Source of the DNA: Kineosporia corallincola
GTDB taxonomy: Bacteria; Actinomycetota; Actinomycetes; Actinomycetales; Kineosporiaceae
Direction of reading: 5' to 3'
DNA: 64,000 nt
NCBI RefSeq assembly: GCF_018499875.1
Contig: NZ_JAHBAY010000006.1
Span: 310,001-374,000, forward strand
In this document: positions 1 to 64,000 of the stretch, one piece after another
Numbering within the stretch: position 1 is the stretch's first letter
Layout: each line of letters begins with the position of its first letter
The notes under the pieces: generated by a model
The model's database searches: none
Seen by the model: the letters and a program-made list of their open reading frames with translations, nothing else
What the model was told of the DNA's origin: nothing
Position numbers and translations under genes: made by a program

Positions 1-1354
1 GCCCGGCCAGCAGCTCGCCGACCGTGCCGAACCCGGCCCGGGTGGTCTCCAGCAGCTGCGTGTCGATCGGCTGGAGCTCCCCGGCCTCGGGGATCTCGCC
101 CAGGTTCTTGTTGATCAGCGAGGCGGTGCGGTTGACCAGGTTGCCCCAGCCCGCGACCAGCTCGTCGTTGGTGCGGCGGACGAACTCGGCCCAGGTGAAG
201 TCGGTGTCCTGGTTCTCCGGGCCGGCCGCGCAGATGAAGTAGCGCAGCGCGTCGGGCTGGTAGCGGCTCAGGATGTCGCGGACGTAGATGACCACGCCGC
301 GGCTGGACGAGAACTGCTTGCCCTCCATGGTCAGGAACTCGCTGCTGACCACCTCGGTGGGCAGGTTCAGCTCGCCGTAGGGGCCCGGCTCACCACCCTT
401 GGCGCCCTTGCCCGCGTAGGCCAGCAGCTCGGCCGGCCAGATCTGCGAGTGGAAGGTGATGTTGTCTTTCCCCATGAAGTAGTTGGAGACGGCTTCGGGG
501 TCGTTCCACCACTTGCGCCACTGCTCCGGGTCGTCGGTGCGGCGGGCCCACTCGATGGACGCCGACAGGTAGCCGACCACCGCGTCGAACCAGACGTACA
601 GACGCTTGTTCTTGTTGTCTTCCCAGCCCTCCAGCGGCACCGGGATGCCCCAGTCGATGTCGCGGGTCATGGCCCGCGGCCGGAGGTCTTCGAGCAGGTT
701 GAGCGAGAACTTCAGGACGTTGGGACGCCAGCCCTCACGCGTCTTCAGCCACTCGCCGAGCGCCTCGGCGAGCGCGGGCAGGTCGAGGAAGAAGTGCGTG
801 GTCTCGACGAACTCCGGGGTCTCGCCGTTCACCCGGCTCTTCGGGTCGATCAGGTCGGCCGGGTCGAGCTGGTTGCCGCAGTTGTCGCACTGGTCGCCGC
901 GGGCGCTCTCGTAGCCGCAGATCGGGCAGGTGCCCTCGATGTAGCGGTCGGGCAGGGTGCGGCCGGTGGACGGGGAGACCGCCCCGGTCGTGGTCTGCTC
1001 GATCATGTAGCCGTTGGCGTGGTCGGTGCGGAACAGTTCCTGGGCCACGGAGTAGTGGTTGACCGTGGTGGTGCGGGTGAACAGGTCGTAGGAGAGGCCG
1101 AGGGAGTGCAGGTCCTCGACGATCATCCGGTTGTAGCGGTCGGCCAGCTCGCGCGGCGTGACGCCCTCCTGCTCCGCCTGCACCAGGATCGGCGTGCCGT
1201 GCTCGTCGGTGCCACTCACCATCAGCACGTCGTGGCCGGCCATTCGCATGTAGCGGCTGTAGACGTCGGAGGGCACGCCGAAGCCGGCGACATGGCCGAT
1301 GTGACGAGGGCCGTTGGCATAAGGCCAAGCGACCGCGGTGAGGATCCTGGTCAT
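1..1354 (-). CDS. metG: Methionyl-tRNA synthetase, 3' end outside the window
   Basis: Charges tRNA-Met with methionine in the cytoplasm (class I synthetase). The reading frame is open from an ATG at 1354 to the left edge, giving 451 residues of the N-terminal part. The HIGH signature is intact at residues 18-21 (PRHIGH). A zinc insert with paired knuckles CPICG and CDNCG lies near residues 141-160. The second signature appears as FSSSR near residue 347, the usual actinobacterial form of KMSKS. The frame was checked at both ends and shows no frameshift. The anticodon-binding C-terminus is missing only because the window ends. It is followed on the same strand side by rsmI and pmt genes, a neighbourhood also known from mycobacteria. 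Confidence 0.96.
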
Positions 1355-1386
1355 GTCGTGAATCTTTCCACGTCCCGCAACCCGGA

Positions 1387-2565
1387 TTACGCAAGCCCCG
1401 GCAACCCCCGCCGGATCCCGCGCACCGCCTGGGCGATCCGGTGCTCGTTCTCGATCAGCGCGAACCGCACGTGCCCGTCGCCGTCCGGCCCGAACCCGAC
1501 GCCCGGCGACACCGCCACGTCGCACTCCCGCACCAGCCGGGTGGCGAAGCCGATGGAGCCCTCGGACCGGAACTGCTCCGGGATGCGCGCCCAGACGAAC
1601 ATCGTGCCCCTGGGCCGGGGCACCTCCCAGCCGATCCGGGTCAGCCCGTCGCACAGCGCGTCGCGTCGCGCCTCGTACACCGCGTTGACCTCCGCCGGGT
1701 AGTCCGCGGCCTCGTTCAGGGTCACCGTGGCCGCGATCTGCACCGGCTGGAACGAGCCGTAGTCGAGGTAGCTCTTCAGCTTGGCCAGGGCCCCGACCAC
1801 CTCGGCGTTGCCGAGCAGGAAGGCCATCCGCCAGCCGGCCATCGAGAACGACTTGGTCATCGAGTACAGCTCGACCGCGCACTCCAGGGCGCCCTCGCAC
1901 TCCAGGATCGAGGGCGGGCGCTCACCGTCGAACCAGACGTCGGCGTAGGCGAAGTCGTGCACCAGCACCACGTCACGCTCGCGTGCCCAGTCGACCAGGC
2001 GCTGGAGGTCGGGCCGGGTGACGGTGGTCGTGGTCGGGTTGTGCGGGAAGCACAGCACCACCACACGGGGTTTCGGCCAGCCGTACTCCCAGGCTCCCAT
2101 CACCGCGTCCACGTAGTCGGCGCCGCTGGTGCCGATCGTGATCTGCCGGGCGTCGGCCCCGGCGAAGTACGGGCCCCAGATGTGGATGGGGTACGACGGG
2201 GACGGCACCAGGGCCACGTCACCGGGTTGCAGCAGCACCCACATCAGATGGCTGAAGCCCTCTTTCGCGCCGATCGTGGCGATCACGTGGCGGCCCGGGT
2301 CGAGCTGCACACCGTATTCCTTCGCGTAGCGGGCGGCGATCGCCTCGCGCAGTTTCGGGATGCCCCGGCTGGAGGAGTACCGGTGGTTGCGCGAATTGTG
2401 CGCCGCCTCGGCCAGTTTCTCCACCGCCACCGCCGGGCTGGGGATGTCGGGATTGCCGAAACCCAGGTCGACGATGTCTTTTCCGGCCCGGCGCGCCTCC
2501 TGTTTCAGCCCGTCGATGATGGTGAACACGTAGGGCGGCAGACCCGGGATTCTCCTGAACTCCAC
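1387..2565 (-). CDS. PLP-dependent aminotransferase, AlaC/aspartate aminotransferase-like
   Basis: Fold-type I aminotransferase of 392 aa, cytoplasmic, probably making or degrading alanine or a related amino acid from its 2-oxo acid. The PLP-binding lysine is K238 in [12 protein letters not shown]. Other family features are the N-terminal [10 protein letters not shown], the cofactor-contacting FPHNPTTTT segment, and the C-terminal [12 protein letters not shown] containing the substrate-carboxylate arginine. The start is the GTG at 2565 ([11 protein letters not shown]), because the family N-terminus begins there and the same frame upstream runs antisense through other genes. It lies 32 nt upstream of metG on the same strand and could be cotranscribed with it. 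The overall pattern resembles E. coli AlaC, but substrate choice cannot be read from sequence alone. Confidence 0.88.
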
Positions 2566-2658
2566 CGCGGCAACGTTAGTCAGCGCGCGCGGCGGATCCG
2601 CATAGCCAATCGCCTGATCCTGGCCCTGTTCGTGCGAGAAATGGGGCAGACTGGCCCC

Positions 2659-3405
2659 ATGCCGACCCGGTTGACGAGCATCGTGATCGACTCCGCCGAC
2701 GCCCCCTCGCTGGCCCGCTGGTGGGCCGACGCCCTCGACTGGGGCATCGCCTACGAAGACGCCGACGAGAGCGACGTGGTGCCGCCCGAGGGCGAGCCCG
2801 GCATCGAGCTCACGTTCTGCCCCGTGCCCGAGGGCAAGACCGGCTGGAACCGGGTGCATCTCGACCTGGCCAGCCGCGACGCCGAGCACCAGAGGCAGAC
2901 CGTGGCCCGGCTGGAGCAGGCCGGCGCCACCCGGGTCGAGCTCGGCGTCGAGCGGCCCTGGGTGGTGCTGACCGACCCGGAGGGCAACGAGTTCTGCGTG
3001 CTGGAGCCGCGTCCGGAGTACGACGAGCGCGGGCCGGTCGCGGCCGTCGTGATCTGGGCGCAGGACCCGGCCAACCTCGGCGCGTTCTGGCAGCAGGCCG
3101 CCGGTGGCGAGCTGGAGGCGCCGGGCGGGCCGGTCGCCACGCTCACCCTCACCACCCCCGGGCCGCTGCTCGAGTTCGTCCACAGCGACACCCCCAAGAC
3201 CGTGAAGAACCGACTGCACCTCGACGTGCGCCCCTACTCCGGCGACGACCAGGCGGCCGAGGTCAGCCGTCTGCTCAACCTGGGTGCCCTGCGCACCGAG
3301 GTGGGCCAGTCCTCCGCCGACCCGGCCACCATCACCTGGGTGGTGCTGGTCGATCCGGAGGGCAACGAGTTCTGCGTGCTGCGCCCGCGCGGCGAACAAC
3401 CCTGA
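2659..3405 (+). CDS. Two-domain VOC (glyoxalase-like) protein
   Basis: 248 aa with two tandem vicinal-oxygen-chelate-like halves. Each half ends in a near-identical strand: DPEGNEFCVLEP near residue 113 and DPEGNEFCVLRP near residue 236, which marks an internal duplication. The N-terminus LTSIVIDSADAPSLARWW is typical of glyoxalase-like domains that are often annotated as binding or bleomycin-resistance-like proteins. No catalytic function can be assigned. An upstream in-frame ATG at 2641 would add six residues; neither start has a clear ribosome-binding site. The gene is divergent from the aminotransferase and is followed 33 nt later by the double-GNAT gene, so the two may be cotranscribed. 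Confidence 0.85.
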   Translation: MPTRLTSIVIDSADAPSLARWWADALDWGIAYEDADESDVVPPEGEPGIELTFCPVPEGKTGWNRVHLDLASRDAEHQRQTVARLEQAGATRVELGVERPWVVLTDPEGNEFCVLEPRPEYDERGPVAAVVIWAQDPANLGAFWQQAAGGELEAPGGPVATLTLTTPGPLLEFVHSDTPKTVKNRLHLDVRPYSGDDQAAEVSRLLNLGALRTEVGQSSADPATITWVVLVDPEGNEFCVLRPRGEQP

Positions 3406-3438
3406 GCCACCTCCGGCGGGGCGTGGCATCGTGGGCCG

Positions 3439-4509
3439 GTGACGACACAACTGGAGACCGAACGCCTGATCCTGCGACAGTGGAAGGACTCCGACCGCGA
3501 GCCCTGGGCCGCCATGAACGCGGACCCGCAGGTGCTGCGGTTCTTTCCCGCCACCCGCACCCGTGAGCAGTCCGACGCCTCGATCGACGCCTACCGCGCC
3601 CACCTCGACGCGCACGACTGGGGCATGTGGGCGGTCGAGCTGAAGCAGACCGGTGAGTTCATCGGCATGGTGGGGCTCTGGCCGATGCCCGAGGGCTTTC
3701 CGGCGCAAGACCGCACCGAGATCGGCTGGCGCCTCGACAAGCCTTACTGGGGAAAGGGTTACGCCCCGGAGGGCGCTCGGGCGGTGCTCAAGCACGCGTT
3801 CACCACGCTGGGTCTGCCCGGCGTGGTCTCGATGACCACGGTGGCCAACGCGCAGTCCCGCCGGGTGATGGAGAAGCTGGGCCTGACCCGCGACCCGGCC
3901 GAGGACTTCGTCAATCCCAGTTACGAACCCGGCTCCCCGATCGGCCCACACGTGCTCTACCGCCTGGAGGCAGCGCACCACACGACCCTGGAGACCGAAC
4001 GGCTGATGCTGCGTGGCTGGCAGCCCTCCGACCGCGCGCCGTTCGCCCGGCTCAACGCCGACCCGGAGGTGATGCGTTACTTTCCGCAGCCCCTCACCCG
4101 CGAAGAGTCCGACGCCTCGGCCGACCGGATGGCCGGGCAGCTCCGGCAGCGCGGGTGGGGCCGCTGGGCCGTCGAGCTGAAGACCGGCGGCGACTTCATC
4201 GGCTTCATCGGCCTGGCCCCGATGCCGGAGGGCACGCCGAGCGGCGTCGAGGTCGCCTGGCGCCTCGACAAACCCTACTGGGGAAAGGGTTACGCCCCCG
4301 AGGGAGCACGGGCCTGCCTGCACCACGCGTTCTCCGTGCTGAGCCTGCCCGAGGTGGTCTCGATGACCACGGTCACGAACCGGCCGTCCCGCCGGGTGAT
4401 GGAGAAGATCGGGATGACCCACGACCCGGCCGCCGACTTCCGGCACCCGTCGTACCCGCAGTGGTGGGGCGCGCCGCACGTGCTCTACCGGATCGGCGCC
4501 CACCGGTAG
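3439..4509 (+). CDS. Tandem GNAT acetyltransferase (two fused domains)
   Basis: 356 aa formed by two RimJ/RimL-type GNAT domains, about residues 1-178 and 179-356. Both halves start with the family opening TLETERLxLR/QLETERLILR and contain YWGKGYAPEGARA, the acetyl-CoA pyrophosphate loop, followed by VSMTTVxNxxSRRVMEK. The two halves are clearly homologous to each other, so this is a fused duplication. The product probably N-acetylates an amine or a protein N-terminus; the acceptor is unknown. The GTG at 3439 is chosen because the domain begins immediately after it. It follows the VOC gene and is convergent with rsmI, with a strong hairpin between them. Confidence 0.88.
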   Translation: MTTQLETERLILRQWKDSDREPWAAMNADPQVLRFFPATRTREQSDASIDAYRAHLDAHDWGMWAVELKQTGEFIGMVGLWPMPEGFPAQDRTEIGWRLDKPYWGKGYAPEGARAVLKHAFTTLGLPGVVSMTTVANAQSRRVMEKLGLTRDPAEDFVNPSYEPGSPIGPHVLYRLEAAHHTTLETERLMLRGWQPSDRAPFARLNADPEVMRYFPQPLTREESDASADRMAGQLRQRGWGRWAVELKTGGDFIGFIGLAPMPEGTPSGVEVAWRLDKPYWGKGYAPEGARACLHHAFSVLSLPEVVSMTTVTNRPSRRVMEKIGMTHDPAADFRHPSYPQWWGAPHVLYRIGAHR

Positions 4510-4530
4510 CCCGCCGGTGCCGAGAACTGT

Positions 4531-4566
4531 GGACGACGGGGAGCTACGTGCAGCTCCCCGTCGTCC
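4531..4566. terminator. Bidirectional hairpin terminator between GNAT and rsmI genes
   Basis: A perfect 15-bp inverted repeat (arms 4531-4545 and 4552-4566, loop ACGTGC) lies between the stops of two convergent genes and abuts the rsmI stop codon. There is no long T-run, as is common in high-GC genomes. Confidence 0.85.
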
Positions 4567-5442
4567 TCAATCTCTGGCCTTCACCGCCGCGTCGTAGAGG
4601 CCGCGCTTGTTCACGCCCGACTCGGCGGACACCGCCGCGACGGCGTCCTTGAGCCGCTCGCCGGCGTCCACCCGGGCCTGCACCCGGGCGACCAGCGCGG
4701 CCACGTCGTCGGCCGCGGACGGGTCGAACAGGTCGACCGGCACCCGTTCCGGGGCTCCGCCCACCACGATGCTGATCTCGCCGAGCACCTCGGAAGCGCT
4801 TGCCCAGTCGGCCAGTTCGGCCAGCGGACCGCGCTTCACCTCCTCGTAGGTCTTGGTCAGCTCGCGGCAGACGGCGGCCTGCCGGTCACCCCCCAGGGCG
4901 TCGCGCAGCGCGGCCAGGGTGTCGGCGGTGCGGCGCGGCGACTCGAAGAAGATCATCGTGCGCGGCTCGCCGGCCAGGGCCCGGAACGCGCTCGCCCGCT
5001 TGCCCGGCGTGCGGGGCGGAAAACCCTCGAAGCAGAAGCGGTCCGACGGCAGACCGGACAGCGCCAGGGCGGTCAGCGCCGCGGACGGTCCGGGCAGCGC
5101 GGTGACCGGCAGCCCGGCCTCGACCACCGCGCGCACGGCCCGCAGCCCGGGGTCGGACACCCCGGGCATGCCGGCGTCGGTGACCACCAGCACGGTACCG
5201 CCACCGGCCACCACCTCGAGAAGCGTTCCGGAGCGCGCTTCCTCGTTGTGCTCGTAGTTGCTGATCACCCGGCCCCGCGGGGTGATGCCCAGCGCGGAGG
5301 CCAGACGGCGGAAGCGGCGGGTGTCCTCGGCGGCGATCAGGTCGGCGGTCTCGATCAGCCGGCTCAGCCGCACCGAAGCGTCTTCCGGATCACCGATCGG
5401 CGTGGCGGCCAGCACCAGACGGCCTGTGGGAGAAGCAGTCAC
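4567..5442 (-). CDS. rsmI: 16S rRNA (cytidine1402-2'-O)-methyltransferase
   Basis: SAM-dependent methyltransferase of 291 aa that 2'-O-methylates C1402 in the decoding centre of 16S rRNA. The N-terminal [15 protein letters not shown] corresponds to the family's ATPIGN motif with D in place of N. Also visible are the AAEDTR segment, [12 protein letters not shown], the central PGPSA(A)L loop and [11 protein letters not shown], all diagnostic of the RsmI/YraL family. It starts with GTG at 5442, which overlaps the stop of the preceding membrane-protein gene by 4 nt (GTGA), so the two are translationally coupled. In mycobacteria rsmI likewise sits between pmt and metG. Confidence 0.95.
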
Positions 5443-7298
5443 GACAGGTCCCAGACCTGGACGCCGCCGTCGGCCACCGGCTGCCGGCCGCCGAGCAGGT
5501 CGGTGACCGTCTGCCGCAGCGCGTCGGACGACTTGTCCGGGCCGAGCACGATCCGGTCCGCGCCCCAGGCCTTCAGGTCGACCTCGGCCTGGGCCTGCAT
5601 CTGCGGGGTGACCTCGGCCGCCTGGCCGGTCTCCTCCACCTGGGTGAGCAGCTGGGCGGTGGGTGGGTCGGCCTCACCGCCGACATAGGCCTGACCGTCG
5701 GAGGCCGGGCCGAGGAAGTAGCCGCCGGGCATCTTGAACGCGTAGCCCGAGGCCGACTGCCAGCGCATCGCCGTGGGCAGGGTGGCGACCGGGTAGGGCA
5801 GCACGACCGTCACGGTGTCGTGCGGCAGCGTGGTGGCGGTGGTGGTGAAATAGGCCGGTACCGCCGGGGAGTCGGTGACCGGCAGCGGTGTGGGCAGCAA
5901 CGGCACCAGGCAGACCGCCGAGACGCCGACCGCGGCGAAGGCCCGCACGGCCGGGCCACGGCGGCCGAGCGAGCGGCCGCCGGTGACCGGGTGCAGCAGG
6001 CGGTGCCGCGACCCGCTGCGCAGCCCCTGCACGGCCAGGGCCAGCAGGGCACCGGCGAACAGCGCGGTGAGCAGGCCGAACCGGGTGGCCAGCGAGGCCT
6101 CGGTGATCGGCAGGCTCTGCACCAGCGCGTAGGGCCCCTGGTGCTCGGTCCAGACCCCGTCGATCCAGAGCCGGCCGCCGAGCGAGAGCGCCGCCGAGAC
6201 CAGCACACCGACGGCGGCGCAGCGCACCGCGAGCAGGCGCCAGCCGAACACCATGGTGGCCAGGCAGACCACGATCAGCGGCCAGCCCAGGTAGGACAGA
6301 TGCTCCTCGATGCCGCCCGGGAACTTCCCGGAGGTCTCCAGGTCGGAGGCCCGGGCCAGCCACTGGGTGGAGGTCGGGGTGAAGAACGACACCACGTCGG
6401 CGCCGAAGTAGTTCTCGGTGAACGGGCTGCCGTGATGCGCGTGCGGTCCGGCGAACTGGAGCGACAGCGGGTAGGCGGCCAGCGGCACGAACACCGCGAA
6501 GGCCACCACGAGCGTGCGGACCAGCCGGGCCAGGCCGGCCCGCACCTGGCGGGGGCGGCAGAGCGCGGCGGTGAGCAGGATCAGCAGCGCCCCGGCACCG
6601 GCCTGGAACAGCACCTCCTCGCCGATGAACATCTGGGCCAGCGCGACCAGGCCGAGCCAGAGGCCGACCCGGATCGGGCCGTGGGCGTCGAAGCGGTTGG
6701 TGCGGCGCCGGTCGGTGCGCCAGGCCTCCACGCTCAGGGCCAGCAGGATCGGCAGGCCGGGGGCGAACGCCATGGTGATGTGGCCGACCAGGGAGTTGAC
6801 CACGGCCGGCGAGATCGCGAAGCAGGCCGCACCCACCGAGGCCGCCCCGCTGGAGACACCCGGCGCCTTGCGCAGTGCCCAGTAGCCGGCCACGAAACAG
6901 AGCGGGACGGCGAGCAGGTTCAGCAGGTTCAGCGTGAGCACCGGGTTGAACAGCACCGAGATCGGGAACAGCACGATCGCGGGCAGCAGCAGCGTGGTGT
7001 TGTTCATCGCGCCCACGCCGTTGGGCCAGTTCATGTCCGTGGTGTCGAACGGGTCCTGCAAGCTGGCCAGGGCGTGCGGGGTGTGCCCGAGCCACCACTG
7101 GTAGTGCATCGCGTCGGGGATGTTGCCGGAGAAGATCCGGCCGGCCGGGTCGGCCCACAGCCCGGACGTGGCGGTCAGCCCGACACCCAGCGCGAGCAGT
7201 GCGACCAGCCCGAGCCAGGGCCCGGACGGGTCCTCCCGACGGGGTCTGGGCAGCCAGACCCGCTGATCGACCGGTTCGGTCTCCGGTGACGCACTCAC
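5439..7298 (-). CDS. Polytopic membrane protein, glycosyltransferase-like
   Basis: About 619 aa with many hydrophobic segments, such as [29 protein letters not shown] and [15 protein letters not shown], and a C-terminal soluble stretch of about 140 aa. The N-terminal periplasmic loop [11 protein letters not shown] and the following [13 protein letters not shown] resemble GT-C-type membrane glycosyltransferases, but no catalytic motif is certain, so the activity is left open. GTG 7298 is preferred because GGGAGGA lies 9 nt upstream; a TTG at 7322 is the longest alternative. It is coupled by a 4-nt overlap to rsmI and is divergent from pmt. Its placement next to a protein mannosyltransferase is compatible with a role in cell-envelope glycosylation, which is inference. 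Confidence 0.8.
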
Positions 7299-7461
7299 CC
7301 GTGCCCGTCCTCCCTGTTCCAACCACCCGCGTGACGCCCGCCGCGACGGATCCGGCGGCCCGTCAGTCTGACATCATCGCTGGCCCCCGGTGGTTCCGGC
7401 CAGACTCCAGGGGCCGGGCGGGACGTCCGGCATGTCAGACCTCAAAGGCGGAGCCTCTACG

Positions 7462-9060
7462 ATGACGCGGGTGACCAGCCCCGCCGTGGCCACCCGCGCC
7501 GCGGGGCGCGAGGTCCAGCCGCCCTCGCCGATCGAGCGCCGCCCCCGGATGACCTGGCGCGAATGGCTCGCCGTCCTGGCCGTCACCGGCTTCGGCGGCT
7601 TCATCCGCTTCTGGCACCTGGGCCGCCCGTCCACCCTGGTGTTCGACGAGACCTACTACGTCAAGCAGGGCTGGTCGATGATCAAGGCCGGCTACGAGCT
7701 GGCTTGGCAGGGCAAGGGCGAGGAGGTCGACCCGCGCTGGAACCGCGGCGACATCGACGTCTTCACCAGCTCGCCGGACTTCGTCGTGCATCCACCGGTC
7801 GGCAAGTGGATGATCGGCCTGGGCGAGTGGATCTTCGGGCCGACCAGCTCGTTCGGCTGGCGCTTCTCCTCCGCCGTGATCGGCACGCTGTCGATCCTGA
7901 TGCTCACGCTGATCGCGCGCCGGCTGTTCGGCTCCACCCTGCTCGGGGTGCTGGCCGGCCTGCTGCTGGCGATCGACGGCGAGCACTTCGTGCACAGCCG
8001 CACCGGCCTGCTCGACATCTTCGTGATGTTCTGGGCCCTGGCCGCCTTCGGCTGTGTGCTGATCGACCGCGACATCGGGCGGCGCCGCCTGGCCCTGCGG
8101 GCGAGCGCCGAGTTCGCCGACCGGGAGCAGCGCACCGCCGACTCCTGGAGCTGGTGGCTGGGTGTGCGCTGGTGGCGCATCGCCGCCGCCGTCTGCCTGG
8201 GGCTGTGCGCCGGCACCAAGTGGTCGGGGCTCTACTTCGCCGTGGCGTTCGGCCTCGCCACGATCTTCTGGGACATGGGTGCCCGCCGCGCGGCCGGCCT
8301 GCGGCACTGGTTCGCCGGGTCGCTGATCTGGGGCGCACTGTCCGGTCTGGGCATGCTGCTGGTCGCGTCCGCCACCTACCTGGCCTCGTGGACCGGCTGG
8401 TTCCTGTCCAGCGACGGCTACGACCGGCACTGGGCGCGGGACAACCCGGGCCAGGGCTTCACCTTCCTGCCCTCCGCGCTGCGCAGCCTGGTGCACTACC
8501 ACCAGCAGATGTACGACTTCAATATCGACCTGGCCGCTTACCACCCCTACATGGCCAACCCCTGGTCCTGGCTGGTGATGGGCCGGCCCACCGCCTTCTA
8601 CTACGAGGGTCCCAAGCTCGGTGAGAAGGGCTGCACGGTCGCCACCTGCTCGCAGGCGATCACCGCGCTCGGCAACCCGGTGATCTGGTGGGGCGCGGCG
8701 CTCGGCATCGTGGTGCTGCTGTTCCGCTGGGTGCTGCGCCGCGACTGGCGGGCGGGCGCGGTGCTGGCCGGCCTGGCCGGTGGCTACCTGCCCTGGTTCC
8801 AGTACCAGCAGCGCACGATCTTCAACTTCTACACGATCGCCTTCACCCCGTGGGTCGTGCTCACCGTCGTCTACGTGCTCGGGCTGATCCTGGGCCGCAG
8901 CAGCGACACGGCCAGAAGACGCCGCACCGGGGCCTGGATCGCGGGTGCCCTGGTGCTCCTCGCCGTCCTCAGTTTCTGGTTCTTCCTGCCCATCTACACC
9001 GCCCAGGTGATCCCGCAGAGCTCCTGGAGCGACCGGATGTGGCTGCCCAGCTGGATCTAG
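7462..9060 (+). CDS. pmt: Protein O-mannosyltransferase (PMT family, GT39)
   Basis: Membrane enzyme of 532 aa that transfers mannose from polyprenyl-phosphomannose to Ser/Thr of exported proteins. Family hallmarks are FDETYYVKQGW near residue 60, whose Asp-Glu is the catalytic acid pair, and VVHPPVGKWMIGLGEW near residue 110. About ten hydrophobic helices follow, and the C-terminal block resembles the PMT four-helix module. ATG 7462 is chosen because AAAGGCGGAG precedes it; upstream in-frame starts at 7390 and 7432 would only add residues unlike the family N-terminus. The gene is divergent from the membrane protein/rsmI pair, matching the known pmt-rsmI arrangement in actinobacteria. Thr/Pro-rich secreted proteins, such as the glycosidase at 21.5 kb, are the expected kind of substrate. 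Confidence 0.93.
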   Translation: MTRVTSPAVATRAAGREVQPPSPIERRPRMTWREWLAVLAVTGFGGFIRFWHLGRPSTLVFDETYYVKQGWSMIKAGYELAWQGKGEEVDPRWNRGDIDVFTSSPDFVVHPPVGKWMIGLGEWIFGPTSSFGWRFSSAVIGTLSILMLTLIARRLFGSTLLGVLAGLLLAIDGEHFVHSRTGLLDIFVMFWALAAFGCVLIDRDIGRRRLALRASAEFADREQRTADSWSWWLGVRWWRIAAAVCLGLCAGTKWSGLYFAVAFGLATIFWDMGARRAAGLRHWFAGSLIWGALSGLGMLLVASATYLASWTGWFLSSDGYDRHWARDNPGQGFTFLPSALRSLVHYHQQMYDFNIDLAAYHPYMANPWSWLVMGRPTAFYYEGPKLGEKGCTVATCSQAITALGNPVIWWGAALGIVVLLFRWVLRRDWRAGAVLAGLAGGYLPWFQYQQRTIFNFYTIAFTPWVVLTVVYVLGLILGRSSDTARRRRTGAWIAGALVLLAVLSFWFFLPIYTAQVIPQSSWSDRMWLPSWI

Positions 9061-9084
9061 CCCAGCCGGATCCAGCTGGGCAGC
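9042..9084. terminator. Bidirectional terminator overlapping the pmt 3' end
   Basis: A 16-bp perfect stem (arms 9042-9057 and 9069-9084, 11-nt loop) begins inside the last pmt codons and ends 3 nt before the stop codon of the convergent oxidoreductase gene. Confidence 0.75.
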
Positions 9085-9087
9085 AGG

Positions 9088-10164
9088 TCATCCGGGCAGC
9101 AGGTCGGCCAGCGTCTCGATGGTGCGCACCCGGTCGGCGTGCGTACGGTCGTGCGGCGTGATCGAGAGCGTGGTCACGCCCGCCCGGTGCAGCGCCTCGA
9201 CCCGCTCGGCCACCCACGACCGCGGCCCGATCAGCGACAGCGACTTCAGCAGCTCGCGCGGCACCGCCGCGGCCGCCTCGTCGCGGTGCCCGGCCAGGTA
9301 GAGCTCCTGGATGCGGGTGGCCTCGGCCTCGTAGCCGTAGCGCACGGCCAGGTCGAAGTAGAAGTTCTTGCCCTTGGCCCCCATCCCGCCCAGGTAGAGG
9401 GCGAACAGCGGACGGGCCTGGTCGACGAGCGGCTCCACGTCGTCCCCGATCGCCACCGCCACCGGCACCACCACGTCGAGCTGCCCCAGAGCCGGGTCAC
9501 GCCGGGCCTTCCCGGCCGCGAGCGCCTCGCCCCAGACCTGGTCGGCGCCCTCGGGCCGGAAGAAGAACGGCGCCCAGCCCTCGGCCAGCTCGGCGGCCAG
9601 CTCCACGTTCTTCGGGCCCATCGCCGCGATCATGATCGGGATCCGCTCGCGCACCGGATGGTTGATCAGCTTCAGCGGTTTGCCCAGCCCGGTGCCGCCT
9701 TCCAGCGGCATCGTGTAATACCGCCCGGCGTGTTCCAGCTTCTCCCGGCGCCACACCTGACGGCAGATCCCGATGATCTCGCGGGTGCGGCCGATCGGGG
9801 CGTCGTACGGCACCCCGTGGAAGCCCTCGATCACCTGCGGCCCGCTGGCGCCGAGCCCGAGGGTGAACCGGCCGTCGGAGACATGGTCCAGCCCGGCCGC
9901 GGTCATCGCCAGCAGGGCCGGCGTGCGGGTGTAGATCGGCAGGATGTTCGCGGCGATCTCCAGGTCGGGCACCCGGGCGGCGATGAACCCGAGCTGGCTG
10001 ACCGCGTCGAAGCTGTAGGCCTCGGCCACGTAGACGATCGACAGCCCGGCCTTACGGTAGTCCGGGAGCAGATCTGCCGTCTCGGTGAAACTTCCGGCGT
10101 AGGGCAGGGGCATACCGATCCGCACGCGCGCCTCCGGGCTCGAAGTGGCTGACGTGGGCATCAT
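9088..10164 (-). CDS. LLM-class F420-dependent oxidoreductase
   Basis: 358-aa TIM-barrel luciferase-like monooxygenase/oxidoreductase, probably using coenzyme F420. The N-terminus RIGMPLPYAGSF, the KAGLSIVYVAEAYSFDA block, ILPIYTRTPALLAMTAAGLD and RFTLGLGASGPQVIEGFHG are typical of the F420-type LLM family. The start is ATG 10164, the first of two adjacent ATGs, because GGGGAG lies just upstream; a longer frame to 10194 lacks a better site. Its substrate is unknown. It is the last gene on the minus strand after the chemosensory module, separated from it by about 60 nt, and could be read through from that operon. Confidence 0.88.
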   Translation of the reverse strand: MMPTSATSSPEARVRIGMPLPYAGSFTETADLLPDYRKAGLSIVYVAEAYSFDAVSQLGFIAARVPDLEIAANILPIYTRTPALLAMTAAGLDHVSDGRFTLGLGASGPQVIEGFHGVPYDAPIGRTREIIGICRQVWRREKLEHAGRYYTMPLEGGTGLGKPLKLINHPVRERIPIMIAAMGPKNVELAAELAEGWAPFFFRPEGADQVWGEALAAGKARRDPALGQLDVVVPVAVAIGDDVEPLVDQARPLFALYLGGMGAKGKNFYFDLAVRYGYEAEATRIQELYLAGHRDEAAAAVPRELLKSLSLIGPRSWVAERVEALHRAGVTTLSITPHDRTHADRVRTIETLADLLPG

Positions 10165-10227
10165 GCTCCCCGCGCTGCCGCCCCGCCCCCGCACCGGGTG
10201 TGAGCTATCCGCCAGTCTCCGGGCGGT

Positions 10228-11802
10228 TCACGCGGCCACCCAGGTGCTTGAGGACGACGAGAGGGCCGGGACCAGCGCGGCCCCGATCGCCGAGAGGTCC
10301 AGCCGGGCCAGCATGCGGGGTTCGTCGGCGGTGCCGATGGCCGCCACCCGCAGCATGGTGACGTCGTTCAGCGCCGCCTCCAGCGACCCGTCCGGGTGGC
10401 CGGAGCGCTTCGGGTTCGGGTCCTGCCACACCGCCCGCTCGATCGCCCGCAGCCCGTGCACCACCAGACCGGCCACCTGACCGCTGGTGCTGTCCGGGTC
10501 GGTGCTGACGACCAGCACGTACGCGGACTCCAGCGGAGAGTCCGGCACGCCGAGCAGACGGCTGAGCCGGTACAGCGGCACCACCGTGTCGCGGTGCGTG
10601 AACAGGCCGAGCATCTGGTCGTGCCCGGCCTCCAGCACCGAGTAGCGTTCCGGGAACTCGAGGATCTCCACCACCTCGCGCAGCGGCACCGCGAACTCCT
10701 TGTCCTTCGCCCCGGTCCGGGTCACCGCGAAGGTCAGGTAGGTGTCCCCGGAGGCGCCTGCGCCGTCCCAGCTGTCGCCGGCGGCACCACCGGAACCTTC
10801 GGAACGCTGGGCGGGCACCGTGTTCTCGTGCGGGGTGTTGAGCCGCGACAGTGCCTTCAGGTCGTCGTGCTCGAGCATCGCGGGCACGGCCAGGCTGAGG
10901 AAGTCACCGTGCCCGGGCACCCGCAGCACCTCGTCCAGATAGCGCCTGCCGGGCACCTGCACGGCGGGCAGCGGAAACCGTTCCACCGCGCCGACATTGA
11001 TCAGCTCCAGCACCTCCGACAGCATCATCACCACCAGGCCGTCGCGGAACCGGATGGCCACACCCTCGGACTCCTCGCCGCCGGTCCGGCTCAGCGTGCC
11101 CAGCCCGGCCAGCTCCAGCGGGTCGAACACCGGGATCTCGGTGCCGTCGTAGTCCGTGACGCCCTTGCACGAGCCGTGCCGCAGCGGGGAGTTGCGCACC
11201 CGCACCCGGGGCAGGATGGTGTGCACCGACTCGATGGCGATGGCCAGCCGGTGGTCGGCACAGCGCACCAGCAGCATCGCCGCGCCGGCACCGCCCCCGG
11301 ACCCGGCCGACGGGTCACCGCCCGCGAAAACCCCGTCGGCCCGGCCCTCCTCGCGCACCACCGGCACACCGGGCAGCGCGAACATCGCGTCGACGTCGAT
11401 GACGCTGACGATGTTCCCGGTCTCCGGCCGGGCGAAGGTGTGCGACACCAGCAGGTCGCTGCCGTCCGAGGTGCCCATCCGGGTCATCGCGCCGGGGCGG
11501 GTCACGCCGTGCACCCCGTCGACGATCAGCCCGAGCAGCTGGTTCTCGTGCAGCAGCACCACGATCACCCGGCGCGGTCCCGATTCGGCCTCTCCCGAAG
11601 GCTTTTCCGCCCGGCCCTCGATGGCCAGCAGGTCGAGCACCGGGATCACCTGGCCGCGCAGGTTCACCGCCCCGAGCAGGCCGGGGGCGGTGACCGGCAG
11701 TACCTCCAGCCGGTCCGGGCAGGGCGTCACCTCGCGCACGTCGGCCAGCGGAACGCCGACGCAGGCGTCGCCGGAGGCGAACAGGCCGTAGGTGGTGTTC
11801 AC
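10228..11802 (-). CDS. Triple-CheW-domain coupling protein, copy A
   Basis: 524-aa cytoplasmic protein made of three CheW domains: about residues 3-145 ([28 protein letters not shown]), 173-315 ([28 protein letters not shown]) and 352-505 ([34 protein letters not shown]). The linkers between them are Gly/Ser-rich. CheW normally has one such domain and bridges chemoreceptors to CheA; three in one chain could bridge several partners. GTG 11802 overlaps the upstream receptor stop by 4 nt, so receptor and CheW protein are translationally coupled. The paralogue at 14395-16128 has the same layout. No CheA, CheR, CheB or CheY gene is present in the window. Confidence 0.9.
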
Positions 11803-14264
11803 AGCGGCCGGCCGTGGCCGGAGGCGCCCAGCAGCTCCTGGATCAGCTGACTGACCCTGGCCGAGGCCTCCACCTGGGTCTTGGTCGCGGTGACGATCAG
11901 GTCGATCGACGTGCTGGTGTGCGTGACGCTGGAGACGATGTCCTCGAACGACTCACCGGCCTTGCGCGACACCTCCGCGCCCTCGTTCACCTGACGCGTG
12001 GACTCCTGCACCAGCTTCGAGATCTCCCGTGCCGCGTCCGCCGAACGCTCCGCCAGCTTCCGCACCTCACCCGCCACCACCGAGAACCCCAGACCGTGCT
12101 CCCCCGCCCGCGCCGCCTCGATCGAGGCATTGAACGCCAGCAGATTCGTCTGATCCGCGATATCACTCATCACCTGCACGATCTCGCCGATCTGCGCCGA
12201 GCTGCGCTGGATCAGGGTGATCGCCTCCACGGACTCGCGCAGCGACTGGGCGCCGGCCTGGGCGTCCTCCTGGGTGGACGACGACCAGCGGCTGGCGTCC
12301 GAGGTGCTCATCGAGATCGCCTCGATCGACTCGGTGAGCCGCTGCACGGCCTCGCTCATCGCGTCGGCCTTGGCGTTCAGCCGCTGCTCCAGCTGCACCT
12401 GGTCGGTGATGTCGTAGGCGTACTTGATCACCTTCATCGGCCGCCCGGCCAGGTCCAGGATCGGGTTGTAACTGGCCTGGATCCACACGTCCCGGCCGAA
12501 CTTGCCCACCCGGTGGAACCTTCCGGATCGCAGCTCACCACGCTGGAGGCGCAGCCAGAAGTCCCGGTAGTCCTCCGACAGCACGTACTCCTGGCTACAG
12601 AACATGCTGTGGTGCTGCCCGAGGATCTCGTTCTCGGTGTAGCCCACGGTGCGCAGAAAGTTGTCGTTCGCCGCGAGGATCCTGCCGTCCAGGTCGAACT
12701 CGATCACCGCCTGGGCGCGGTCGAGAGCCTCCACGCGACCGGCGTACTCGGCGTTGCGCAGCTTGTCGGCCGTCACGTCGGAGGCGAACTTCACCACCTT
12801 GAACGGCTTGCCCTCGGCGGTCAGGATCGGGTTGTAGGTGGCCCGGATCCAGACCTCCTTACCGGTTTTCGTGATCCGCCGGTACTCCCCGCCGTTGAAC
12901 TCGCCGCGCGAGAGCTTCTCCCAGAACAACTGGTACTCCGGGCGGGCGGCCTCCTCGGCGTCCACGAACAGCCGGTGGTGCCGCCCGCGGATCTCCTCCA
13001 TCCGGTAGCCCATCAGGTCGAGGAACGCGTCGTTCGCCTCCAGCACGTTGCCGTCCAGGTCGAACTCGATCACCGCCTGGGAGCGCTGAATCGCCTGGAT
13101 CTTGCCCTCGAAGTCGGCGTTACGCAGCTTGGCGGCGGTCACGTCGGAGGCGAACTTAACCACCTTCCAGGGCTTTCCGTCCATGTCGAAGATCGGGTTG
13201 TAGGTGGCCTGGAGCCACACGTCCTGCCCGCCCTTGGTCAGCCGGTGGAACTCGCCGGACTTGTACTCGCCCTCGCGCAGGGCGCGCCAGAACTCGCGGT
13301 AGTTCTCCGAGTCGGCCTCTTCCTGGGGCACGAACATCCGGTGGTGCTGACCGATCACCTCGGCGCGCTCGTAGCCGACGGTGGCCAGGAAGTTGTCGTT
13401 GGCCGAGAGGATCTTGCCGTTCAGATCGAACTCGATCACCGCCTGGGACCGGTCGATCGCTGCCACCTTGCCCTCGAAGTCCGCGTTGCGGCGCTTGGCC
13501 TCGGTCACGTCGACCGCGAACTTGACCACCTTCCAGGGCTTTCCGTCGATGCCGAGGATCGGGTTGTAGGTGGCCTGGAGCCACACGTCGCGCCCGCCCT
13601 TGGCCAGCCGGTGGAACTCGCCGGCCACGAACTCACCGTCGCCGAGCTTCTGCCAGAACTGCCGGTAGGCGGCCGACCGGGCGTCTTCGGGCCGCACGAA
13701 GAGCTTGTGGTGCTGGCCGATCAGCTCCTGCCGGGCGTAACCCATGATCTCGCAGAAGTTCTCGTTGGCGTCGAGGATCTCGCCGGACAGGTCGAACTCG
13801 ATCACCGCCTGCGAGCGGGAGATCGCCTGGATCTTGCCGGCCGCGTCGGCCGCTGCCCGCTTGCCGGCGGTCACGTCGAGCGCGTACTCCACCACCTTGG
13901 TCACCCGGCCGGACTCGTCGCTCACCGGGATCCAGGTGGAGCGGATCCAGACCTCGTTGCGGCCCTGCCAGACCTCACGGAACTCGCCGTCCGGATTGCC
14001 GCCGGAGCGCAGTTCCTCCCACAGGTCGGCGTACTCGCCCGTGCTCTCGATCACCTCGGGCGGGGCGAACGTGCTGCGGTGACGGCCGAGGATCTCGGCG
14101 ACGCCGTACCCGATCAGGTCGGCGAACATCTCGTTCGCCTTCACGACCGTGCCGTCCGGCGCGTACTCGGCGACCGCCTGGCCACGACCGAATGCCTCGA
14201 CCTGGCTCTTCAGCTCCGCGACGCTCTCGTGCCCGTCGCCCGTCAGGGCCTTCTCGTCCGACAA
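11799..14264 (-). CDS. Soluble chemoreceptor with five PAS domains, copy A
   Basis: 821 aa without a membrane segment. Five PAS domains repeat every ~122 residues (about 25-135, 147-257, 269-379, 391-501, 513-623). The last four carry a G(Q/R)HH-x-(L/M)F motif and a VW(L/I)(Q/R)A(S/T)YNPI strand, as in BdlA-type receptors. Residues ~630-815 form an MCP signalling hairpin whose tip reads [21 protein letters not shown] domains of this type may bind haem or flavin and so sense redox or oxygen; the ligand is not established. It starts with TTG 14264, with GGAG 8 nt upstream, and overlaps the CheW3 gene by 4 nt. The hairpin-tip DNA (11925-12195) is almost identical to copy B, unlike the rest of the gene. 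Confidence 0.92.
11925..12195 (-). repeat. Near-identical tract shared by the two PAS-MCP genes, copy A
   Basis: 271 bp matching 16262-16532 with only two differences (12030/16367 and 12177/16514). It encodes the MCP hairpin tip, about residues 690-780. Flanking parts of the two genes are much more diverged at synonymous sites. Within the tract Ala is mostly GCG and Gly mostly GGT or GGG, unlike the GCC/GGC preference elsewhere in both genes. Confidence 0.9.
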
Positions 14265-14289
14265 CTCAGTTCTCCGTTCCCCGACCTGA

Positions 14290-14334
14290 ACAGGCCTGCG
14301 GCTGGCCTGTGCAGCGCCCCCGTCGGAGACGGGG
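14290..14334. terminator. Two small hairpins between the chemosensory modules
   Basis: Two perfect 7-bp stems (14290-14296 with 14304-14310, and 14318-14324 with 14328-14334) lie in the 130-nt gap between the stop of CheW3 copy B and the start of the copy A receptor. They could terminate or attenuate read-through from module B into module A. Neither has a T-run. Confidence 0.4.
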
Positions 14335-14394
14335 AAGGAGAATTGCGGGAGGTGGCACGGCTGTCACCCACGTGGCAGACGCGACCGTCGGGGA

Positions 14395-16128
14395 TCAGGG
14401 TCCGATCGGGTCACCCACGGCGTCCAGGTCGTCCCCGGGATATTCGCCGTCGTACTCATCGGCATACTCGCCGTCGAAGACCTCAATGGTGGACGACGAG
14501 GGGGCCGGGACCAGCGCGCCGCCGATCGCGGCCAGATCCACCCGGGAGAGCATGCGCGGCTCGTCCGACGTCCCGATCGCCGTCACCCGGATCGCCCGCC
14601 GCCGGGCCAGCGCCTCGGGCAGGGTGGGCGGTTCGCCGGGTTCCGCACCGGCAGGTGGGTCGGGCACCGCCGGGTCCTCCCACACCGAGTGCTCGATGGC
14701 CCGCAGCGCGTGCACCGCCAGGCCCACCACCTGGGCGTCCTCGGCCCGGCCGGCGGCGTGCCCGCGGTCCGGCCCGGCGGTGACCACCAGCACGTAGATC
14801 AGGCCGTCGTGCTGCTGCGGTGCGATCAGGGCGGAGAGCCGGAACAACGGAACCACGGTGTCGCGGTGGGTGAACAGGCCGAGCACGTCCTGATCGCCGT
14901 CCTGCAAGATGGAGTAGCTCTCCGGGAACGGCAGGATCTCCAGCACCTGCTCCAGCGGCACCGCGAAGTCCTTCTCGCCGGGGGCCAGCGAGAAGGTCAG
15001 GTAGGTGCCGCCGGCCCGGGCCGTGCCCTCGCTCTCCCCGTCCGGCCCCCGCGACCAGTCCGACGAGCGCTGCGCGGGCACCTGGCCGGATTCGCCACCG
15101 GGCTGCCGGGAGTTCATCCGGCTCAGGGCGTTCAGGTCGTCGTGCCGCAGAATCTGGCTGACGGCCAGGGAGAGGAAGTCGCCCCGGCCGGGCACCCGCA
15201 TCACACCGTCCAGGTACTGGCATCCGGGCACCTGCACCGCGGGCAGGTCGAACCGCTCCGCGGCCGAGGCCGGGATCAGCTCGAGCACCTCGGACAGCAG
15301 CATCACCACCAGGCCCTCCTGGAAGCGGACGGCCACCCCCTCGGTGTCGTCGCCGGACAGCTCGCCGAGTCCGGCCAGCTCCAGCGGGTCGAACACCGGG
15401 ATCTCGGTGCCGTTGTAGTCGGTGACGCCCCGGCAGGCCCCGTGCGCCAGCGGCGAGCTGCGCACCTGCACCCGGGGGACGATGGTGTGCACCGCGTCGA
15501 TGCTCACGGCGAGCCGGTGGTTGGCGCAACGCACCAGCAGCATCGATCCGGAAAGGTCTGCCGCGTCCACTGTCTCGGCGTCCGGGCCGTGCGAGGCACC
15601 GCCGCTGAACGCTCCCTCCCCGGTGCCCCGGCCGTCGAGCATCACCGGGATGCCCGGCATCGAGAACACCGCTTCCACGTCGAGCACACTGACGATGACG
15701 CCGTCGCCGGGCGCGGGGAAGGTGTGTGACACCGGCAGTCGCTGCTGACCGGCGAGCGCGTTCGCCGTCCCCAGTTCCTGGAGGGCGGGCGGTGCGGTGA
15801 CGCCGTGCACCCCGTCGACCACCAGGCCGGCCAGCCGGCCCTCGTGCAGCACCACCACGATCACCCGGCTGCCGCCCCCGGCCGGCCCGGCCGCCCCGTT
15901 CATGGCCAGCAGGTCGAGCACCGGGATCACCTGGCCGCGCAGGTTGAGCGCGCCGAGCAGGCCCGGGGCGCTCACCGGCAGCGTCGCCAGGTCGGCGGGG
16001 CACGGCGTGACCTCGCGCACCGCCGTCAGCGGCAGCGCGATGCAGGCCTCACCGATCGCGAAAAGGCCGTAGGTCGCCGCGGTCTCGTGATCGGCGGTGA
16101 TGGTTGCCGGGCTGGCCGAGCCGCTCAT
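14395..16128 (-). CDS. Triple-CheW-domain coupling protein, copy B
   Basis: 577-aa paralogue of the protein at 10228-11802, with the same three CheW domains: about residues 17-160 (TYGLFAIGEACIALPL), 190-335 (SMLLVRCANHRLAVSI) and 375-540 (TYLTFSLAPGEKDFAVPL). It ends with an acidic, Tyr-rich tail of about 35 residues (EYADEYDGEYPGDD) absent from copy A. The C-terminal block DEPRMLSRVDLAAIGGALVP is shared with copy A and is not part of ordinary CheW. It lies 10 nt downstream of its partner receptor and is transcribed with it. The acidic tail and longer linkers suggest functional divergence after the duplication. Confidence 0.9.
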   Translation of the reverse strand: MSGSASPATITADHETAATYGLFAIGEACIALPLTAVREVTPCPADLATLPVSAPGLLGALNLRGQVIPVLDLLAMNGAAGPAGGGSRVIVVVLHEGRLAGLVVDGVHGVTAPPALQELGTANALAGQQRLPVSHTFPAPGDGVIVSVLDVEAVFSMPGIPVMLDGRGTGEGAFSGGASHGPDAETVDAADLSGSMLLVRCANHRLAVSIDAVHTIVPRVQVRSSPLAHGACRGVTDYNGTEIPVFDPLELAGLGELSGDDTEGVAVRFQEGLVVMLLSEVLELIPASAAERFDLPAVQVPGCQYLDGVMRVPGRGDFLSLAVSQILRHDDLNALSRMNSRQPGGESGQVPAQRSSDWSRGPDGESEGTARAGGTYLTFSLAPGEKDFAVPLEQVLEILPFPESYSILQDGDQDVLGLFTHRDTVVPLFRLSALIAPQQHDGLIYVLVVTAGPDRGHAAGRAEDAQVVGLAVHALRAIEHSVWEDPAVPDPPAGAEPGEPPTLPEALARRRAIRVTAIGTSDEPRMLSRVDLAAIGGALVPAPSSSTIEVFDGEYADEYDGEYPGDDLDAVGDPIGP

Positions 16129-16138
16129 CCGGGCGGCC

Positions 16139-18583
16139 TCAGACGGCCCGGTCCGGTGCCGATCCCAGCAGCTCCGTGATCAGTGAGGACACCTCGGCCG
16201 AGGCCTCCACCTGGGTGCGGGTGGCCTGCACGATCAGGTCGATCGAGCTGCTCGTGTGACCGACGCTGGAGACGATGTCCTCGAACGACTCACCGGCCTT
16301 GCGCGACACCTCCGCGCCCTCGTTCACCTGACGCGTGGACTCCTGCACCAGCTTCGAGATCTCCCGCGCCGCGTCCGCCGAACGCTCCGCCAGCTTCCGC
16401 ACCTCACCCGCCACCACCGAGAACCCCAGACCGTGCTCCCCCGCCCGCGCCGCCTCGATCGAGGCATTGAACGCCAGCAGATTCGTCTGATCCGCGATAT
16501 CACTCATCACCTGAACGATCTCGCCGATCTGCACGGAACTGCGCTGGATCAGCGAGATCGCCTCGGTGGACTCGCGCAGCGCGGCCGAGCCGGTCTGGGC
16601 GTCGTCCTGGGTGGAACCGGCCCACCGGCTGGCCTCCGAGGTGCTCATCGAGATCGCCTCGATCGACTCGGCCAGCCGCTGCACCACCCCGTTCATCGCC
16701 TCGGTCTTGGACTTCAGCCGGCTCTCCAGCTGCACCTGCTGGGTGATGTCGGAGGCGTACTTGATCACCTTCATCGGCCGCCCGGCCAGGTCCAGGATCG
16801 GGTTGTAACTGGCCTGGATCCACACGTCGCGGCCGAACTTGCCCACCCGGTGGAAGCTTCCGGAGCGGAACTCCCCGTGCTGGAGGCGTAACCAGAAGTC
16901 CCGGTACTCCTCGGAGGTGACGTAGTCGGGCGTGCAGAAGATGCTGTGGTGCTGCCCGACGATCTCGCGCAGCGTGTACCCCATCGTCCGCAGGAAGTTG
17001 TCGTTGGCGTCGATGATCTTCCCCTCGAGGTCGAACTCGATCACCGCCTGCGCCCGGTCCAGTGCGGCCACCCGGCCGGCGTACTCGGCGTTGCGCAGCT
17101 TGTCTGCCGTCACGTCGGAGGCGAACTTCACCACCTTGAACGGCTTGCCCTCGGCGTTCAGGATCGGGTTGTAGGTGGCCCGGATCCACACCTCCTGGCC
17201 GCTCTTCGTCACCCGGCGGTACTCCCCGGCGTCGAACTCGCCGCGCGACAGCTTGTCCCAGAACACCTGGTAAGCCGGGCTCGCCGCCTCCTGCGGCTCG
17301 ACGAAGATCCGGTGGTGCCGCCCGACGACCTCCTCCAGCCGGTACCCCATCAGCCCGAGGAAGGCGTCGTTGGCCGCGAGCACATGGCCCTGGAGGTCGA
17401 ACTCGATCACCGCCTGGGACCGGTCGATCGCCTGGATCTTCCCCTCGAAGTCCGCGTTGCGCACCTTGCTCTCGGTGATGTCGGTGGCGAACTTGACCAC
17501 CTTCCAGGGCTTTCCGTCCAGGTCGAGGATCGGGTTGTAAATCGCCTGGAGCCACACGTCACGTTCGTTGCGGGCCAGCCGGTGGAACTCACCGGAGATG
17601 AACTCGCCCTCCCGCAGACGGCGCCAGAACCGCTGGTACTCCTCGGAGGCGGCCTCGACCGGGGCCACGAACATGCGGTGGTGCTTGCCCACCACCTCCT
17701 CCCGGTCGTACCCCATGGTCTGGAGGAAGTTCTCGTTGACGCTCTGGATCACACCGTTCAGGTCGAACTCGATCACCGCCTGGGACCGGTCGATCGCCGC
17801 CACCTTGCCCTCGAAGTCCGCGTTGCGGCGCTTGGACTGGGTCACGTCGACCGCGTACTTCACCACCTTCCAGGGCTTTCCGTCGATGTCGAGGATCGGG
17901 TTGTAGACCGCCTGGAGCCACACATCGCGCCGGTCCTTGCCGACCCGGTGGAACTCGCCGGAGATGAACTCGCCCTCGCCGAGCCGCTGCCAGAACTGCC
18001 GGTACGCCCCCGAGCGGGCCTCGTCCGGCGGCACGAACATCTTGTGGTGCTGCCCGACCACCTCCTCCCGGAGGTAGCCCATGGTCTCCAGAAAGTTCTC
18101 GTTCACGTCGAGAACCGTTCCGCCCAGGTCGAACTCGATCGATGCCTGGGACCGGTCGATCGCTGCGATCTTGCCCTGCGCGTCGGCGGCGGCCCGCTTG
18201 GCCTCGGTGATGTCGAGGGCGTACTCGACCGCCCGGATCACCTCGCCGTGCATGTTGCGCACCGGCGTCCAGGTGGAGCGGATCCACAGGTCGCGCCGGC
18301 CCTGCCAGACCCGGCGGAACTCGCCCGTCGGGTTCTCGCCCGCGCGCAGCTCGGCCCACATCTGCTCGTACTCCGGCGAGGCGGCCACCTCTTCGGGCAC
18401 CAGCGTGGCGTGGTTGCGGCCGACCAGTTCGCCCGGGGCGCAACCGATCAGCTCGGCGAACCGGTCGTTGACCGAGAGCACCGTGCCGTCCATCGCGTAG
18501 TCCGCCCGGGCCTGCCCCCGTCCGTACGCCTCGACCTGGCTGCGTAGCTGGGCCAGTTCCTCTTCGACGCCACCGTCAGACAC
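16139..18583 (-). CDS. Soluble chemoreceptor with five PAS domains, copy B
   Basis: 814-aa paralogue of the receptor at 11799-14264, with the same five PAS domains (period ~122 residues), the same GQHH/GKHH/GRHH-x-(M/I)F motifs, and a C-terminal MCP hairpin with tip [18 protein letters not shown]. No membrane segment is present, so it should be cytoplasmic. It starts with GTG 18583 behind GGGGGAGG. Together with the downstream CheW3 gene it forms the first copy of the duplicated module in transcription order. The hairpin-tip DNA at 16262-16532 is nearly identical to copy A, while PAS-encoding DNA has diverged. Signal specificity probably resides in the PAS array and is unknown. Confidence 0.92.
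16262..16532 (-). repeat. Near-identical tract shared by the two PAS-MCP genes, copy B
   Basis: Partner of 11925-12195, with two differences over 271 bp. The sharp loss of identity at both ends, together with the shift in codon choice inside, indicates homogenisation of this segment independently of the rest of the gene. Confidence 0.9.
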
Positions 18584-18698
18584 CCGCCGACCTCCCCCGC
18601 TCGGTGACCTTGCCCGGACGATCGACGGAGCGCAACCACCGCTTGAGCGACGACGCCGAACAATCAGCCGTCCGGGTGACGCCCGTGACGGAAAGCGG

Positions 18699-18729
18699 CT
18701 GTCAGGCCGTGCTGCTGTCAGGCCGTGCT
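18699..18729. repeat. 15-bp tandem direct repeat
   Basis: CTGTCAGGCCGTGCT occurs at 18699-18713 and 18715-18729, next to the stop codon of the ROK regulator gene. It is probably a small slippage duplication with no obvious role. Confidence 0.6.
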
Positions 18730-19922
18730 CAGGCAGCCGGCCCGGGGTTCAGCCACAGGCTGGGCCGGGCCACCAGGCGGTCGATCACGGTGTGGGCCGC
18801 GCCGGTCAGGGCGGCGTAGTCACCCGCCCGGGCGCGGTCCACCCGCACCGGGGCCCAGTCGCTGAACACCACCAGCTCGGCCAGCGCGGCCCCGACCGGT
18901 CCGGCCAGCTGGTCGAAGAGGGCGGAGAAGGTGCCGCCCAGCACCACCTGGTCGACGTCGGAGATGTGGGCGACAGCCGCCAGCGCGATGCCCAGGGCCC
19001 GGCCGGCCGCCGCCACCGCGTCGAGGGCCCGCCGCGATCCGGCCGTGACCGCGGCCGCCAACTCGGCCGCACCGGCACCGGCCGGGAGCCCGGCCGCGTG
19101 CAACAGGGCTCGCTGCCCGGCCACGTCTTCGAGCCGGATCAGCGAACCGCCGGACGAGCCCACCACCACGTGGCCGATCTCGCCGGCCCAGCCGTGCCGC
19201 CCGGCGCTGAGCTCACCGCCGAGGACTCGCGCGCCGCCGATCCCGATCTCACCGGAAACGTAGAAGAAGCTGGGTTTTTCGTCGTCCGTGATTCTGGCCC
19301 GGATCTCCGCCCGGGCCGCCAGGTCGGCCTCGTTGGCCACCGTGAACCCGGCCGGCCCATCGACCAGACCGGGCGGCAGCAGCGCCACCGCGTCCAGATC
19401 CCGCCAGCCCAGGTTGGGCGCCGTGCGCAGCACGCCGGAGGAGTCGAGCAGGCCGGGCAGGGCCAGCGTGGCCCCGGCCACCCGCGCACCCGATGCCTGC
19501 GCGGCGTCCCGCACCCGGGCCGCCACGCCGGACAGCCGGCCCGCCACCTCGGCCGGCTCGGAACCACGCAGGTCGCCGTGCACCACCTGCTCGGCGATCA
19601 CCGCGCCGGTCAGGTCGAGCGCCCGCACCCCGAGGTAGTCGACGTTCACCTCCAGGCCGAGCCCGGCGACGGCCTGGCCCACCGGCACGAGGGGAACGGC
19701 GGGACGGCCGCGGGGAAGCGCCACCGGGGCCAGCTCCCGCACCAGGCCGGCCTCCACCAGCCGGTCGACGAGATTGGTCACCGCGGCGCGCGACAGCCCG
19801 GTGAGGGCGGCCACCTGGGCCCGGGACACCGGCTCGGCGGCCTCCAGCACGGCGGAGAGGGCCAGCGACAGGTTGTGCTCACGCATCCAGTCCTGCCTGA
19901 CCGGCGCGACGGGAGGAGGCAT
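18729..19922 (-). CDS. ROK-family transcriptional regulator, XylR-like
   Basis: 397 aa. The N-terminal winged helix-turn-helix ([25 protein letters not shown], about residues 31-55, seen as helix-turn-helix) is followed by a ROK sugar-kinase-like domain with [13 protein letters not shown] and [11 protein letters not shown]. The region that in most ROK repressors carries the Cys-rich zinc motif reads [13 protein letters not shown] here and has no cysteine, so the zinc site appears lost. It is divergent from xylA across 79 bp that contain an AT-rich imperfect palindrome, so it most likely represses xylA in the absence of xylose or a related inducer. ATG 19922 is taken as start. The assignment to xylose rests on the neighbour, not on residues. 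Confidence 0.87.
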
Positions 19923-19947
19923 GTCTTGACCCTACCCGCAGCCGCGG

Positions 19948-19970
19948 ATAAATTCACGGCGTAGATTAAA
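19948..19970. promoter_or_regulatory. Candidate ROK-regulator operator in the xylA divergent promoter
   Basis: An A/T-rich imperfect inverted repeat (ATAAATTCAC, 3-nt spacer, GTAGATTAAA) stands out in a GC-rich background midway between the divergent regulator and xylA starts. Assignment to the ROK regulator is by position. xylA has GGAG 9 nt before its ATG. Confidence 0.5.
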
Positions 19971-20001
19971 TGCCGCTGCAACGCCGACGGAGTGATACGC
20001 G

Positions 20002-21192
20002 ATGACGCGAACCCCTACCCCTGAAGACCGATTCTCGTTCGGGCTCTGGACCATTGGCTGGCGGGCCCAGGACCAGTTCGGCAGCGCCAGCCGCCCGTGG
20101 CTCGACCCGGTCGAGTCGGTGACCAGGCTGGCCGAGCTGGGCGCCGCCCACGTCACCTTCCACGACGACGACGTGGTGCCGTTCGGCAGCAGCGCCGCCG
20201 ACCGGGACAAGATCCTGGAGCGTTTCAAGGGCGCGCTGGCCGACACCGGCATCACCGTCGAGATGGTCACCACCGACACCTTCAGCCACCCGATCTTCAA
20301 GGACGGCGCGTTCACCTCGAACGACCGCCGCGTGCGGCGTTTCGGCCTGCGCAAGATCATCCGTAACGTCGACCTGGCCGCCGAGCTGGGCGCCACCACG
20401 TTCGTGATGTGGGGCGGGCGCGAGGGCGCGGAGTACGACAGCGCCAAGGACCTCAAGGCCGCGCACGACCGCTACCGCGAGGGCATCGACACGGTGGCCG
20501 GCTACATCAAGGAGAAGGGGTACGACCTGCGGATCGCGATCGAGCCCAAGCCGAACGAGCCGCGCGGCGACATCCTGCTGCCCACCGTCGGCCACGCCCT
20601 GGGCTTCATCGCCGAGCTGGAGCACGGCGACATCGTCGGGCTGAACCCGGAGGTCGGCCACGAGCAGATGGCCGGGCTGAACTACACCACCGGCATCGCC
20701 CAGGCGCTGTGGGCCGGCAAGCTGTTCCACATCGACCTGAACGGCCAGCGCACCATCAAGTTCGACCAGGACCTGGTGTTCGGCCACGGCGACCTGTTCT
20801 CCGCGTTCGCCACGGTCGACCTGCTGGAGAACGGTTTTCCGGGCGGCGGGCCGACCTACGACGGCCCGCGGCACTTCGACTACAAGCCCTCGCGCACCGA
20901 GGACAAGCAGGGCGTGTGGGACTCCGCCGCCGCCAACATGTCCAGCTACCTGCTGCTGGCCGAGCGGGCCCGGGCGTTCCGCGCCGACCCGGAGGTGCAG
21001 GAGGCGCTGGAATACTCTGGCGTGCTGGAACTCTCGCAGCCGACGCTGGCCGAGGGCGAGACGCTCGCCGACCTGCTGGCCGACAAGAGCGCCTTCGAGG
21101 AACTGGACGTGGACGCGGTGGCCGAGCGCGGTTTCGGCTTCGTGCGCCTCAACCAGCTGGCGATGGAGCACGCCGTCGGCGGGCGTTCCTAG
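20002..21192 (+). CDS. xylA: Xylose isomerase
   Basis: 396-aa cytoplasmic enzyme that interconverts D-xylose and D-xylulose, also D-glucose and D-fructose. Active-site motifs are all visible: [12 protein letters not shown] (catalytic His and Asp near residues 54-57), [11 protein letters not shown] (Glu and Lys ligands near 181-183), [11 protein letters not shown] (Glu/His near 217-220) and [15 protein letters not shown] (metal-binding Asp residues near 245-257). Length and motifs match the class I actinobacterial enzyme. No xylulokinase gene lies next to it here. The divergent ROK gene is the likely regulator. The ATG at 20002 has GGAG at 19989-19992. Confidence 0.97.
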
Positions 21193-21202
21193 CCGGACCG
21201 CC

Positions 21203-21364
21203 CTAGTCGTCCGACCGGCGCGGCGGTGCGGTCTCGAAGGTCTCGAGGAACTGGCTGCCCTCGTCACTGATGCGGCGGGCGTTGCGGGCGTCGCGCCGGT
21301 ACAGGCCGATCACGGCCCCGACCGCGGCGACGGTCACGAGCAGGCAAGCGACGAACAGAACCAC
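21203..21364 (-). CDS. Small single-pass membrane protein, 53 aa
   Basis: Short ORF starting at GTG 21364 behind a strong GGAGGAGG site, encoding one N-terminal membrane helix (VLFVACLLVTVAAVGAVIGLY) and a charged cytoplasmic tail with Arg-rich and acidic parts. It is convergent with xylA, with a 10-nt gap between stops. No family is recognised and the function is unknown. Support comes from the ribosome-binding site, the GC3 pattern and the clean membrane-anchor layout. Confidence 0.6.
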   Translation of the reverse strand: MVLFVACLLVTVAAVGAVIGLYRRDARNARRISDEGSQFLETFETAPPRRSDD

Positions 21365-21496
21365 CTGGCACCTCCTCCGCACGGCCCCGAGTGAACGAGC
21401 CCCCAGGCTAGGCACAGGGTTTGGCGGAAAGCAGGTGCTGTTGGGTCGGACGGGTCGACCTTTCACCCCGCCCCGGTAACCCGTTCGGCACACAGC

Positions 21497-21535
21497 GATG
21501 CGGCCGCACCCCCGTTCGGGGGGTGCGGCCGCATC
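21497..21535. terminator. Strong hairpin terminator after the glycosidase gene
   Basis: A perfect 17-bp stem (arms 21497-21513 and 21519-21535, loop GTTCG) lies 8 nt beyond the stop codon of the minus-strand glycosidase. Confidence 0.85.
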
Positions 21536-21543
21536 CGGGTGAA

Positions 21544-23163
21544 CTACTCCTGAGAAGCTTCCGCCACCAGCTCCTTGTAGGTGCCGGCCGCGTTCGGAAC
21601 CTGCACCGGCTCGAAGATCGCCCCGGCGTAGTAGCTGGCGTCTTCGTTGAAGTACGCCTCGTAGGCCAGGTCCGAGCCGAGACTCTTGAAGAACTCGACC
21701 ATCTTGCTGATGTAGAGCGCGTTGTCGCCGCCGTTGTGGCCGGCCTGCGCCGTGCCCGGGTAGCAGCCCCACTCCGGCACGGTCACCTTCTTACCGTGCT
21801 GCCGGGCGAAGTCGGCCCAGAACTTCAGCCCGAAGTCACCGTTGAGGTGCTCGTCCCAGGTCTGGTCGTTGTTCGCCCCGGGCCACATGTCGTACGAGTC
21901 GATACCCACGTAGTCGACGTAGTCGTCACCCGGGTAGGCCTGGGTGGCGTCGGCGAGACCCGCACTGACACCGCGGTTCACGGTCCAGTCCCACTTCAGG
22001 TCGGGAGCCACCGCGCGCACCGTGGTGACGATCTGCCGGAAGCACTCGGCGTACTCGGTGGGGTTGCTGGCGCTCCACTTGTACCAGTTGCCGTTGAACT
22101 CCCAGCCCAGCCGGATGATCGAGTCACCCATGCCGTTGGACACGAAGTTCTGGCCGAACTGCGTCCACTTGTCGTTGTACTGCCCGGCCGCACAGCCCGC
22201 CATGGTGGCGCTGCTGTCGCCCTCCGGAACCGGCGCCACACCCAGGGCCTTCAGGTAGGGCGTGTCTTTCCAGGCGTCGAAGATCCAGGTGGGATTGACG
22301 ATGTCGTCCCAGGTCTGGCGCGCCGGCCAGTCCACGACGACATCGACCGGGGCACCCCGCCAGGCGGCGAACGCCTCGGCGTTGGCCGCGCTGCTGCCCG
22401 GCATGTAGAGGCCGCTGGCCCCCCAGGGCAGGCCGGAACGGTTCGACGTGGAGCAGGGCGTGAGCTTGCCGGACGCCGTGGTCGTGCTGCTCGTCAGCTC
22501 CGGGATGTCGCTCGCCGTCATGGTTTCCGTGGGCGTGGCGGTCTCGCCGACGGTGGCCGACGCGGTGGCGGTGGCGGTGCCCGTGGCCGTGCCCGTGCTG
22601 GTGCCGGTGCTGGTGACGCACGGGGTGGCGGTGCCGCCCGAGGTCGGGGTCCCGGTGGCCGTGCCCGTCGTCGTGCCCGTCGCGCCGCTCGTGCCGGTGG
22701 GCTCGGTCGTGCCGGTGGGCTCACCGGTCGCGGTCGGCTCCTGGGTCGAGGTCGTGGTGTTCGTGGTGCTGTCGACGGCGCCCGGCTCAGTGGTCGCGGT
22801 GCCCGTCGGAACGTTCGGATCGGTGGTGACCGTCGCTGTGGACGTGGGGGTTTCGGTGCCGGCCCCGGTCGGGACGCCCGGCGTGGCGTGCCCGGCGTTC
22901 CAGTCCGGGCCCACCTCTTCCTGGAAGCGACCGGGGTAGGGCCCGGTGCCGTGCTGGTGCTCGCGCTTCCACTTCTTGTTGCGGGGCATGTTCGAGAAGT
23001 CGGAGATGTATGCGGCGCCGTCCTTACTCGTCCAGGAGACGGCGTTCCCGACCTCGGTCTTGCCCGGCTTCGGATCCTGGCCGGCGATGGCCGGCACCGT
23101 ACCGATCGCGGCCACGACCACCACCAGGGCGGTCGCCCCAACGACCCGTTTCTTGGTCAGCAC
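21544..23163 (-). CDS. Secreted GH26-like glycoside hydrolase with Thr-rich linker
   Basis: 539 aa. A signal peptide (KKRVVGATALVVVVAAIGTVPAIAG) is followed by a short N-terminal region, a low-complexity Thr/Gly/Pro/Ser linker at about residues 95-225, and a C-terminal catalytic domain. The domain carries IIRLGWEFNGNWYKWS (candidate acid/base E355) and VTVPEWG (candidate nucleophile E464), about 109 residues apart as in the GH26 beta-mannanase clan. Expected activity is hydrolysis of a beta-mannan or beta-glucan outside the cell; the substrate is not certain. The mucin-like linker is a plausible target of the O-mannosyltransferase at 7.5 kb. The start is GTG 23163 with GGGGAG 9 nt upstream. 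A strong terminator follows. Confidence 0.85.
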   Translation of the reverse strand: MLTKKRVVGATALVVVVAAIGTVPAIAGQDPKPGKTEVGNAVSWTSKDGAAYISDFSNMPRNKKWKREHQHGTGPYPGRFQEEVGPDWNAGHATPGVPTGAGTETPTSTATVTTDPNVPTGTATTEPGAVDSTTNTTTSTQEPTATGEPTGTTEPTGTSGATGTTTGTATGTPTSGGTATPCVTSTGTSTGTATGTATATASATVGETATPTETMTASDIPELTSSTTTASGKLTPCSTSNRSGLPWGASGLYMPGSSAANAEAFAAWRGAPVDVVVDWPARQTWDDIVNPTWIFDAWKDTPYLKALGVAPVPEGDSSATMAGCAAGQYNDKWTQFGQNFVSNGMGDSIIRLGWEFNGNWYKWSASNPTEYAECFRQIVTTVRAVAPDLKWDWTVNRGVSAGLADATQAYPGDDYVDYVGIDSYDMWPGANNDQTWDEHLNGDFGLKFWADFARQHGKKVTVPEWGCYPGTAQAGHNGGDNALYISKMVEFFKSLGSDLAYEAYFNEDASYYAGAIFEPVQVPNAAGTYKELVAEASQE

Positions 23164-23591
23164 GCCTTGCCACTCCCCTGTCGTATGGCTTGTGTTTGCC
23201 GTCCACGCCGAGTCGGCGCAGGTAACAGGGTGCAGTCGGTCGTTTGTGTGAATCTTAATGACACGTCAAGTTCAAACAGTTTCACCACTTAGTGTCATGT
23301 TTCGTGACGGACAGGAAGAGTCTGCTGTTCAGAGCGGGTTTCGTGGGTGGTCATCAGCCGGTCACTACGCCCCTTTTGTTCCCATGCCTCAGGGGGGCAT
23401 CCGTGCAGGACAGCACGGATATTCGCAGGTCATCGGCCTGTTTTTACGACCACACAGCGTGGCGGACAGCGTGGGTACGACGAGCGCCGAGATCGAAGCC
23501 GACATCAAATAGTGCAAACCTGACGTCGTCCACCATTGCGGTGGGTTCACACCGCCGCGCCGGACCGCGAGGGCTGTGTTAGACCTGCCCC
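23164..23591. other. 428-nt divergent intergenic region, unusually AT-rich
   Basis: No convincing gene is visible; a short plus-strand frame at 23258-23512 has no domain and poor codon bias. The stretch holds a 7-bp inverted repeat ATGACAC/GTGTCAT (23258-23264, 23292-23298), a 13-nt near-palindrome at 23206-23218, and a hairpin at 23399-23420 followed by a short stem and T5 at 23441-23445. It contains the promoters of the secreted glycosidase and of the CDF exporter. Confidence 0.6.
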
Positions 23592-24617
23592 ATGCCTGGT
23601 GATCCGAATGACGAAGTGCTGCCCGCCCGCGCCGACCAGGTACCCGCCCACGCCGCCCTGCGCATCCCGCTGGAGCAGACCGGCGAGGACGCGGGCAGCG
23701 AGAGCACCCTCACCGTCGCCATCGCCTTCGTCGCGAATTTCCTCATCGCCATTGCCAAGTCGGTGGCCGCGGTGCTCACCGGATCGGCCTCGCTGGTGGC
23801 CGAGGCGGCGCACTCCTGGGCCGACACCGGCAACGAGATCTTCCTGGTGATCGCCAACCGGCGCTCCCGCCGGGCGCCCGACGCCACGCACCCGCACGGC
23901 TTCGGCCGCGAGGCCTACGTCTGGTCGATGTTCGCCGCCCTGGGGCTGTTCATCGCCGGCGCCGCGGTCTCGGTGACCCACGGCGTGCAGGAGCTGATCA
24001 ACGGCGAGGAGGCCGGCGACTTCGTCATCGGCTACGTGGTGCTGGCGGTCTCGTTCCTGCTGGAGGGCGCGTCGTTCCTGCAATCGCTGCGGCAGGCCCG
24101 GCCGGAGGCGGCATCGATGCAGCGCGACGTGTTCGAGCACGTGCTGGAGACCTCCGACCCGACGTTACGCGCGGTGTTCTTCGAGGACTCGGCCGCGCTG
24201 ATCGGCATCCTGCTGGCCGGCGCCGGTCTGGCGCTGCACCAGATCACCGGCTCCCCGGTGCCCGACGCGATCGGCTCGATCCTGGTCGGCCTGGTGCTCG
24301 GCGTGGTGGCGATCGTGCTGATCCAGCGCAACCGCAGCTTCCTGATCGGCCAGGAGGCCGACCCGCGGGTGCGCTCCGAGGTGATCCGCGCCCTGCTGGA
24401 ACTGCCCGAGGTCAACCGCATCACCTACCTGCGGATCGAGATCATCGGGCCGAAGATGGTCACCATCGTCGGCGACGTGGACCTCAGCGGCGACGACGCC
24501 GAGTCGCACGTGGCGGTGCGGCTGCGCGCCCTGGAAGCCCGGATCAGTGCCTCCCCGGCCGTGGTCGGCGCGGTGCTCAGCCTCTCCTCCCCCGACGAGA
24601 AGTCCCTCGTGCCGTAA
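23592..24617 (+). CDS. Cation diffusion facilitator (CDF) metal exporter
   Basis: 341-aa inner-membrane protein of the CDF family, which exchanges Zn, Fe, Mn or related divalent ions for protons. Helix 2 carries HSWADTGNE with the HxxxD metal-site pair near residues 72-76, and helix 5 carries FFEDSAALIG with the matching acidic residue. Five to six hydrophobic segments precede a C-terminal cytoplasmic domain of about 80 residues (RITYLRIEIIGPKMVTIVGDVDL). The first metal site has His-Asp, but metal specificity cannot be fixed from this. It is divergent from the glycosidase, with an AT-rich leader upstream that may be structured. Confidence 0.88.
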   Translation: MPGDPNDEVLPARADQVPAHAALRIPLEQTGEDAGSESTLTVAIAFVANFLIAIAKSVAAVLTGSASLVAEAAHSWADTGNEIFLVIANRRSRRAPDATHPHGFGREAYVWSMFAALGLFIAGAAVSVTHGVQELINGEEAGDFVIGYVVLAVSFLLEGASFLQSLRQARPEAASMQRDVFEHVLETSDPTLRAVFFEDSAALIGILLAGAGLALHQITGSPVPDAIGSILVGLVLGVVAIVLIQRNRSFLIGQEADPRVRSEVIRALLELPEVNRITYLRIEIIGPKMVTIVGDVDLSGDDAESHVAVRLRALEARISASPAVVGAVLSLSSPDEKSLVP

Positions 24618-24792
24618 GCGCGCGGATCGGCGGCCTCCTCTGGATCTCCTCAGTTCGGGTGGCGGCCGCCGCAGCCCGGGGTTACTACTTATTCACTTAG
24701 AACAGCATTCTGATAACCCCGGTCACGGGCGAGGGGGCGCCACGGACGACGGCGTCGTGCCATGCCCAGGCCACGGCTGGAAGGTGCCTGCG

Positions 24793-26238
24793 ATGGCCCT
24801 GACCTCACGCCCGGGCGGGGACGGAGTGGGCTCACGCCTGCTCGCCCGCCGCTCCCTCGACAGTCTCGTCGCCGAACCCGCCGACGGCGAGGCCCAACTG
24901 AAACGAGCGGTCGGAGCCACCCAGCTGACTGCCCTGGGCATCGGTGGCACCATCGGCACCGGCATCTTCGTGGTGATCGGCGAGGGCACCTCGCTGGCCG
25001 GGCCGGCGGTCGTGCTCTCGTTCGTGCTGGCCGCGGTGGCCTGCATGTTCTCCGCCCTGTCGTACGCCGAGCTGGCCTCCAGCATCCCGGTCTCGGGCAG
25101 CGCCTACACCTACTCCTACGCCACGCTCGGCGAGCTGGTGGCCTGGATCATCGGCTGGGACCTGATTCTGGAGTACGGCGTCTCGGTGGCCGGCATCGCG
25201 GTCGGCTGGGGCGGCAATCTGAATGCCTTCCTCGACAACGCCTTCGGCTGGGAACTGCCCGACGCGATCGCGAAATCCCCCGAGGACGGGGGCATCTTCA
25301 ACCTGCCCGCGGTGTTCATCGTGCTCGCGATCACCCTGGTGCTGGTGCTCGGCGTGCGCGAGAGCGCCCGGGTCAACCTGGTGATGGTCGGCATCAAGCT
25401 GGCCATCCTGGTCTTCTTCATCATCATCGCGTTCGCCAACTTCAGCAGCGGCAACCTCACCCCGTTCGCCCCGGAGGGCAGGGACGGCGTGGTCAGCGCG
25501 GCGGCGGTGATCTTCTTCGCGTTCATCGGGTTCGACGCGATCAGCACCGGCAGCGAGGAGGCGCGTAACCCCAAGAAAGACCTGCCCATCGCCATTCTCG
25601 CCTCGCTGGCCATCTGCACGATCTTCTACGTGCTGGTCTCGCTCGGCGCGGTCGGCCTGGCCAGCACCGAGCAGCTGTCCGGCAGCGACGCCCCGCTGGC
25701 CGCGGCCCTCGACGAGGGTGCGGGCATCACCTGGGCCGCGGCACTGCTGTCGTTCGGCGCCCTGGTCGCCATCACCAGCGTCTGCCTGGTGATCCTGTTC
25801 GGCCAGACCCGGATCTTCTACGCGATGTGCCGGGACGGCCTGCTGCCGCCCCGCCTGGCCCGGATCAGCCCGCGGTTCGGCACCCCGGCCCGGCTCACCG
25901 TCATCCTCGGGTTCCTGGTCGCCCTGCTGGCCGCCCTGGTGCCGCTGAGCGAGATCGTCAAGCTGGTCAACATCGGCACGCTGTTCGCGTTCATCCTGGT
26001 CAACGCCGGGGTGATCGTGCTGAAGTACGCCCGGCCGGACTTCCCCCGCTCGTACCGGGTGCCGCTCAACCCGCTGCTGCCGCTGATCGGCATCGCCTTC
26101 GCGATCTACCTGATGGCCGATCTGCCGGGCGAGACCTGGCTGCGCTTCCTGATCTGGCTGGTGTTCGGCCTGGTGATCTACGGCGCCTACGGTTACCGCA
26201 ACTCCCGGTTGCGCCGTGAGCCGGAGAACGTGGCCTGA
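24793..26238 (+). CDS. APC-superfamily amino-acid permease (CAT type)
   Basis: 481-aa integral membrane transporter with about twelve helices. The N-terminal LKRAVGATQLTALGIGGTIGTGIFVVIG is the CAT/YfnA-type substrate-binding unwound helix region, followed by GSAYTYSYATLGELVAWIIGWDLILEYG and FIGFDAISTGSEEARNPKKDLP, both conserved in cationic and related amino-acid permeases. The ATG at 24793 is chosen over a much longer open frame because GGAAGG precedes it and the family N-terminus begins shortly after. The likely role is uptake of amino acids with protons; the exact substrate is unknown. It is convergent with the alcohol dehydrogenase across a strong hairpin. Confidence 0.9.
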   Translation: MALTSRPGGDGVGSRLLARRSLDSLVAEPADGEAQLKRAVGATQLTALGIGGTIGTGIFVVIGEGTSLAGPAVVLSFVLAAVACMFSALSYAELASSIPVSGSAYTYSYATLGELVAWIIGWDLILEYGVSVAGIAVGWGGNLNAFLDNAFGWELPDAIAKSPEDGGIFNLPAVFIVLAITLVLVLGVRESARVNLVMVGIKLAILVFFIIIAFANFSSGNLTPFAPEGRDGVVSAAAVIFFAFIGFDAISTGSEEARNPKKDLPIAILASLAICTIFYVLVSLGAVGLASTEQLSGSDAPLAAALDEGAGITWAAALLSFGALVAITSVCLVILFGQTRIFYAMCRDGLLPPRLARISPRFGTPARLTVILGFLVALLAALVPLSEIVKLVNIGTLFAFILVNAGVIVLKYARPDFPRSYRVPLNPLLPLIGIAFAIYLMADLPGETWLRFLIWLVFGLVIYGAYGYRNSRLRREPENVA

Positions 26239-26246
26239 CCGACAAA

Positions 26247-26295
26247 AAATGGTGGACGGCGAGAGCTTTCGAAAGCTCCCCGCCGTCCACCATTT
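26247..26295. terminator. Bidirectional terminator between permease and adh
   Basis: A 15-bp perfect stem (26247-26261 with 26281-26295) encloses a second palindrome. The left flank is A-rich and the right flank has TTT, so it can work for both convergent genes. Confidence 0.85.
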
Positions 26296-26300
26296 CGGGC

Positions 26301-27422
26301 CTAGAAAACGATCACGCCCCGGACGTTCTTGCCCGCGTGCATGTCTTCGTAGGCCTGAGCCACCTGGTCGAGCGAGTACTCCCGGGTGATCAGCTCCGCC
26401 AGCTTCAGGTCGCCGGAACGGTACAGCCGCAGCAGTTTCGGGATGTCGTGGCGCGGATTCGACTCGCCGAACAGCGAGCCCTGGAGCCGTTTCTGCATGA
26501 GCGTCAGGTCGCCGAGGGCGATCGGGGCACCCACCGAGGTGATGTCGCCGAGCGCGGTGACCACCACCGTGCCGGCCTTCCGGATCGAGGCCAGCGCCTG
26601 GGCCACGTGATCCCCGGTGAGCAGGCCGACGGTGACGATCGTCGAGTCGGCGCCCTGCCCGTTGGTCAGCGAGCGGGCGAGGTCGGCGGCCTCCTCGATG
26701 CTCCCGAGCGCGTGCGTGGCGCCGAGGGTGCGTGCCGCCTCCTGCTTGAACTGCACCGGGTCGACGGCGATCACCGTGCGGGCACCGGCGAACCTGGCTC
26801 CCTGCACGGCATTCGCGCCGATACCACCCACCCCCATGACGATCACCACGTCGCCGGTGCGCACGTTCGCCGACCGGGTGGCCGACCCCCAGCCGGTCGG
26901 CACGCCACAGCTGACCAGGGCGGCCAGCTTGAGCGGGATGTCCCGGTCGATCTTCACCACGGAGTCCACCGAGGCGGTGGTCAGCTCGGCGAACGTGGAG
27001 ACGCCGCACTGCTGACCCACCGGCTTGCCGTTCTCGGACATCCGGAAGCTCGACGGGTCGTCCGCCCGGGCACCGGTGAGCAGCGAGGCGCCCAGGTCGC
27101 AGAGGTTGCTCATGCCGCGGGCGCAGAACTCGCACCGGCCACAGGCCGGCAGGAACGAGAACACGACGTGGTCGCCGACCTCGAAGCCGCCGGTGTGCGG
27201 ACCCACGGCGGTGATCACCCCGGCGCCCTCGTGTCCGCCCGCGTACGGATGCACCGCCACCGGCACGTCACCCGTGGCCACATGGTCGTCGGAGTGGCAC
27301 AGGCCGGCGGCGGCGAGCTTGACGGTGACCTCGTCCCGCCGCGGCTCGTCGAGCTCGACCGTGGCCGTCTCGAAGGTTCCCGGGGAGCTGCGGACCAGGG
27401 AGACACGCGTGGTGATGGACAT
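26301..27422 (-). CDS. Zinc-dependent alcohol dehydrogenase, NDMA-dependent type
   Basis: 373-aa medium-chain dehydrogenase. The catalytic zinc region is AGLCHSDDHVATGD plus GGHEGAGVITAVG; the structural zinc cysteines lie in ACGRCEFCARGMSNLC. A Rossmann motif VMGVGGIGANAVQ follows. The length and the pattern HSDDHVATGD fit the actinobacterial group with tightly bound NAD(H) that needs an external acceptor such as NDMA or mycofactocin in vitro. ATG 27422 has AAAGGA upstream. It is divergent from the TetR gene beside the paa cluster, so oxidation of an aromatic or aliphatic alcohol feeding that pathway is possible, by context only. Confidence 0.88.
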   Translation of the reverse strand: MSITTRVSLVRSSPGTFETATVELDEPRRDEVTVKLAAAGLCHSDDHVATGDVPVAVHPYAGGHEGAGVITAVGPHTGGFEVGDHVVFSFLPACGRCEFCARGMSNLCDLGASLLTGARADDPSSFRMSENGKPVGQQCGVSTFAELTTASVDSVVKIDRDIPLKLAALVSCGVPTGWGSATRSANVRTGDVVIVMGVGGIGANAVQGARFAGARTVIAVDPVQFKQEAARTLGATHALGSIEEAADLARSLTNGQGADSTIVTVGLLTGDHVAQALASIRKAGTVVVTALGDITSVGAPIALGDLTLMQKRLQGSLFGESNPRHDIPKLLRLYRSGDLKLAELITREYSLDQVAQAYEDMHAGKNVRGVIVF

Positions 27423-27605
27423 CGTCGGGTCCTTTCGTCGGCGACCTCGGTGTCCGGCCAGCTTCCCCGGTACCCCCGGGTATGGCTCGCCCCCGCGCGC
27501 GCCGGTCTCCTCTCGAAACACTGTTCCGGAAGGGCTTTCGGGGGTTTTCGCCCGGATCCGCCCACCCGGCGCCCGGATCCGGGACGGTCGTGAGATTCTG
27601 GGCCG

Positions 27606-28235
27606 GTGACCAGTGCCGCGCCGCCCGGGCCCGCCTCCCCCCGCCGTCGCGGACGGCCCGGGTACGACCAGGCCACGGTGCTGCGCACCGCTGTGGACCT
27701 GTTCAACCGCAGGGGTTACGACGCCACCAGCATGGGCGACCTGGCCCGGGAGCTGGGCCTCACCAAGGCCGCCATCTACCACCACGTCGACGGCAAGGAG
27801 CAGCTGCTGTCGGCCGCCGTGGACGCCGCTCTCGACGAGCTCACCGCCGTGGTCACCGAGGCTGCACTACCGGTTCCCGGGGTGAGTGCGCACCAGCGGC
27901 TGCGCACCGCGGTGCGGCGCAGCGTCGAGGTGCTGATCGCGCACCGGCCCAGTGTGACGCTGCTGCTGCGGGTGCGGGGCAACAGCGAGGTGGAACTGGC
28001 CGCCCTGCACCGTCGCCGCCGGCTCGACGAGCAACTCGCCGAGCTGGTGCGAGAGGCCGTGCAGGAGGGGTCGTTGCGAGCCGACCTGCCGCCCGGCCTG
28101 GTCAGCCGGCTGCTCTTCGGCATGGTCAACTCGCTGACCGAGTGGTACGACCCGGAGGGCCCCGACGACCCGGCCACCGTCGCCGACGCCCTCACCAGCC
28201 TGGCCTTCGACGGGCTCAGCCGGCCGGGCGCGTGA
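27606..28235 (+). CDS. TetR-family regulator, probable paa-cluster repressor
   Basis: 209 aa. N-terminal TetR helix-turn-helix at about residues 20-65 (TAVDLFNRRGYDATSMGDLARELGLTKAAIYHHVDGKEQLL reads as DNA-binding helices), with a ligand-binding C-terminal domain including the segment LIAHRPSVTLLLRVRG. It starts at GTG 27606 and its last 20 nt overlap the end of the convergent 3-hydroxyacyl-CoA dehydrogenase gene. In actinobacteria a TetR protein (PaaR) that responds to phenylacetyl-CoA commonly accompanies paa genes; location suggests this role. The divergent alcohol dehydrogenase is the other possible target. Confidence 0.82.
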   Translation: MTSAAPPGPASPRRRGRPGYDQATVLRTAVDLFNRRGYDATSMGDLARELGLTKAAIYHHVDGKEQLLSAAVDAALDELTAVVTEAALPVPGVSAHQRLRTAVRRSVEVLIAHRPSVTLLLRVRGNSEVELAALHRRRRLDEQLAELVREAVQEGSLRADLPPGLVSRLLFGMVNSLTEWYDPEGPDDPATVADALTSLAFDGLSRPGA

Positions 28236-29076
28236 TCGGCCACGCGTAGAATCCCCGCCCGCTCTTGCGCCCCAGATGCCCCTGGGTCACCAGATCCCGC
28301 AGCAGGAGCGGGGGTTCGAAGCGCGGGCCGAGCTCGTGGGCCAGGTGCTCGGCGATCGCCAGCCGCACGTCCAGCCCGACGATGTCGGTGGTGCGCAGCG
28401 GCCCGGCCGGATGCCGGTAGCCGAGAGTCATGGCGGTGTCGATGTCCTCGGCCGTGCCCACACCCTGTTCCAGCATGCGGATCGCCTCCAGGGCCAGCGC
28501 CACCCCGAGCCGGCTGCTGGCGAATCCCGGCGAGTCGGTCACCGTGATCGCCGTCCTGCCCAGTGCCGCAACCCATTCCCGGGCCCGGGCGGCCAGGCCG
28601 GCGCCGGTGCTGTCGGCCACCACGATCTCGACCAGGGCGCTCACCGGCACCGGGTTGAAGAAGTGCAGCCCGACCAGGCGCTCCGGCCGGGCCAGCGCAG
28701 CGGCCAGCACACCGACCGGCAGGCTGCTGGTGTTCGTGGCGAGAACCGCTCCCGGAGCGTGCTTCTCGGCCGTCAGCAGCACCTGGGTCTTGAGCTCCAG
28801 CCGCTCCGGCACGGCCTCCACCACCAGCCCGCTGCCGGCCAGGGCGGCCGGGTCGGTGGTGACGAGCAGCCGGCCCAGCGCCTCCTCCACCCCCGGCACG
28901 CCGCGCTCGGCCGCCTTCGCCAGACTCCTGTGAACCCTGGCGCGGGCGCCGTGCACCTGTTGCACGTCGCTCTCCACCACGGTCACCCGCGCGCCGGCCA
29001 GCAGGAAGACGTGCGCGATGCCGGCGCCCATCCGTCCCCCGCCGTAGACCCCGACGCGCTCCGGAACCCCGCTCAC
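28216..29076 (-). CDS. paaH: 3-hydroxyacyl-CoA dehydrogenase, PaaH-like
   Basis: 286-aa NAD-dependent enzyme oxidising 3-hydroxyadipyl-CoA to 3-oxoadipyl-CoA. The N-terminal Rossmann motif is VGVYGGGRMGAGIAHVFLLAG. The catalytic His-Glu region includes LHFFNPVPVSALVEIV, and the C-terminal domain has DSPGFASSRLGVALALEA and GLDVRLAIAEHL. GTG 29076 overlaps the preceding hydratase stop by 4 nt (GTGA). It is the last gene of the paaABCDE-thiolase-hydratase-dehydrogenase operon, and its 3' end overlaps that of the convergent TetR gene. Confidence 0.87.
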   Translation of the reverse strand: MSGVPERVGVYGGGRMGAGIAHVFLLAGARVTVVESDVQQVHGARARVHRSLAKAAERGVPGVEEALGRLLVTTDPAALAGSGLVVEAVPERLELKTQVLLTAEKHAPGAVLATNTSSLPVGVLAAALARPERLVGLHFFNPVPVSALVEIVVADSTGAGLAARAREWVAALGRTAITVTDSPGFASSRLGVALALEAIRMLEQGVGTAEDIDTAMTLGYRHPAGPLRTTDIVGLDVRLAIAEHLAHELGPRFEPPLLLRDLVTQGHLGRKSGRGFYAWPITRPAG

Positions 29077-29816
29077 GACCGCCCCGCCCGGCGTTCCAGG
29101 AAAGCCGTCATCCGGGCCTGTTTCTCCTCGGTCTCGAACAGCACGGCCTGGGCCACGTCGTCGATCACCGGGTGCGCGCCGCGCGGCGCGTGCATCACGG
29201 TCTTGGTCAGGCGCACCGCCAGCGGCGCCTGCGCGGCGATCCGGTCGGCCCAGCGGTGCCCGGCAGGTTCCAGCTCCGCGGGCTCCACCACCTCGTTCAG
29301 CAGCCGGGCCGCACGTGCCTCGTCGGCCCCGAGAACCCTTCCGGCCAGCAGGATCTCCTTGGCCAGCGGCTCACCCACCAGTTCGCGCAGCCGCCACGAC
29401 GCCCCGGCCGCGGCCAGGATGCCCAGGCCGGTCTCCGGGTTGCCGATCCGGGCGGCCGGGGTGCCGATCCGGAAGTCGCAGGCGTAGGCCAGTTCCGCGC
29501 CCCCACCCAGGGCATGGCCGTCGACCAGGCCGATCGTCGGCATCGGCAGACGGTGCACCCGGTCGAACACGCTCGAGTTGATGCCCAGCAGCGCGGCGTC
29601 CCGACGGCGCTCCCGCAGCTCGGCGATGTCGGCGCCGGCCGCGAAGGTGCCGCCCTCGCCGATGATCAGCACGATCCGCGGGGCCGCCTCCACCTCGGCG
29701 CAGGCCGCGTGCAGGGCGGAAACCAGTTCGCGGTCGACGGCGTTGCGCCGCTCCGGCCGGTTCAGGCGCCAGACCACCCGGTCCGCGCTCTCCTGCACGA
29801 TCAGCGGCGCCCTCAT
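29073..29816 (-). CDS. paaF: Enoyl-CoA hydratase, PaaF-like
   Basis: 247-aa crotonase-fold protein expected to hydrate 2,3-dehydroadipyl-CoA in the phenylacetate pathway. Oxyanion-hole segments are TFAAGADIAEL near residues 52-62 and GHALGGGAELAYACDFRIG near 93-111; the catalytic Glu position is in NPETGLGILAAAG. ATG 29816 overlaps the thiolase stop by 4 nt; an upstream in-frame start at 29861 would lie inside the thiolase gene and is less likely. It is coupled in turn to paaH by a 4-nt overlap. Assignment as paaF rather than another hydratase rests on the operon. Confidence 0.84.
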   Translation of the reverse strand: MRAPLIVQESADRVVWRLNRPERRNAVDRELVSALHAACAEVEAAPRIVLIIGEGGTFAAGADIAELRERRRDAALLGINSSVFDRVHRLPMPTIGLVDGHALGGGAELAYACDFRIGTPAARIGNPETGLGILAAAGASWRLRELVGEPLAKEILLAGRVLGADEARAARLLNEVVEPAELEPAGHRWADRIAAQAPLAVRLTKTVMHAPRGAHPVIDDVAQAVLFETEEKQARMTAFLERRAGRS

Positions 29817-30991
29817 GACCGTTCCACCAGCAGCGCGCTGCCCTGTCCGACCCCGACGCACATCGTGGCCAGCCCCCGGCGGGCGCCGATGCGGCCCATC
29901 CGGCCCAGCAGCGTGACCAGGATCCGGGCGCCACTCGCACCGAGCGGGTGACCGAGCGCGATCGCCCCGCCGCTGCTGTTCACCGTGTCCGGGTCCAGCC
30001 CGAGATCCCCGATGCAGGCCAGACTCTGCGCCGCGAATGCCTCGTTCAGCTCCACCGCGTCCAGGTCGTCCACGCCCCAGCCCACCCGCTCCAGCGCCTT
30101 GTGGGTGGCCGGGACCGGGCCGATGCCCATGATCCGCGGCGGCACCCCGGCGCTGGCCGAGGCGACCAGGCGGGCCAGCGGGATCAGCCCGTGCCGTCGC
30201 AGTACCTGCTCGCTCACCACCACCACGGCCGCCGCACCGTCGTTCAGCGAACTCGAGTTGCCCGCCGTGATCACCCCGTCCGGGCCGGTGACCGGCCGCA
30301 GCCGGGCCAGCCGCTGCGCGCTCGTGTCGGCGCGCGGCCCCTCGTCCACCTCCACCACACCGTCATCCACCGGCACCCCGACGATCTCCCCGGCGAACAG
30401 CCCGTCCTTGATCGCCGCCAGAGCCCGTTCGTGCGACCGCAACGCGAAGGCGTCCAGTTCGTCCCGGTCCAGATGCCATTCCCGGGCCACGTTCTCGGCG
30501 GTCTGCGGCATGCCCACCGTGGTCGCGGCGTCGAATCGGGGGTTGGTGAAACGCCATCCGATCGACGTATCGAACACCCGGCCCGGTCTGCCGAACGCCC
30601 TGGCCGGTTTCTCCATCACCCACGGTGCGCGGGTCATCGACTCCACGCCACCGGCCACCACCACCTCGGCGTCCCCGGCGGCGATCATGGCCCGCGCCGT
30701 GGACACCGCGGTGAGACCACTGGCGCACAGCCGGTTCACGGTGAAGCCCGGCACCGACTCCGGAAGGCCGGCCAGCAGCGCGCAGATCCGGGCCACGTTG
30801 CGGTTGTCCTCACCGGCCTGGTTGGCCGCGCCGAGAATCACCTCGTCCACGGTGGCCGGATCCACTCCGGAGCGGGCCACGGCCTCCCGCACCACCAGCG
30901 CGGCCAGGTCGTCGGGCCGCACCCCGGACAGCGCACCGGCGTGCCGGCCGATCGGGGTGCGCACACCCGCGACGACGAAGGCTTCGGTCAT
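29813..30991 (-). CDS. paaJ: 3-oxoadipyl-CoA thiolase
   Basis: 392-aa thiolase cleaving 3-oxoadipyl-CoA to succinyl-CoA and acetyl-CoA, the last step of phenylacetate breakdown. The acyl-accepting cysteine is C89 in [11 protein letters not shown], the catalytic His is in [17 protein letters not shown], and the C-terminal proton-transfer Cys is in [12 protein letters not shown] 30991 is preferred because GGGTGG lies 7 nt upstream; GTG 31000 is an alternative. It follows paaE by 20 nt and overlaps the hydratase gene. Confidence 0.9.
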
Positions 30992-31011
30992 CGGAACCAC
31001 CCTTGCTGGAA

Positions 31012-32109
31012 TCAGGCGTCGTAGTCGACGGTCACGGACCCGGACAGCGGATAGGTCTGGCAGGTGAGCACGAAACCGGCTGCCACCTCAGCGGGTTCCA
31101 GGGCGTAGTTGCGGCGCATGTCCACCTCGCCACCGCGGACCCTGGCCCGGCAGGTGCCGCACACGCCACCCCGGCAGGCGAACGGCATTCCGGCGCGGCC
31201 GGTCTGGGCGCCGTCCAGGATCGTGGTCTCCCGCGAAACGGTGGCGGTGGTGGCGAGACCGTCCAGCACGGTGGTGAGTTCGGTGGTGGGTTCTGTGGTG
31301 GCGTCCAGCACGCCCGCTGCACCGGACCGCCGGAGCGGTGGCGGTGGCGGGGCGTCCACGTGGAACAGTTCCGCGTGGATCCTGCCGTCGGGCACCCCGA
31401 GTTCGGCGAGCACCGCCCGGGCGTCTTCGACGAGCCGGAGCGGCCCGCACAGCCAGACCTGGTCGAAGGTCTCGACCGGCACCAGCGCGGTCAGCAGCCG
31501 GCGCACCCGGCCGGCGTCCAGGCGGCCGGAGAACAGCTCCACCTCGCGGGGCTCGCGGGAGAGCACGTGCACCAGCTGGAATCTCGGCCCGTAACGGTTC
31601 TTCAGGTCGCCCAGCTCCTCGGCGAACATCACCGAATGGCTGCTGCGGTTGCCGTAGAGCACCGACACCTGAGACTTCTCGTTCTCCAGCACGGTGGAGG
31701 CGACCGAGAGAACCGGCGTGATGCCGGATCCGGCGGCGATGCACAGGTGCCGCTCGCCGCCCCGCGGATCGGCACGCCACGCACCGGCGGGCGCCGACAC
31801 CTCGATCTCGTCGCCGGGCCGCACCTGCCGCACCAGCCAGGTGGAGAACAGCCCGTCCGGGATCTCACGCACACCGATCCGCGGCGGCCGGCCCACCGGG
31901 GCGCAGATCGAGTACGAGCGGCGGTGTTCCACCCCGTCGACCACACGCCGCAGGGTGAGCGACTGACCGGCCCGGAAGGCGTACACCCGGCGCAGACCCG
32001 GCGGCACGTCGAAGGTGATGGCGGTGGCGTCGTCGCACAGCCGGTCGACGGCGCGCACCCGCAGCCGGTGAAATCCCGCACGGGTGCTCTCCGGAACCAG
32101 GAGCGTCAT
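31012..32109 (-). CDS. paaE: Phenylacetyl-CoA epoxidase reductase component
   Basis: 365-aa electron-transfer protein passing electrons from NAD(P)H to the diiron PaaABC oxygenase. An FAD-binding domain ([11 protein letters not shown], near residue 63) precedes an NAD-binding domain ([15 protein letters not shown]), then a Thr-rich linker and a C-terminal plant-type [2Fe-2S] ferredoxin domain with [11 protein letters not shown] and a final Cys in LTCQTYP. Length and domain order match PaaE. Its ATG at 32109 shares one base with the paaD stop (TGATG). Confidence 0.94.
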
Positions 32110-32684
32110 CAGATCTCTTTCACGTGCTCAAAGGGTTCGAGGCAGTCGTCGCAGCGGTAGAGTGCGGTGCAGGCGGTGGCGCCGAACTCCGCGGTGAGCG
32201 CGGTGTTCCGCGATCCGCACCGGGGGCAGGTGAGGTGGCGGCGGGTGGGACCCAGGGTCAGAACCGGAGCCCGACGCACCGCCCCGGGTGCCGACAGCCC
32301 GTGCGCGGCCAGCGCCCGGCGGCCCCGCGCACTGATCCAGTCGCTCGACCACGGCGGATCCAGCACCACGCGCACCTCGACCCGGGCGAAACCGGCGTCG
32401 TTCAGCCGGTGCACGAGGTCGTCACGCATGGTGGCCATCGCCGGGCAACCGAGATAGGTCGGGGTGATCCGGGCCACGACCGTCTCGGGTTCACCCGCTC
32501 GCTCGGCTTCCAGGGAGCCTTCCAGATCTACGGACCGCAGCACGCCGAGGTCTTCCAGCGTGAGCATGGGCATCTCCGGATCGGTGACGCCGGCGGCCAC
32601 CTCGCGCGCCAGGGCCAGCCGAACCGCACGCGAGACCACGCCTCCGTCCAAGCCCCCGTCCCGGGCCCAGCCCGGGTTCACCAT
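32109..32684 (-). CDS. paaD: Phenylacetyl-CoA epoxidase assembly protein PaaD
   Basis: 191 aa. The N-terminal half is a DUF59/SufT-like domain (VTDPEMPMLTLEDLGVLRSV, ITPTYLGCPAM, VVLDPPWSSDWIS) involved in iron-sulfur or metal-centre maturation. The C-terminal quarter is a zinc ribbon, CPRCGS and CDDC. Together these define PaaD. Two adjacent starts are possible, ATG 32684 and GTG 32681; the latter gives the 4-nt GTGA overlap with paaC that is usual in this operon. It acts with PaaABCE. Confidence 0.92.
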   Translation of the reverse strand: MVNPGWARDGGLDGGVVSRAVRLALAREVAAGVTDPEMPMLTLEDLGVLRSVDLEGSLEAERAGEPETVVARITPTYLGCPAMATMRDDLVHRLNDAGFARVEVRVVLDPPWSSDWISARGRRALAAHGLSAPGAVRRAPVLTLGPTRRHLTCPRCGSRNTALTAEFGATACTALYRCDDCLEPFEHVKEI

Positions 32685-33562
32685 CGCCCCTTCGGATGGG
32701 CCCGGGCCACCACCTGCATCTCGGCCAGCAGCCGGCCGAGATCCTCGGTGTGCATCCCGTCCCGGCCACCGGGCCCCCGAATCCCCTTTCCCACAGGGTG
32801 TTCCACCCCGGCTGCCACGAACACCTGGTTCAGCACGGCGTCCGCCGCCTCCGCGCAGGACGACCGGTCCACCGCCACACCCGGCAGCGCCACCTCGACC
32901 GGGTGCGAGGCGACCAGCTCGGGCTGGTGCAGCCACAGCTCACCGAGCGCGGCCAGCAGCCGGCGACGTGAGGTGTCCGTGCCGCGGGCCAGCACCACGA
33001 ACCACCGGCCGGCCCAGTCACGGTGGTACGAAATCTCTTTCACCCCGCGGGCGGCCACCGCCGCCAGCACCTGGTCGCGGCTGCCGCGCAATCGGTCGAG
33101 CAGTTCCAGCCGGGCCACCGAGAACAGCAGCAATCGCACCACCACGTGGGCGAAGTCGCCGTTCGCCACCTCGGCCAGCCGCACGTTGCGGAACTCGTGG
33201 GCCTCGCGGAAGAACGCCAGAGCGTCTTCCGGCGGCACCGGCGAACCGGCCGGCAGCCGCGGCACCAGCTCCGGCGCGGCCGCCGCCGCCCGGGCCAGCA
33301 GCAGCCGGGCCTGGCCGAGCAGGTCCAGCGCCAGGTTGGCCAGGGCCACGTCGTCCTCCATCTCGGGTGCCCGGCTGCACCACTCGGCCAGACGCTGCGA
33401 CAGGATCAGCGCGTCGTCCGCGAGTCCCAGGCAGTAGAGCGCCAGTTCGCCGGCGTCCACGCCGTCCGGCACCGTCGTGTCCACCCCGGCCAGCGGGTCC
33501 TCGAAGTCGGTGCCGAAGGCCCACTGCGACGAGTCCGCGCCCAGACCCTGCACGTCGTCCAT
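32678..33562 (-). CDS. paaC: Phenylacetyl-CoA epoxidase subunit PaaC
   Basis: 294-aa structural, ferritin-like subunit that pairs with PaaA in the ring 1,2-epoxidase. Recognisable parts are LADDALILSQRLAEW, EDDVALANLALDLLGQARLL, EFRNVRLAEVANGDFAHVV and EISYHRDWAGRWFVVLARG, all conserved in PaaC. ATG 33562 is used, with GAGGAG 8 nt upstream. It follows paaB by 11 nt and overlaps paaD by a few bases. Confidence 0.93.
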   Translation of the reverse strand: MDDVQGLGADSSQWAFGTDFEDPLAGVDTTVPDGVDAGELALYCLGLADDALILSQRLAEWCSRAPEMEDDVALANLALDLLGQARLLLARAAAAAPELVPRLPAGSPVPPEDALAFFREAHEFRNVRLAEVANGDFAHVVVRLLLFSVARLELLDRLRGSRDQVLAAVAARGVKEISYHRDWAGRWFVVLARGTDTSRRRLLAALGELWLHQPELVASHPVEVALPGVAVDRSSCAEAADAVLNQVFVAAGVEHPVGKGIRGPGGRDGMHTEDLGRLLAEMQVVARAHPKGRW

Positions 33563-33573
33563 ACCCGGGCTCC

Positions 33574-33864
33574 TCACAGGTGCGGGACGCCGTCCGGGAC
33601 GGCGTAGAAGGTCGGGTGCCGATACACCTTGTCGCCGCTCGGGGCGAACAGGCTGTCCTTCTCGTCCGGGCTGGACGCGGTGATCGCGTCGGCGCGCACC
33701 ACCCACAGGCTCACGCCCTCGTTGCGGCGGGTGTACACGTCGCGGGCGTTGCGCAGGGCCATCGTGTCGTCGGCGGCGTGCAGTGATCCCACATGCACGT
33801 GGTTCAGACCGCGCTTGCCGCGCACGAACACCTCGTACAGCGGCCACTCCCGGCGGTCAGTCAT
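33574..33864 (-). CDS. paaB: Phenylacetyl-CoA epoxidase subunit PaaB
   Basis: 96-aa small subunit. [22 protein letters not shown] and [21 protein letters not shown] are diagnostic of PaaB, which bridges PaaAC heterodimers. ATG 33864 overlaps the paaA stop by 8 nt. The longer open frame to 33960 would run inside paaA and is not used. Confidence 0.94.
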
Positions 33865-34804
33865 GCTCCGGCCCCTCGTGCGCGGCGAAGGCCGACGCGG
33901 CCTCCCGCACCCACGCGCCCTCCTGATGAGCCCGGCGTCGATGAGCGAGACGCTGGGCATTGCAGGGGCCTTCGCCGCGGATCACCGCGGAGAGCTCGTC
34001 CCAGTCCGGCTCCCCGAAGTCGTGGTGACCGCGTCCCTCGTTCCACCGCAGTTCCGGGTCGGGCAGCGTCACCCCGAGAACGGCGGCCTGCGGCACGGTC
34101 ATGTCGACGAACCTCTGCCGCAGCTCGTCGTTCGAGGTACGTTTGATGCCCCAGGCCATCGACCGCTCGCTGTTCGGCGAGGAGACGTCGGGCGGGCCGA
34201 ACATCATCAGACTCGGCCACCAGAACCGGTTCACCGACTCCTGCACCATCTCCCGCTGCTCCGGGGTGCCCGCCATCATCGTGGTCAGCAGCTCGTAGCC
34301 CTGCCGCTGGTGGAACGACTCCTCCTTGCAGATGCGGATCATCGCCCGGCCGTAGGGCCCGTAGGAGGTGCGGCACAGCGGCACCTGGTTGCAGATGGCC
34401 GCACCGTCGACCAGCCAGCCGATCGTGCCCACGTCGGCGTAGCTGAGCGTGGGGTAGTTGAAGACGGACGAGTACTTCTGCCGGCCGGTGAGCAGGTGGC
34501 GCACCAGCTCGTCGCGGGACACCCCGAGGGTCTCGGCCGCGGAGTACAGATACAGCCCGTGCCCGGCCTCGTCCTGCACCTTGGCCAGCAGAATCGCCTT
34601 GCGGCGCAGTGAGGGGGCCCGGCCGATCCAGTTGCCCTCCGGCTGCATGCCGATGATCTCGGAGTGCGCGTGCTGGGCGATCTGGCGCACCAGCGTGCTG
34701 CGGTAGGCCTCGGGCATCCAGTCGCGCGGTTCGATCCGGTCGTGCCGCGCGATCACCGCGTCGAAGTGATCCCGCAGACCGTCCTGCGCCGACGTCGTCG
34801 TCAT
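33857..34804 (-). CDS. paaA: Phenylacetyl-CoA epoxidase catalytic subunit PaaA
   Basis: 315-aa diiron oxygenase subunit forming ring-1,2-epoxyphenylacetyl-CoA with O2. Ligand motifs are [17 protein letters not shown] and [15 protein letters not shown] (Glu and ExxH). Substrate-contact segments such as [21 protein letters not shown] and [15 protein letters not shown] are also conserved. ATG 34804 has GGAGGCGAGG just upstream. It is the first gene of the catabolic operon and is divergent from paaZ. Confidence 0.96.
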
Positions 34805-34832
34805 CCTCGCCTCCGCCCGCGATCATTTACTT

Positions 34833-34842
34833 ACCGATCGGT
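34833..34842. promoter_or_regulatory. Candidate TetR/PaaR operator in the paaA-paaZ divergent promoter
   Basis: A perfect 10-bp palindrome ACCGATCGGT, flanked by ACTT and CTGT half-site extensions, lies in the 82-100 bp gap between the paaA and paaZ starts. It resembles the ACCG/CGGT half sites reported for actinobacterial PaaR operators, but with a shorter centre. AT-rich sequence beside it (TGTATTAA) could serve as a -10 region. Confidence 0.5.
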
Positions 34843-34904
34843 CTGTATTAACGTGACACGAGTCGGGCCGGAGCGCAATCCCTGGGATGTCGAGAGGAAC
34901 CGAC

Positions 34905-36932
34905 GTGACCACACTGCTGGAGAGCTACGTCGCCGGGCGCTGGTTCAGGTCGGCGGACGACGGGGAGCCCCTGCTCGACGCGGCCACCGGCGACGAGGTC
35001 GCCCGCATCTCCGCCCGAGGCCTCGACTACGCCGCGCTGGTGCACCACGCACGCACGGTCGGTGGCCCGGCGGTGCGGGCTCTCACCTTTCACCAGCGGG
35101 CCAAGCTGCTCAAGGCGCTGGCGCTGCACCTGGGCGAGCACAAGCCGGAGCTCTACGACCTGAGCCTGCGCACCGGCGCCACCACCCGCGACACCTGGGT
35201 CGACGTGGACGGCGGCATCGGCACCCTGTTCAGCTACGCGAGCAAGGGCGTGCGCGAGCTGCCGAACGACACCATCGCGTTCGACGGAGCGCTCGAACCT
35301 CTCGGCCGGCAGGGAACTTTCGTCGGTCAGCACGTGTACACCTCGCGACCGGGCGTCACCGTGCAGATCAACGCCTTCAACTTCCCGGTCTGGGGCATGC
35401 TGGAGAAGCTCGCGCCGGCCTTCCTGGCCGGGCTGCCCTCGATCGTGAAACCGGCCGGCCAGACGGCCTATCTCACCGAGCGGGCGGTGCGCGTCATCAT
35501 CGACTCGGGCATCCTGCCACCGGGCGCGCTCCAGCTCGTCTCCGGCGGAGCGGGCAGCCTGCTCGACGAGCTGGGCGTGCACGACTCGGTCGCGTTCACC
35601 GGATCCGCCCACACCGCGGGCATTCTGCGCCGTCATCCGAACGTTCTCGACGGCGGCGTGCACCTGGGCGTCGAGGCGGACTCGCTGAACTGCTCGGTGC
35701 TCGGTCCCGACGTGCACCCCGAAGATCCGGAGTTCGACCTGTTCGTCAAGGGTGTGGTCACCGAGATGACGGTCAAGGCCGGGCAGAAGTGCACGGCCGT
35801 CCGACGGGTGATCGTGCCGGAGGCGTTGGCCGGCCGGGTCACCGAGGCCCTGGCCGCCCGCCTGGCCCGGATCCGGGTCGGCGACCCACGCGACCCGGAC
35901 GTCCGGATGGGCGCCCTGGCCAGTCTCGCCCAGCGCGACGAGGTGCGAAAGGCCGTGGAGGCGCTGCGTTCCGGGGCGGACCTGGTGTTCGGTGACCCGG
36001 CCGGGTCACCGGCGGACGTGGACGCGCGGCGCGGCGCCTTCCTCTCCCCGATCCTGTTGCGCGCCCACCCGGGTGCCGGGCAGCCCCACGACGTGGAACC
36101 CTTCGGCCCGGTCAGCACCGTCATGTCCTACGAAACCCTGGACCAGGCCGTCACTCTCGCCGCCCGGGGCCGGGGCAGCCTGGTCGGCTCGGTGATCACC
36201 CACGACCCGGCCGTGGCCCGCCACCTGGTGCTCAGCCTGGCGCCCTGGCACGGCCGCATCCTGGTGCTGGACCGGGACGACGCCGGGGAGTCCACCGGGC
36301 ACGGCTCCCCGCTGCCGACGCTGGTACACGGCGGACCGGGCCGGGCCGGCGGGGGCGAGGAACTCGGCGGAATCCGCGGCGTGCTCGGCCACATGCAGCG
36401 CACCGCCGTTCAGGCATCTCCCCACCTACTCACCGCTGTCACCGGCCGATGGACCACCGGCGCCCGGCGCGACGTGCCCCCGCAGCACCCCTTCCGCCTG
36501 TCGCTGACCGAGCTGGAGATCGGTCACACCGTCGAAACCGCCTCGCGCACGGTCACCCTCGACGACATCGCGCACTTCGCCGATTTCACCGGCGACCGGT
36601 TCTACGCCCACACCGACGAGGCCTCCGCCACCCGCAACCCGTTGTTCGGCGGCATCGTGGCACACGGCTACCTGGTGGTGTCGCTGGCCGCGGGGCTGTT
36701 CGTCGACCCGGCACCCGGGCCGGTGCTGGCCAACTTCGGGGTGGACGGCCTGCGGTTCCTCTCCCCGGTGAGGCCCGGTGACAGCATCTCGGTGCTGCTG
36801 ACCGTCAAGCAGGTCACGCCGCGGATCAACGCCGACTACGGCGAGGTGCGCTGGGACGCGCTCGTGCGCAACCAGAACGGCGACGCGGTGGCCACCTACG
36901 ACGTGCTCACCCTGGTGGCGAAAAGCCGATGA
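34905..36932 (+). CDS. paaZ: Bifunctional oxepin-CoA hydrolase / aldehyde dehydrogenase
   Basis: About 675 aa. The N-terminal aldehyde dehydrogenase domain, about residues 1-510, has INAFNFPVWGMLEKLAPAFLAG and the catalytic-Cys region VKAGQKCTAVRRV. The C-terminal MaoC-type hydratase domain has HFADFTGDRFYAHTDE and FGGIVAHGYL with the catalytic Asp/His. It opens the oxepin ring of the CoA thioester and oxidises the resulting semialdehyde. GTG 34905 is preferred because GAGAGGA lies just upstream; ATG 34887 would add six residues. It overlaps the next gene by 4 nt. The ALDH and hydratase domains are full length, as in E. coli PaaZ. Confidence 0.94.
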   Translation: MTTLLESYVAGRWFRSADDGEPLLDAATGDEVARISARGLDYAALVHHARTVGGPAVRALTFHQRAKLLKALALHLGEHKPELYDLSLRTGATTRDTWVDVDGGIGTLFSYASKGVRELPNDTIAFDGALEPLGRQGTFVGQHVYTSRPGVTVQINAFNFPVWGMLEKLAPAFLAGLPSIVKPAGQTAYLTERAVRVIIDSGILPPGALQLVSGGAGSLLDELGVHDSVAFTGSAHTAGILRRHPNVLDGGVHLGVEADSLNCSVLGPDVHPEDPEFDLFVKGVVTEMTVKAGQKCTAVRRVIVPEALAGRVTEALAARLARIRVGDPRDPDVRMGALASLAQRDEVRKAVEALRSGADLVFGDPAGSPADVDARRGAFLSPILLRAHPGAGQPHDVEPFGPVSTVMSYETLDQAVTLAARGRGSLVGSVITHDPAVARHLVLSLAPWHGRILVLDRDDAGESTGHGSPLPTLVHGGPGRAGGGEELGGIRGVLGHMQRTAVQASPHLLTAVTGRWTTGARRDVPPQHPFRLSLTELEIGHTVETASRTVTLDDIAHFADFTGDRFYAHTDEASATRNPLFGGIVAHGYLVVSLAAGLFVDPAPGPVLANFGVDGLRFLSPVRPGDSISVLLTVKQVTPRINADYGEVRWDALVRNQNGDAVATYDVLTLVAKSR

Positions 36933-37723
36933 TCCGGCTGGAGCAGGACGGCGCGGTCGCCGTCATCACCCTGGACCGCCCCCGGCGCCGCAACGCGCTC
37001 GACGCCACCACGAAGACAGCGCTGCGCGCGGCGCTCGAAAAGGTCTCGGCGGCAACCAGTGTTCGGGCGGTGCTGCTGACCGGCGCCGGCGGGTCGTTCT
37101 GCGGCGGGCAGGACCTGGCCGAGCACGCCGAGACGCTGAGGCCCGGCACGGCCGAAACACACACCTTGGCAGCCGCTCGGGCCTTCGCCACGGTGGAGGC
37201 CGACTACGCCCCGATCGTCACCGCCCTGCTGACCATGCCCAAGCCGGTGGTCGCGGCGGTCGAGGGCACCTGCGTGGGTGCCGGGCTGGCCCTGGCGCTG
37301 GCCTGCGACCTGCGGGTGTTCGCCGACGACGCGGTGCTGGCCACGGCCTTCACCGCGATCGGACTGACCTGCGACACCGGGCTCTCCCTGACCCTCACCC
37401 GCTCGGTCGGCGAAACCCGGGCGAAAGAGCTTATCCTGCTGGGCGAATCGTTCACCCCGGCCCAGGCGGTCGGCTGGGGCATGGCCGGCCGGGTGGTGAA
37501 GGCCGCCGAAACCTTGCACACAGCAACCCAGCTCGCCCAGCGCATGGCCCAGGGCCCGACCCTGGCCTACGCCGAGTCCAAGCGGCTGATCGGCAGCTCC
37601 GCCCTGGCCACGATCCTTCACGACGAGGCGCTGGCACAGACCCGGCTCGGCGCCACCGCCGACCACCGGCAGGCGGTGGAGGCGTTCCTGGCTCGTCGTC
37701 GTCCCCTGTTTGAGGGTCACTGA
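36929..37723 (+). CDS. paaG: Enoyl-CoA isomerase/hydratase, PaaG-like
   Basis: 264-aa crotonase-fold enzyme, probably 1,2-epoxyphenylacetyl-CoA isomerase forming oxepin-CoA. The oxyanion hole is formed by SFCGGQDLAEHAE and VEGTCVGAGLALALACDLR. The block FTAIGLTCDTGLSLTLTRSVG keeps the Asp typical of PaaG where hydratases have Glu. ATG 36929 overlaps the paaZ stop (ATGA), so the two are coupled. The PaaB/PaaI-type thioesterase sometimes found with this set is not present nearby. Confidence 0.85.
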   Translation: MIRLEQDGAVAVITLDRPRRRNALDATTKTALRAALEKVSAATSVRAVLLTGAGGSFCGGQDLAEHAETLRPGTAETHTLAAARAFATVEADYAPIVTALLTMPKPVVAAVEGTCVGAGLALALACDLRVFADDAVLATAFTAIGLTCDTGLSLTLTRSVGETRAKELILLGESFTPAQAVGWGMAGRVVKAAETLHTATQLAQRMAQGPTLAYAESKRLIGSSALATILHDEALAQTRLGATADHRQAVEAFLARRRPLFEGH

Positions 37724-37769
37724 AATCAGCACCGAGCGAGAGGGCTCACCACGGTCCGCTCAACACGCC

Positions 37770-37783
37770 CACTAGATGTAGTT
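37770..37783. promoter_or_regulatory. Candidate NrdR box 1
   Basis: CACTAGATGTAGTT closely follows the NrdR-box pattern CACTAtATnTAGTG. It lies 32 bp (centre to centre) from box 2, the spacing of about three helical turns usual for paired NrdR boxes, and just upstream of the riboswitch of the nrd operon. Confidence 0.65.
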
Positions 37784-37801
37784 GTCGCGAGCACCCCTCA
37801 C

Positions 37802-37815
37802 TACGGCATATGGTG
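37802..37815. promoter_or_regulatory. Candidate NrdR box 2 (weaker)
   Basis: The right half ATATGGTG matches the NrdR consensus ATATAGTG at seven of eight positions; the left half TACGGC is poor. Support comes mainly from the 32-bp phasing with box 1. Confidence 0.5.
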
Positions 37816-38020
37816 CTCTCTGTTGCTGGTTCGCCCTGCCACCCAGGCAGGGCGTCGCAAGAGGGAACCCGGTGCGACTCCGGGACTGCCCCGCAGCGGT
37901 GAGCGGGAACGACCGCCGTCATGAGCACTGGGCGTGCACACGCCTGGGAAGCGACGGCCAGTAGACCGCCGGGCACCCACGGTGCCCGGAGTGCCCGCGA
38001 GTCCGAAGACCTGCCAGTGA
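37815..38020 (+). promoter_or_regulatory. Cobalamin (B12) riboswitch
   Basis: Conserved cobalamin-aptamer segments occur in order: GAGGGAACCCGGTGCGACTC, GGGACTGCCCCGCAGCGGT, AGCGGGAACGACC, GAGCACTGG, CTGGGAAGCGACGGCCAGTA and CGCGAGTCCGAAGACCTGCC. A GC hairpin (CGCGTG at 38023-38028 with CACGCG at 38037-38042) follows and can act as the expression platform. In known examples adenosylcobalamin binding turns the downstream gene off. Here the downstream operon is nrdHIEF, a B12-independent ribonucleotide reductase. Confidence 0.95.
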
Positions 38021-38156
38021 TGCGCGTGTCCTCGGGCACGCGTGTCCGGATGCCGCGTGGGACGGGATCGGGATGACGCCGGTGCCGTACGTGCCCGGTC
38101 GTTCACCCCGAGAGAACTCCCGTGTGGCCTGTGTCTTGAGGATCGGGATGTGTGGC

Positions 38157-38399
38157 ATGACTATCACCGTTTACAGCAAGCCTTCCTGCGTGCAGTGTGA
38201 CGCGACCCATCGCGCCCTGAAGAAGACCGACCTGGACTACCGGGTCGTCGACATCACCGTGGACCTGGACGCCCGGGAACACGTGCTGTCACTGGGCTAT
38301 CAGCAGGCCCCGGTCGTGGTGGCCGGCGACGAGCACTGGTCGGGCTATCGTCCCGACCGGATCCGTGCCCTCACCGCACAGGTCACCCAGTCGGCCTGA
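38157..38399 (+). CDS. nrdH: Glutaredoxin-like redoxin NrdH
   Basis: 80-aa electron donor for class Ib ribonucleotide reductase, reduced by thioredoxin reductase. The active site is CVQC in [16 protein letters not shown]; the C-terminal WSGYRPDRI is the NrdH-specific W-S-G-[FY]-x-P-[DE] motif. The start is placed at the conserved family N-terminus [11 protein letters not shown] 38148, three codons earlier, has the better-spaced GAGG and is possible. It is the first gene after the cobalamin riboswitch. Confidence 0.94.
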
Positions 38400-38403
38400 C
38401 CAG

Positions 38404-38811
38404 GTGACCTCGCTGGTCTACTTCTCCAGCGCCTCCGGCAACACCCACCGCTTCGTGCGCAAACTCGGCCTGCCGGCCGAGCGCATCCCGTTGCGCCCCA
38501 CCGAGCCCTTCCTGCGCGTGAACGATCCGTACGTGCTGGTGGCGCCCACCTACGGGGGCGGCAACGAGGGCGGTGCGGTGCCCCGGCAGGTGGTGCGGTT
38601 TCTCAACGACGAGCACAACCGGTCGCTGATCCGCGGGGTGATCGCGGCCGGCAACACCAACTTCGGCAGTGCCTACGGCATCGCCGGAGACATTATTGCG
38701 GCGAAATGCCAGGTGCCGTACCTGTTCGCCTTCGAACTCATGGGAACGAGCGACGACGTGCAGCGCGTCCTCGAGGGATTGGAACGATTTTGGCGGCGAC
38801 AGCCAGTGTGA
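38404..38811 (+). CDS. nrdI: NrdI flavodoxin-like RNR activator
   Basis: 135-aa FMN protein that supplies oxidant for assembling the dimanganese-tyrosyl radical of Nrd[19 protein letters not shown] is the phosphate-binding loop; [10 protein letters not shown] and [16 protein letters not shown] are further NrdI motifs. GTG 38404 directly follows the nrdH stop. Its stop overlaps the nrdE GTG by 4 nt. Confidence 0.94.
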
Positions 38812-40925
38812 CGGACGTGCTGGATTACCATTCGCTCAACGCGATGCTCAACCTGTACGGACCGGACGGCGAGATCCAGTTCGACCGGGACCGCGAGGCG
38901 GCCCGGCAGTTCTTCCTCCAGCACGTCAACCAGAACACGGTGTTCTTCCACGATCTGGAGGAGAAACTCGCCTATCTGGTCGAGAACCACTACTACGAGC
39001 GCGAGGTGCTCGACCGGTACCGCCCGGAGTTCGTCAAACAGCTCTACCAGCACGCCTATTCAAAGAAGTTCCGGTTCCCGACGTTTCTCGGGGCGTTCAA
39101 GTTCTACACCTCGTACACCCTGAAGACCTTCGACGGAAAGCGTTACCTGGAACGTTTCGAGGACCGGGTGTCGATGGTCGCGCTCACCCTGGCCGACGGT
39201 GACGAGGCGTTCGCCCTCCAGCTGCTCGACGAGATCATCTCCGGCCGTTTCCAGCCGGCCACGCCGACCTTCCTGAACCTCGGCAAGGCGCAGCGCGGCG
39301 AGGCCGTCTCGTGCTTCCTGCTGCGCATCGAAGACAACATGGAATCCATTGCCCGGGGCATCAATTCCGCACTCCAGCTGTCCAAGCGCGGCGGCGGGGT
39401 GGCCCTGCTGCTGTCGAACATCCGGGAGCACGGCGCCCCGATCAAGCACATCGAGAACCAGTCGTCCGGCGTCATCCCGGTGATGAAACTGCTGGAGGAC
39501 TCCTTCTCGTACGCGAACCAGCTGGGCGCCCGGCAGGGCGCGGGGGCGGTGTACCTGCACGCCCATCATCCGGACATCATGCAGTTCCTCGACACCAAGC
39601 GGGAGAACGCGGACGAGAAGATCCGGATCAAGACGCTCTCGCTGGGCGTGGTGATCCCGGACATCACGTTCGAGCTGGCCAAGAACAACGAGGACATGTA
39701 CCTGTTCTCGCCGTACGACGTGGAACGCGTCTACGGGGTGCCGTTCGCCGACGTCCCGGTGTCGGAGAAGTACCGGGAAATGGTGGACGACGGGAACATC
39801 CGGAAGAAGAAGATCAACGCCCGCGACTTCTTCCAGACGCTGGCCGAGTTGCAGTTCGAGTCCGGTTATCCGTACCTGCTTTTCGAGGACACCGCGAACC
39901 GGGCCAACCCGATCCAGGGCCGGATCACGCACTCGAACCTGTGCTCGGAGATTCTCCAGGTCTCCACCCCGTCGACGTTCAACGCCGATCTGTCGTACGA
40001 CCATGTCGGCCGCGACATCTCGTGCAACCTGGGGTCGCTGAACATCGCCATGACGATGGACTCCCCGGATTTCGGCCGCACCGTGGAGACCGCCGTCCGG
40101 GCTCTGACCGCGGTGTCCGACCGCACCTCGATCGAGTCGGTGCCCTCGGTGAAGCGAGCCAACGAGGGTGGGCACGCGATCGGGCTCGGCCAGATGAACC
40201 TGCACGGATACCTCGCCCGGGAACGCGTGTTCTACGGTTCCGACGAGGGTCTCGACTTCACCAACCTGTACTTCTACACGGTGGCCTACCACGCGATCCG
40301 GGCGTCGAACCGGCTGGCCGCCGAACGCGGGCAGAAGTTCCTGGGTTTCGAGAACTCGGCCTACGCCGACGGTTCGTATTTCGAGAAGTACGTCACGCAG
40401 CCCTGGAAGCCGCGCACCGCACGCGTCCACCAGCTCTTCGAGAAGGCCGGCGTCGCGATCCCGACCCAGGACGACTGGCGGGCGCTGGCCGCCTCGGTGC
40501 GTGAGCACGGCCTGTACAACCAGAACCTCCAGGCGGTGCCCCCGACCGGCTCGATCTCGTACATCAACAACTCCACCTCCTCGATCCACCCGATCGTCTC
40601 GAAGATCGAGATCCGCAAGGAGGGCAAGCTCGGCCGCGTGTACTACCCGGCGCCGTTCATGACGAACGACAACCTGGACTACTACCAGGACGCGTACGAG
40701 ATCGGCCCGGAGAAGATCATCGACACCTACGCCGAGGCCACCCAGCACGTCGACCAAGGGCTCTCGCTGACGCTGTTCTTCAAGGACACGGCCACCACCC
40801 GCGACATCAACCGGGCGCAGATCTACGCCTGGCGCAAGGGAATCAAGACGCTGTACTACATCCGGCTGCGGCAGATGGCCCTGGAGGGCACCGAGGTCGA
40901 GGGCTGCGTCTCCTGCATGCTCTGA
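38808..40925 (+). CDS. nrdE: Class Ib ribonucleotide reductase alpha subunit
   Basis: 705-aa catalytic subunit reducing ribonucleoside diphosphates. Active-site cysteines lie in [17 protein letters not shown] and [10 protein letters not shown]; the C-terminal redox pair is in GCVSCML, reduced by Nrd[21 protein letters not shown] is the conserved phosphate-site loop. There is no N-terminal ATP cone, as expected for class Ib. GTG 38808 ([18 protein letters not shown]) overlaps the nrdI stop; the longer open frame to 38706 lies inside nrdI. It is followed 15 nt later by nrdF. Confidence 0.96.
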
Positions 40926-41906
<981 letters not shown>

Positions 41907-41911
41907 CGGCC

Positions 41912-41938
41912 GTGGCCGGCGTCGCGGACGCCGGCCAC
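41912..41938. terminator. Terminator after nrdHIEF
   Basis: A 12-bp perfect stem (41912-41923 with 41927-41938) with a 3-nt loop begins 5 nt after the nrdF stop, in a short gap before the convergent TetR gene. Confidence 0.75.
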
Positions 41939-41955
41939 CCTCGGTCCGCGCTCTC

Positions 41956-42654
41956 TCAGTCCTCGCCGGTCGCCGGCCGGAAGTCGGCCAGCTGGTTCTG
42001 GAGGCCGTCAAAGATCGCCTCCAAGCCGAATTCGAAGCTCTGGTCAGGCGCCCTGGAGTAGTCCTCGTCGGTGACCACCGCCAGCCGGGCGCGCAGCCGG
42101 GGGAACTCCATCGCAATCTCTCCCTGGTGGGCCATCGCGTTGCTGATCAGCTGGTCGGCGTCGGTGCCCTCCCGGTTCAGTCGACGTCGCAACGACACCC
42201 CCGCCGCCTCACCGAGCGCGTTACCCAGGACGAAGGTGAACACCGTGGCAGCAGCCTGATCGGCCTGGGCCCCCACGAAACCGGCCTGCTCGTAGACATT
42301 CAGGGTGTGATCGTCGTGCCGGGCCTTGCCCCGGCCACCCATCAGGTGCGTGCCGAGGGCCTGCACCAGCCACGGATGCCGCACCATCATCTCGAACTCG
42401 GACCTTGCCATCAACATGCCGGCGGCCCGCCAGGAGTGCTCCTCCAGTGACGGCAGCTCGACCTCGTGCCAGACCTGATCGCCGGCCAGCTCAACCAGGT
42501 TGTCCTTGTTCTGGACGTGCCAGTAGACGGCCGTGGCGGCGGAGTTCAGCCGGTCGCCCAGCGTCCTCATGTTCAGCCCTTCCAGGCCCTCCGAGTCGAG
42601 GAGCTCGATCGCCGCCTGGACGATGCGCTCCCGCGTCAGCGCTTTGCGAGCCAT
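41956..42654 (-). CDS. TetR-family repressor of the adjacent DrrAB-like exporter
   Basis: 232 aa. N-terminal helix-turn-helix (RERIVQAAIELLDSEGLEGLNMRTLGDRLN, with SAATAVYWHVQNKDNLVELA) and a C-terminal domain of the tetracycline-repressor class with MVRHPWLVQALGTHL and HTLNVYEQAGF. ATG 42654 is the start. It is divergent from an ABC drug exporter across 310 bp containing at least five copies of a TGMAC-N3-GTTCA element, one of them about 20 bp from its own start, so it probably represses both itself and the exporter until a drug binds. Confidence 0.88.
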   Translation of the reverse strand: MARKALTRERIVQAAIELLDSEGLEGLNMRTLGDRLNSAATAVYWHVQNKDNLVELAGDQVWHEVELPSLEEHSWRAAGMLMARSEFEMMVRHPWLVQALGTHLMGGRGKARHDDHTLNVYEQAGFVGAQADQAAATVFTFVLGNALGEAAGVSLRRRLNREGTDADQLISNAMAHQGEIAMEFPRLRARLAVVTDEDYSRAPDQSFEFGLEAIFDGLQNQLADFRPATGED

Positions 42655-42674
42655 CGGCTCAGGCTACCCGAACT

Positions 42675-42704
42675 TGCACATAGTTCAGGAACGGCCAGTT
42701 CCTG
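42675..42704. promoter_or_regulatory. TetR-proximal operator plus GTTCC inverted repeat
   Basis: TGCAC-ATA-GTTCA (42675-42687) has the same form as the exporter-side repeats. It overlaps a perfect 7-bp inverted repeat with 5-nt spacer, CAGGAAC-GGCCA-GTTCCTG (42686-42704). The position just upstream of the repressor start suggests autoregulation. Confidence 0.6.
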
Positions 42705-42807
42705 GCGTCGACGGTCCGGGGGCCCCGTCGACGACCCTCACTTCCTTCACCGGCCGCGCCCCGACATCGGCGCGCACAGCAGTCCGGACGCACCCCACGG
42801 GGCCACT

Positions 42808-42887
42808 CGAACATTGTTCAAGTTTTTTCTTGCACGCCGTTCAATTTCTCCTGCACACTGTTCAGGTCAGAACTTGAACGCTGTTCA
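42808..42887. promoter_or_regulatory. Array of four phased operator repeats upstream of the ABC exporter
   Basis: CGAAC-ATT-GTTCA (42808-42820), TGCAC-GCC-GTTCA (42831-42843), TGCAC-ACT-GTTCA (42852-42864) and TGAAC-GCT-GTTCA (42875-42887). Starts are 23, 21 and 23 bp apart, about two helical turns, placing the sites on one face of the DNA. The last copy is a perfect palindrome. The divergent TetR protein is the likely binder. Confidence 0.75.
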
Positions 42888-42964
42888 GCGACTCCCCGGC
42901 GCTGGTTGCATCAACGACGGCGATCGTCTGACGCCCATCTCGACGACTTGATTGCGAGGGCACC

Positions 42965-43941
<977 letters not shown>

Positions 43942-43945
<4 letters not shown>

Positions 43946-44709
43946 CCACCACCGACATCACCACCATGCTGCGGCGCAACATCAAGAGCCAGTTGCGCTA
44001 CCCGGTGACGATTTTCGCCATCATCGGGATTCCCGTCCTGTTCCTGCTGCTGTTCGTCTACGTGTTCGGCGGCGCCCTGGCCGAGGCCGTCGACGTCAGC
44101 GGCTCCCAGGACTACGTCGACTACGTGCTGCCCGGCCTGATCATCATGACCGCGGCGGCCGGGCTGCTCGGCACCTCCACGTCGACCAGCGTGGACATGA
44201 CCGAGGGCATCATCACCCGCTTCCGCACGATGGCCATCTTCCGGCCCTCGATCCTCATCGCCCGGGTGCTCTCCAGCGTCCTCCAGACCCTGGCCAGCAT
44301 GCTCTTCGTCTTCGTCGTCGCCCTGCTGATGGGGCTCTCGCCGAACGCGACAGCCGTCGAATGGCTGGCCATCGTCGGTGTTCTCGCCCTGATCAGCTTC
44401 TCCCTGTCGTGGCTCGGCCTGGCCTTCGGGCTGGCGGCCAAGACGATCGACGCGGCCAGCAACGCGCCGTTCCCGCTGATCCTCATGCCGCTGGTCGGCT
44501 CCGGCATCGTGCCCACCGACTCGATGCCCACCGTGGTCCGCTGGTTCGCCGAGTACCAGCCCTTCACACCGATGATCGAGACCCTGCGCGGTCTGCTCAA
44601 CGGCAGCGAGATCGGCGACAGCGCACTGCTCACGTTCGCCTGGTGCCTGGGCATCACCGTGCTCGGCTTCATCTGGTCCGTCCGGGCCTTCAACCGCGAC
44701 CGTTCCTGA
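43942..44709 (+). CDS. ABC-2 type drug-export permease, DrrB-like
   Basis: 255-aa membrane protein with about six helices: ATIFAIIGIPVLFLLLFVY-like first helix, YVLPGLIIMTAAAGLLGTSTS, and the ABC-2 family segment MEGIITRFRTM-like (here DMTEGIITRFRTMAI). The C-terminal TPMIETLRGLLNG and final helix are also typical of DrrB. ATG 43942 overlaps the ATPase stop. Together they form a two-gene exporter of a hydrophobic drug-like compound; the substrate is unknown. Confidence 0.91.
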
Positions 44710-44760
44710 AACGCGTAGCCTTACGGTGAGGATCGGTGCACCCGGCCGATCCGGCCGTCA

Positions 44761-44783
44761 CCCGGGCCCTTCGGTGGCCCGGG
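44761..44783 (+). terminator. Terminator after the DrrAB-like operon
   Basis: A perfect 8-bp GC stem (44761-44768 with 44776-44783) with a 7-nt loop containing TTCGG lies about 50 nt past the permease stop. Confidence 0.6.
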
Positions 44784-44875
44784 GATCCGAGTGGGGTAAT
44801 CCGGCATCGATTCCTCACCCGGGCGAGCACCGTGGCCGAAGGTGACCCCTGAGTCGCCTCCGGGAGGGGAATCGA

Positions 44876-44944
44876 ATGGGCACGTGCTCCGTGTGCGGCG
44901 CCGCCGGACAGGCCGGCCACTCATTCCGTGGCGACGTTTTCTGA
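44876..44944 (+). CDS. Possible 22-aa micro-protein with a CxxC motif
   Basis: ATG 44876 lies behind a strong GGGAGGGG site and encodes MGTCSVCGAAGQAGHSFRGD followed by VF and a stop. The CSVCG knuckle and a later His could bind zinc, or it may be the start of a broken larger zinc-ribbon protein. It is too short for codon statistics to be decisive. It sits between the exporter operon terminator and the tRNA-Ala region. Confidence 0.3.
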   Translation: MGTCSVCGAAGQAGHSFRGDVF

Positions 44945-45040
44945 TCTCTGCCCGATCACCTCCGCCCGATCACCTCGGCCCGGAGCCTCAACAACAGCGC
45001 TTACCAGTTTCAGCAGAAATCCGCCGGTTCCTCCGAGTTC

Positions 45041-45082
45041 AGCCCCCCGGCCCCAAGCTCCGAATCCGGGGGGTCAGCGGAT
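45041..45082. repeat. ~40-bp direct repeat, copy 1 (downstream of tRNA-Ala)
   Basis: Matches 45275-45314 except for one extra C in each of two runs. It contains arms CCCCCCGG (45043-45050) and CCGGGGGG that can pair. The copy includes a duplicate of the last codons and stop of paaK, read on the minus strand. Confidence 0.85.
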
Positions 45083-45135
45083 GACAGTCGCTGCCGGACG
45101 GGAGCATCGCGCTGTACTGACCTGCTGACAAAGCC

Positions 45136-45175
45136 GTCAGGGGCGGTCTCCCGAAACCGGGAAACCGCCCCTGAC
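45136..45175. terminator. Terminator downstream of tRNA-Ala
   Basis: A 12-bp perfect stem (45136-45147 with 45164-45175), containing a second TCCCG/CGGGA stem, begins 6 nt after the tRNA 3' end on the minus strand. Confidence 0.8.
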
Positions 45176-45181
45176 CTGCGG

Positions 45182-45255
45182 TGGAGCTATAGGGATTTGA
45201 ACCCTAGACCCCCTCGATGCGAACGAGGTGCGCTACCAGACTGCGCTATAGCCCC
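45182..45255 (-). tRNA. tRNA-Ala (anticodon CGC)
   Basis: 74-nt cloverleaf on the minus strand. The acceptor stem pairs GGGGCTA with TAGCTCC and includes the G3:U70 pair that marks alanine tRNA. The D arm has GCGCAGTCTGGTAGCGC, the anticodon loop is TTCGCAT, and the T arm has the GGTTCAAATCC loop. The discriminator base is A73. CCA is not encoded. It reads GCG codons. Confidence 0.96.
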
Positions 45256-45274
45256 AACGAGAAGAAACACTAGC

Positions 45275-45314
45275 AGCCCCCGGCCCCAAGCTCCGAATCG
45301 GGGGGTCAGCGGAT
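45275..45314. repeat. ~40-bp direct repeat, copy 2 (upstream of tRNA-Ala, over the paaK end)
   Basis: Partner of 45041-45082. It covers the paaK stop codon and probably forms the paaK terminator hairpin on the minus strand (CCCCCG with CGGGGG). Confidence 0.85.
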
Positions 45315-46613
45315 CGGGCGCCGGTCCACCAGCCGGCGCATCTTGCCCACCGACCGCTCGATCGTGTGCGGATCGACCACGCTGACCTCGATCGAGACGC
45401 CGATCCGGTTCTTCACCATCCGGCCCAGGCCGGCCCCGGCGGTGGCGGCCGCCGCCGGTGACGCGGCCGCACGGCGCTCCACCACCACGGTCATCGAGTC
45501 CAGGTGGCCCTGTCGGTCGAGCACGCACTGGAAGTGCGGGCTGAGGGCGGGCAGGCCGAGGATCAGTTCCTCCACCTGGGTCGGGAACAGGTTCACCCCG
45601 CGCAGGATGATCATGTCGTCGCTGCGTCCGGTGATCTTCTCCATCCGCCGCATCGTGCGGGCCGTGCCGGGCAGCAGCCGGGTCAGGTCGCGGGTGCGGT
45701 AGCGGATCACCGGCATCGCCTGCTTGGTCAGCGAGGTGAACACCAGCTCGCCCTCGGTCCCGTCGGGCAGCACGTCACCGGTCACCGGGTCGACCACCTC
45801 CGGGTAGAAGTGGTCCTCCCACACGTGCAGGCCGTCCTTGGTCTCGACGCACTCCGAGGCCACGCCCGGCCCGATCACCTCGGACAAGCCGTAGATGTCC
45901 ACGGCGTCGATGCCCAGGCGTTCCTCCATCTCCCGGCGCATCTCGTTGGTCCACGGCTCGGCGCCGAAGATCCCGATGCGCAGGGACGACGAGCGCGGGT
46001 CGATCCCCTGGCGTTCCATCTCGTCGATCAGGTTGAGCATGTACGAGGGGGTGACCATGATGATCTCCGGACGGAAGTCGCCGATCAGCTGGACCTGCCG
46101 CTCGGTCATCCCGCCGGAGACCGGAACCACGGTGCAGCCCAGACGTTCCGCGCCGGCGTGCGCCCCGAGCCCTCCGGTGAACAGGCCGTAGCCGTAGGCG
46201 TTGTGCAGCACCATGCCGCGGCGCCCGCCCGCGGCGCGGATCGAGCGCGCCACCACGTCCGCCCACACGTCCAGGTCACCCCGGGTGTAGCCGACCACGG
46301 TGGGACGCCCGGTGGTGCCGGAGGAGGCGTGCACGCGGGCCACCTGCTCACGCGGCACGGCGAACATCCCGAACGGGTAGTTGCGGCGCAGGTCGTCCTT
46401 GGTCGTGAACGGGAGCCCGGCCAGGTCGGACAGCTCACGGACGTCGTCCGGGTGGGCCCCCACGGCCTCGAACGCCGCCCGGTAGTGGGCCACGTGGTCG
46501 TAGGCGTGCCGCACGCTCCACCGCAGCCTCTCGGTCTGCACCGCGCGCAGCTCGTCCGCCGAGGCGGTCTCGATCGGGTCCAGGTCGCCGGGGCGGGGGT
46601 CGGGATCGGGCAT
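45306..46613 (-). CDS. paaK: Phenylacetate-CoA ligase
   Basis: 435-aa adenylate-forming enzyme activating phenylacetate to phenylacetyl-CoA, the entry step for the paa cluster 8-18 kb to the left. Motifs are the P-loop SSGTTGRPTVVGYTRGD near residue 95, AYGYGLFTGGLGAHAG, DIYGLSEVIGPGVA, and the C-terminal hinge and lysine region GRSDDMIILRGVNLFP. ATG 46613 has GGAGGAA 7 nt upstream; upstream in-frame starts are weaker. It is divergent from an AraC-type regulator. Its stop lies within a direct repeat that brackets the neighbouring tRNA. Confidence 0.94.
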   Translation of the reverse strand: MPDPDPRPGDLDPIETASADELRAVQTERLRWSVRHAYDHVAHYRAAFEAVGAHPDDVRELSDLAGLPFTTKDDLRRNYPFGMFAVPREQVARVHASSGTTGRPTVVGYTRGDLDVWADVVARSIRAAGGRRGMVLHNAYGYGLFTGGLGAHAGAERLGCTVVPVSGGMTERQVQLIGDFRPEIIMVTPSYMLNLIDEMERQGIDPRSSSLRIGIFGAEPWTNEMRREMEERLGIDAVDIYGLSEVIGPGVASECVETKDGLHVWEDHFYPEVVDPVTGDVLPDGTEGELVFTSLTKQAMPVIRYRTRDLTRLLPGTARTMRRMEKITGRSDDMIILRGVNLFPTQVEELILGLPALSPHFQCVLDRQGHLDSMTVVVERRAAASPAAAATAGAGLGRMVKNRIGVSIEVSVVDPHTIERSVGKMRRLVDRRPIR

Positions 46614-46774
46614 GGCGCGTTCCTCCATCGCAACGGACCGGCATCGCAAGCGGCCTTGTGCCTGCTGCGAATGTCGCACCGGCGGGACTCCGGGACTTGA
46701 CCGTCGGCGCAGAGTTCTTGACGTATCGGTGAACGTGACGTGTTGTTGGGGGGTCGTCAGGACGAGGAGGTCCG

Positions 46775-47734
46775 ATGGGTTCGTCCGTTCTGGAACGCTC
46801 CGGCGCCGGGTTCGACGAGTGGGAGCAGCGCATCAGTTCCACCTTCGTACCGCTGCGGGCGCACCGTAAAGCGCTGTCGTCCGGCGAGTTCCACGGACGG
46901 GTCGAGGCCACCCCGCTGGGCTCGGTGGTGCTGGCCGAGGTGACGGCCGACGAGGCCGTGGTGGAGCGCACGCCACGGCTGATCCGCCAGGACGACCCGG
47001 AGTTCTACAAGTTCGCTCTCCAGACCCGTGGCTCCTGCGTGATCGAGCAGGCCGGGCGGCAGGCCCGGCTGGAGCCCGGCGACCTGACCATCTATGACAC
47101 CTCCCGGCCCTACCGGCTCTCGTGCAGCGACCGCTTCCGGATGACCGTCGCGATGTTCCCCCGCAACCTGGTGCGACTGCCCGAGCGGCGGATGTCCGGG
47201 CTGACCGCCGTGCGGCTGGCCGGTGACACCGGGCTGGCTGCGCTGATCACTCCACTGATGCGCAGTCTGGCCGAGAGCCGTTCCCCGGAGCGCGGTTTCA
47301 TCGCTGCACATCTGGGTGACGCGGTGGTCGACCTGGTCACCGCGGCGTTCGCCGAGCAGATGGCGCTGCCGTCCCGCGACGGCGCGGCGCGGTCACACCG
47401 TGCCCTGGTCGCCGAGGTGCACGCCTACATCGACCGGCACCTGGCCGACCCCGGCCTGAACACGCAGTCGGTGGCCGAGGCGCACTACGTGTCGGTGCGC
47501 CACCTCCAGAAGGTGTTCGAGGCCCGCGGCACGTCGATCTCGGCACTCGTGCGCACCCGTCGGCTGGAGCGCTGCCACCGGGACATGAGCGACCCTCAAC
47601 TGGCCGCCACGCCGCTCGCGGTGATCCGGCAGCGCTGGGGTTTCGCCGACGCGGCCCACTTCTCCCGGCTGTTCCGCGCCGCCTACGGCGAGTCCCCCCG
47701 GGAGTTCCGCAAACACCTCAGCGCCCGCCCCTGA
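46775..47734 (+). CDS. AraC-family transcriptional activator, FeaR/NphR-like
   Basis: 319 aa. The N-terminal AraC-binding-like domain (SVVLAEVTADEAVVERTPRLI, LEPGDLTIYDTSRPY) is followed by a C-terminal double helix-turn-helix (YIDRHLADPGLNTQSVAEAHYVSVRHLQKVF-type first HTH, WGFADAAHFSRLFRAAYGESPREFR second HTH). The N-terminal type is found in regulators of aromatic-amine and phenol catabolism. It is divergent from paaK, so activation of paaK in response to an aromatic effector is a reasonable inference. GAGGAGG precedes ATG 46775. Confidence 0.87.
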   Translation: MGSSVLERSGAGFDEWEQRISSTFVPLRAHRKALSSGEFHGRVEATPLGSVVLAEVTADEAVVERTPRLIRQDDPEFYKFALQTRGSCVIEQAGRQARLEPGDLTIYDTSRPYRLSCSDRFRMTVAMFPRNLVRLPERRMSGLTAVRLAGDTGLAALITPLMRSLAESRSPERGFIAAHLGDAVVDLVTAAFAEQMALPSRDGAARSHRALVAEVHAYIDRHLADPGLNTQSVAEAHYVSVRHLQKVFEARGTSISALVRTRRLERCHRDMSDPQLAATPLAVIRQRWGFADAAHFSRLFRAAYGESPREFRKHLSARP

Positions 47735-47968
47735 TCCGGGTGTCTCCCCACCGGTCGCCACCAACTGCAACTTCCTGGCGTTCCACCAACGTCTTGAGAG
47801 ATGTGGGTCGCGGCACCGGCGTTTGCCGGCCCTTCAGGCAGCGCCGCTGTTCAGGCTCCCTCTTCACCGATGACTCTGTGCGGTCGATGTGATCAAAGGG
47901 GTCACCACGAGACGGACATTCCCCTTTAATGGGGCAGCTGTCATCTTTCGAGGCCAGGGAGGGCCAAG

Positions 47969-49069
47969 GTGTTCGGTCGGTATCGGACGGGTGCGATGCT
48001 CGGAGTCGCCGCGGTGATCGTGGTCGCGGGCTGTTCGCCCTCGCCGTCGGACGGCTCGGTCGAGGTCCAGGCAGCCGGCGACCAGGCGTCCCCCGTCGCT
48101 TCCCCGGCGTCCTCGCCGGCCGTCACCACTCCGGCACCGGAGAGCACCCCGAAGAGCGGGCGCGTGCGCATCGCGTTCGGCGGCGACGTGCACTTCGAGG
48201 GTTCCTCGGCCGGCGCGCTGGACGGCGACCTGGGCACCGCGTTCGGCCAGCTCAAGTCGGCCGACCTGGCGATCGTGAACCTGGAGACCGCGATCACCGA
48301 CCGGGGCACCCCGGGCCCGAAGCAGTACACCTTCCGGGCCCCGGCCAAGGCGCTCGACGTGCTGAAGAACTCCGGGGTGGACGTGGTCACCCTGGCCAAC
48401 AACCACGGCATGGACTACGGCCAGGTCGGCCTGCTCGACACCCTGGCCGCCGGCAAGAGCACCGGGCTGCCGATCATCGGCGCGGGCAAGAACCTGCGGG
48501 CGGCCTTCACCCCGTTCACCCGCACCGTGAAGGGCGTCAGGATCGCGGTGTTCGGCGCCACCGACGTGCTCGACAGCTTCGCCATCGGCACCTGGCCGGC
48601 CACCGCCACCCGGCCGGGCCTGGCCTCGTCGAAGGACCAGTACGAGGAACTGCTGCTGGACGCCGTGCGCGAGGCCGCCGCCGACTCCGACGTGGTGGTG
48701 GTGGACCTGCACTGGGGCACCGAGCAGCAGGCCTGCCCGAGCGACCGGCAGCAGGAGCTGGCGCACGCGCTCACCGAGGCCGGGGCGCAGGTCGTGGTCG
48801 GCAGCCACGCCCACGTGCTGGAACCGCACGTGCGCGAGGGCAACACCACGATCCATTACGGGCTGGGCAATTTCGTGTTCTACGCGCACAGCGCCCCGGG
48901 CACCGACACCGGCGTGTACAACGTCGTGGTCGACAAGGACGGGGTGGTGCGCACCACGTGGCTGCCCGGCCGGATCAGCGGCGGCCGGCCGCAGCTGCTC
49001 TCCGGTTCGGCGGCGAAGGCGGCGTCCGCTCAGGAGGACGCCCTGGCCTCGGAGTGCGGTATCGGCTGA
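47969..49069 (+). CDS. CapA-family metallophosphatase-like lipoprotein
   Basis: 366 aa. The N-terminus is a lipoprotein signal with lipobox VVAGC near residue 22, followed by a Ser/Pro/Thr-rich spacer to about residue 62. The rest is the CapA (poly-gamma-glutamate biosynthesis) fold related to calcineurin-like phosphoesterases: RIAFGGDVHF, VNLETAITDRG, VTLANNHGMDYG, VVDLHWGTEQQ and VVGSHAHVLEPH carry the metal-ligand-like residues. It should be anchored to the outer face of the membrane. Whether it makes or trims a polymer is unknown, and no capB/capC genes are near. GTG 47969 has GGGAGGG upstream. Confidence 0.88.
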   Translation: MFGRYRTGAMLGVAAVIVVAGCSPSPSDGSVEVQAAGDQASPVASPASSPAVTTPAPESTPKSGRVRIAFGGDVHFEGSSAGALDGDLGTAFGQLKSADLAIVNLETAITDRGTPGPKQYTFRAPAKALDVLKNSGVDVVTLANNHGMDYGQVGLLDTLAAGKSTGLPIIGAGKNLRAAFTPFTRTVKGVRIAVFGATDVLDSFAIGTWPATATRPGLASSKDQYEELLLDAVREAAADSDVVVVDLHWGTEQQACPSDRQQELAHALTEAGAQVVVGSHAHVLEPHVREGNTTIHYGLGNFVFYAHSAPGTDTGVYNVVVDKDGVVRTTWLPGRISGGRPQLLSGSAAKAASAQEDALASECGIG

Positions 49070-49105
49070 TCCGGCCCGGCCCGCGCCATGGTTACACTCC
49101 CCGGC

Positions 49106-49327
49106 ATGGCCAAGCTTTTCCCCGTCGTCATGCGTGGTTTCGACAAGACCCAGGTCGAAGAGGTGTTCGCCCGGGCCGACAACGCGATCGCGGACGGCGA
49201 CGCGACCAGGCGCGCCGCCGCCCGCGAGGAACTCGGCTCCACGGTGTTCCAGATCGGCGCCCGCGGTTACTCGCCCACCGACGTCGCGATGGCGGTCGAG
49301 CAGCGCCTGGCCGCACTCAGCAGCTGA
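49106..49327 (+). CDS. Small DivIVA-type domain protein, 73 aa
   Basis: 73 aa; FPVVMRGFDKTQVEEVFARADNAIA matches the N-terminal membrane-curvature-binding motif of DivIVA-like proteins (R-G-[YF]-D-xx-QV). No long coiled coil follows, so it is not a full DivIVA and may be a partner or decoy at poles or septa. ATG 49106 is preferred because the motif starts there; ATG 49088 is possible. It lies 36 nt after the CapA-like gene and could be cotranscribed. Confidence 0.68.
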   Translation: MAKLFPVVMRGFDKTQVEEVFARADNAIADGDATRRAAAREELGSTVFQIGARGYSPTDVAMAVEQRLAALSS

Positions 49328-50014
49328 TCAGGCCGGCTTGATCCCCTCGGCGCGCTTGACCAGGCCGGTGCCCAGCTCGTATGTCGCCGCGACCAGCCCG
49401 AGGCCCTTGGCCTCCGAGGCGTCCCGCACGATGTTCGACCGCTGCCGGAGCAGGTCGACGGTGGCGGAGGCGTGCCAGCGCGACAGGTCGTCGAGCTCGG
49501 TGATGCCGGCCTGCCGACCCCGGGCCATGTCCGGTGCCAGCCGCTCCACCAGACCGCGGATGTGCCCGTCCGGCACCGTTCCGTCGTCCAGTGTGTGGGC
49601 GGCGGCCTTGATCGCCCCGCAGCTCTGGTGCCCGAGCACCACCACCAGGTCCACGCCGAGCGCGGCCACGGCGTACTCGATCGACCCGAGCACCGCCTCG
49701 TCCAGGGCGTGACCGGCGGTACGCACCACGAAGAGGTCACCCAGGCCCTGGTCGAACAGGATCTCGGTGGGCAGGCGGGAGTCGGCACAGCCGAGCACCA
49801 TGGCGAACGGGTGCTGCCCGTCGACCAGGGCCGCGCGGCGCTCCGGGCCCCGGGCCGCCTCGGCCGAGCTGTGCCCCACGGCCCAGCGGCGGTTGCCCTC
49901 CTCCAGACGCTGCCAGGCGGCGTCGCCCCGGTCCGGGACCTGCGCCTGACGCTGTGCCGGGATGTCGCCGGTCCGCGGTCGAGCCAGGTTGAGCATGTTG
50001 CGAATCGAAGGCAT
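49328..50014 (-). CDS. Beta-class carbonic anhydrase
   Basis: 228-aa zinc enzyme interconverting CO2 and bicarbonate. VLGCADSRLPTEILFDQ supplies the zinc Cys and the catalytic Asp-Arg dyad; VVLGHQSCGAIKAA supplies zinc His and Cys. FVVRTAGHALDEAVLGSIEYA is also conserved. The N-terminus has an extra ~30 residues before the core. ATG 50014 is used. Its stop immediately follows that of the convergent DivIVA-domain gene, without a visible terminator between them. Confidence 0.93.
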   Translation of the reverse strand: MPSIRNMLNLARPRTGDIPAQRQAQVPDRGDAAWQRLEEGNRRWAVGHSSAEAARGPERRAALVDGQHPFAMVLGCADSRLPTEILFDQGLGDLFVVRTAGHALDEAVLGSIEYAVAALGVDLVVVLGHQSCGAIKAAAHTLDDGTVPDGHIRGLVERLAPDMARGRQAGITELDDLSRWHASATVDLLRQRSNIVRDASEAKGLGLVAATYELGTGLVKRAEGIKPA

Positions 50015-50026
50015 GGATCATCTTTC

Positions 50027-50066
50027 GTCGATGGGGCAGCTGAGTGGTCGATGGGGCAGCCTGAGT
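50027..50066. repeat. 20-bp tandem direct repeat upstream of the carbonic anhydrase gene
   Basis: GTCGATGGGGCAGCTGAGTG at 50027-50046 is repeated at 50047-50066 with one inserted C. It lies just upstream of the anhydrase start and may be a slippage duplication or tandem operator. Confidence 0.55.
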
Positions 50067-50097
50067 ACCGGTCGGCCGTCGGGCGCGGCGCCTGAGG

Positions 50098-51645
50098 TCA
50101 GTCGAGAATGGCGCGCGTCATACTCATCTGGTCGCTGAGCACACCCTGGATCAGCTGCTGGGTCTGGTTGATCTCGTCCACCGCGTGGTGGATGTGGCCG
50201 AGCGACGTGGTCACGGCTTCCACCCGGCTCTGGATGGCGTTGACCCGCTCGCTGACGCTCGTGGTGGCGCGCTCGGTCTGTCCCGAGAGCTCCTTGACCT
50301 CTTCGGCCACCACGGCGAAACCCTTACCCGCCTGCCCGGCCCGGGCCGCCTCGATGGTGGCGTTCAGCGCGAGCAGCTTGGTCTGGGCGGCGATGGTCTG
50401 GATGTCCTGCACCACCTTGTTGATCTCGGCGCTGGCCTGGCCGAGTGCCGCCACCTGGGTGTTGGCCTCCTCGGTCAGCTGGCCGCTGCGGCTGGCCACG
50501 CCGGAGGCGGAGGTGACGTTGCGGTCCACCTCGCCGATCGACTCCATCAGTTGCTGGCCGGCCTGGCGCAGCTGGGCGCTGGAGGTGAACCGCTCCATCG
50601 CCTGGCCGACCAGGTAGGCGGTGTTGCGCAGCGCGCTCTCCCGGCTCGACGACATGATCAGCTTGCGGGTGGCGAAGAAGTCCATCGTGCCGATGATCCG
50701 CCCGCCCACCGTGATCGGCAGGCAGACACCGGATTTCACACCCTGTTTCTGCGCCACCGGCCGGCGTACGCAGTCGGTCAGCTCGCCGAGGTCCTCGACG
50801 AACACGAAGTCGTTACGGGCCCAGGCCCGGCCGGACAGGCCGACCCCCTTGGCGAACGAGGCCGCCAGGGTGACCTCCCGGAACTCCGGGCCGACGTCGC
50901 CGGACTCCTTGGCGAAGCGCAGAACCTGCTGCTCCTCGTCGAGCCGCCAGAACGAGCCGTACTGCCAGTCGAAGTCGCGGCGGATCGTCTCCATCGCGAC
51001 GCGCAGTGCGTCGTCCTCGGTGCTGACCGTGGTGAGCTCGCGGATGACGGTGGACACCGCCTCGACGTCCTGCGCGGCCTTCTCCTGGCGCACCGCCTCG
51101 TGCAGGCGCTCCAGGGCGGTGGACACCAGCACGCCGATCGCCCGCAGCACAGCCAGCCGGTCCTGCGTGGGGTGCAGCACCTCGGTGGTGAAGAAGTCCA
51201 TGGTGCCGACCACTTCGCCCTGCTCGATCAGCGGGAAGCAGACACCGCTGCGGATGCCCATCCGGGTCGCGACGGGGGCGCGGACGCAGTCCGTCATCGT
51301 GCCCAGGTCCTCGACGAAGATCAGGTCGCGCTGCCGCCAGGCCCGGCCGGACAGGCCGACCCCCTCGGCGAACGACGCCTCCAGGGTGACCTTGCGGAAC
51401 TCCGGGTTCACGTCCCCGCTGTCCAGGCCGAACCGCAGCACCTGCTCGGCACTGTCCTTGACCCAGTAGGAGCCGTAGGCCCAGCCGAAGTGATGACGCA
51501 CGACTTCCAGGGACGTCTTCACCGCCTGTTCCGGCGTGGTCGCCTGGTTGAGCTTGGTCACCACATCGGTGACGGCCACGACATCGGCGTGGGCCTCGGC
51601 GGCCGTGTGCTCGGCCGCCGCGTTCCTGGGTGTCCTGCTGAACAC
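50098..51645 (-). CDS. Soluble chemoreceptor with two GAF domains
   Basis: 515 aa and no membrane helix. Two GAF domains, about residues 20-175 and 200-350, are homologous to each other (FGWAYGSYW and [16 protein letters not shown] in both; [14 protein letters not shown] and [19 protein letters not shown] in both). Residues ~360-515 form an MCP signalling hairpin with tip [34 protein letters not shown]. It should couple an unknown cytoplasmic ligand or redox cue to CheW/CheA. The Cys in DCVRxPVA of both GAF domains is conserved and could hold a cofactor, which is inference. GTG 51645 has GGAG 6 nt upstream. It is related in type but not in domain content to the PAS receptors at 11.8-18.6 kb. 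Confidence 0.91.
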
Positions 51646-51814
51646 TGATCACTCCACGTTGATTGGTCGGGCCTTCCTCCGTGGGCACTGCTCGAACCTT
51701 CGGCGACTGCGCGAGGTCCGTGAGCCGAAACGGAGGGCGAATTCTCTTGACAGCGAGTGACCTGCTCGCTGCCGCGGGGCCTGGTTCTCCTGGCGGGCAT
51801 AACGAGGGGCGTTC

Positions 51815-51857
51815 TGTGGTTAACTCGCCCGACTCAATAGTTGAGCGATCAACCACA
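51815..51857. promoter_or_regulatory. Nested inverted repeats in the LLM-oxidoreductase promoter
   Basis: TGTGGTT/AACCACA (51815-51821, 51851-51857) encloses the perfect palindrome CTCAATAGTTGAG (51833-51845) and the overlapping GTTGA-N4-TCAAC (51840-51853). It lies immediately upstream of the ATG at 51872, so it is probably an operator for a regulator encoded elsewhere. Confidence 0.55.
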
Positions 51858-51871
51858 GGGAGGACAGCGTC

Positions 51872-52903
51872 ATGAGCGAACTCGTCATGGGCCTCGACAC
51901 CTTCGGCGAGGTGCCGGTGGACGACTCGGGGGCGCTGGTCTCCCAGGCCGCGGCGATCCGGCAGGTGGTCGACGAGGCGGTGATCGCCGACGAGCTGGGC
52001 GTGGACGTGATCGCGCTGGGCGAGCACCACCGCTCGGAGTACGCGATCTCCAGCCCGGAGACCGTGCTGGCCGGTATCGCCACCCGTACCTCCCGGATCA
52101 AGCTGGCCTCGGCCGTGACGGTGCTCAGCTCCGACGACCCGGTGCGGGTGTTCCAGCGGTTCGCCACGGTCGACGCCCTCTCCAACGGCCGTGCCCAGGC
52201 GATCCTGGGGCGTGGTTCCTTCACCGAGTCGTTCCCCCTGTTCGGGTACGACCTGAGCGACTACGACGTCCTGTTCGAGGAGAAGCTCGACCTGTTCGTG
52301 AAGCTTCTTGACGAGAAACCCACCACTTGGAGCGGGACCACCCGCCCGGCACTGCGCGACGCGGACGTCTTCCCGAAGACCGAGTCGGGACGCCTGGACA
52401 CCTGGGTCGGCGTCGGCGGCTCCCCGCAGTCGGTCGTGCGCACCGCCCAGCACGGACTGAAGCTCATGCTCGCGATCATCGGCGGCGAGCCGGCCCGCTT
52501 CGCGCCCTACGTCGACCTGTACCGGCGGGCCACCGAGCAGCTCGGCACCACCCCGCACCCGGTCGGCATGCACTCGCACGGCTTCATCGCGGACACCGAC
52601 GAGGAGGCCAAGGAGCTCTACTACGGCCCCTACAAGGAGGGTCGCGACCGGATCGGCGCCGACCGCGGCTGGCCGCCGGTGACCCGGGCCCAGTTCGAGT
52701 CCGAGGTGGCGACCGGCTCGCTCTACCTGGGCTCCCCGGAGACCGTCGCCCGGCGCATCGCCGGCGCGGTGAAGGCGCTCGGCGTGGGCCGTTTCGACCT
52801 GACCTACACCGGCGGCGCGCTGCCGGCCTCGGCCCGGGCGCGCACCGTCGAGCTGTACGGCTCGAAGGTGGTCCCGATGGTCCGCGACATGATCAACGAC
52901 TGA
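51872..52903 (+). CDS. LLM-class flavin-dependent oxidoreductase
   Basis: 343-aa luciferase-like monooxygenase fold protein. Recognisable blocks are ELGVDVIALGEHHRSEYAISSPETVLAGIATRTSRIKL and the flavin-contact SNGRAQAILGRGSFTESFPLFGY, seen in the FMN-dependent group with the EHH motif. It is followed 15 nt later by an NADP(H)/F420 reductase-like gene, which may supply the reduced cofactor. The start ATG has GGGAGGA upstream. The substrate is unknown. Confidence 0.88.
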   Translation: MSELVMGLDTFGEVPVDDSGALVSQAAAIRQVVDEAVIADELGVDVIALGEHHRSEYAISSPETVLAGIATRTSRIKLASAVTVLSSDDPVRVFQRFATVDALSNGRAQAILGRGSFTESFPLFGYDLSDYDVLFEEKLDLFVKLLDEKPTTWSGTTRPALRDADVFPKTESGRLDTWVGVGGSPQSVVRTAQHGLKLMLAIIGGEPARFAPYVDLYRRATEQLGTTPHPVGMHSHGFIADTDEEAKELYYGPYKEGRDRIGADRGWPPVTRAQFESEVATGSLYLGSPETVARRIAGAVKALGVGRFDLTYTGGALPASARARTVELYGSKVVPMVRDMIND

Positions 52904-52918
52904 ACGAAGGTTGCGCAG

Positions 52919-53590
52919 ATGACCACCATCGGCATTCTCGGCGCCGGCAAGGTCGGCACCGTGCTGGCCCGCCTCGCCGTCACCGCCGGGTACGACGTCC
53001 TGATCTCGGGTTCCGGCGACCCGTCCAAGATCTCGCTGATCATCGGCGTGCTGGCGCCCGGGGCCACCGCGGTGACCTCGGCGCAGGCGGCGGAGCGGGC
53101 CGACATCGTGGTGCTGGCCCTGCCTCTCGGCAAGTACCGGGACATCCCGGGCGAGGCGCTGCGCGGCAAGCTGGTCATCGACGCGATGAACTACTGGTGG
53201 GAGGTGGACGGCGTGCGGGACGACCTGACCGACCCGCGCACCACCTCCAGCGAGATCGTGCGCGACCACCTCACCGGGGCCCGGCTGGTGAAGGCCTTCA
53301 ACCACATGGGTTATCACGACCTGGAGGCCGGGGCCCGGCCGGCGGGCGACCCGCAGCGCCGGGCGATCGCGCTGGCCGGGGACGACGCGGACGACGTGGC
53401 CGCGGTCGCCGCCCTGATCGACGCGCTGGGCTTCGACCCGGTCGAGGCCGGCGCGCTGGCCGAGGGCGTGCGCCTTCAGCCCGGAACCTCACTGTTCGGC
53501 GCCAACACCGACGCCGCCACGGTGCGGGAGATGCTGGCCGCGCCGTTCGAGCGCACCAGCCAGCCGACCGTGCCGTCGGACCTCCGATGA
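52919..53590 (+). CDS. NADPH-dependent F420/oxidoreductase-like protein
   Basis: 223 aa, Rossmann-type. [30 protein letters not shown] is the dinucleotide-binding motif of the F420H2:NADP oxidoreductase / NADP-reductase family; [11 protein letters not shown] and [18 protein letters not shown] are further family segments. It probably moves hydride between NADP(H) and a flavin or F420 and may serve the adjacent LLM enzyme. Whether F420 is truly the partner is not provable here. Confidence 0.83.
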
Positions 53591-53717
53591 CCGCGGCACC
53601 GTCCCGGCCAGGCCGTCGGAGGTAACCTGGCCCGGCACCGGCACGGCCGAGACAGGAGCGTGAACAACGTGGTTCATCAGGCACTGCGCACCGGCCGGAT
53701 CGGCCCGGGGTAGAGCG

Positions 53718-54404
53718 TTGGCCCTCACCGACGACGCCATCGCCAAGATCAAGCAAATGATCATCTCCGGCCGCCTGGCTCCCGGCGACCGGCTCCCCCG
53801 GGAGGCGGATCTGGCCGCACAGCTGGGCCTTTCGCGCAACTCGCTGCGCGAGGCGGTGCGCGCGCTGGCTCTGGTCCACGTGCTCGACGTGCGGCAGGGC
53901 GACGGCACCTACGTGTCCAGCCTGGCGCCGGGCACGCTGACCGAGGCGATCTCGTTCATCGTCGACCTCCAGCACGACGGGTCGGTGCTGGAGTTCCTGG
54001 AGGTGCGCCGGCTGCTTGAGCCGGCCGCCACCGCGATGGCCACCTCACGGATGAGCGACGCCGACATCTCCTCCCTGGCAGACCTTCTCGACGACCTGGG
54101 CGAGTCCCCCACGATGGAGGCCCTGGTCGAGAACGACCAGGAGTTCCACCGCCGGATCGCCCAGGCCTCCGGCAACGCCGTGCTGGCCTCGCTGATCGAG
54201 AGCGTCTCCGGCCGCACTCATCGCGCCCGGGTCTGGCGCGGCCTCACCCAGGACTCGGCGGTCGCCCGCACGCTCGACGAGCACCGGGCGATCCAGCTGG
54301 CCATGGCCCAGCGCCAGCCCGACGTGGCCCAGGCCTGGGCCAGTGTGCACGTGGCCGGTGTGGAGCAGTGGCTGCGCCGCACACTGGCACAGACCACCCC
54401 CTGA
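53718..54404 (+). CDS. FadR-type GntR transcriptional regulator
   Basis: 228 aa. The GntR winged helix is at the N-terminus (DDAIAKIKQMIISGRLAPGDRLPREADLAAQLGLSRNSLREAVRAL, read as the usual helix-turn-helix and RQGDGTYV wing); the all-helical FCD ligand domain follows, with EVRRLLEPAATAMA, NDQEFHRRIAQASGN and DEHRAIQLAMAQRQPD carrying metal-binding His/Asp. The start is TTG 53718 because no ATG or GTG is in frame after the preceding stop. It is convergent with the GH29 gene, with 4 nt between stops, and probably regulates it through the ACATC-type palindromes at 55.9 kb. Confidence 0.87.
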   Translation: MALTDDAIAKIKQMIISGRLAPGDRLPREADLAAQLGLSRNSLREAVRALALVHVLDVRQGDGTYVSSLAPGTLTEAISFIVDLQHDGSVLEFLEVRRLLEPAATAMATSRMSDADISSLADLLDDLGESPTMEALVENDQEFHRRIAQASGNAVLASLIESVSGRTHRARVWRGLTQDSAVARTLDEHRAIQLAMAQRQPDVAQAWASVHVAGVEQWLRRTLAQTTP

Positions 54405-54408
54405 TCTC

Positions 54409-55749
54409 TCAGGCCCGGTCGAAGACCACGGCCACCGGCCCCGGTACGGCAGAACCGGGGACGACGACAGCGATGCCCCCGTCCTGCGCCACGGCCTCCA
54501 CCGGCACCCCGTGCACCGTGCGCGCCGAGGCCGGGTCCAGTCCGCCCGCCCTCAGCACCACCGGCCCGGCCGCGTCCACCAGGGCGTTCACCTGAGCACC
54601 CGAAGCCGTCCAGCGCACCCACGGCCCGTCCGAGGGCTCCGCCCACGGCACCGGCCGGCTGCCGTGCACCAGGGACGAGTTCACCTCCATCCAGGCGGCG
54701 ATCCCCTCCAGGCAGCTCAGCTGGAGCTCCGGGATCCGGCCGGCCTCGTCCGGCCCCACGTTGAGCAGGAAGTTGCCGCCGCGCGAGACCACGTCGAGCA
54801 GGTGCCGCACCGCCGCCGGGCCGTCCAGGTAGTGCGAGGCGTCTTCCGTCTGGTTGTAGCCGAACGAGAGGCCGATGCCCCGGCAGTTCTCCCACATCGT
54901 GCCGTCGCTCTCGGTGTCCCGGCCGTGCTGGTACTCCGAGGTGCGGAAGTCCCAGTGGGTCAGGCCCCAGCGGTCGTTCACCACGCCGTCCGGCACCGCG
55001 GCGTAGTACCGCTCCAGGAGGCGCGCGAAACTGCGCGGCCCGTCCGGCTTCCCGGCGTCCGGCCACTCGATGTCGCCCCACAGCACGTCCGGCGCGTAGC
55101 GGGCGATCAGGTCGGCCACGTGGGCGAAGGCGTACTCGTTGTAGGCCTCGTCCACCGGCCGGCTCGCGTACATCGACGCATTGTCGACGATCGGCCCGGA
55201 GTGGTGGAAGTGCCAGTCCAGGCCGCCGGAGTAGTACACGCCGAACCGGAGCCCGGCCTCCCGCACCGCCTCGGCGAACTCGCCCACGATGTCGCGACGC
55301 GGGCCGCGGCGCACGGTGTTCCGGGTGCCGGTGCCCGGGGCGTCCCAGAGCGTGATGCCGTCATGGTGTTTGGTGGTCGGCACCACGTAACCGGCTCCGC
55401 AGCGCCGGAACAGGCCGGCCATCTGCCGCGGGTCCCAGGCCGACGCCGTCCACCGGTCCAGGAAGTCGTCGTAGGGGGCGCCGCCGTGAAGCGCGTCCTG
55501 CCGCTCCCGGGCCGGCGAGCCGTCGATCCGCACGGTGTTGAAATACCACTCGGCGTAGGGATTGTGGGTGAACCAGGTGCGCTGCTCGATGGTTCCCAGC
55601 TCCCCGCTCGGCTCGGCCCAGGCGGGCACCGAGTAGGCGCCCCAGTGCACGAAGATGCCGAACTTGGCGTCCCGGTACCAGGCGGGCACCTCCCGCTCGA
55701 ACGTGCGGTACAGCTCCGGGCGCTGCGGCTCACCGTGAGAGGTCGCCAT
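54409..55749 (-). CDS. GH29 alpha-L-fucosidase
   Basis: 446 aa, without a signal peptide, so probably cytoplasmic. FGIFVHWGAYSVPAWAE near the N-terminus, TTKHHDGITLWDAPGT, and DVLWGDIEWPDAG (whose Asp after LWG is the expected nucleophile) identify family GH29. A C-terminal beta-sandwich of about 80 residues follows. It releases L-fucose from oligosaccharides taken up by the cell; no fucose transporter lies beside it. ATG 55749 has AAGGAG upstream. The adjacent FadR-type regulator is the probable repressor. Confidence 0.9.
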   Translation of the reverse strand: MATSHGEPQRPELYRTFEREVPAWYRDAKFGIFVHWGAYSVPAWAEPSGELGTIEQRTWFTHNPYAEWYFNTVRIDGSPARERQDALHGGAPYDDFLDRWTASAWDPRQMAGLFRRCGAGYVVPTTKHHDGITLWDAPGTGTRNTVRRGPRRDIVGEFAEAVREAGLRFGVYYSGGLDWHFHHSGPIVDNASMYASRPVDEAYNEYAFAHVADLIARYAPDVLWGDIEWPDAGKPDGPRSFARLLERYYAAVPDGVVNDRWGLTHWDFRTSEYQHGRDTESDGTMWENCRGIGLSFGYNQTEDASHYLDGPAAVRHLLDVVSRGGNFLLNVGPDEAGRIPELQLSCLEGIAAWMEVNSSLVHGSRPVPWAEPSDGPWVRWTASGAQVNALVDAAGPVVLRAGGLDPASARTVHGVPVEAVAQDGGIAVVVPGSAVPGPVAVVFDRA

Positions 55750-55882
55750 GCGGTTCTCCTTCGGGTCAGGGCACGTCGTGAGTCTCAAACCGGGTGAAGG
55801 TGGGCATCCCGCCGCTCCTGTCTCGCCGCGGCGCCGTCGTCGCGACCGTCGTCGGATCTCCGCCTGCCGACGAGATTCACAA

Positions 55883-55957
55883 ACATCCGATGTCTTGTCA
55901 ACGGTGAGTCGGGACCTGCCGCCGCCGTCCCGTCCGGAGCGGCAAGACACCCGATGT
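55883..55957. promoter_or_regulatory. Two ACATC-type palindromes between fucosidase and leuA
   Basis: ACATC-C-GATGT (55883-55893) is a perfect palindrome and ACACC-C-GATGT (55947-55957) a near one, both followed by CT. They share the AGACATCGG-N-TGT form on the minus strand and are 64 bp apart. Such sites suit a FadR-type regulator; position suggests control of the fucosidase gene. Confidence 0.6.
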
Positions 55958-56005
55958 CTGGCCGGGACGTTTCCGGGAACCCTTGGCCCGTGTACTGTGA
56001 CGCCC

Positions 56006-56053
56006 GTGCTGACAACCGGTCTCCTTCTCCTCCGCCGCCACGGCGGGGGCTGA
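56006..56053 (+). CDS. leuA leader peptide, 15 aa
   Basis: GTG 56006 encodes a 15-residue peptide with sequence [15 protein letters not shown] and four consecutive Leu codons (CTC CTT CTC CTC, 56021-56032), ending at TGA 56051-56053. It sits 75 nt upstream of leuA and overlaps the left arm of a hairpin. Leucine leader peptides of this kind control leuA by ribosome stalling in other bacteria, including actinobacteria. Confidence 0.72.
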
Positions 56054-56076
56054 TCGGACCGGCTCCCCCGTCGTGG
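56038..56076 (+). terminator. Attenuator hairpin upstream of leuA
   Basis: 12-bp stem with one G-U pair (56038-56049 with 56065-56076) and a 15-nt loop. Its left arm begins 6 nt after the last Leu codon of the leader, so a ribosome stalled for leucyl-tRNA would block it. There is no strong T-run, so it may act by termination or by hiding the leuA start region. Confidence 0.6.
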
Positions 56077-56127
56077 AGTCGTCGTCGTGCCCGCCGGTCA
56101 CCCGTGAGAGACCGAAGGACCAGCCCG

Positions 56128-57615
56128 ATGACCACCCGCACCACGTCTTCCTCCGCACACCCCACCATCAGCACCCCGGCCGGTGACGTTCCGGCCGACG
56201 CCCCCGCATGGAACCGGCAGCGGCACTCACAGATGCCCTCGCACCGCTACCGCGACGTCTTCCACCGCCTGGAACTGCCCGAATTCAGCCATGGCTGGGC
56301 GGATCGCCGGATCACCCGGGCCCCGCTGTGGGTGCCGGTGGACCTGCGTGACGGCAACCAGGCACTGGCCGAGCCGATGGACCCGGCCCGTAAGCGGCGG
56401 TTCTTCGACCTGCTGGTGGCGATGGGCTACAAGGAGATCGAGGTCGGCTACCCGTCGGCCTCCCGCACCGACCACGACTTCGTGCGGCTGCTGGCGCGGG
56501 AGCGGATCGCCCCGCCCGACGTGACCGTGGTGGTGTTCACCCCGGCCCGGGCCGACCTGATCGCGCGCACCGTCGAGTCGGTGCGCGGCATCCGCAACCC
56601 CGTCGTCATCCATCTCTACATGGCGACGGCCCCGGCCTGGCGCGACACCGTGCTGGGCCTGACCCGGCGGCAGCAGATCGACCACGTCCGCGGTGCCGCG
56701 GCCGAGATCCTGCGCCTGGCGGGCGATCTGGAGAACGTCCGCTTCCAGTTCTCGCCCGAGGTGTTCAACCTGACCGAGCCGGGCCACGTGATCGAGGTGT
56801 GCGACACCGTCACGGAGCTCTGGCAGGCGACACCCGACCGCCCGGTGGTGCTCAACCTGCCCGCCACGGTGGAGGTGGCCACCCCGAACGTGTACGCCGA
56901 CCAGATCGAGTACATGCACCGGCACCTGGACCGGCGGGACTCGGTGATCCTCTCGGTGCACCCGCACAACGACCGTGGCACCGGCATCGCCTGCGCCGAG
57001 CTCGCCGTGCTGGCCGGGGCGCAGCGGGTGGAGGGCTGCGTGTTCGGTAACGGCGAGCGAACCGGCAACGTCGACATCGCCACCCTGGCCCTGAATCTGC
57101 ATGCCCAGGGCGTGGATCCGATGATCGACTTCTCCGACATCGACGAGATCCGCCGGGTGGTCGAGGACTGCAACCGGATCGAGGTGCACCCGCGGCACCC
57201 CTACGTCGGCGACCTCGTACACACGGCGTTCAGCGGCACGCACCAGGACGCGATCCGCAAGGGCCTGGCCGCGCACCGGGCCCGGGCCGCCGAAACCGGG
57301 GTGCCGGAGGGCGAACTGGCCTGGGACGTGCCGTACCTGCCGATCGACCCGGCCGACCTGGGCCGCAGCTACGAGGCGGTGATCCGGGTGAACTCGCAGT
57401 CCGGCAAGGGCGGCATCGCCTACCTGCTGGAGACCGGGTTCGGCATCGCCCTGGACCGGCAGCAGCAGATCGAGTTCGCCCGCGTGGTGCAGGAACACAC
57501 CGACACGACGGGCCGCGAGATCACCGCCGAGGAGTTGCGCGCGCTCTACACCGAGACCTTCACCGGCCGGTCCAGCGGCTCGGCGGACTCGGCCGACAGG
57601 GCCTGCATGAAGTAG
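56128..57615 (+). CDS. leuA: 2-Isopropylmalate synthase lacking the C-terminal regulatory domain
   Basis: 495 aa. It condenses acetyl-CoA and 2-ketoisovalerate, the first step of leucine synthesis. The catalytic TIM barrel is complete: [39 protein letters not shown], the metal His pair in [11 protein letters not shown], and [11 protein letters not shown]. The linker subdomain ([29 protein letters not shown]) is present, but the protein stops about where the leucine-binding LeuA dimer domain of actinobacterial enzymes should begin. Its last 70 nt run antisense through the end of a tetR gene, suggesting truncation by rearrangement. ATG 56128 has GAAGGA upstream. Leucine control through the leader peptide remains, while feedback inhibition is predicted to be lost. 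Confidence 0.88.
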
Positions 57616-58154
57616 CCCACCAGCCGGCGCCAGGCGTCCGGGGCGTGACCGGCGGTGCAGTCGATCACCCCGGCGTTGGCCATCAGCAGCAGCGGCAGGT
57701 CGGCGGGCACGAAGTCGGCACGCAGCCGGCCCTGCTCCTGTGCCCGGCGCACCAGGTCGGCGAAGCTGCGGTGGGCCCGCTCCCGCTCGGCCTCGAACTC
57801 CGGTGCGGCCGGGTAGGTTCCGGCCAGCACCCGGGTGAGGCCCCGGTCACTGGCCTGGAGCTCGCACACGTCGAGCAGGCACTGCCGCACGCCCTCACCG
57901 GCGTCCGGCAGTGCCGCCGCAGCCTCGATCAGCTCGGCGTAGCGGTGCATGCGGTCGGTGAACACGGCGGCCACCAGCTCGTCGCGGTGGGCGAAGTGCC
58001 GCAGCGTGGTGGCGATCCCGACGCCGGCGCGCCGCGCCACCTCGTTCATCGAGGCGTCCAGGCCGAGCTCGGCGAAGGCCTGCGCGGCAGCGGCGACGAC
58101 GCGCTCGCGGTTACGCACCGCGTCGGCCCGTCGCCCGCCCTGCTGTGTAGTCAC
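57546..58154 (-). CDS. TetR-family transcriptional regulator
   Basis: 202 aa. N-terminal helix-turn-helix ([45 protein letters not shown], read as helices 1-4) with an SBP56/TetR-type C-terminal domain ([15 protein letters not shown]). GTG 58154 is the start; no clear ribosome-binding site is visible in the 10 nt before the mobile element. Its 3' end overlaps leuA by 70 nt in the convergent direction. The MITE-like element at 58165 lies in its immediate 5' region and may have replaced its promoter. Confidence 0.82.
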
Positions 58155-58164
58155 GGGCGACAGA

Positions 58165-58335
58165 CTAGGGCGTGTTTTGGAATTCGCTGCCGTAGCGAGG
58201 AGGTGCCCGGGGCGTCGGCTGGGCGCGGCCGGTGGGGCACCTCGTAGCGGTGTTCTACGTGGGGCCCCACCGGACGCGGTCAGACGGCGTCACGGGTGCC
58301 CCGCAGTAGGCATGGAATTCCAAAACACGCCCTAG
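58165..58335. mobile_element. 171-bp MITE-like element with 21-bp perfect terminal inverted repeats
   Basis: Ends 58165-58185 and 58315-58335 are exact inverted copies; each begins with CTAG followed by GGCGTGTTTTGGAATT. CTAG is probably the duplicated 4-bp target, consistent with the YTAR targets of IS5-group elements. The 129-bp interior has no ORF and contains a further GAGGTGCCC/GGGGCACCTC inverted repeat. The element is non-autonomous and would need a transposase in trans. Confidence 0.8.
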
Positions 58336-58342
58336 GCCCTGG

Positions 58343-58388
58343 AACGGTGGACGACGCCGGGCCGGCCGGCCTCTCGTCGTCCACCGTT
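58343..58388. terminator. Terminator of the UvrA-like gene
   Basis: 14-bp perfect stem (58343-58356 with 58375-58388) abutting the stop codon of the minus-strand UvrA-like gene. Confidence 0.8.
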
Positions 58389-60743
<2,355 letters not shown>

Positions 60744-60875
60744 CGAGGCTCCATCGGTCGGCTGTCGATCGGTCGGCTGGGTCCCGACCGCATCGTGCCA
60801 CGTCATCGCCGCCGACGGGCCGAGCTGGTTTCTCGATTCCTGCTCGATTCCCGCTCGATCGCTGCTCGCCTCGGA

Positions 60876-62462
60876 TCAGTCGACCCGGCCGAACTCCCCT
60901 GCGGCGTACTGCTCCGCGAGTTCCCGCCGCCGCAGTTTGCCGCTGCTCGTGCGCAGCAACTGTGAAGAGCTCAGATAATGGACGTCGAGGGGCCGCACAG
61001 TCACCCCCAGCGTGCTGACCAGGTGCTCCACCAGGCGCGTGCGGCAGCCCTCCGGGTCGGCGCGGGCCTCACGGCGCAGCGCGGTCAGCACCACGATCCG
61101 GCCGTCGCTCTGGATCACCGCGGTCCGGCCCGGTGACACGAACGGCAGCCGCTCGATCGCCTGCTCGAAATCGACCGCGAACAGGCTCTGGCCGTTCACC
61201 TTGATCCGGTCGCTGATCCGGCCGGTCACGAACAGCTCCCCGTCGTCCACAAAGCCGGTGTCACCGGTGCGGTAGAAGCCGTCCGGACCGGCCAGCGGAC
61301 GCCCGGTGCCGAGGTACCCGTCGGCGAGTGTGCCTCCGGCCAGCTCGATCTCGCCGAGTTCGCGCTCACCGCAGAGCTTTCCGTCGGACCCGCGCAGCCG
61401 CAGGCTGAACTCCGGCATCGGCGGGCCGAGCGAGATCGCCGGCACGCCGGACGGCCCGTCCACCACCCGGATCTCGCTGCCGGGCGGGCGGCTCGACACC
61501 AGCAGCACCGTCTCGGCCATGCCGTAGCAGGGCATGAACACGTCGCGACGCAGCCCGGCCGGGGCCATCAGGTCGCTGAACGCCCGCAGGTGCGGGATGT
61601 CGATCGGCTCGCTGCCCAGGTAGATCGACCGCACCCGGCTCAGGTCGAGGCCCTCCAGGCGTTCCGGCCCGGCGGCCTGGAGCAGCTTCAGCGAGTAGTC
61701 CACGGCGAAGTTCGGGATCACCGTGCCGACCGCTTGCTCCCGCCCCATCTGCTCCCACCAGCCGGGGCAGTCGGCGAGGAACGACAGCGGATCGCTGAGC
61801 AGCAGGTCGACGTCGGTGAACAGGCACGACAGCAGGCCGCCGACCAGGCCCATGTCGTGGTAGAGCGGCAGCCAGCTGCTCACCCGTTCCCCGGGGCGGC
61901 GCCCGTCGGTGCGGGCGATCATCGCCAGGTTGGCCCGCAACCGGCCGTGCAGCACCGGGATTCCCTTGGGGAACGCGGTGGACCCGGACGAGAACTGGAC
62001 GAACGCCGGCTCGTCGTCGGCGGGCGTGCGCAGCTGCGCCCCCTCGACGTCCAGACCGGTACCCGGCGGGGTGGAGGGCAGCGTGAGTGCGGTGACGGGC
62101 AGGTCCACGGTGGCCAGGCCGGGGGTGAGCAGCACCCGGTCGGCGGCGTGCTCCTGGGCCACGCGGCGCAGGAAGGCCTCGTACTCCGGCTTCGGCGAGG
62201 CCAGCAGCAACGGCTTGACCGACAGCGGCAGCGCCCCGGCCTGCATCAGCGCGAGAAAGGCCAGCACCACCGGGGCGGAGGTCTCGAACGGGAACAGCAC
62301 CCGGGTGCCCGGCCCGACACCCTGCCGGCGAAAGTGCTCGGCGTAGGCCAGGATCCGGGCCGGGAACTCCCGGTAGGGAATCACCTCGGCCGGATCGTCC
62401 TCGTCGTACCCGCCGTACAGGTGCAGGGCCCCGCCGGTGGCCTTCTGAAGGTGTTCCAGCAC
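60876..62462 (-). CDS. Fatty acyl-AMP ligase (FAAL)-like adenylating enzyme
   Basis: 528 aa. The adenylation motif VQFSSGSTAFPKGIPV near residue 160, SWLPLYHDMGLVGGLL, NFAVDYSLKLL, YGMAETVLLVS and the C-terminal hinge YRTGDTGFVDDGELFVTGRISDRIKVNGQSLF match FAAL-type ligases that load fatty acids onto carrier proteins. The catalytic C-terminal Lys is in SSGKLRRREL. GTG 62462 is used. The gene lies 4 nt after the thioesterase gene in a minus-strand operon with a diiron protein and a carrier protein. It probably activates a fatty acid for that carrier. Confidence 0.88.
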   Translation of the reverse strand: MLEHLQKATGGALHLYGGYDEDDPAEVIPYREFPARILAYAEHFRRQGVGPGTRVLFPFETSAPVVLAFLALMQAGALPLSVKPLLLASPKPEYEAFLRRVAQEHAADRVLLTPGLATVDLPVTALTLPSTPPGTGLDVEGAQLRTPADDEPAFVQFSSGSTAFPKGIPVLHGRLRANLAMIARTDGRRPGERVSSWLPLYHDMGLVGGLLSCLFTDVDLLLSDPLSFLADCPGWWEQMGREQAVGTVIPNFAVDYSLKLLQAAGPERLEGLDLSRVRSIYLGSEPIDIPHLRAFSDLMAPAGLRRDVFMPCYGMAETVLLVSSRPPGSEIRVVDGPSGVPAISLGPPMPEFSLRLRGSDGKLCGERELGEIELAGGTLADGYLGTGRPLAGPDGFYRTGDTGFVDDGELFVTGRISDRIKVNGQSLFAVDFEQAIERLPFVSPGRTAVIQSDGRIVVLTALRREARADPEGCRTRLVEHLVSTLGVTVRPLDVHYLSSSQLLRTSSGKLRRRELAEQYAAGEFGRVD

Positions 62463-62466
62463 GTGC

Positions 62467-62880
62467 TCATCCCTTTCCCGGGGTGGACGCCTCGACGTAG
62501 TCCTGGAGGGTGACCAGGCAGCGCTGGTGCGAGTCCAGGAAGGCGACCGTGACCAGGGCGTCCACCGCCGTGACGGCGCCCTGCGCGATGCGCTGCCGGA
62601 ACCGGGCCCGGTAGGTCAGCCCGTCCTCGTCGTACTGATCGGGCGAAGTGAGGTCGGTGTGCACCTCCACCTCGCCCCGGCCGATCTCCGCCCGGTAGTC
62701 CAGCTCGCAGCGGGCCACCACGGAGACCACCCGGTCGCCCGGCACCAGGCCGTGCTGCCCGAGCCAGTGCCAGCGACCGGCCTCCAGGTATTCCACCGCG
62801 ACCGCGTTGTTGACGTGGCCCAGCGGGTCCAGGTCGTTCGGCCGCACCAGCAGGGTGAGCCGGGTGTCGCCGAATTCCAC
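62467..62880 (-). CDS. Hot-dog fold acyl thioesterase
   Basis: 137 aa; the 4HBT-type motif DLDPLGHVNNAVAVEYLEAGRWHWLG carries the active-site Asp. ELDYRAEIGRGEVEVHT and VTVAFLDSHQRCL are the central strands of the fold. It probably releases the finished acyl chain from a carrier protein or CoA. GTG 62880 lies 9 nt after the diiron-protein gene and the stop is just ahead of the FAAL gene. Confidence 0.85.
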   Translation of the reverse strand: MEFGDTRLTLLVRPNDLDPLGHVNNAVAVEYLEAGRWHWLGQHGLVPGDRVVSVVARCELDYRAEIGRGEVEVHTDLTSPDQYDEDGLTYRARFRQRIAQGAVTAVDALVTVAFLDSHQRCLVTLQDYVEASTPGKG

Positions 62881-62888
62881 TGCTGGGA

Positions 62889-63809
62889 TCAGCTTTCCAG
62901 CAGGTCCATCCAGGTGTCCTCGAGCTCCTCGGCGGAGTGCACCTCGATACCGGTGATCTTCTTCAGCGCGCCGAAGATCAGCTGGGCCTTCTTCTCCGGT
63001 GCCTCCGGCCGGTAGCCGCCGTCACCGCTCTCCAGATGGTCCCACCAGTTCACGTGGGTGCCCCGGTTCTCCAGGTGGTCGCGGTCGCTGCCGCGCAGCT
63101 CACCGTCTTCCCGCAGGAACAGGTGCCCCACCGCGAAGGCGTCCTTCGGGTGGTACTCCCCGCTGTCCACCAGGGCCTTGGCGAACGCCACGAAGTAGTT
63201 GCGGTGCTGGATCTCGTCGGCCGCCACCTGCTTGAACAGCTTGCGCAGACCGGGATCGGCCACCACCTGCTGGCACTGGCCGTAGTTCACCGCGGCGGTG
63301 ATCTCGGAGATCGCCAGCAGCATCAGCGTGCGCAGCATGTCGTCGTCGGGAAACACCTGACGGAACTCGATGAACGTCTCGTCGGTGATCTCCGGCATGC
63401 CGCTCAGCGTGGCCAGGCGGATGAAAACCGTTTCGTGATGCGCCTCTTCCTCGTTCCAGTACCGGCTCCAGGTGCCACAGGCCTGCATCACGGCCGAGAC
63501 CGCCGGGTTCTTCTCCTGCCAGCGGCGGCATTCCGCGTCGGCCTGGCGTTCCAGCCGGTCGGCACCGGGTTTGGTGGTCAGCTCGGCCCGCCCGGCGTTC
63601 CAGACCAGTGAGCGGTCCACCTCGGTGAGGCTGTCCAGGTCGATGGCCGAGAGCATCTCCATCGTGCTCCAGCGCCGCGACTCGTGCAGGCGCTGCTGCT
63701 CCCAGGTGACGTCGACCAGCGACATCTCCCGGACAGTCAGTGCGTCCCAGAGGTCGGTGACGATCGCGGGTGGACGCTGTGTGGTCCGGTTGGTCTCGAC
63801 GGTGGTCAC
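62889..63809 (-). CDS. Ferritin-like diiron oxygenase / acyl-ACP desaturase-like
   Basis: 306 aa. Two diiron motifs, EEEAHHETVF near residue 121 and DEIQHRNYF near residue 198, plus an upstream Glu in GRAELTTK, follow the spacing of soluble acyl-ACP desaturases and AurF-like N-oxygenases. Companion genes (carrier protein, FAAL, thioesterase) favour modification of an ACP-bound acyl chain, such as desaturation or hydroxylation. GTG 63809 overlaps the stop of the preceding gene by 4 nt. Which reaction it performs cannot be decided from sequence alone. Confidence 0.83.
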   Translation of the reverse strand: MTTVETNRTTQRPPAIVTDLWDALTVREMSLVDVTWEQQRLHESRRWSTMEMLSAIDLDSLTEVDRSLVWNAGRAELTTKPGADRLERQADAECRRWQEKNPAVSAVMQACGTWSRYWNEEEAHHETVFIRLATLSGMPEITDETFIEFRQVFPDDDMLRTLMLLAISEITAAVNYGQCQQVVADPGLRKLFKQVAADEIQHRNYFVAFAKALVDSGEYHPKDAFAVGHLFLREDGELRGSDRDHLENRGTHVNWWDHLESGDGGYRPEAPEKKAQLIFGALKKITGIEVHSAEELEDTWMDLLES

Positions 63810-64000
63810 GCTGCCCCCTCGGCCTGCTTGTCGTACTCCTCCAGGAACGCCGCCAGCACCTCGGTGGTGGGCGTGTTCAAAGGCAGGGCGGGCAGGCGCA
63901 CGCGAACGCCGTGGTCCTTGCGCACGGCGTTGGAGGTGCGTGCCAGCGCCTCCATCAGGTCCAGGCTGTTGGTCATCCTGGGACTGGCCGCCAGAACACT
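63806..64000 (-). CDS. Acyl carrier protein-like, 5' end outside the window
   Basis: The minus-strand frame is open to the right edge and ends with TGA at 63806-63808. The visible 64 residues include PRMTNSLDLMEALARTSNAV, whose Ser-Leu resembles the D-S-L phosphopantetheine site (here N-S-L), followed by HGVRVRLPALPLNTPTTEVLAAFLEEYD, like ACP helix 3 and 4. An internal ATG at 63976 would give only 56 aa. It is the first visible gene of the operon with the diiron enzyme. The Asn in place of Asp is unusual but tolerated in some ACPs. Confidence 0.6.
   Translation of the reverse strand, partial: SVLAASPRMTNSLDLMEALARTSNAVRKDHGVRVRLPALPLNTPTTEVLAAFLEEYDKQAEGAA

Follow-up and report, generated by a model that had tools for sequence, protein, structure and literature searches.

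We found that the Kineosporia window, i.e. the whole 64,000-nucleotide stretch of Kineosporia corallincola DNA that was analysed, carries at 10228-18583 two tandem copies of a gene pair coding for a soluble PAS-type chemoreceptor (MCP) and a protein of three concatenated CheW domains (CheW3). New here are a receptor tip seemingly private to this pair, with a hydrophobic residue at the position of Tsr R394, the loss of the Glu38/Arg62 pair from the second CheW domain, and the homogenisation of the tips between tandem copies. The host is a soil bacterium whose spores swim, and we see a slightly better than even chance that the pair acts as an intracellular-state input, assembling via CheW3 and feeding the F5 CheA of the cell.

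In the initial annotation, a soluble multi-PAS receptor and a triple-CheW protein formed a gene pair duplicated in tandem, and this was borne out, all four open reading frames being found as annotated (Table 1). Pfam assigns each receptor five PAS domains and one MCPsignal match (PF00015, 8.9e-39 and 1.1e-40), marking an MCP signalling hairpin, and each partner three CheW domains. Three CheW folds were also seen in the AF2 model of CheW3-B, and the predicted model of MCP-A had a mean pLDDT of 73.2 and a pTM of 0.31. The receptors are membrane-free, as had been claimed, with highest 19-residue Kyte-Doolittle means of 0.88 and 0.96, compared to maxima above 2.0 for 15 of the 19 other MCPs of the genome (a set that excludes a degenerate paralogue on contig C4). 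CheW3-A and CheW3-B are 61% identical, MCP-A and MCP-B 76%. A gene overlap and an acidic tail noted earlier are both real, only the copy labels being reversed relative to our naming: the overlap belongs to the 10228-14264 pair (MCP-B/CheW3-B), the acidic tail to CheW3-A.

Table 1. Features of the tandem receptor-CheW3 modules (nucleotide positions in the window, or residues of the protein).
Feature	Position	Strand	Basis or remark
MCP-A, soluble receptor, 814 aa	16139..18583	-	ORF + Pfam
MCP-A PAS domains, n=5	residues ~25-124, 147-246, 269-368, 391-490, 513-612		
MCP-A short signalling hairpin	residues 614-806		
MCP-A receptor-tip segment, homogenised block	16262..16516	-	253/255 nt identity with MCP-B
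CheW3-A, three CheW domains, 577 aa, acidic C-terminal tail	14395..16128	-	ORF + Pfam
Inter-module gap, 130 nt	14265..14394	-	
MCP-B, soluble receptor, 821 aa, five PAS + MCP signalling hairpin	11799..14264	-	ORF + Pfam
MCP-B receptor-tip segment, counterpart of MCP-A block	11925..12179	-	offset of 4337 between copies
CheW3-B start / MCP-B stop, 4-nt overlap		-	
CheW3-B, three CheW domains, 524 aa	10228..11802	-	ORF + Pfam
CheW3-B CheW domains	residues ~2-150, 174-322, 353-512		

That the duplication is a product of assembly could be ruled out, because a relative assembled in one contig (G009) has all four genes in matching order, its copies having diverged to a similar degree; the tandem arrangement is ancestral to the genus Kineosporia. 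Between orthologues, dN was 0.119-0.168 at a dS of 0.39-0.47 for the MCPs, and 0.191-0.248 at a dS of 0.38-0.58 for CheW3, which with a dN/dS of about 0.4-0.5 is fast evolving. Reduced versions exist among Kineosporia relatives, one without CheW3-A and another without module B, and there are also one copy reduced to PAS domains and a paralogue whose tip is degenerate. These losses, along with the fast evolution of CheW3, would fit a decaying relic, with modules under loss and no present function. However, the four genes of the stretch are all open, dN stays below dS for MCP and CheW3 alike, and a 31-residue tip stretch is invariant among the eight Kineosporia receptors with a readable tip, which makes decay very improbable. 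Tandem, single and reduced copies all occur within Kineosporia, a genus of culturable bacteria, and form a natural series. A luciferase-like oxidoreductase gene lies directly downstream of the module in 6/6 Kineosporia loci. It was rejected as a third conserved gene, as tblastn at the other loci searched gave just two weak partial matches (27-28%), and no match at the Novosphingobium locus whose neighbouring gene has a similar name.

The receptor tip sets the module apart from other MCPs. The signature AFNA...GFS was present in 20/20 actinobacterial module receptors with a readable tip (23 were read, three of which end before the tip) and in 5/5 proteobacterial loci with a non-F9 CheW3. It was found in 0/10 plasmid MCP loci without a CheW domain in the fetched flanks, 0/4 signalling domains of two F9-type receptors and 0/19 other MCPs of the Kineosporia genome, most of which carry LALNAT...GKGFA; the module tip is not F5-type. 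Within the sample examined, the tip thus appears private to partners of non-F9 CheW3, and such a three-residue tip signature provides a simple genome marker for CheW3-coupled receptors. Tsr R394 touches CheA P3 and P4 (PMC6746300); the residue in its place was L, V or I in all 25 module receptors with a readable tip, and K or R in 18 of the 19 other MCPs of the genome. With a hydrophobic residue at this position, it is doubtful whether the module receptors control the F5 kinase in the usual way. The array-contact regions of MCP-A and MCP-B are identical at 253 of 255 nt, the PAS and distal-arm regions having diverged, and the synonymous difference is 0.031 in the tip vs 0.216-0.416 in other segments. 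Probably, the tips were homogenised by gene conversion. Their near-identity contradicts the separate cytoplasmic arrays initially envisaged and speaks for a single array shared by A and B. The accompanying suggestion that the copies sense different cues is plausible, PAS1 being the most diverged PAS domain (59% identity). By gene conversion the tandem copies would hold one tip and mix in one array, and the diverging PAS regions would widen its input.

The adaptor is altered in one of its three domains. Equivalents of Glu38 and Arg62, which form a bridge needed for function and not for assembly (PMC3828127), are kept in the first domain (D1) of 27/27 triple-CheW proteins and in the third (D3) of 20/24 module CheW3. 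In the second (D2), the pair was found in 0/24 module CheW3 vs 3/3 F9/Ruegeria proteins. One or both residues are also missing from ACF CheW2, the P5 domain of ACF CheA, the second CheW domain of F5 CheA and D3 of Sphingobium F9, so that their loss is not unique to module D2. The module CheW domains group by position and apart from F9 CheW domains, with modest support. In this view, domains 1 and 3 still carry the residues by which the receptor site is brought into line with the kinase site, and domain 2, having lost them, may be a structural link, e.g. part of a CheW ring.

The receptor-CheW3 pair is widespread. Co-occurrence, one of the checks proposed at the outset, was confirmed by adjacent pairs in 12 genomes from six other actinobacterial families; the genes are also adjacent in Novosphingobium and Burkholderiaceae, and Ruegeria has a version with a longer operon. 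For 12/12 full-length CheW3 beyond Kineosporia, a PAS-MCP lies directly upstream on the same strand, as it does at Novosphingobium aromaticivorans, Caballeronia and Paraburkholderia plasmid records, and in Novosphingobium sp. ES2-1 an unannotated receptor tip was seen just upstream of CheW3. The five PAS domains of the original description hold in Kineosporia and not elsewhere, seven receptors scanned outside the genus having 3-5; across modules, the PAS number is variable (3-5) and the CheW number constant at three. In a phylum-wide search of 396 drawn genomes, with about three candidates per genome scored, no full-length CheW3 was found except in the own genome; 47 genomes had some match at 1e-10, all but that of the own genome being partial. 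Receptor, CheW and CheA together usually define a signalling array. The widespread two-gene unit described here consists of receptor and triple CheW only, and an altered kinase interface is marked in the sequence of both partners.

No other che genes were recognised beside the pair; in particular, no cheA was recognised at the actinobacterial loci examined, several of which are short contig ends. Exactly one H-kinase_dim match was present in 18/18 module genomes, a count that covers CheAs with a dimerisation-domain match, and flagellin in 17/18. Within the order, all 15 module genomes belong to the 65 CheA-positive of 317 drawn. In Kineosporia, the match is an F5-type CheA on contig C8 (826 aa, two CheW matches), followed by CheW. 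Given its two-CheW-domain CheA and the gene order AW...BR (CheB and CheR identified by inspection of the translations), this cluster has F5 traits; these belong to the pathway of the host and not to the module itself. On the suggestion of the initial annotation, a CheA particular to the module was sought and not found, the sole dimerisation-domain match being the C8 enzyme. Lacking its own CheA, the module would report to the F5 CheA of the cell. Each pair would form a dedicated receptor-adaptor module, in which the cytoplasmic PAS receptor detects an internal cue (possibly the redox state, oxygen or some metabolite), relies on its own CheW3 for assembly and signals via the F5 CheA to the zoospore flagella. 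Zoospores of the genus are fast swimmers that follow chemical gradients (PMC2587704). CheA and flagellin are present in 7/7 family relatives without the module, indicating that the module is dispensable. A second CheA, ACF-like and without a dimerisation-domain match, is encoded on contig C18 in the order CheW-CheR-CheW-MCP-CheA:REC (gene names resting on inspection and on matches to the CheW and MCP families). This enzyme could be an alternative partner, the module then serving the C18 cluster instead of flagellar chemotaxis, but the ACF receptor tip differs and the ACF hairpin is 14 residues longer per arm than that of the module, rendering this unlikely.

Another reading dispenses with the kinase: receptor and CheW3 may form a CheW-ring baseplate without CheA, which stores, sorts or tunes receptors, or they may enter the F5 array solely where it has no CheA. 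The hydrophobic R394 position, the altered D2 and the lack of a recognised cheA near the pair all point this way, as do reports that arrays contain CheW-only rings (PMC6746300) and that CheA is not required for F9 array formation (PMC7534058). On the other hand, the coupling pair is mostly kept in D1 and D3, which would be odd without any kinase bound, and all module genomes of the order are CheA-positive; we consider a kinase-free lattice possible, if rather doubtful. A shade more tentatively, the modules might constitute a DosM-less, kinase-less assembly family that spans two phyla or more. Its concatenated CheW half-ring (two coupling domains, one structural) and receptors without CheA contact would then build a CheW-only lattice for receptor organisation or signal routing, not for direct kinase control. 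Both the role of concatenated CheW domains and the existence of CheW lattices without a kinase, or with a borrowed one, become testable.

The view that no described pathway has this pairing stands only in part. Triple CheW is known as the CheW3 of cytoplasmic F9 arrays, where it occurs with DosM and usually its own CheA (PMC7534058, PMC9321776), and 3xCheW is a known architecture (PMC10653840). F9 has been reported in three zoospore-forming Actinomycetia, possibly including some of these CheW3 proteins (PMC10746217). No identical, already characterised module was met in searches of open-licence PMC papers. With the F9 class (Vibrio cholerae cluster I: DosM, CheW3, CheA) the module shares a concatenated triple-CheW adaptor, soluble receptors and coexistence with a further F class in flagellated hosts. 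In contrast to F9, it has no DosM, own CheA, CheB or CheR beside the pair, and it has a private tip and a D2 without the Glu38/Arg62 pair. The 22 PF00015 matches of the genome all fall in separate genes, where a DosM-like receptor would have two; the nearest two belong to the module receptors, 4.3 kb apart. Since DosM and an own CheA are missing, we regard the module as a variant and not as an F9 member. In another genome (G951), a receptor with two MCPsignal stretches adjoins CheW3. Partial F9 sets (dosM, cheW3 and cheBR without cheA) occur in Nitratiruptor and Nautilia, for which a CheA of another class was proposed (PMC9321776). Like the module, they have CheW3 without a same-class CheA and are presumed borrowers, but they carry dosM. 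As described there, that survey required dosM and cheW3 together, so that a DosM-less module would have gone uncounted. FrzB of Myxococcus xanthus is likewise CheW-like, works for a cytoplasmic receptor and is distinct from the coupler of the core kinase, but it has a single CheW domain and a different lesion, strands 4-5 for CheA binding being missing (PMC6952110). V. cholerae VC1406 and VCA0864 (two PAS, 24H) resemble the module receptors, by their description, in being membrane-free PAS receptors with a short signalling domain; they were proposed as possible input to a CheW3-using array, and no adjacent CheW3 is described in the account of them (PMC7534058).

The module hairpin aligns without gaps to Tsr (1qu7) and, by Tsr register, MCP-A and MCP-B end ~106 residues past the IEAA motif, short of the Tsr distal arm. 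Going by this match, the register may be 36H-like and the arms truncated; the arms in the AF2 model are about 100 and 92 residues long at low hairpin confidence, and a shorter H class would fit too. For PAS2-3 of MCP-B, the closest solved sequence was 3ewk (E 2.5e-22), presumably the MmoS tandem PAS. NRRK and a second Trp are flavin-site residues in PAS domains of the Aer and MmoS type, and both positions differ in this alignment.

Pfam searches of the four module genes (see table) assigned five PAS stretches and one MCP signalling domain to each of the receptors MCP-A and MCP-B, and three CheW stretches without any further match to each of the adaptors CheW3-A and CheW3-B. A hydropathy scan revealed no membrane segment in either receptor. 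Receptor and adaptor genes are separated by 10 nt in the first module and overlap by 4 nt in the second, with a gap of 130 nt between the modules; the oxidoreductase gene adjoining the last CheW3 downstream does so in all six Kineosporia loci.

Coordinates of the features discussed, in the window or on the locus named
Feature	Sequence	Coordinates	Strand
MCP-A, CheW3-A, MCP-B, CheW3-B (transcription order)	window	within 10228-18583	minus
LLM (luciferase-like) oxidoreductase	window	9088-10194	minus
Partial match to glycoside hydrolase family 26 (mannanase-like), following a long Thr-rich region	window	21544-23163	minus
Further apparently soluble MCP; two GAF stretches, housekeeping-type tip	window	50098-51645	minus
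CheW-CheR-CheW-MCP-CheA:REC cluster	L002 (own genome, C18)	9811-16193	
Five-PAS protein without signalling domain	L118 (own genome, C16)	6937-8937	
Five-PAS protein without signalling domain	L120	7117-9063	
Third PAS-MCP paralogue, degenerate tip	L119	7342-10275	minus
Third PAS-MCP paralogue, degenerate tip	L122	7581-10562	
F9-type cluster of genome G951	L074	5294-14960	
PAS receptor-CheR-CheD-CheW3 operon	L147 (Ruegeria sp. TM1040 megaplasmid)	816-6443	

Distribution was followed with CheW3 profiles, requiring a full-length match. Such matches were present in none of seven genomes from other genera of the family. Of 396 genomes drawn from the order, nine belonging to other genera had one, and of 394 drawn from the class, three belonging to other orders did (20 genomes of the class draw gave some CheW3 match, 16 of them partial, besides the own genome and the three full-length ones); a draw of 396 genomes from the phylum yielded a full-length match in the own genome only. 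In all 12 genomes outside the genus, a PAS-MCP gene lies directly upstream of CheW3 on the same strand, and the seven receptors scanned there contain three to five PAS stretches by Pfam. All 20 actinobacterial module CheW3 proteins examined have three CheW domains, the profile having been built partly from these proteins. Two loci (L042 and L044) harbor another MCP within 10 kb of the pair, L044 also having a nearby histidine kinase weakly similar to CheA of the ACF class. Searching plasmids with CheW3-B returned two Novosphingobium records; the adjacent pair occurs on N. aromaticivorans pNL2 and also in Caballeronia and Paraburkholderia, and Novosphingobium sp. ES2-1 has a receptor tip immediately upstream of its CheW3, though without an annotated gene. 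Because actinobacterial genomes and plasmid loci both carry the pair, the module spans Actinomycetota and Alpha- and Betaproteobacteria. The Ruegeria operon combines the module tip with added adaptation-type genes and a CheW3 with a canonical middle domain.

The module receptors share a private hairpin tip with the consensus QTNxLAFNAxIEAARAG(E/D)HG(L/V/I)GFS. It was found in 20/20 actinobacterial module receptors with a readable tip (23 read, three cut by contig ends) and in 5/5 proteobacterial loci having a non-F9 CheW3. The tip F and S were missing from 19/19 other MCPs of the own genome (a degenerate paralogue on C4 left out), from all four signalling domains of two F9-type receptors, and from 10/10 plasmid MCP loci without a CheW domain in the fetched flanks, a sample of four loci from the receptor search list and six from the best tip matches. 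When the tip alone was searched, 4350 plasmid records matched, with Ruegeria and the two Novosphingobium records, each having CheW3 in the same operon or adjoining, ranked first; Paraburkholderia came twelfth and Caballeronia fell outside the best 25 of the 4350. The module hairpin aligns with that of Tsr without gaps, whereas a housekeeping MCP of the own genome lacks seven residues of the second arm. MCP-A and MCP-B stop about 106 residues past the IEAA motif. Among plasmid loci, this distance is 105-134 residues in paired and 126-190 in unpaired receptors, and since these ranges overlap, the short second arm is a tendency of paired receptors rather than a diagnostic mark. According to our alignments, the L/V/I position of the tip corresponds to R394 of Tsr, which contacts CheA P3 and P4 (PMC6746300); 18 of the 19 other MCPs of the own genome and all 10 unpaired plasmid MCPs have K or R there. 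As the R394 change argues against an ordinary kinase contact, we retain a CheW lattice without kinase as the main rival to a kinase-coupled module.

The adaptor has oddities of its own. An AF2 model of CheW3-B (17 sequences; mean pLDDT 79.6, pTM 0.40) comprises three CheW folds with loose linkers between them, low confidence falling at residues 153-172 and 325-350, and CheW and CheA P5 ranked first in Foldseek. The conserved Glu38/Arg62 pair is kept in the first domain, D1, of 27/27 triple-CheW proteins but missing from the middle domain, D2, in 20/20 actinobacterial and 4/4 proteobacterial module CheW3 proteins; it is kept in D2 of 3/3 F9 or Ruegeria proteins, and in the third domain, D3, of 17/20 actinobacterial and 3/4 proteobacterial module proteins. 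One or both residues are also missing from ACF CheW2, ACF CheA P5, the second CheW domain of F5 CheA and D3 of the Sphingobium F9 protein. In a quick CheW-domain tree of 14 of the 20 actinobacterial proteins (six omitted as close relatives of others), the D2 domains of both phyla group together (93), as do the D3 domains (90), while actinobacterial D1 domains group with those of Novosphingobium (99) and Burkholderiaceae D1 lie elsewhere on long branches. F9 CheW domains are separate from these groups, suggesting that module CheW3 likely arose separately from F9 CheW3, a view that is likely rather than proven because tree support is modest.

The closest known layout is that of F9. A genome from another family of the class (G951) combines a two-signalling-domain receptor with CheW3, CheB, CheR, CheA and CheY, and a Sphingobium plasmid combines a receptor bearing two tip motifs with CheW3, CheB, CheR and CheA, matching the F9 layout described in PMC7534058 and PMC9321776; a further genome (G1086), compared by gene order, resembles G951. 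F9 systems have a two-headed receptor, DosM, and their own CheA, whereas the module has neither; it resembles a cut-down cytoplasmic F9 system that lacks two of the features defining that class. A survey of 2781 species that reported partial F9 sets in eight of them (PMC9321776) required dosM plus cheW3 and therefore would not have counted a DosM-less pair.

The own genome (8.2 Mb) contains 22 MCP matches. Its single CheA giving a dimerisation-domain match is encoded on contig C8 and itself has two CheW matches; a CheW gene comes next, then CheB, CheR, CheX and CheY, these four named by eye from translations. Two CheW domains in CheA are the mark of the F5 class, reported for most later-branching Actinobacteria (PMC10746217). 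The CheA of a second cluster, on C18, gives no dimerisation-domain match, and this cluster looks like the ACF type. Exactly one H-kinase_dim match was found in 18/18 module genomes, and flagellin in 17/18, the exception (G557) being 90% complete. CheA was present in 65 of 317 genomes drawn from the order, including all 15 that bear the module in the profile search of the order; the chance of this is about 1e-11, with the qualification that the genomes are related, hence not independent, and that the module and CheA draws are not necessarily nested. CheA and flagellin are likewise present in seven relatives from the family that lack the module, which is therefore an accessory. The conserved pair co-occurs with CheA and has matched oddities in receptor tip and adaptor. 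We propose that the receptor senses an intracellular cue, that CheW3 may link receptors together, with D1 and D3 coupling-competent and D2 structural, and that output would pass via the F5 CheA to the zoospore flagella.

Within Kineosporia, the locus has the same flanking genes in 6/6 genomes (glycosyltransferases, luciferase-like oxidoreductase, ROK and xylose isomerase), being inverted in some. The tandem is complete on a single contig in G009; in G006 its four genes are spread over three contigs whose ends cut both receptors. In G008, MCP-A sits at the end of one contig and CheW3-B, together with part of MCP-B, at the end of another, and CheW3-A was not seen; G005 lacks CheW3-A between the receptors but has the other three genes, and G007 has only module A. 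Given the shared flanks and the tandem or reduced sets, the tandem most likely arose before the genus did, and at least two lineages have since lost parts of it.

MCP-A and MCP-B are nearly identical at the tip (253/255 nt, with sharp edges), synonymous difference being 0.031 there versus 0.216-0.416 in the other seven segments; a second, shorter patch at the end of PAS5 differs at 1/60 nt. In five pairs of orthologous tips, synonymous difference is 0.376-0.482, and selection on the protein therefore does not account for this identity. Recent gene conversion would, with a local collapse of reads as a minor alternative, given that the own genome was assembled in 53 contigs. Tip divergence is also lower between paralogues than between orthologues in G005 (0.137, the arm beside the tip being equally low) and G009 (0.249). 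The natural interpretation is that both receptors must fit one and the same lattice.

Further paralogues lie outside the tandem. A five-PAS protein without signalling domain, found at different loci in two Kineosporia genomes, matches MCP-A at 69% identity along 629 residues, stopping where the hairpin would start. The third PAS-MCP paralogue, whose signalling-domain match falls below cut-off in L119, has matches of its degenerate-tip kind in all six Kineosporia genomes and is possibly a decoy or non-coupling receptor.
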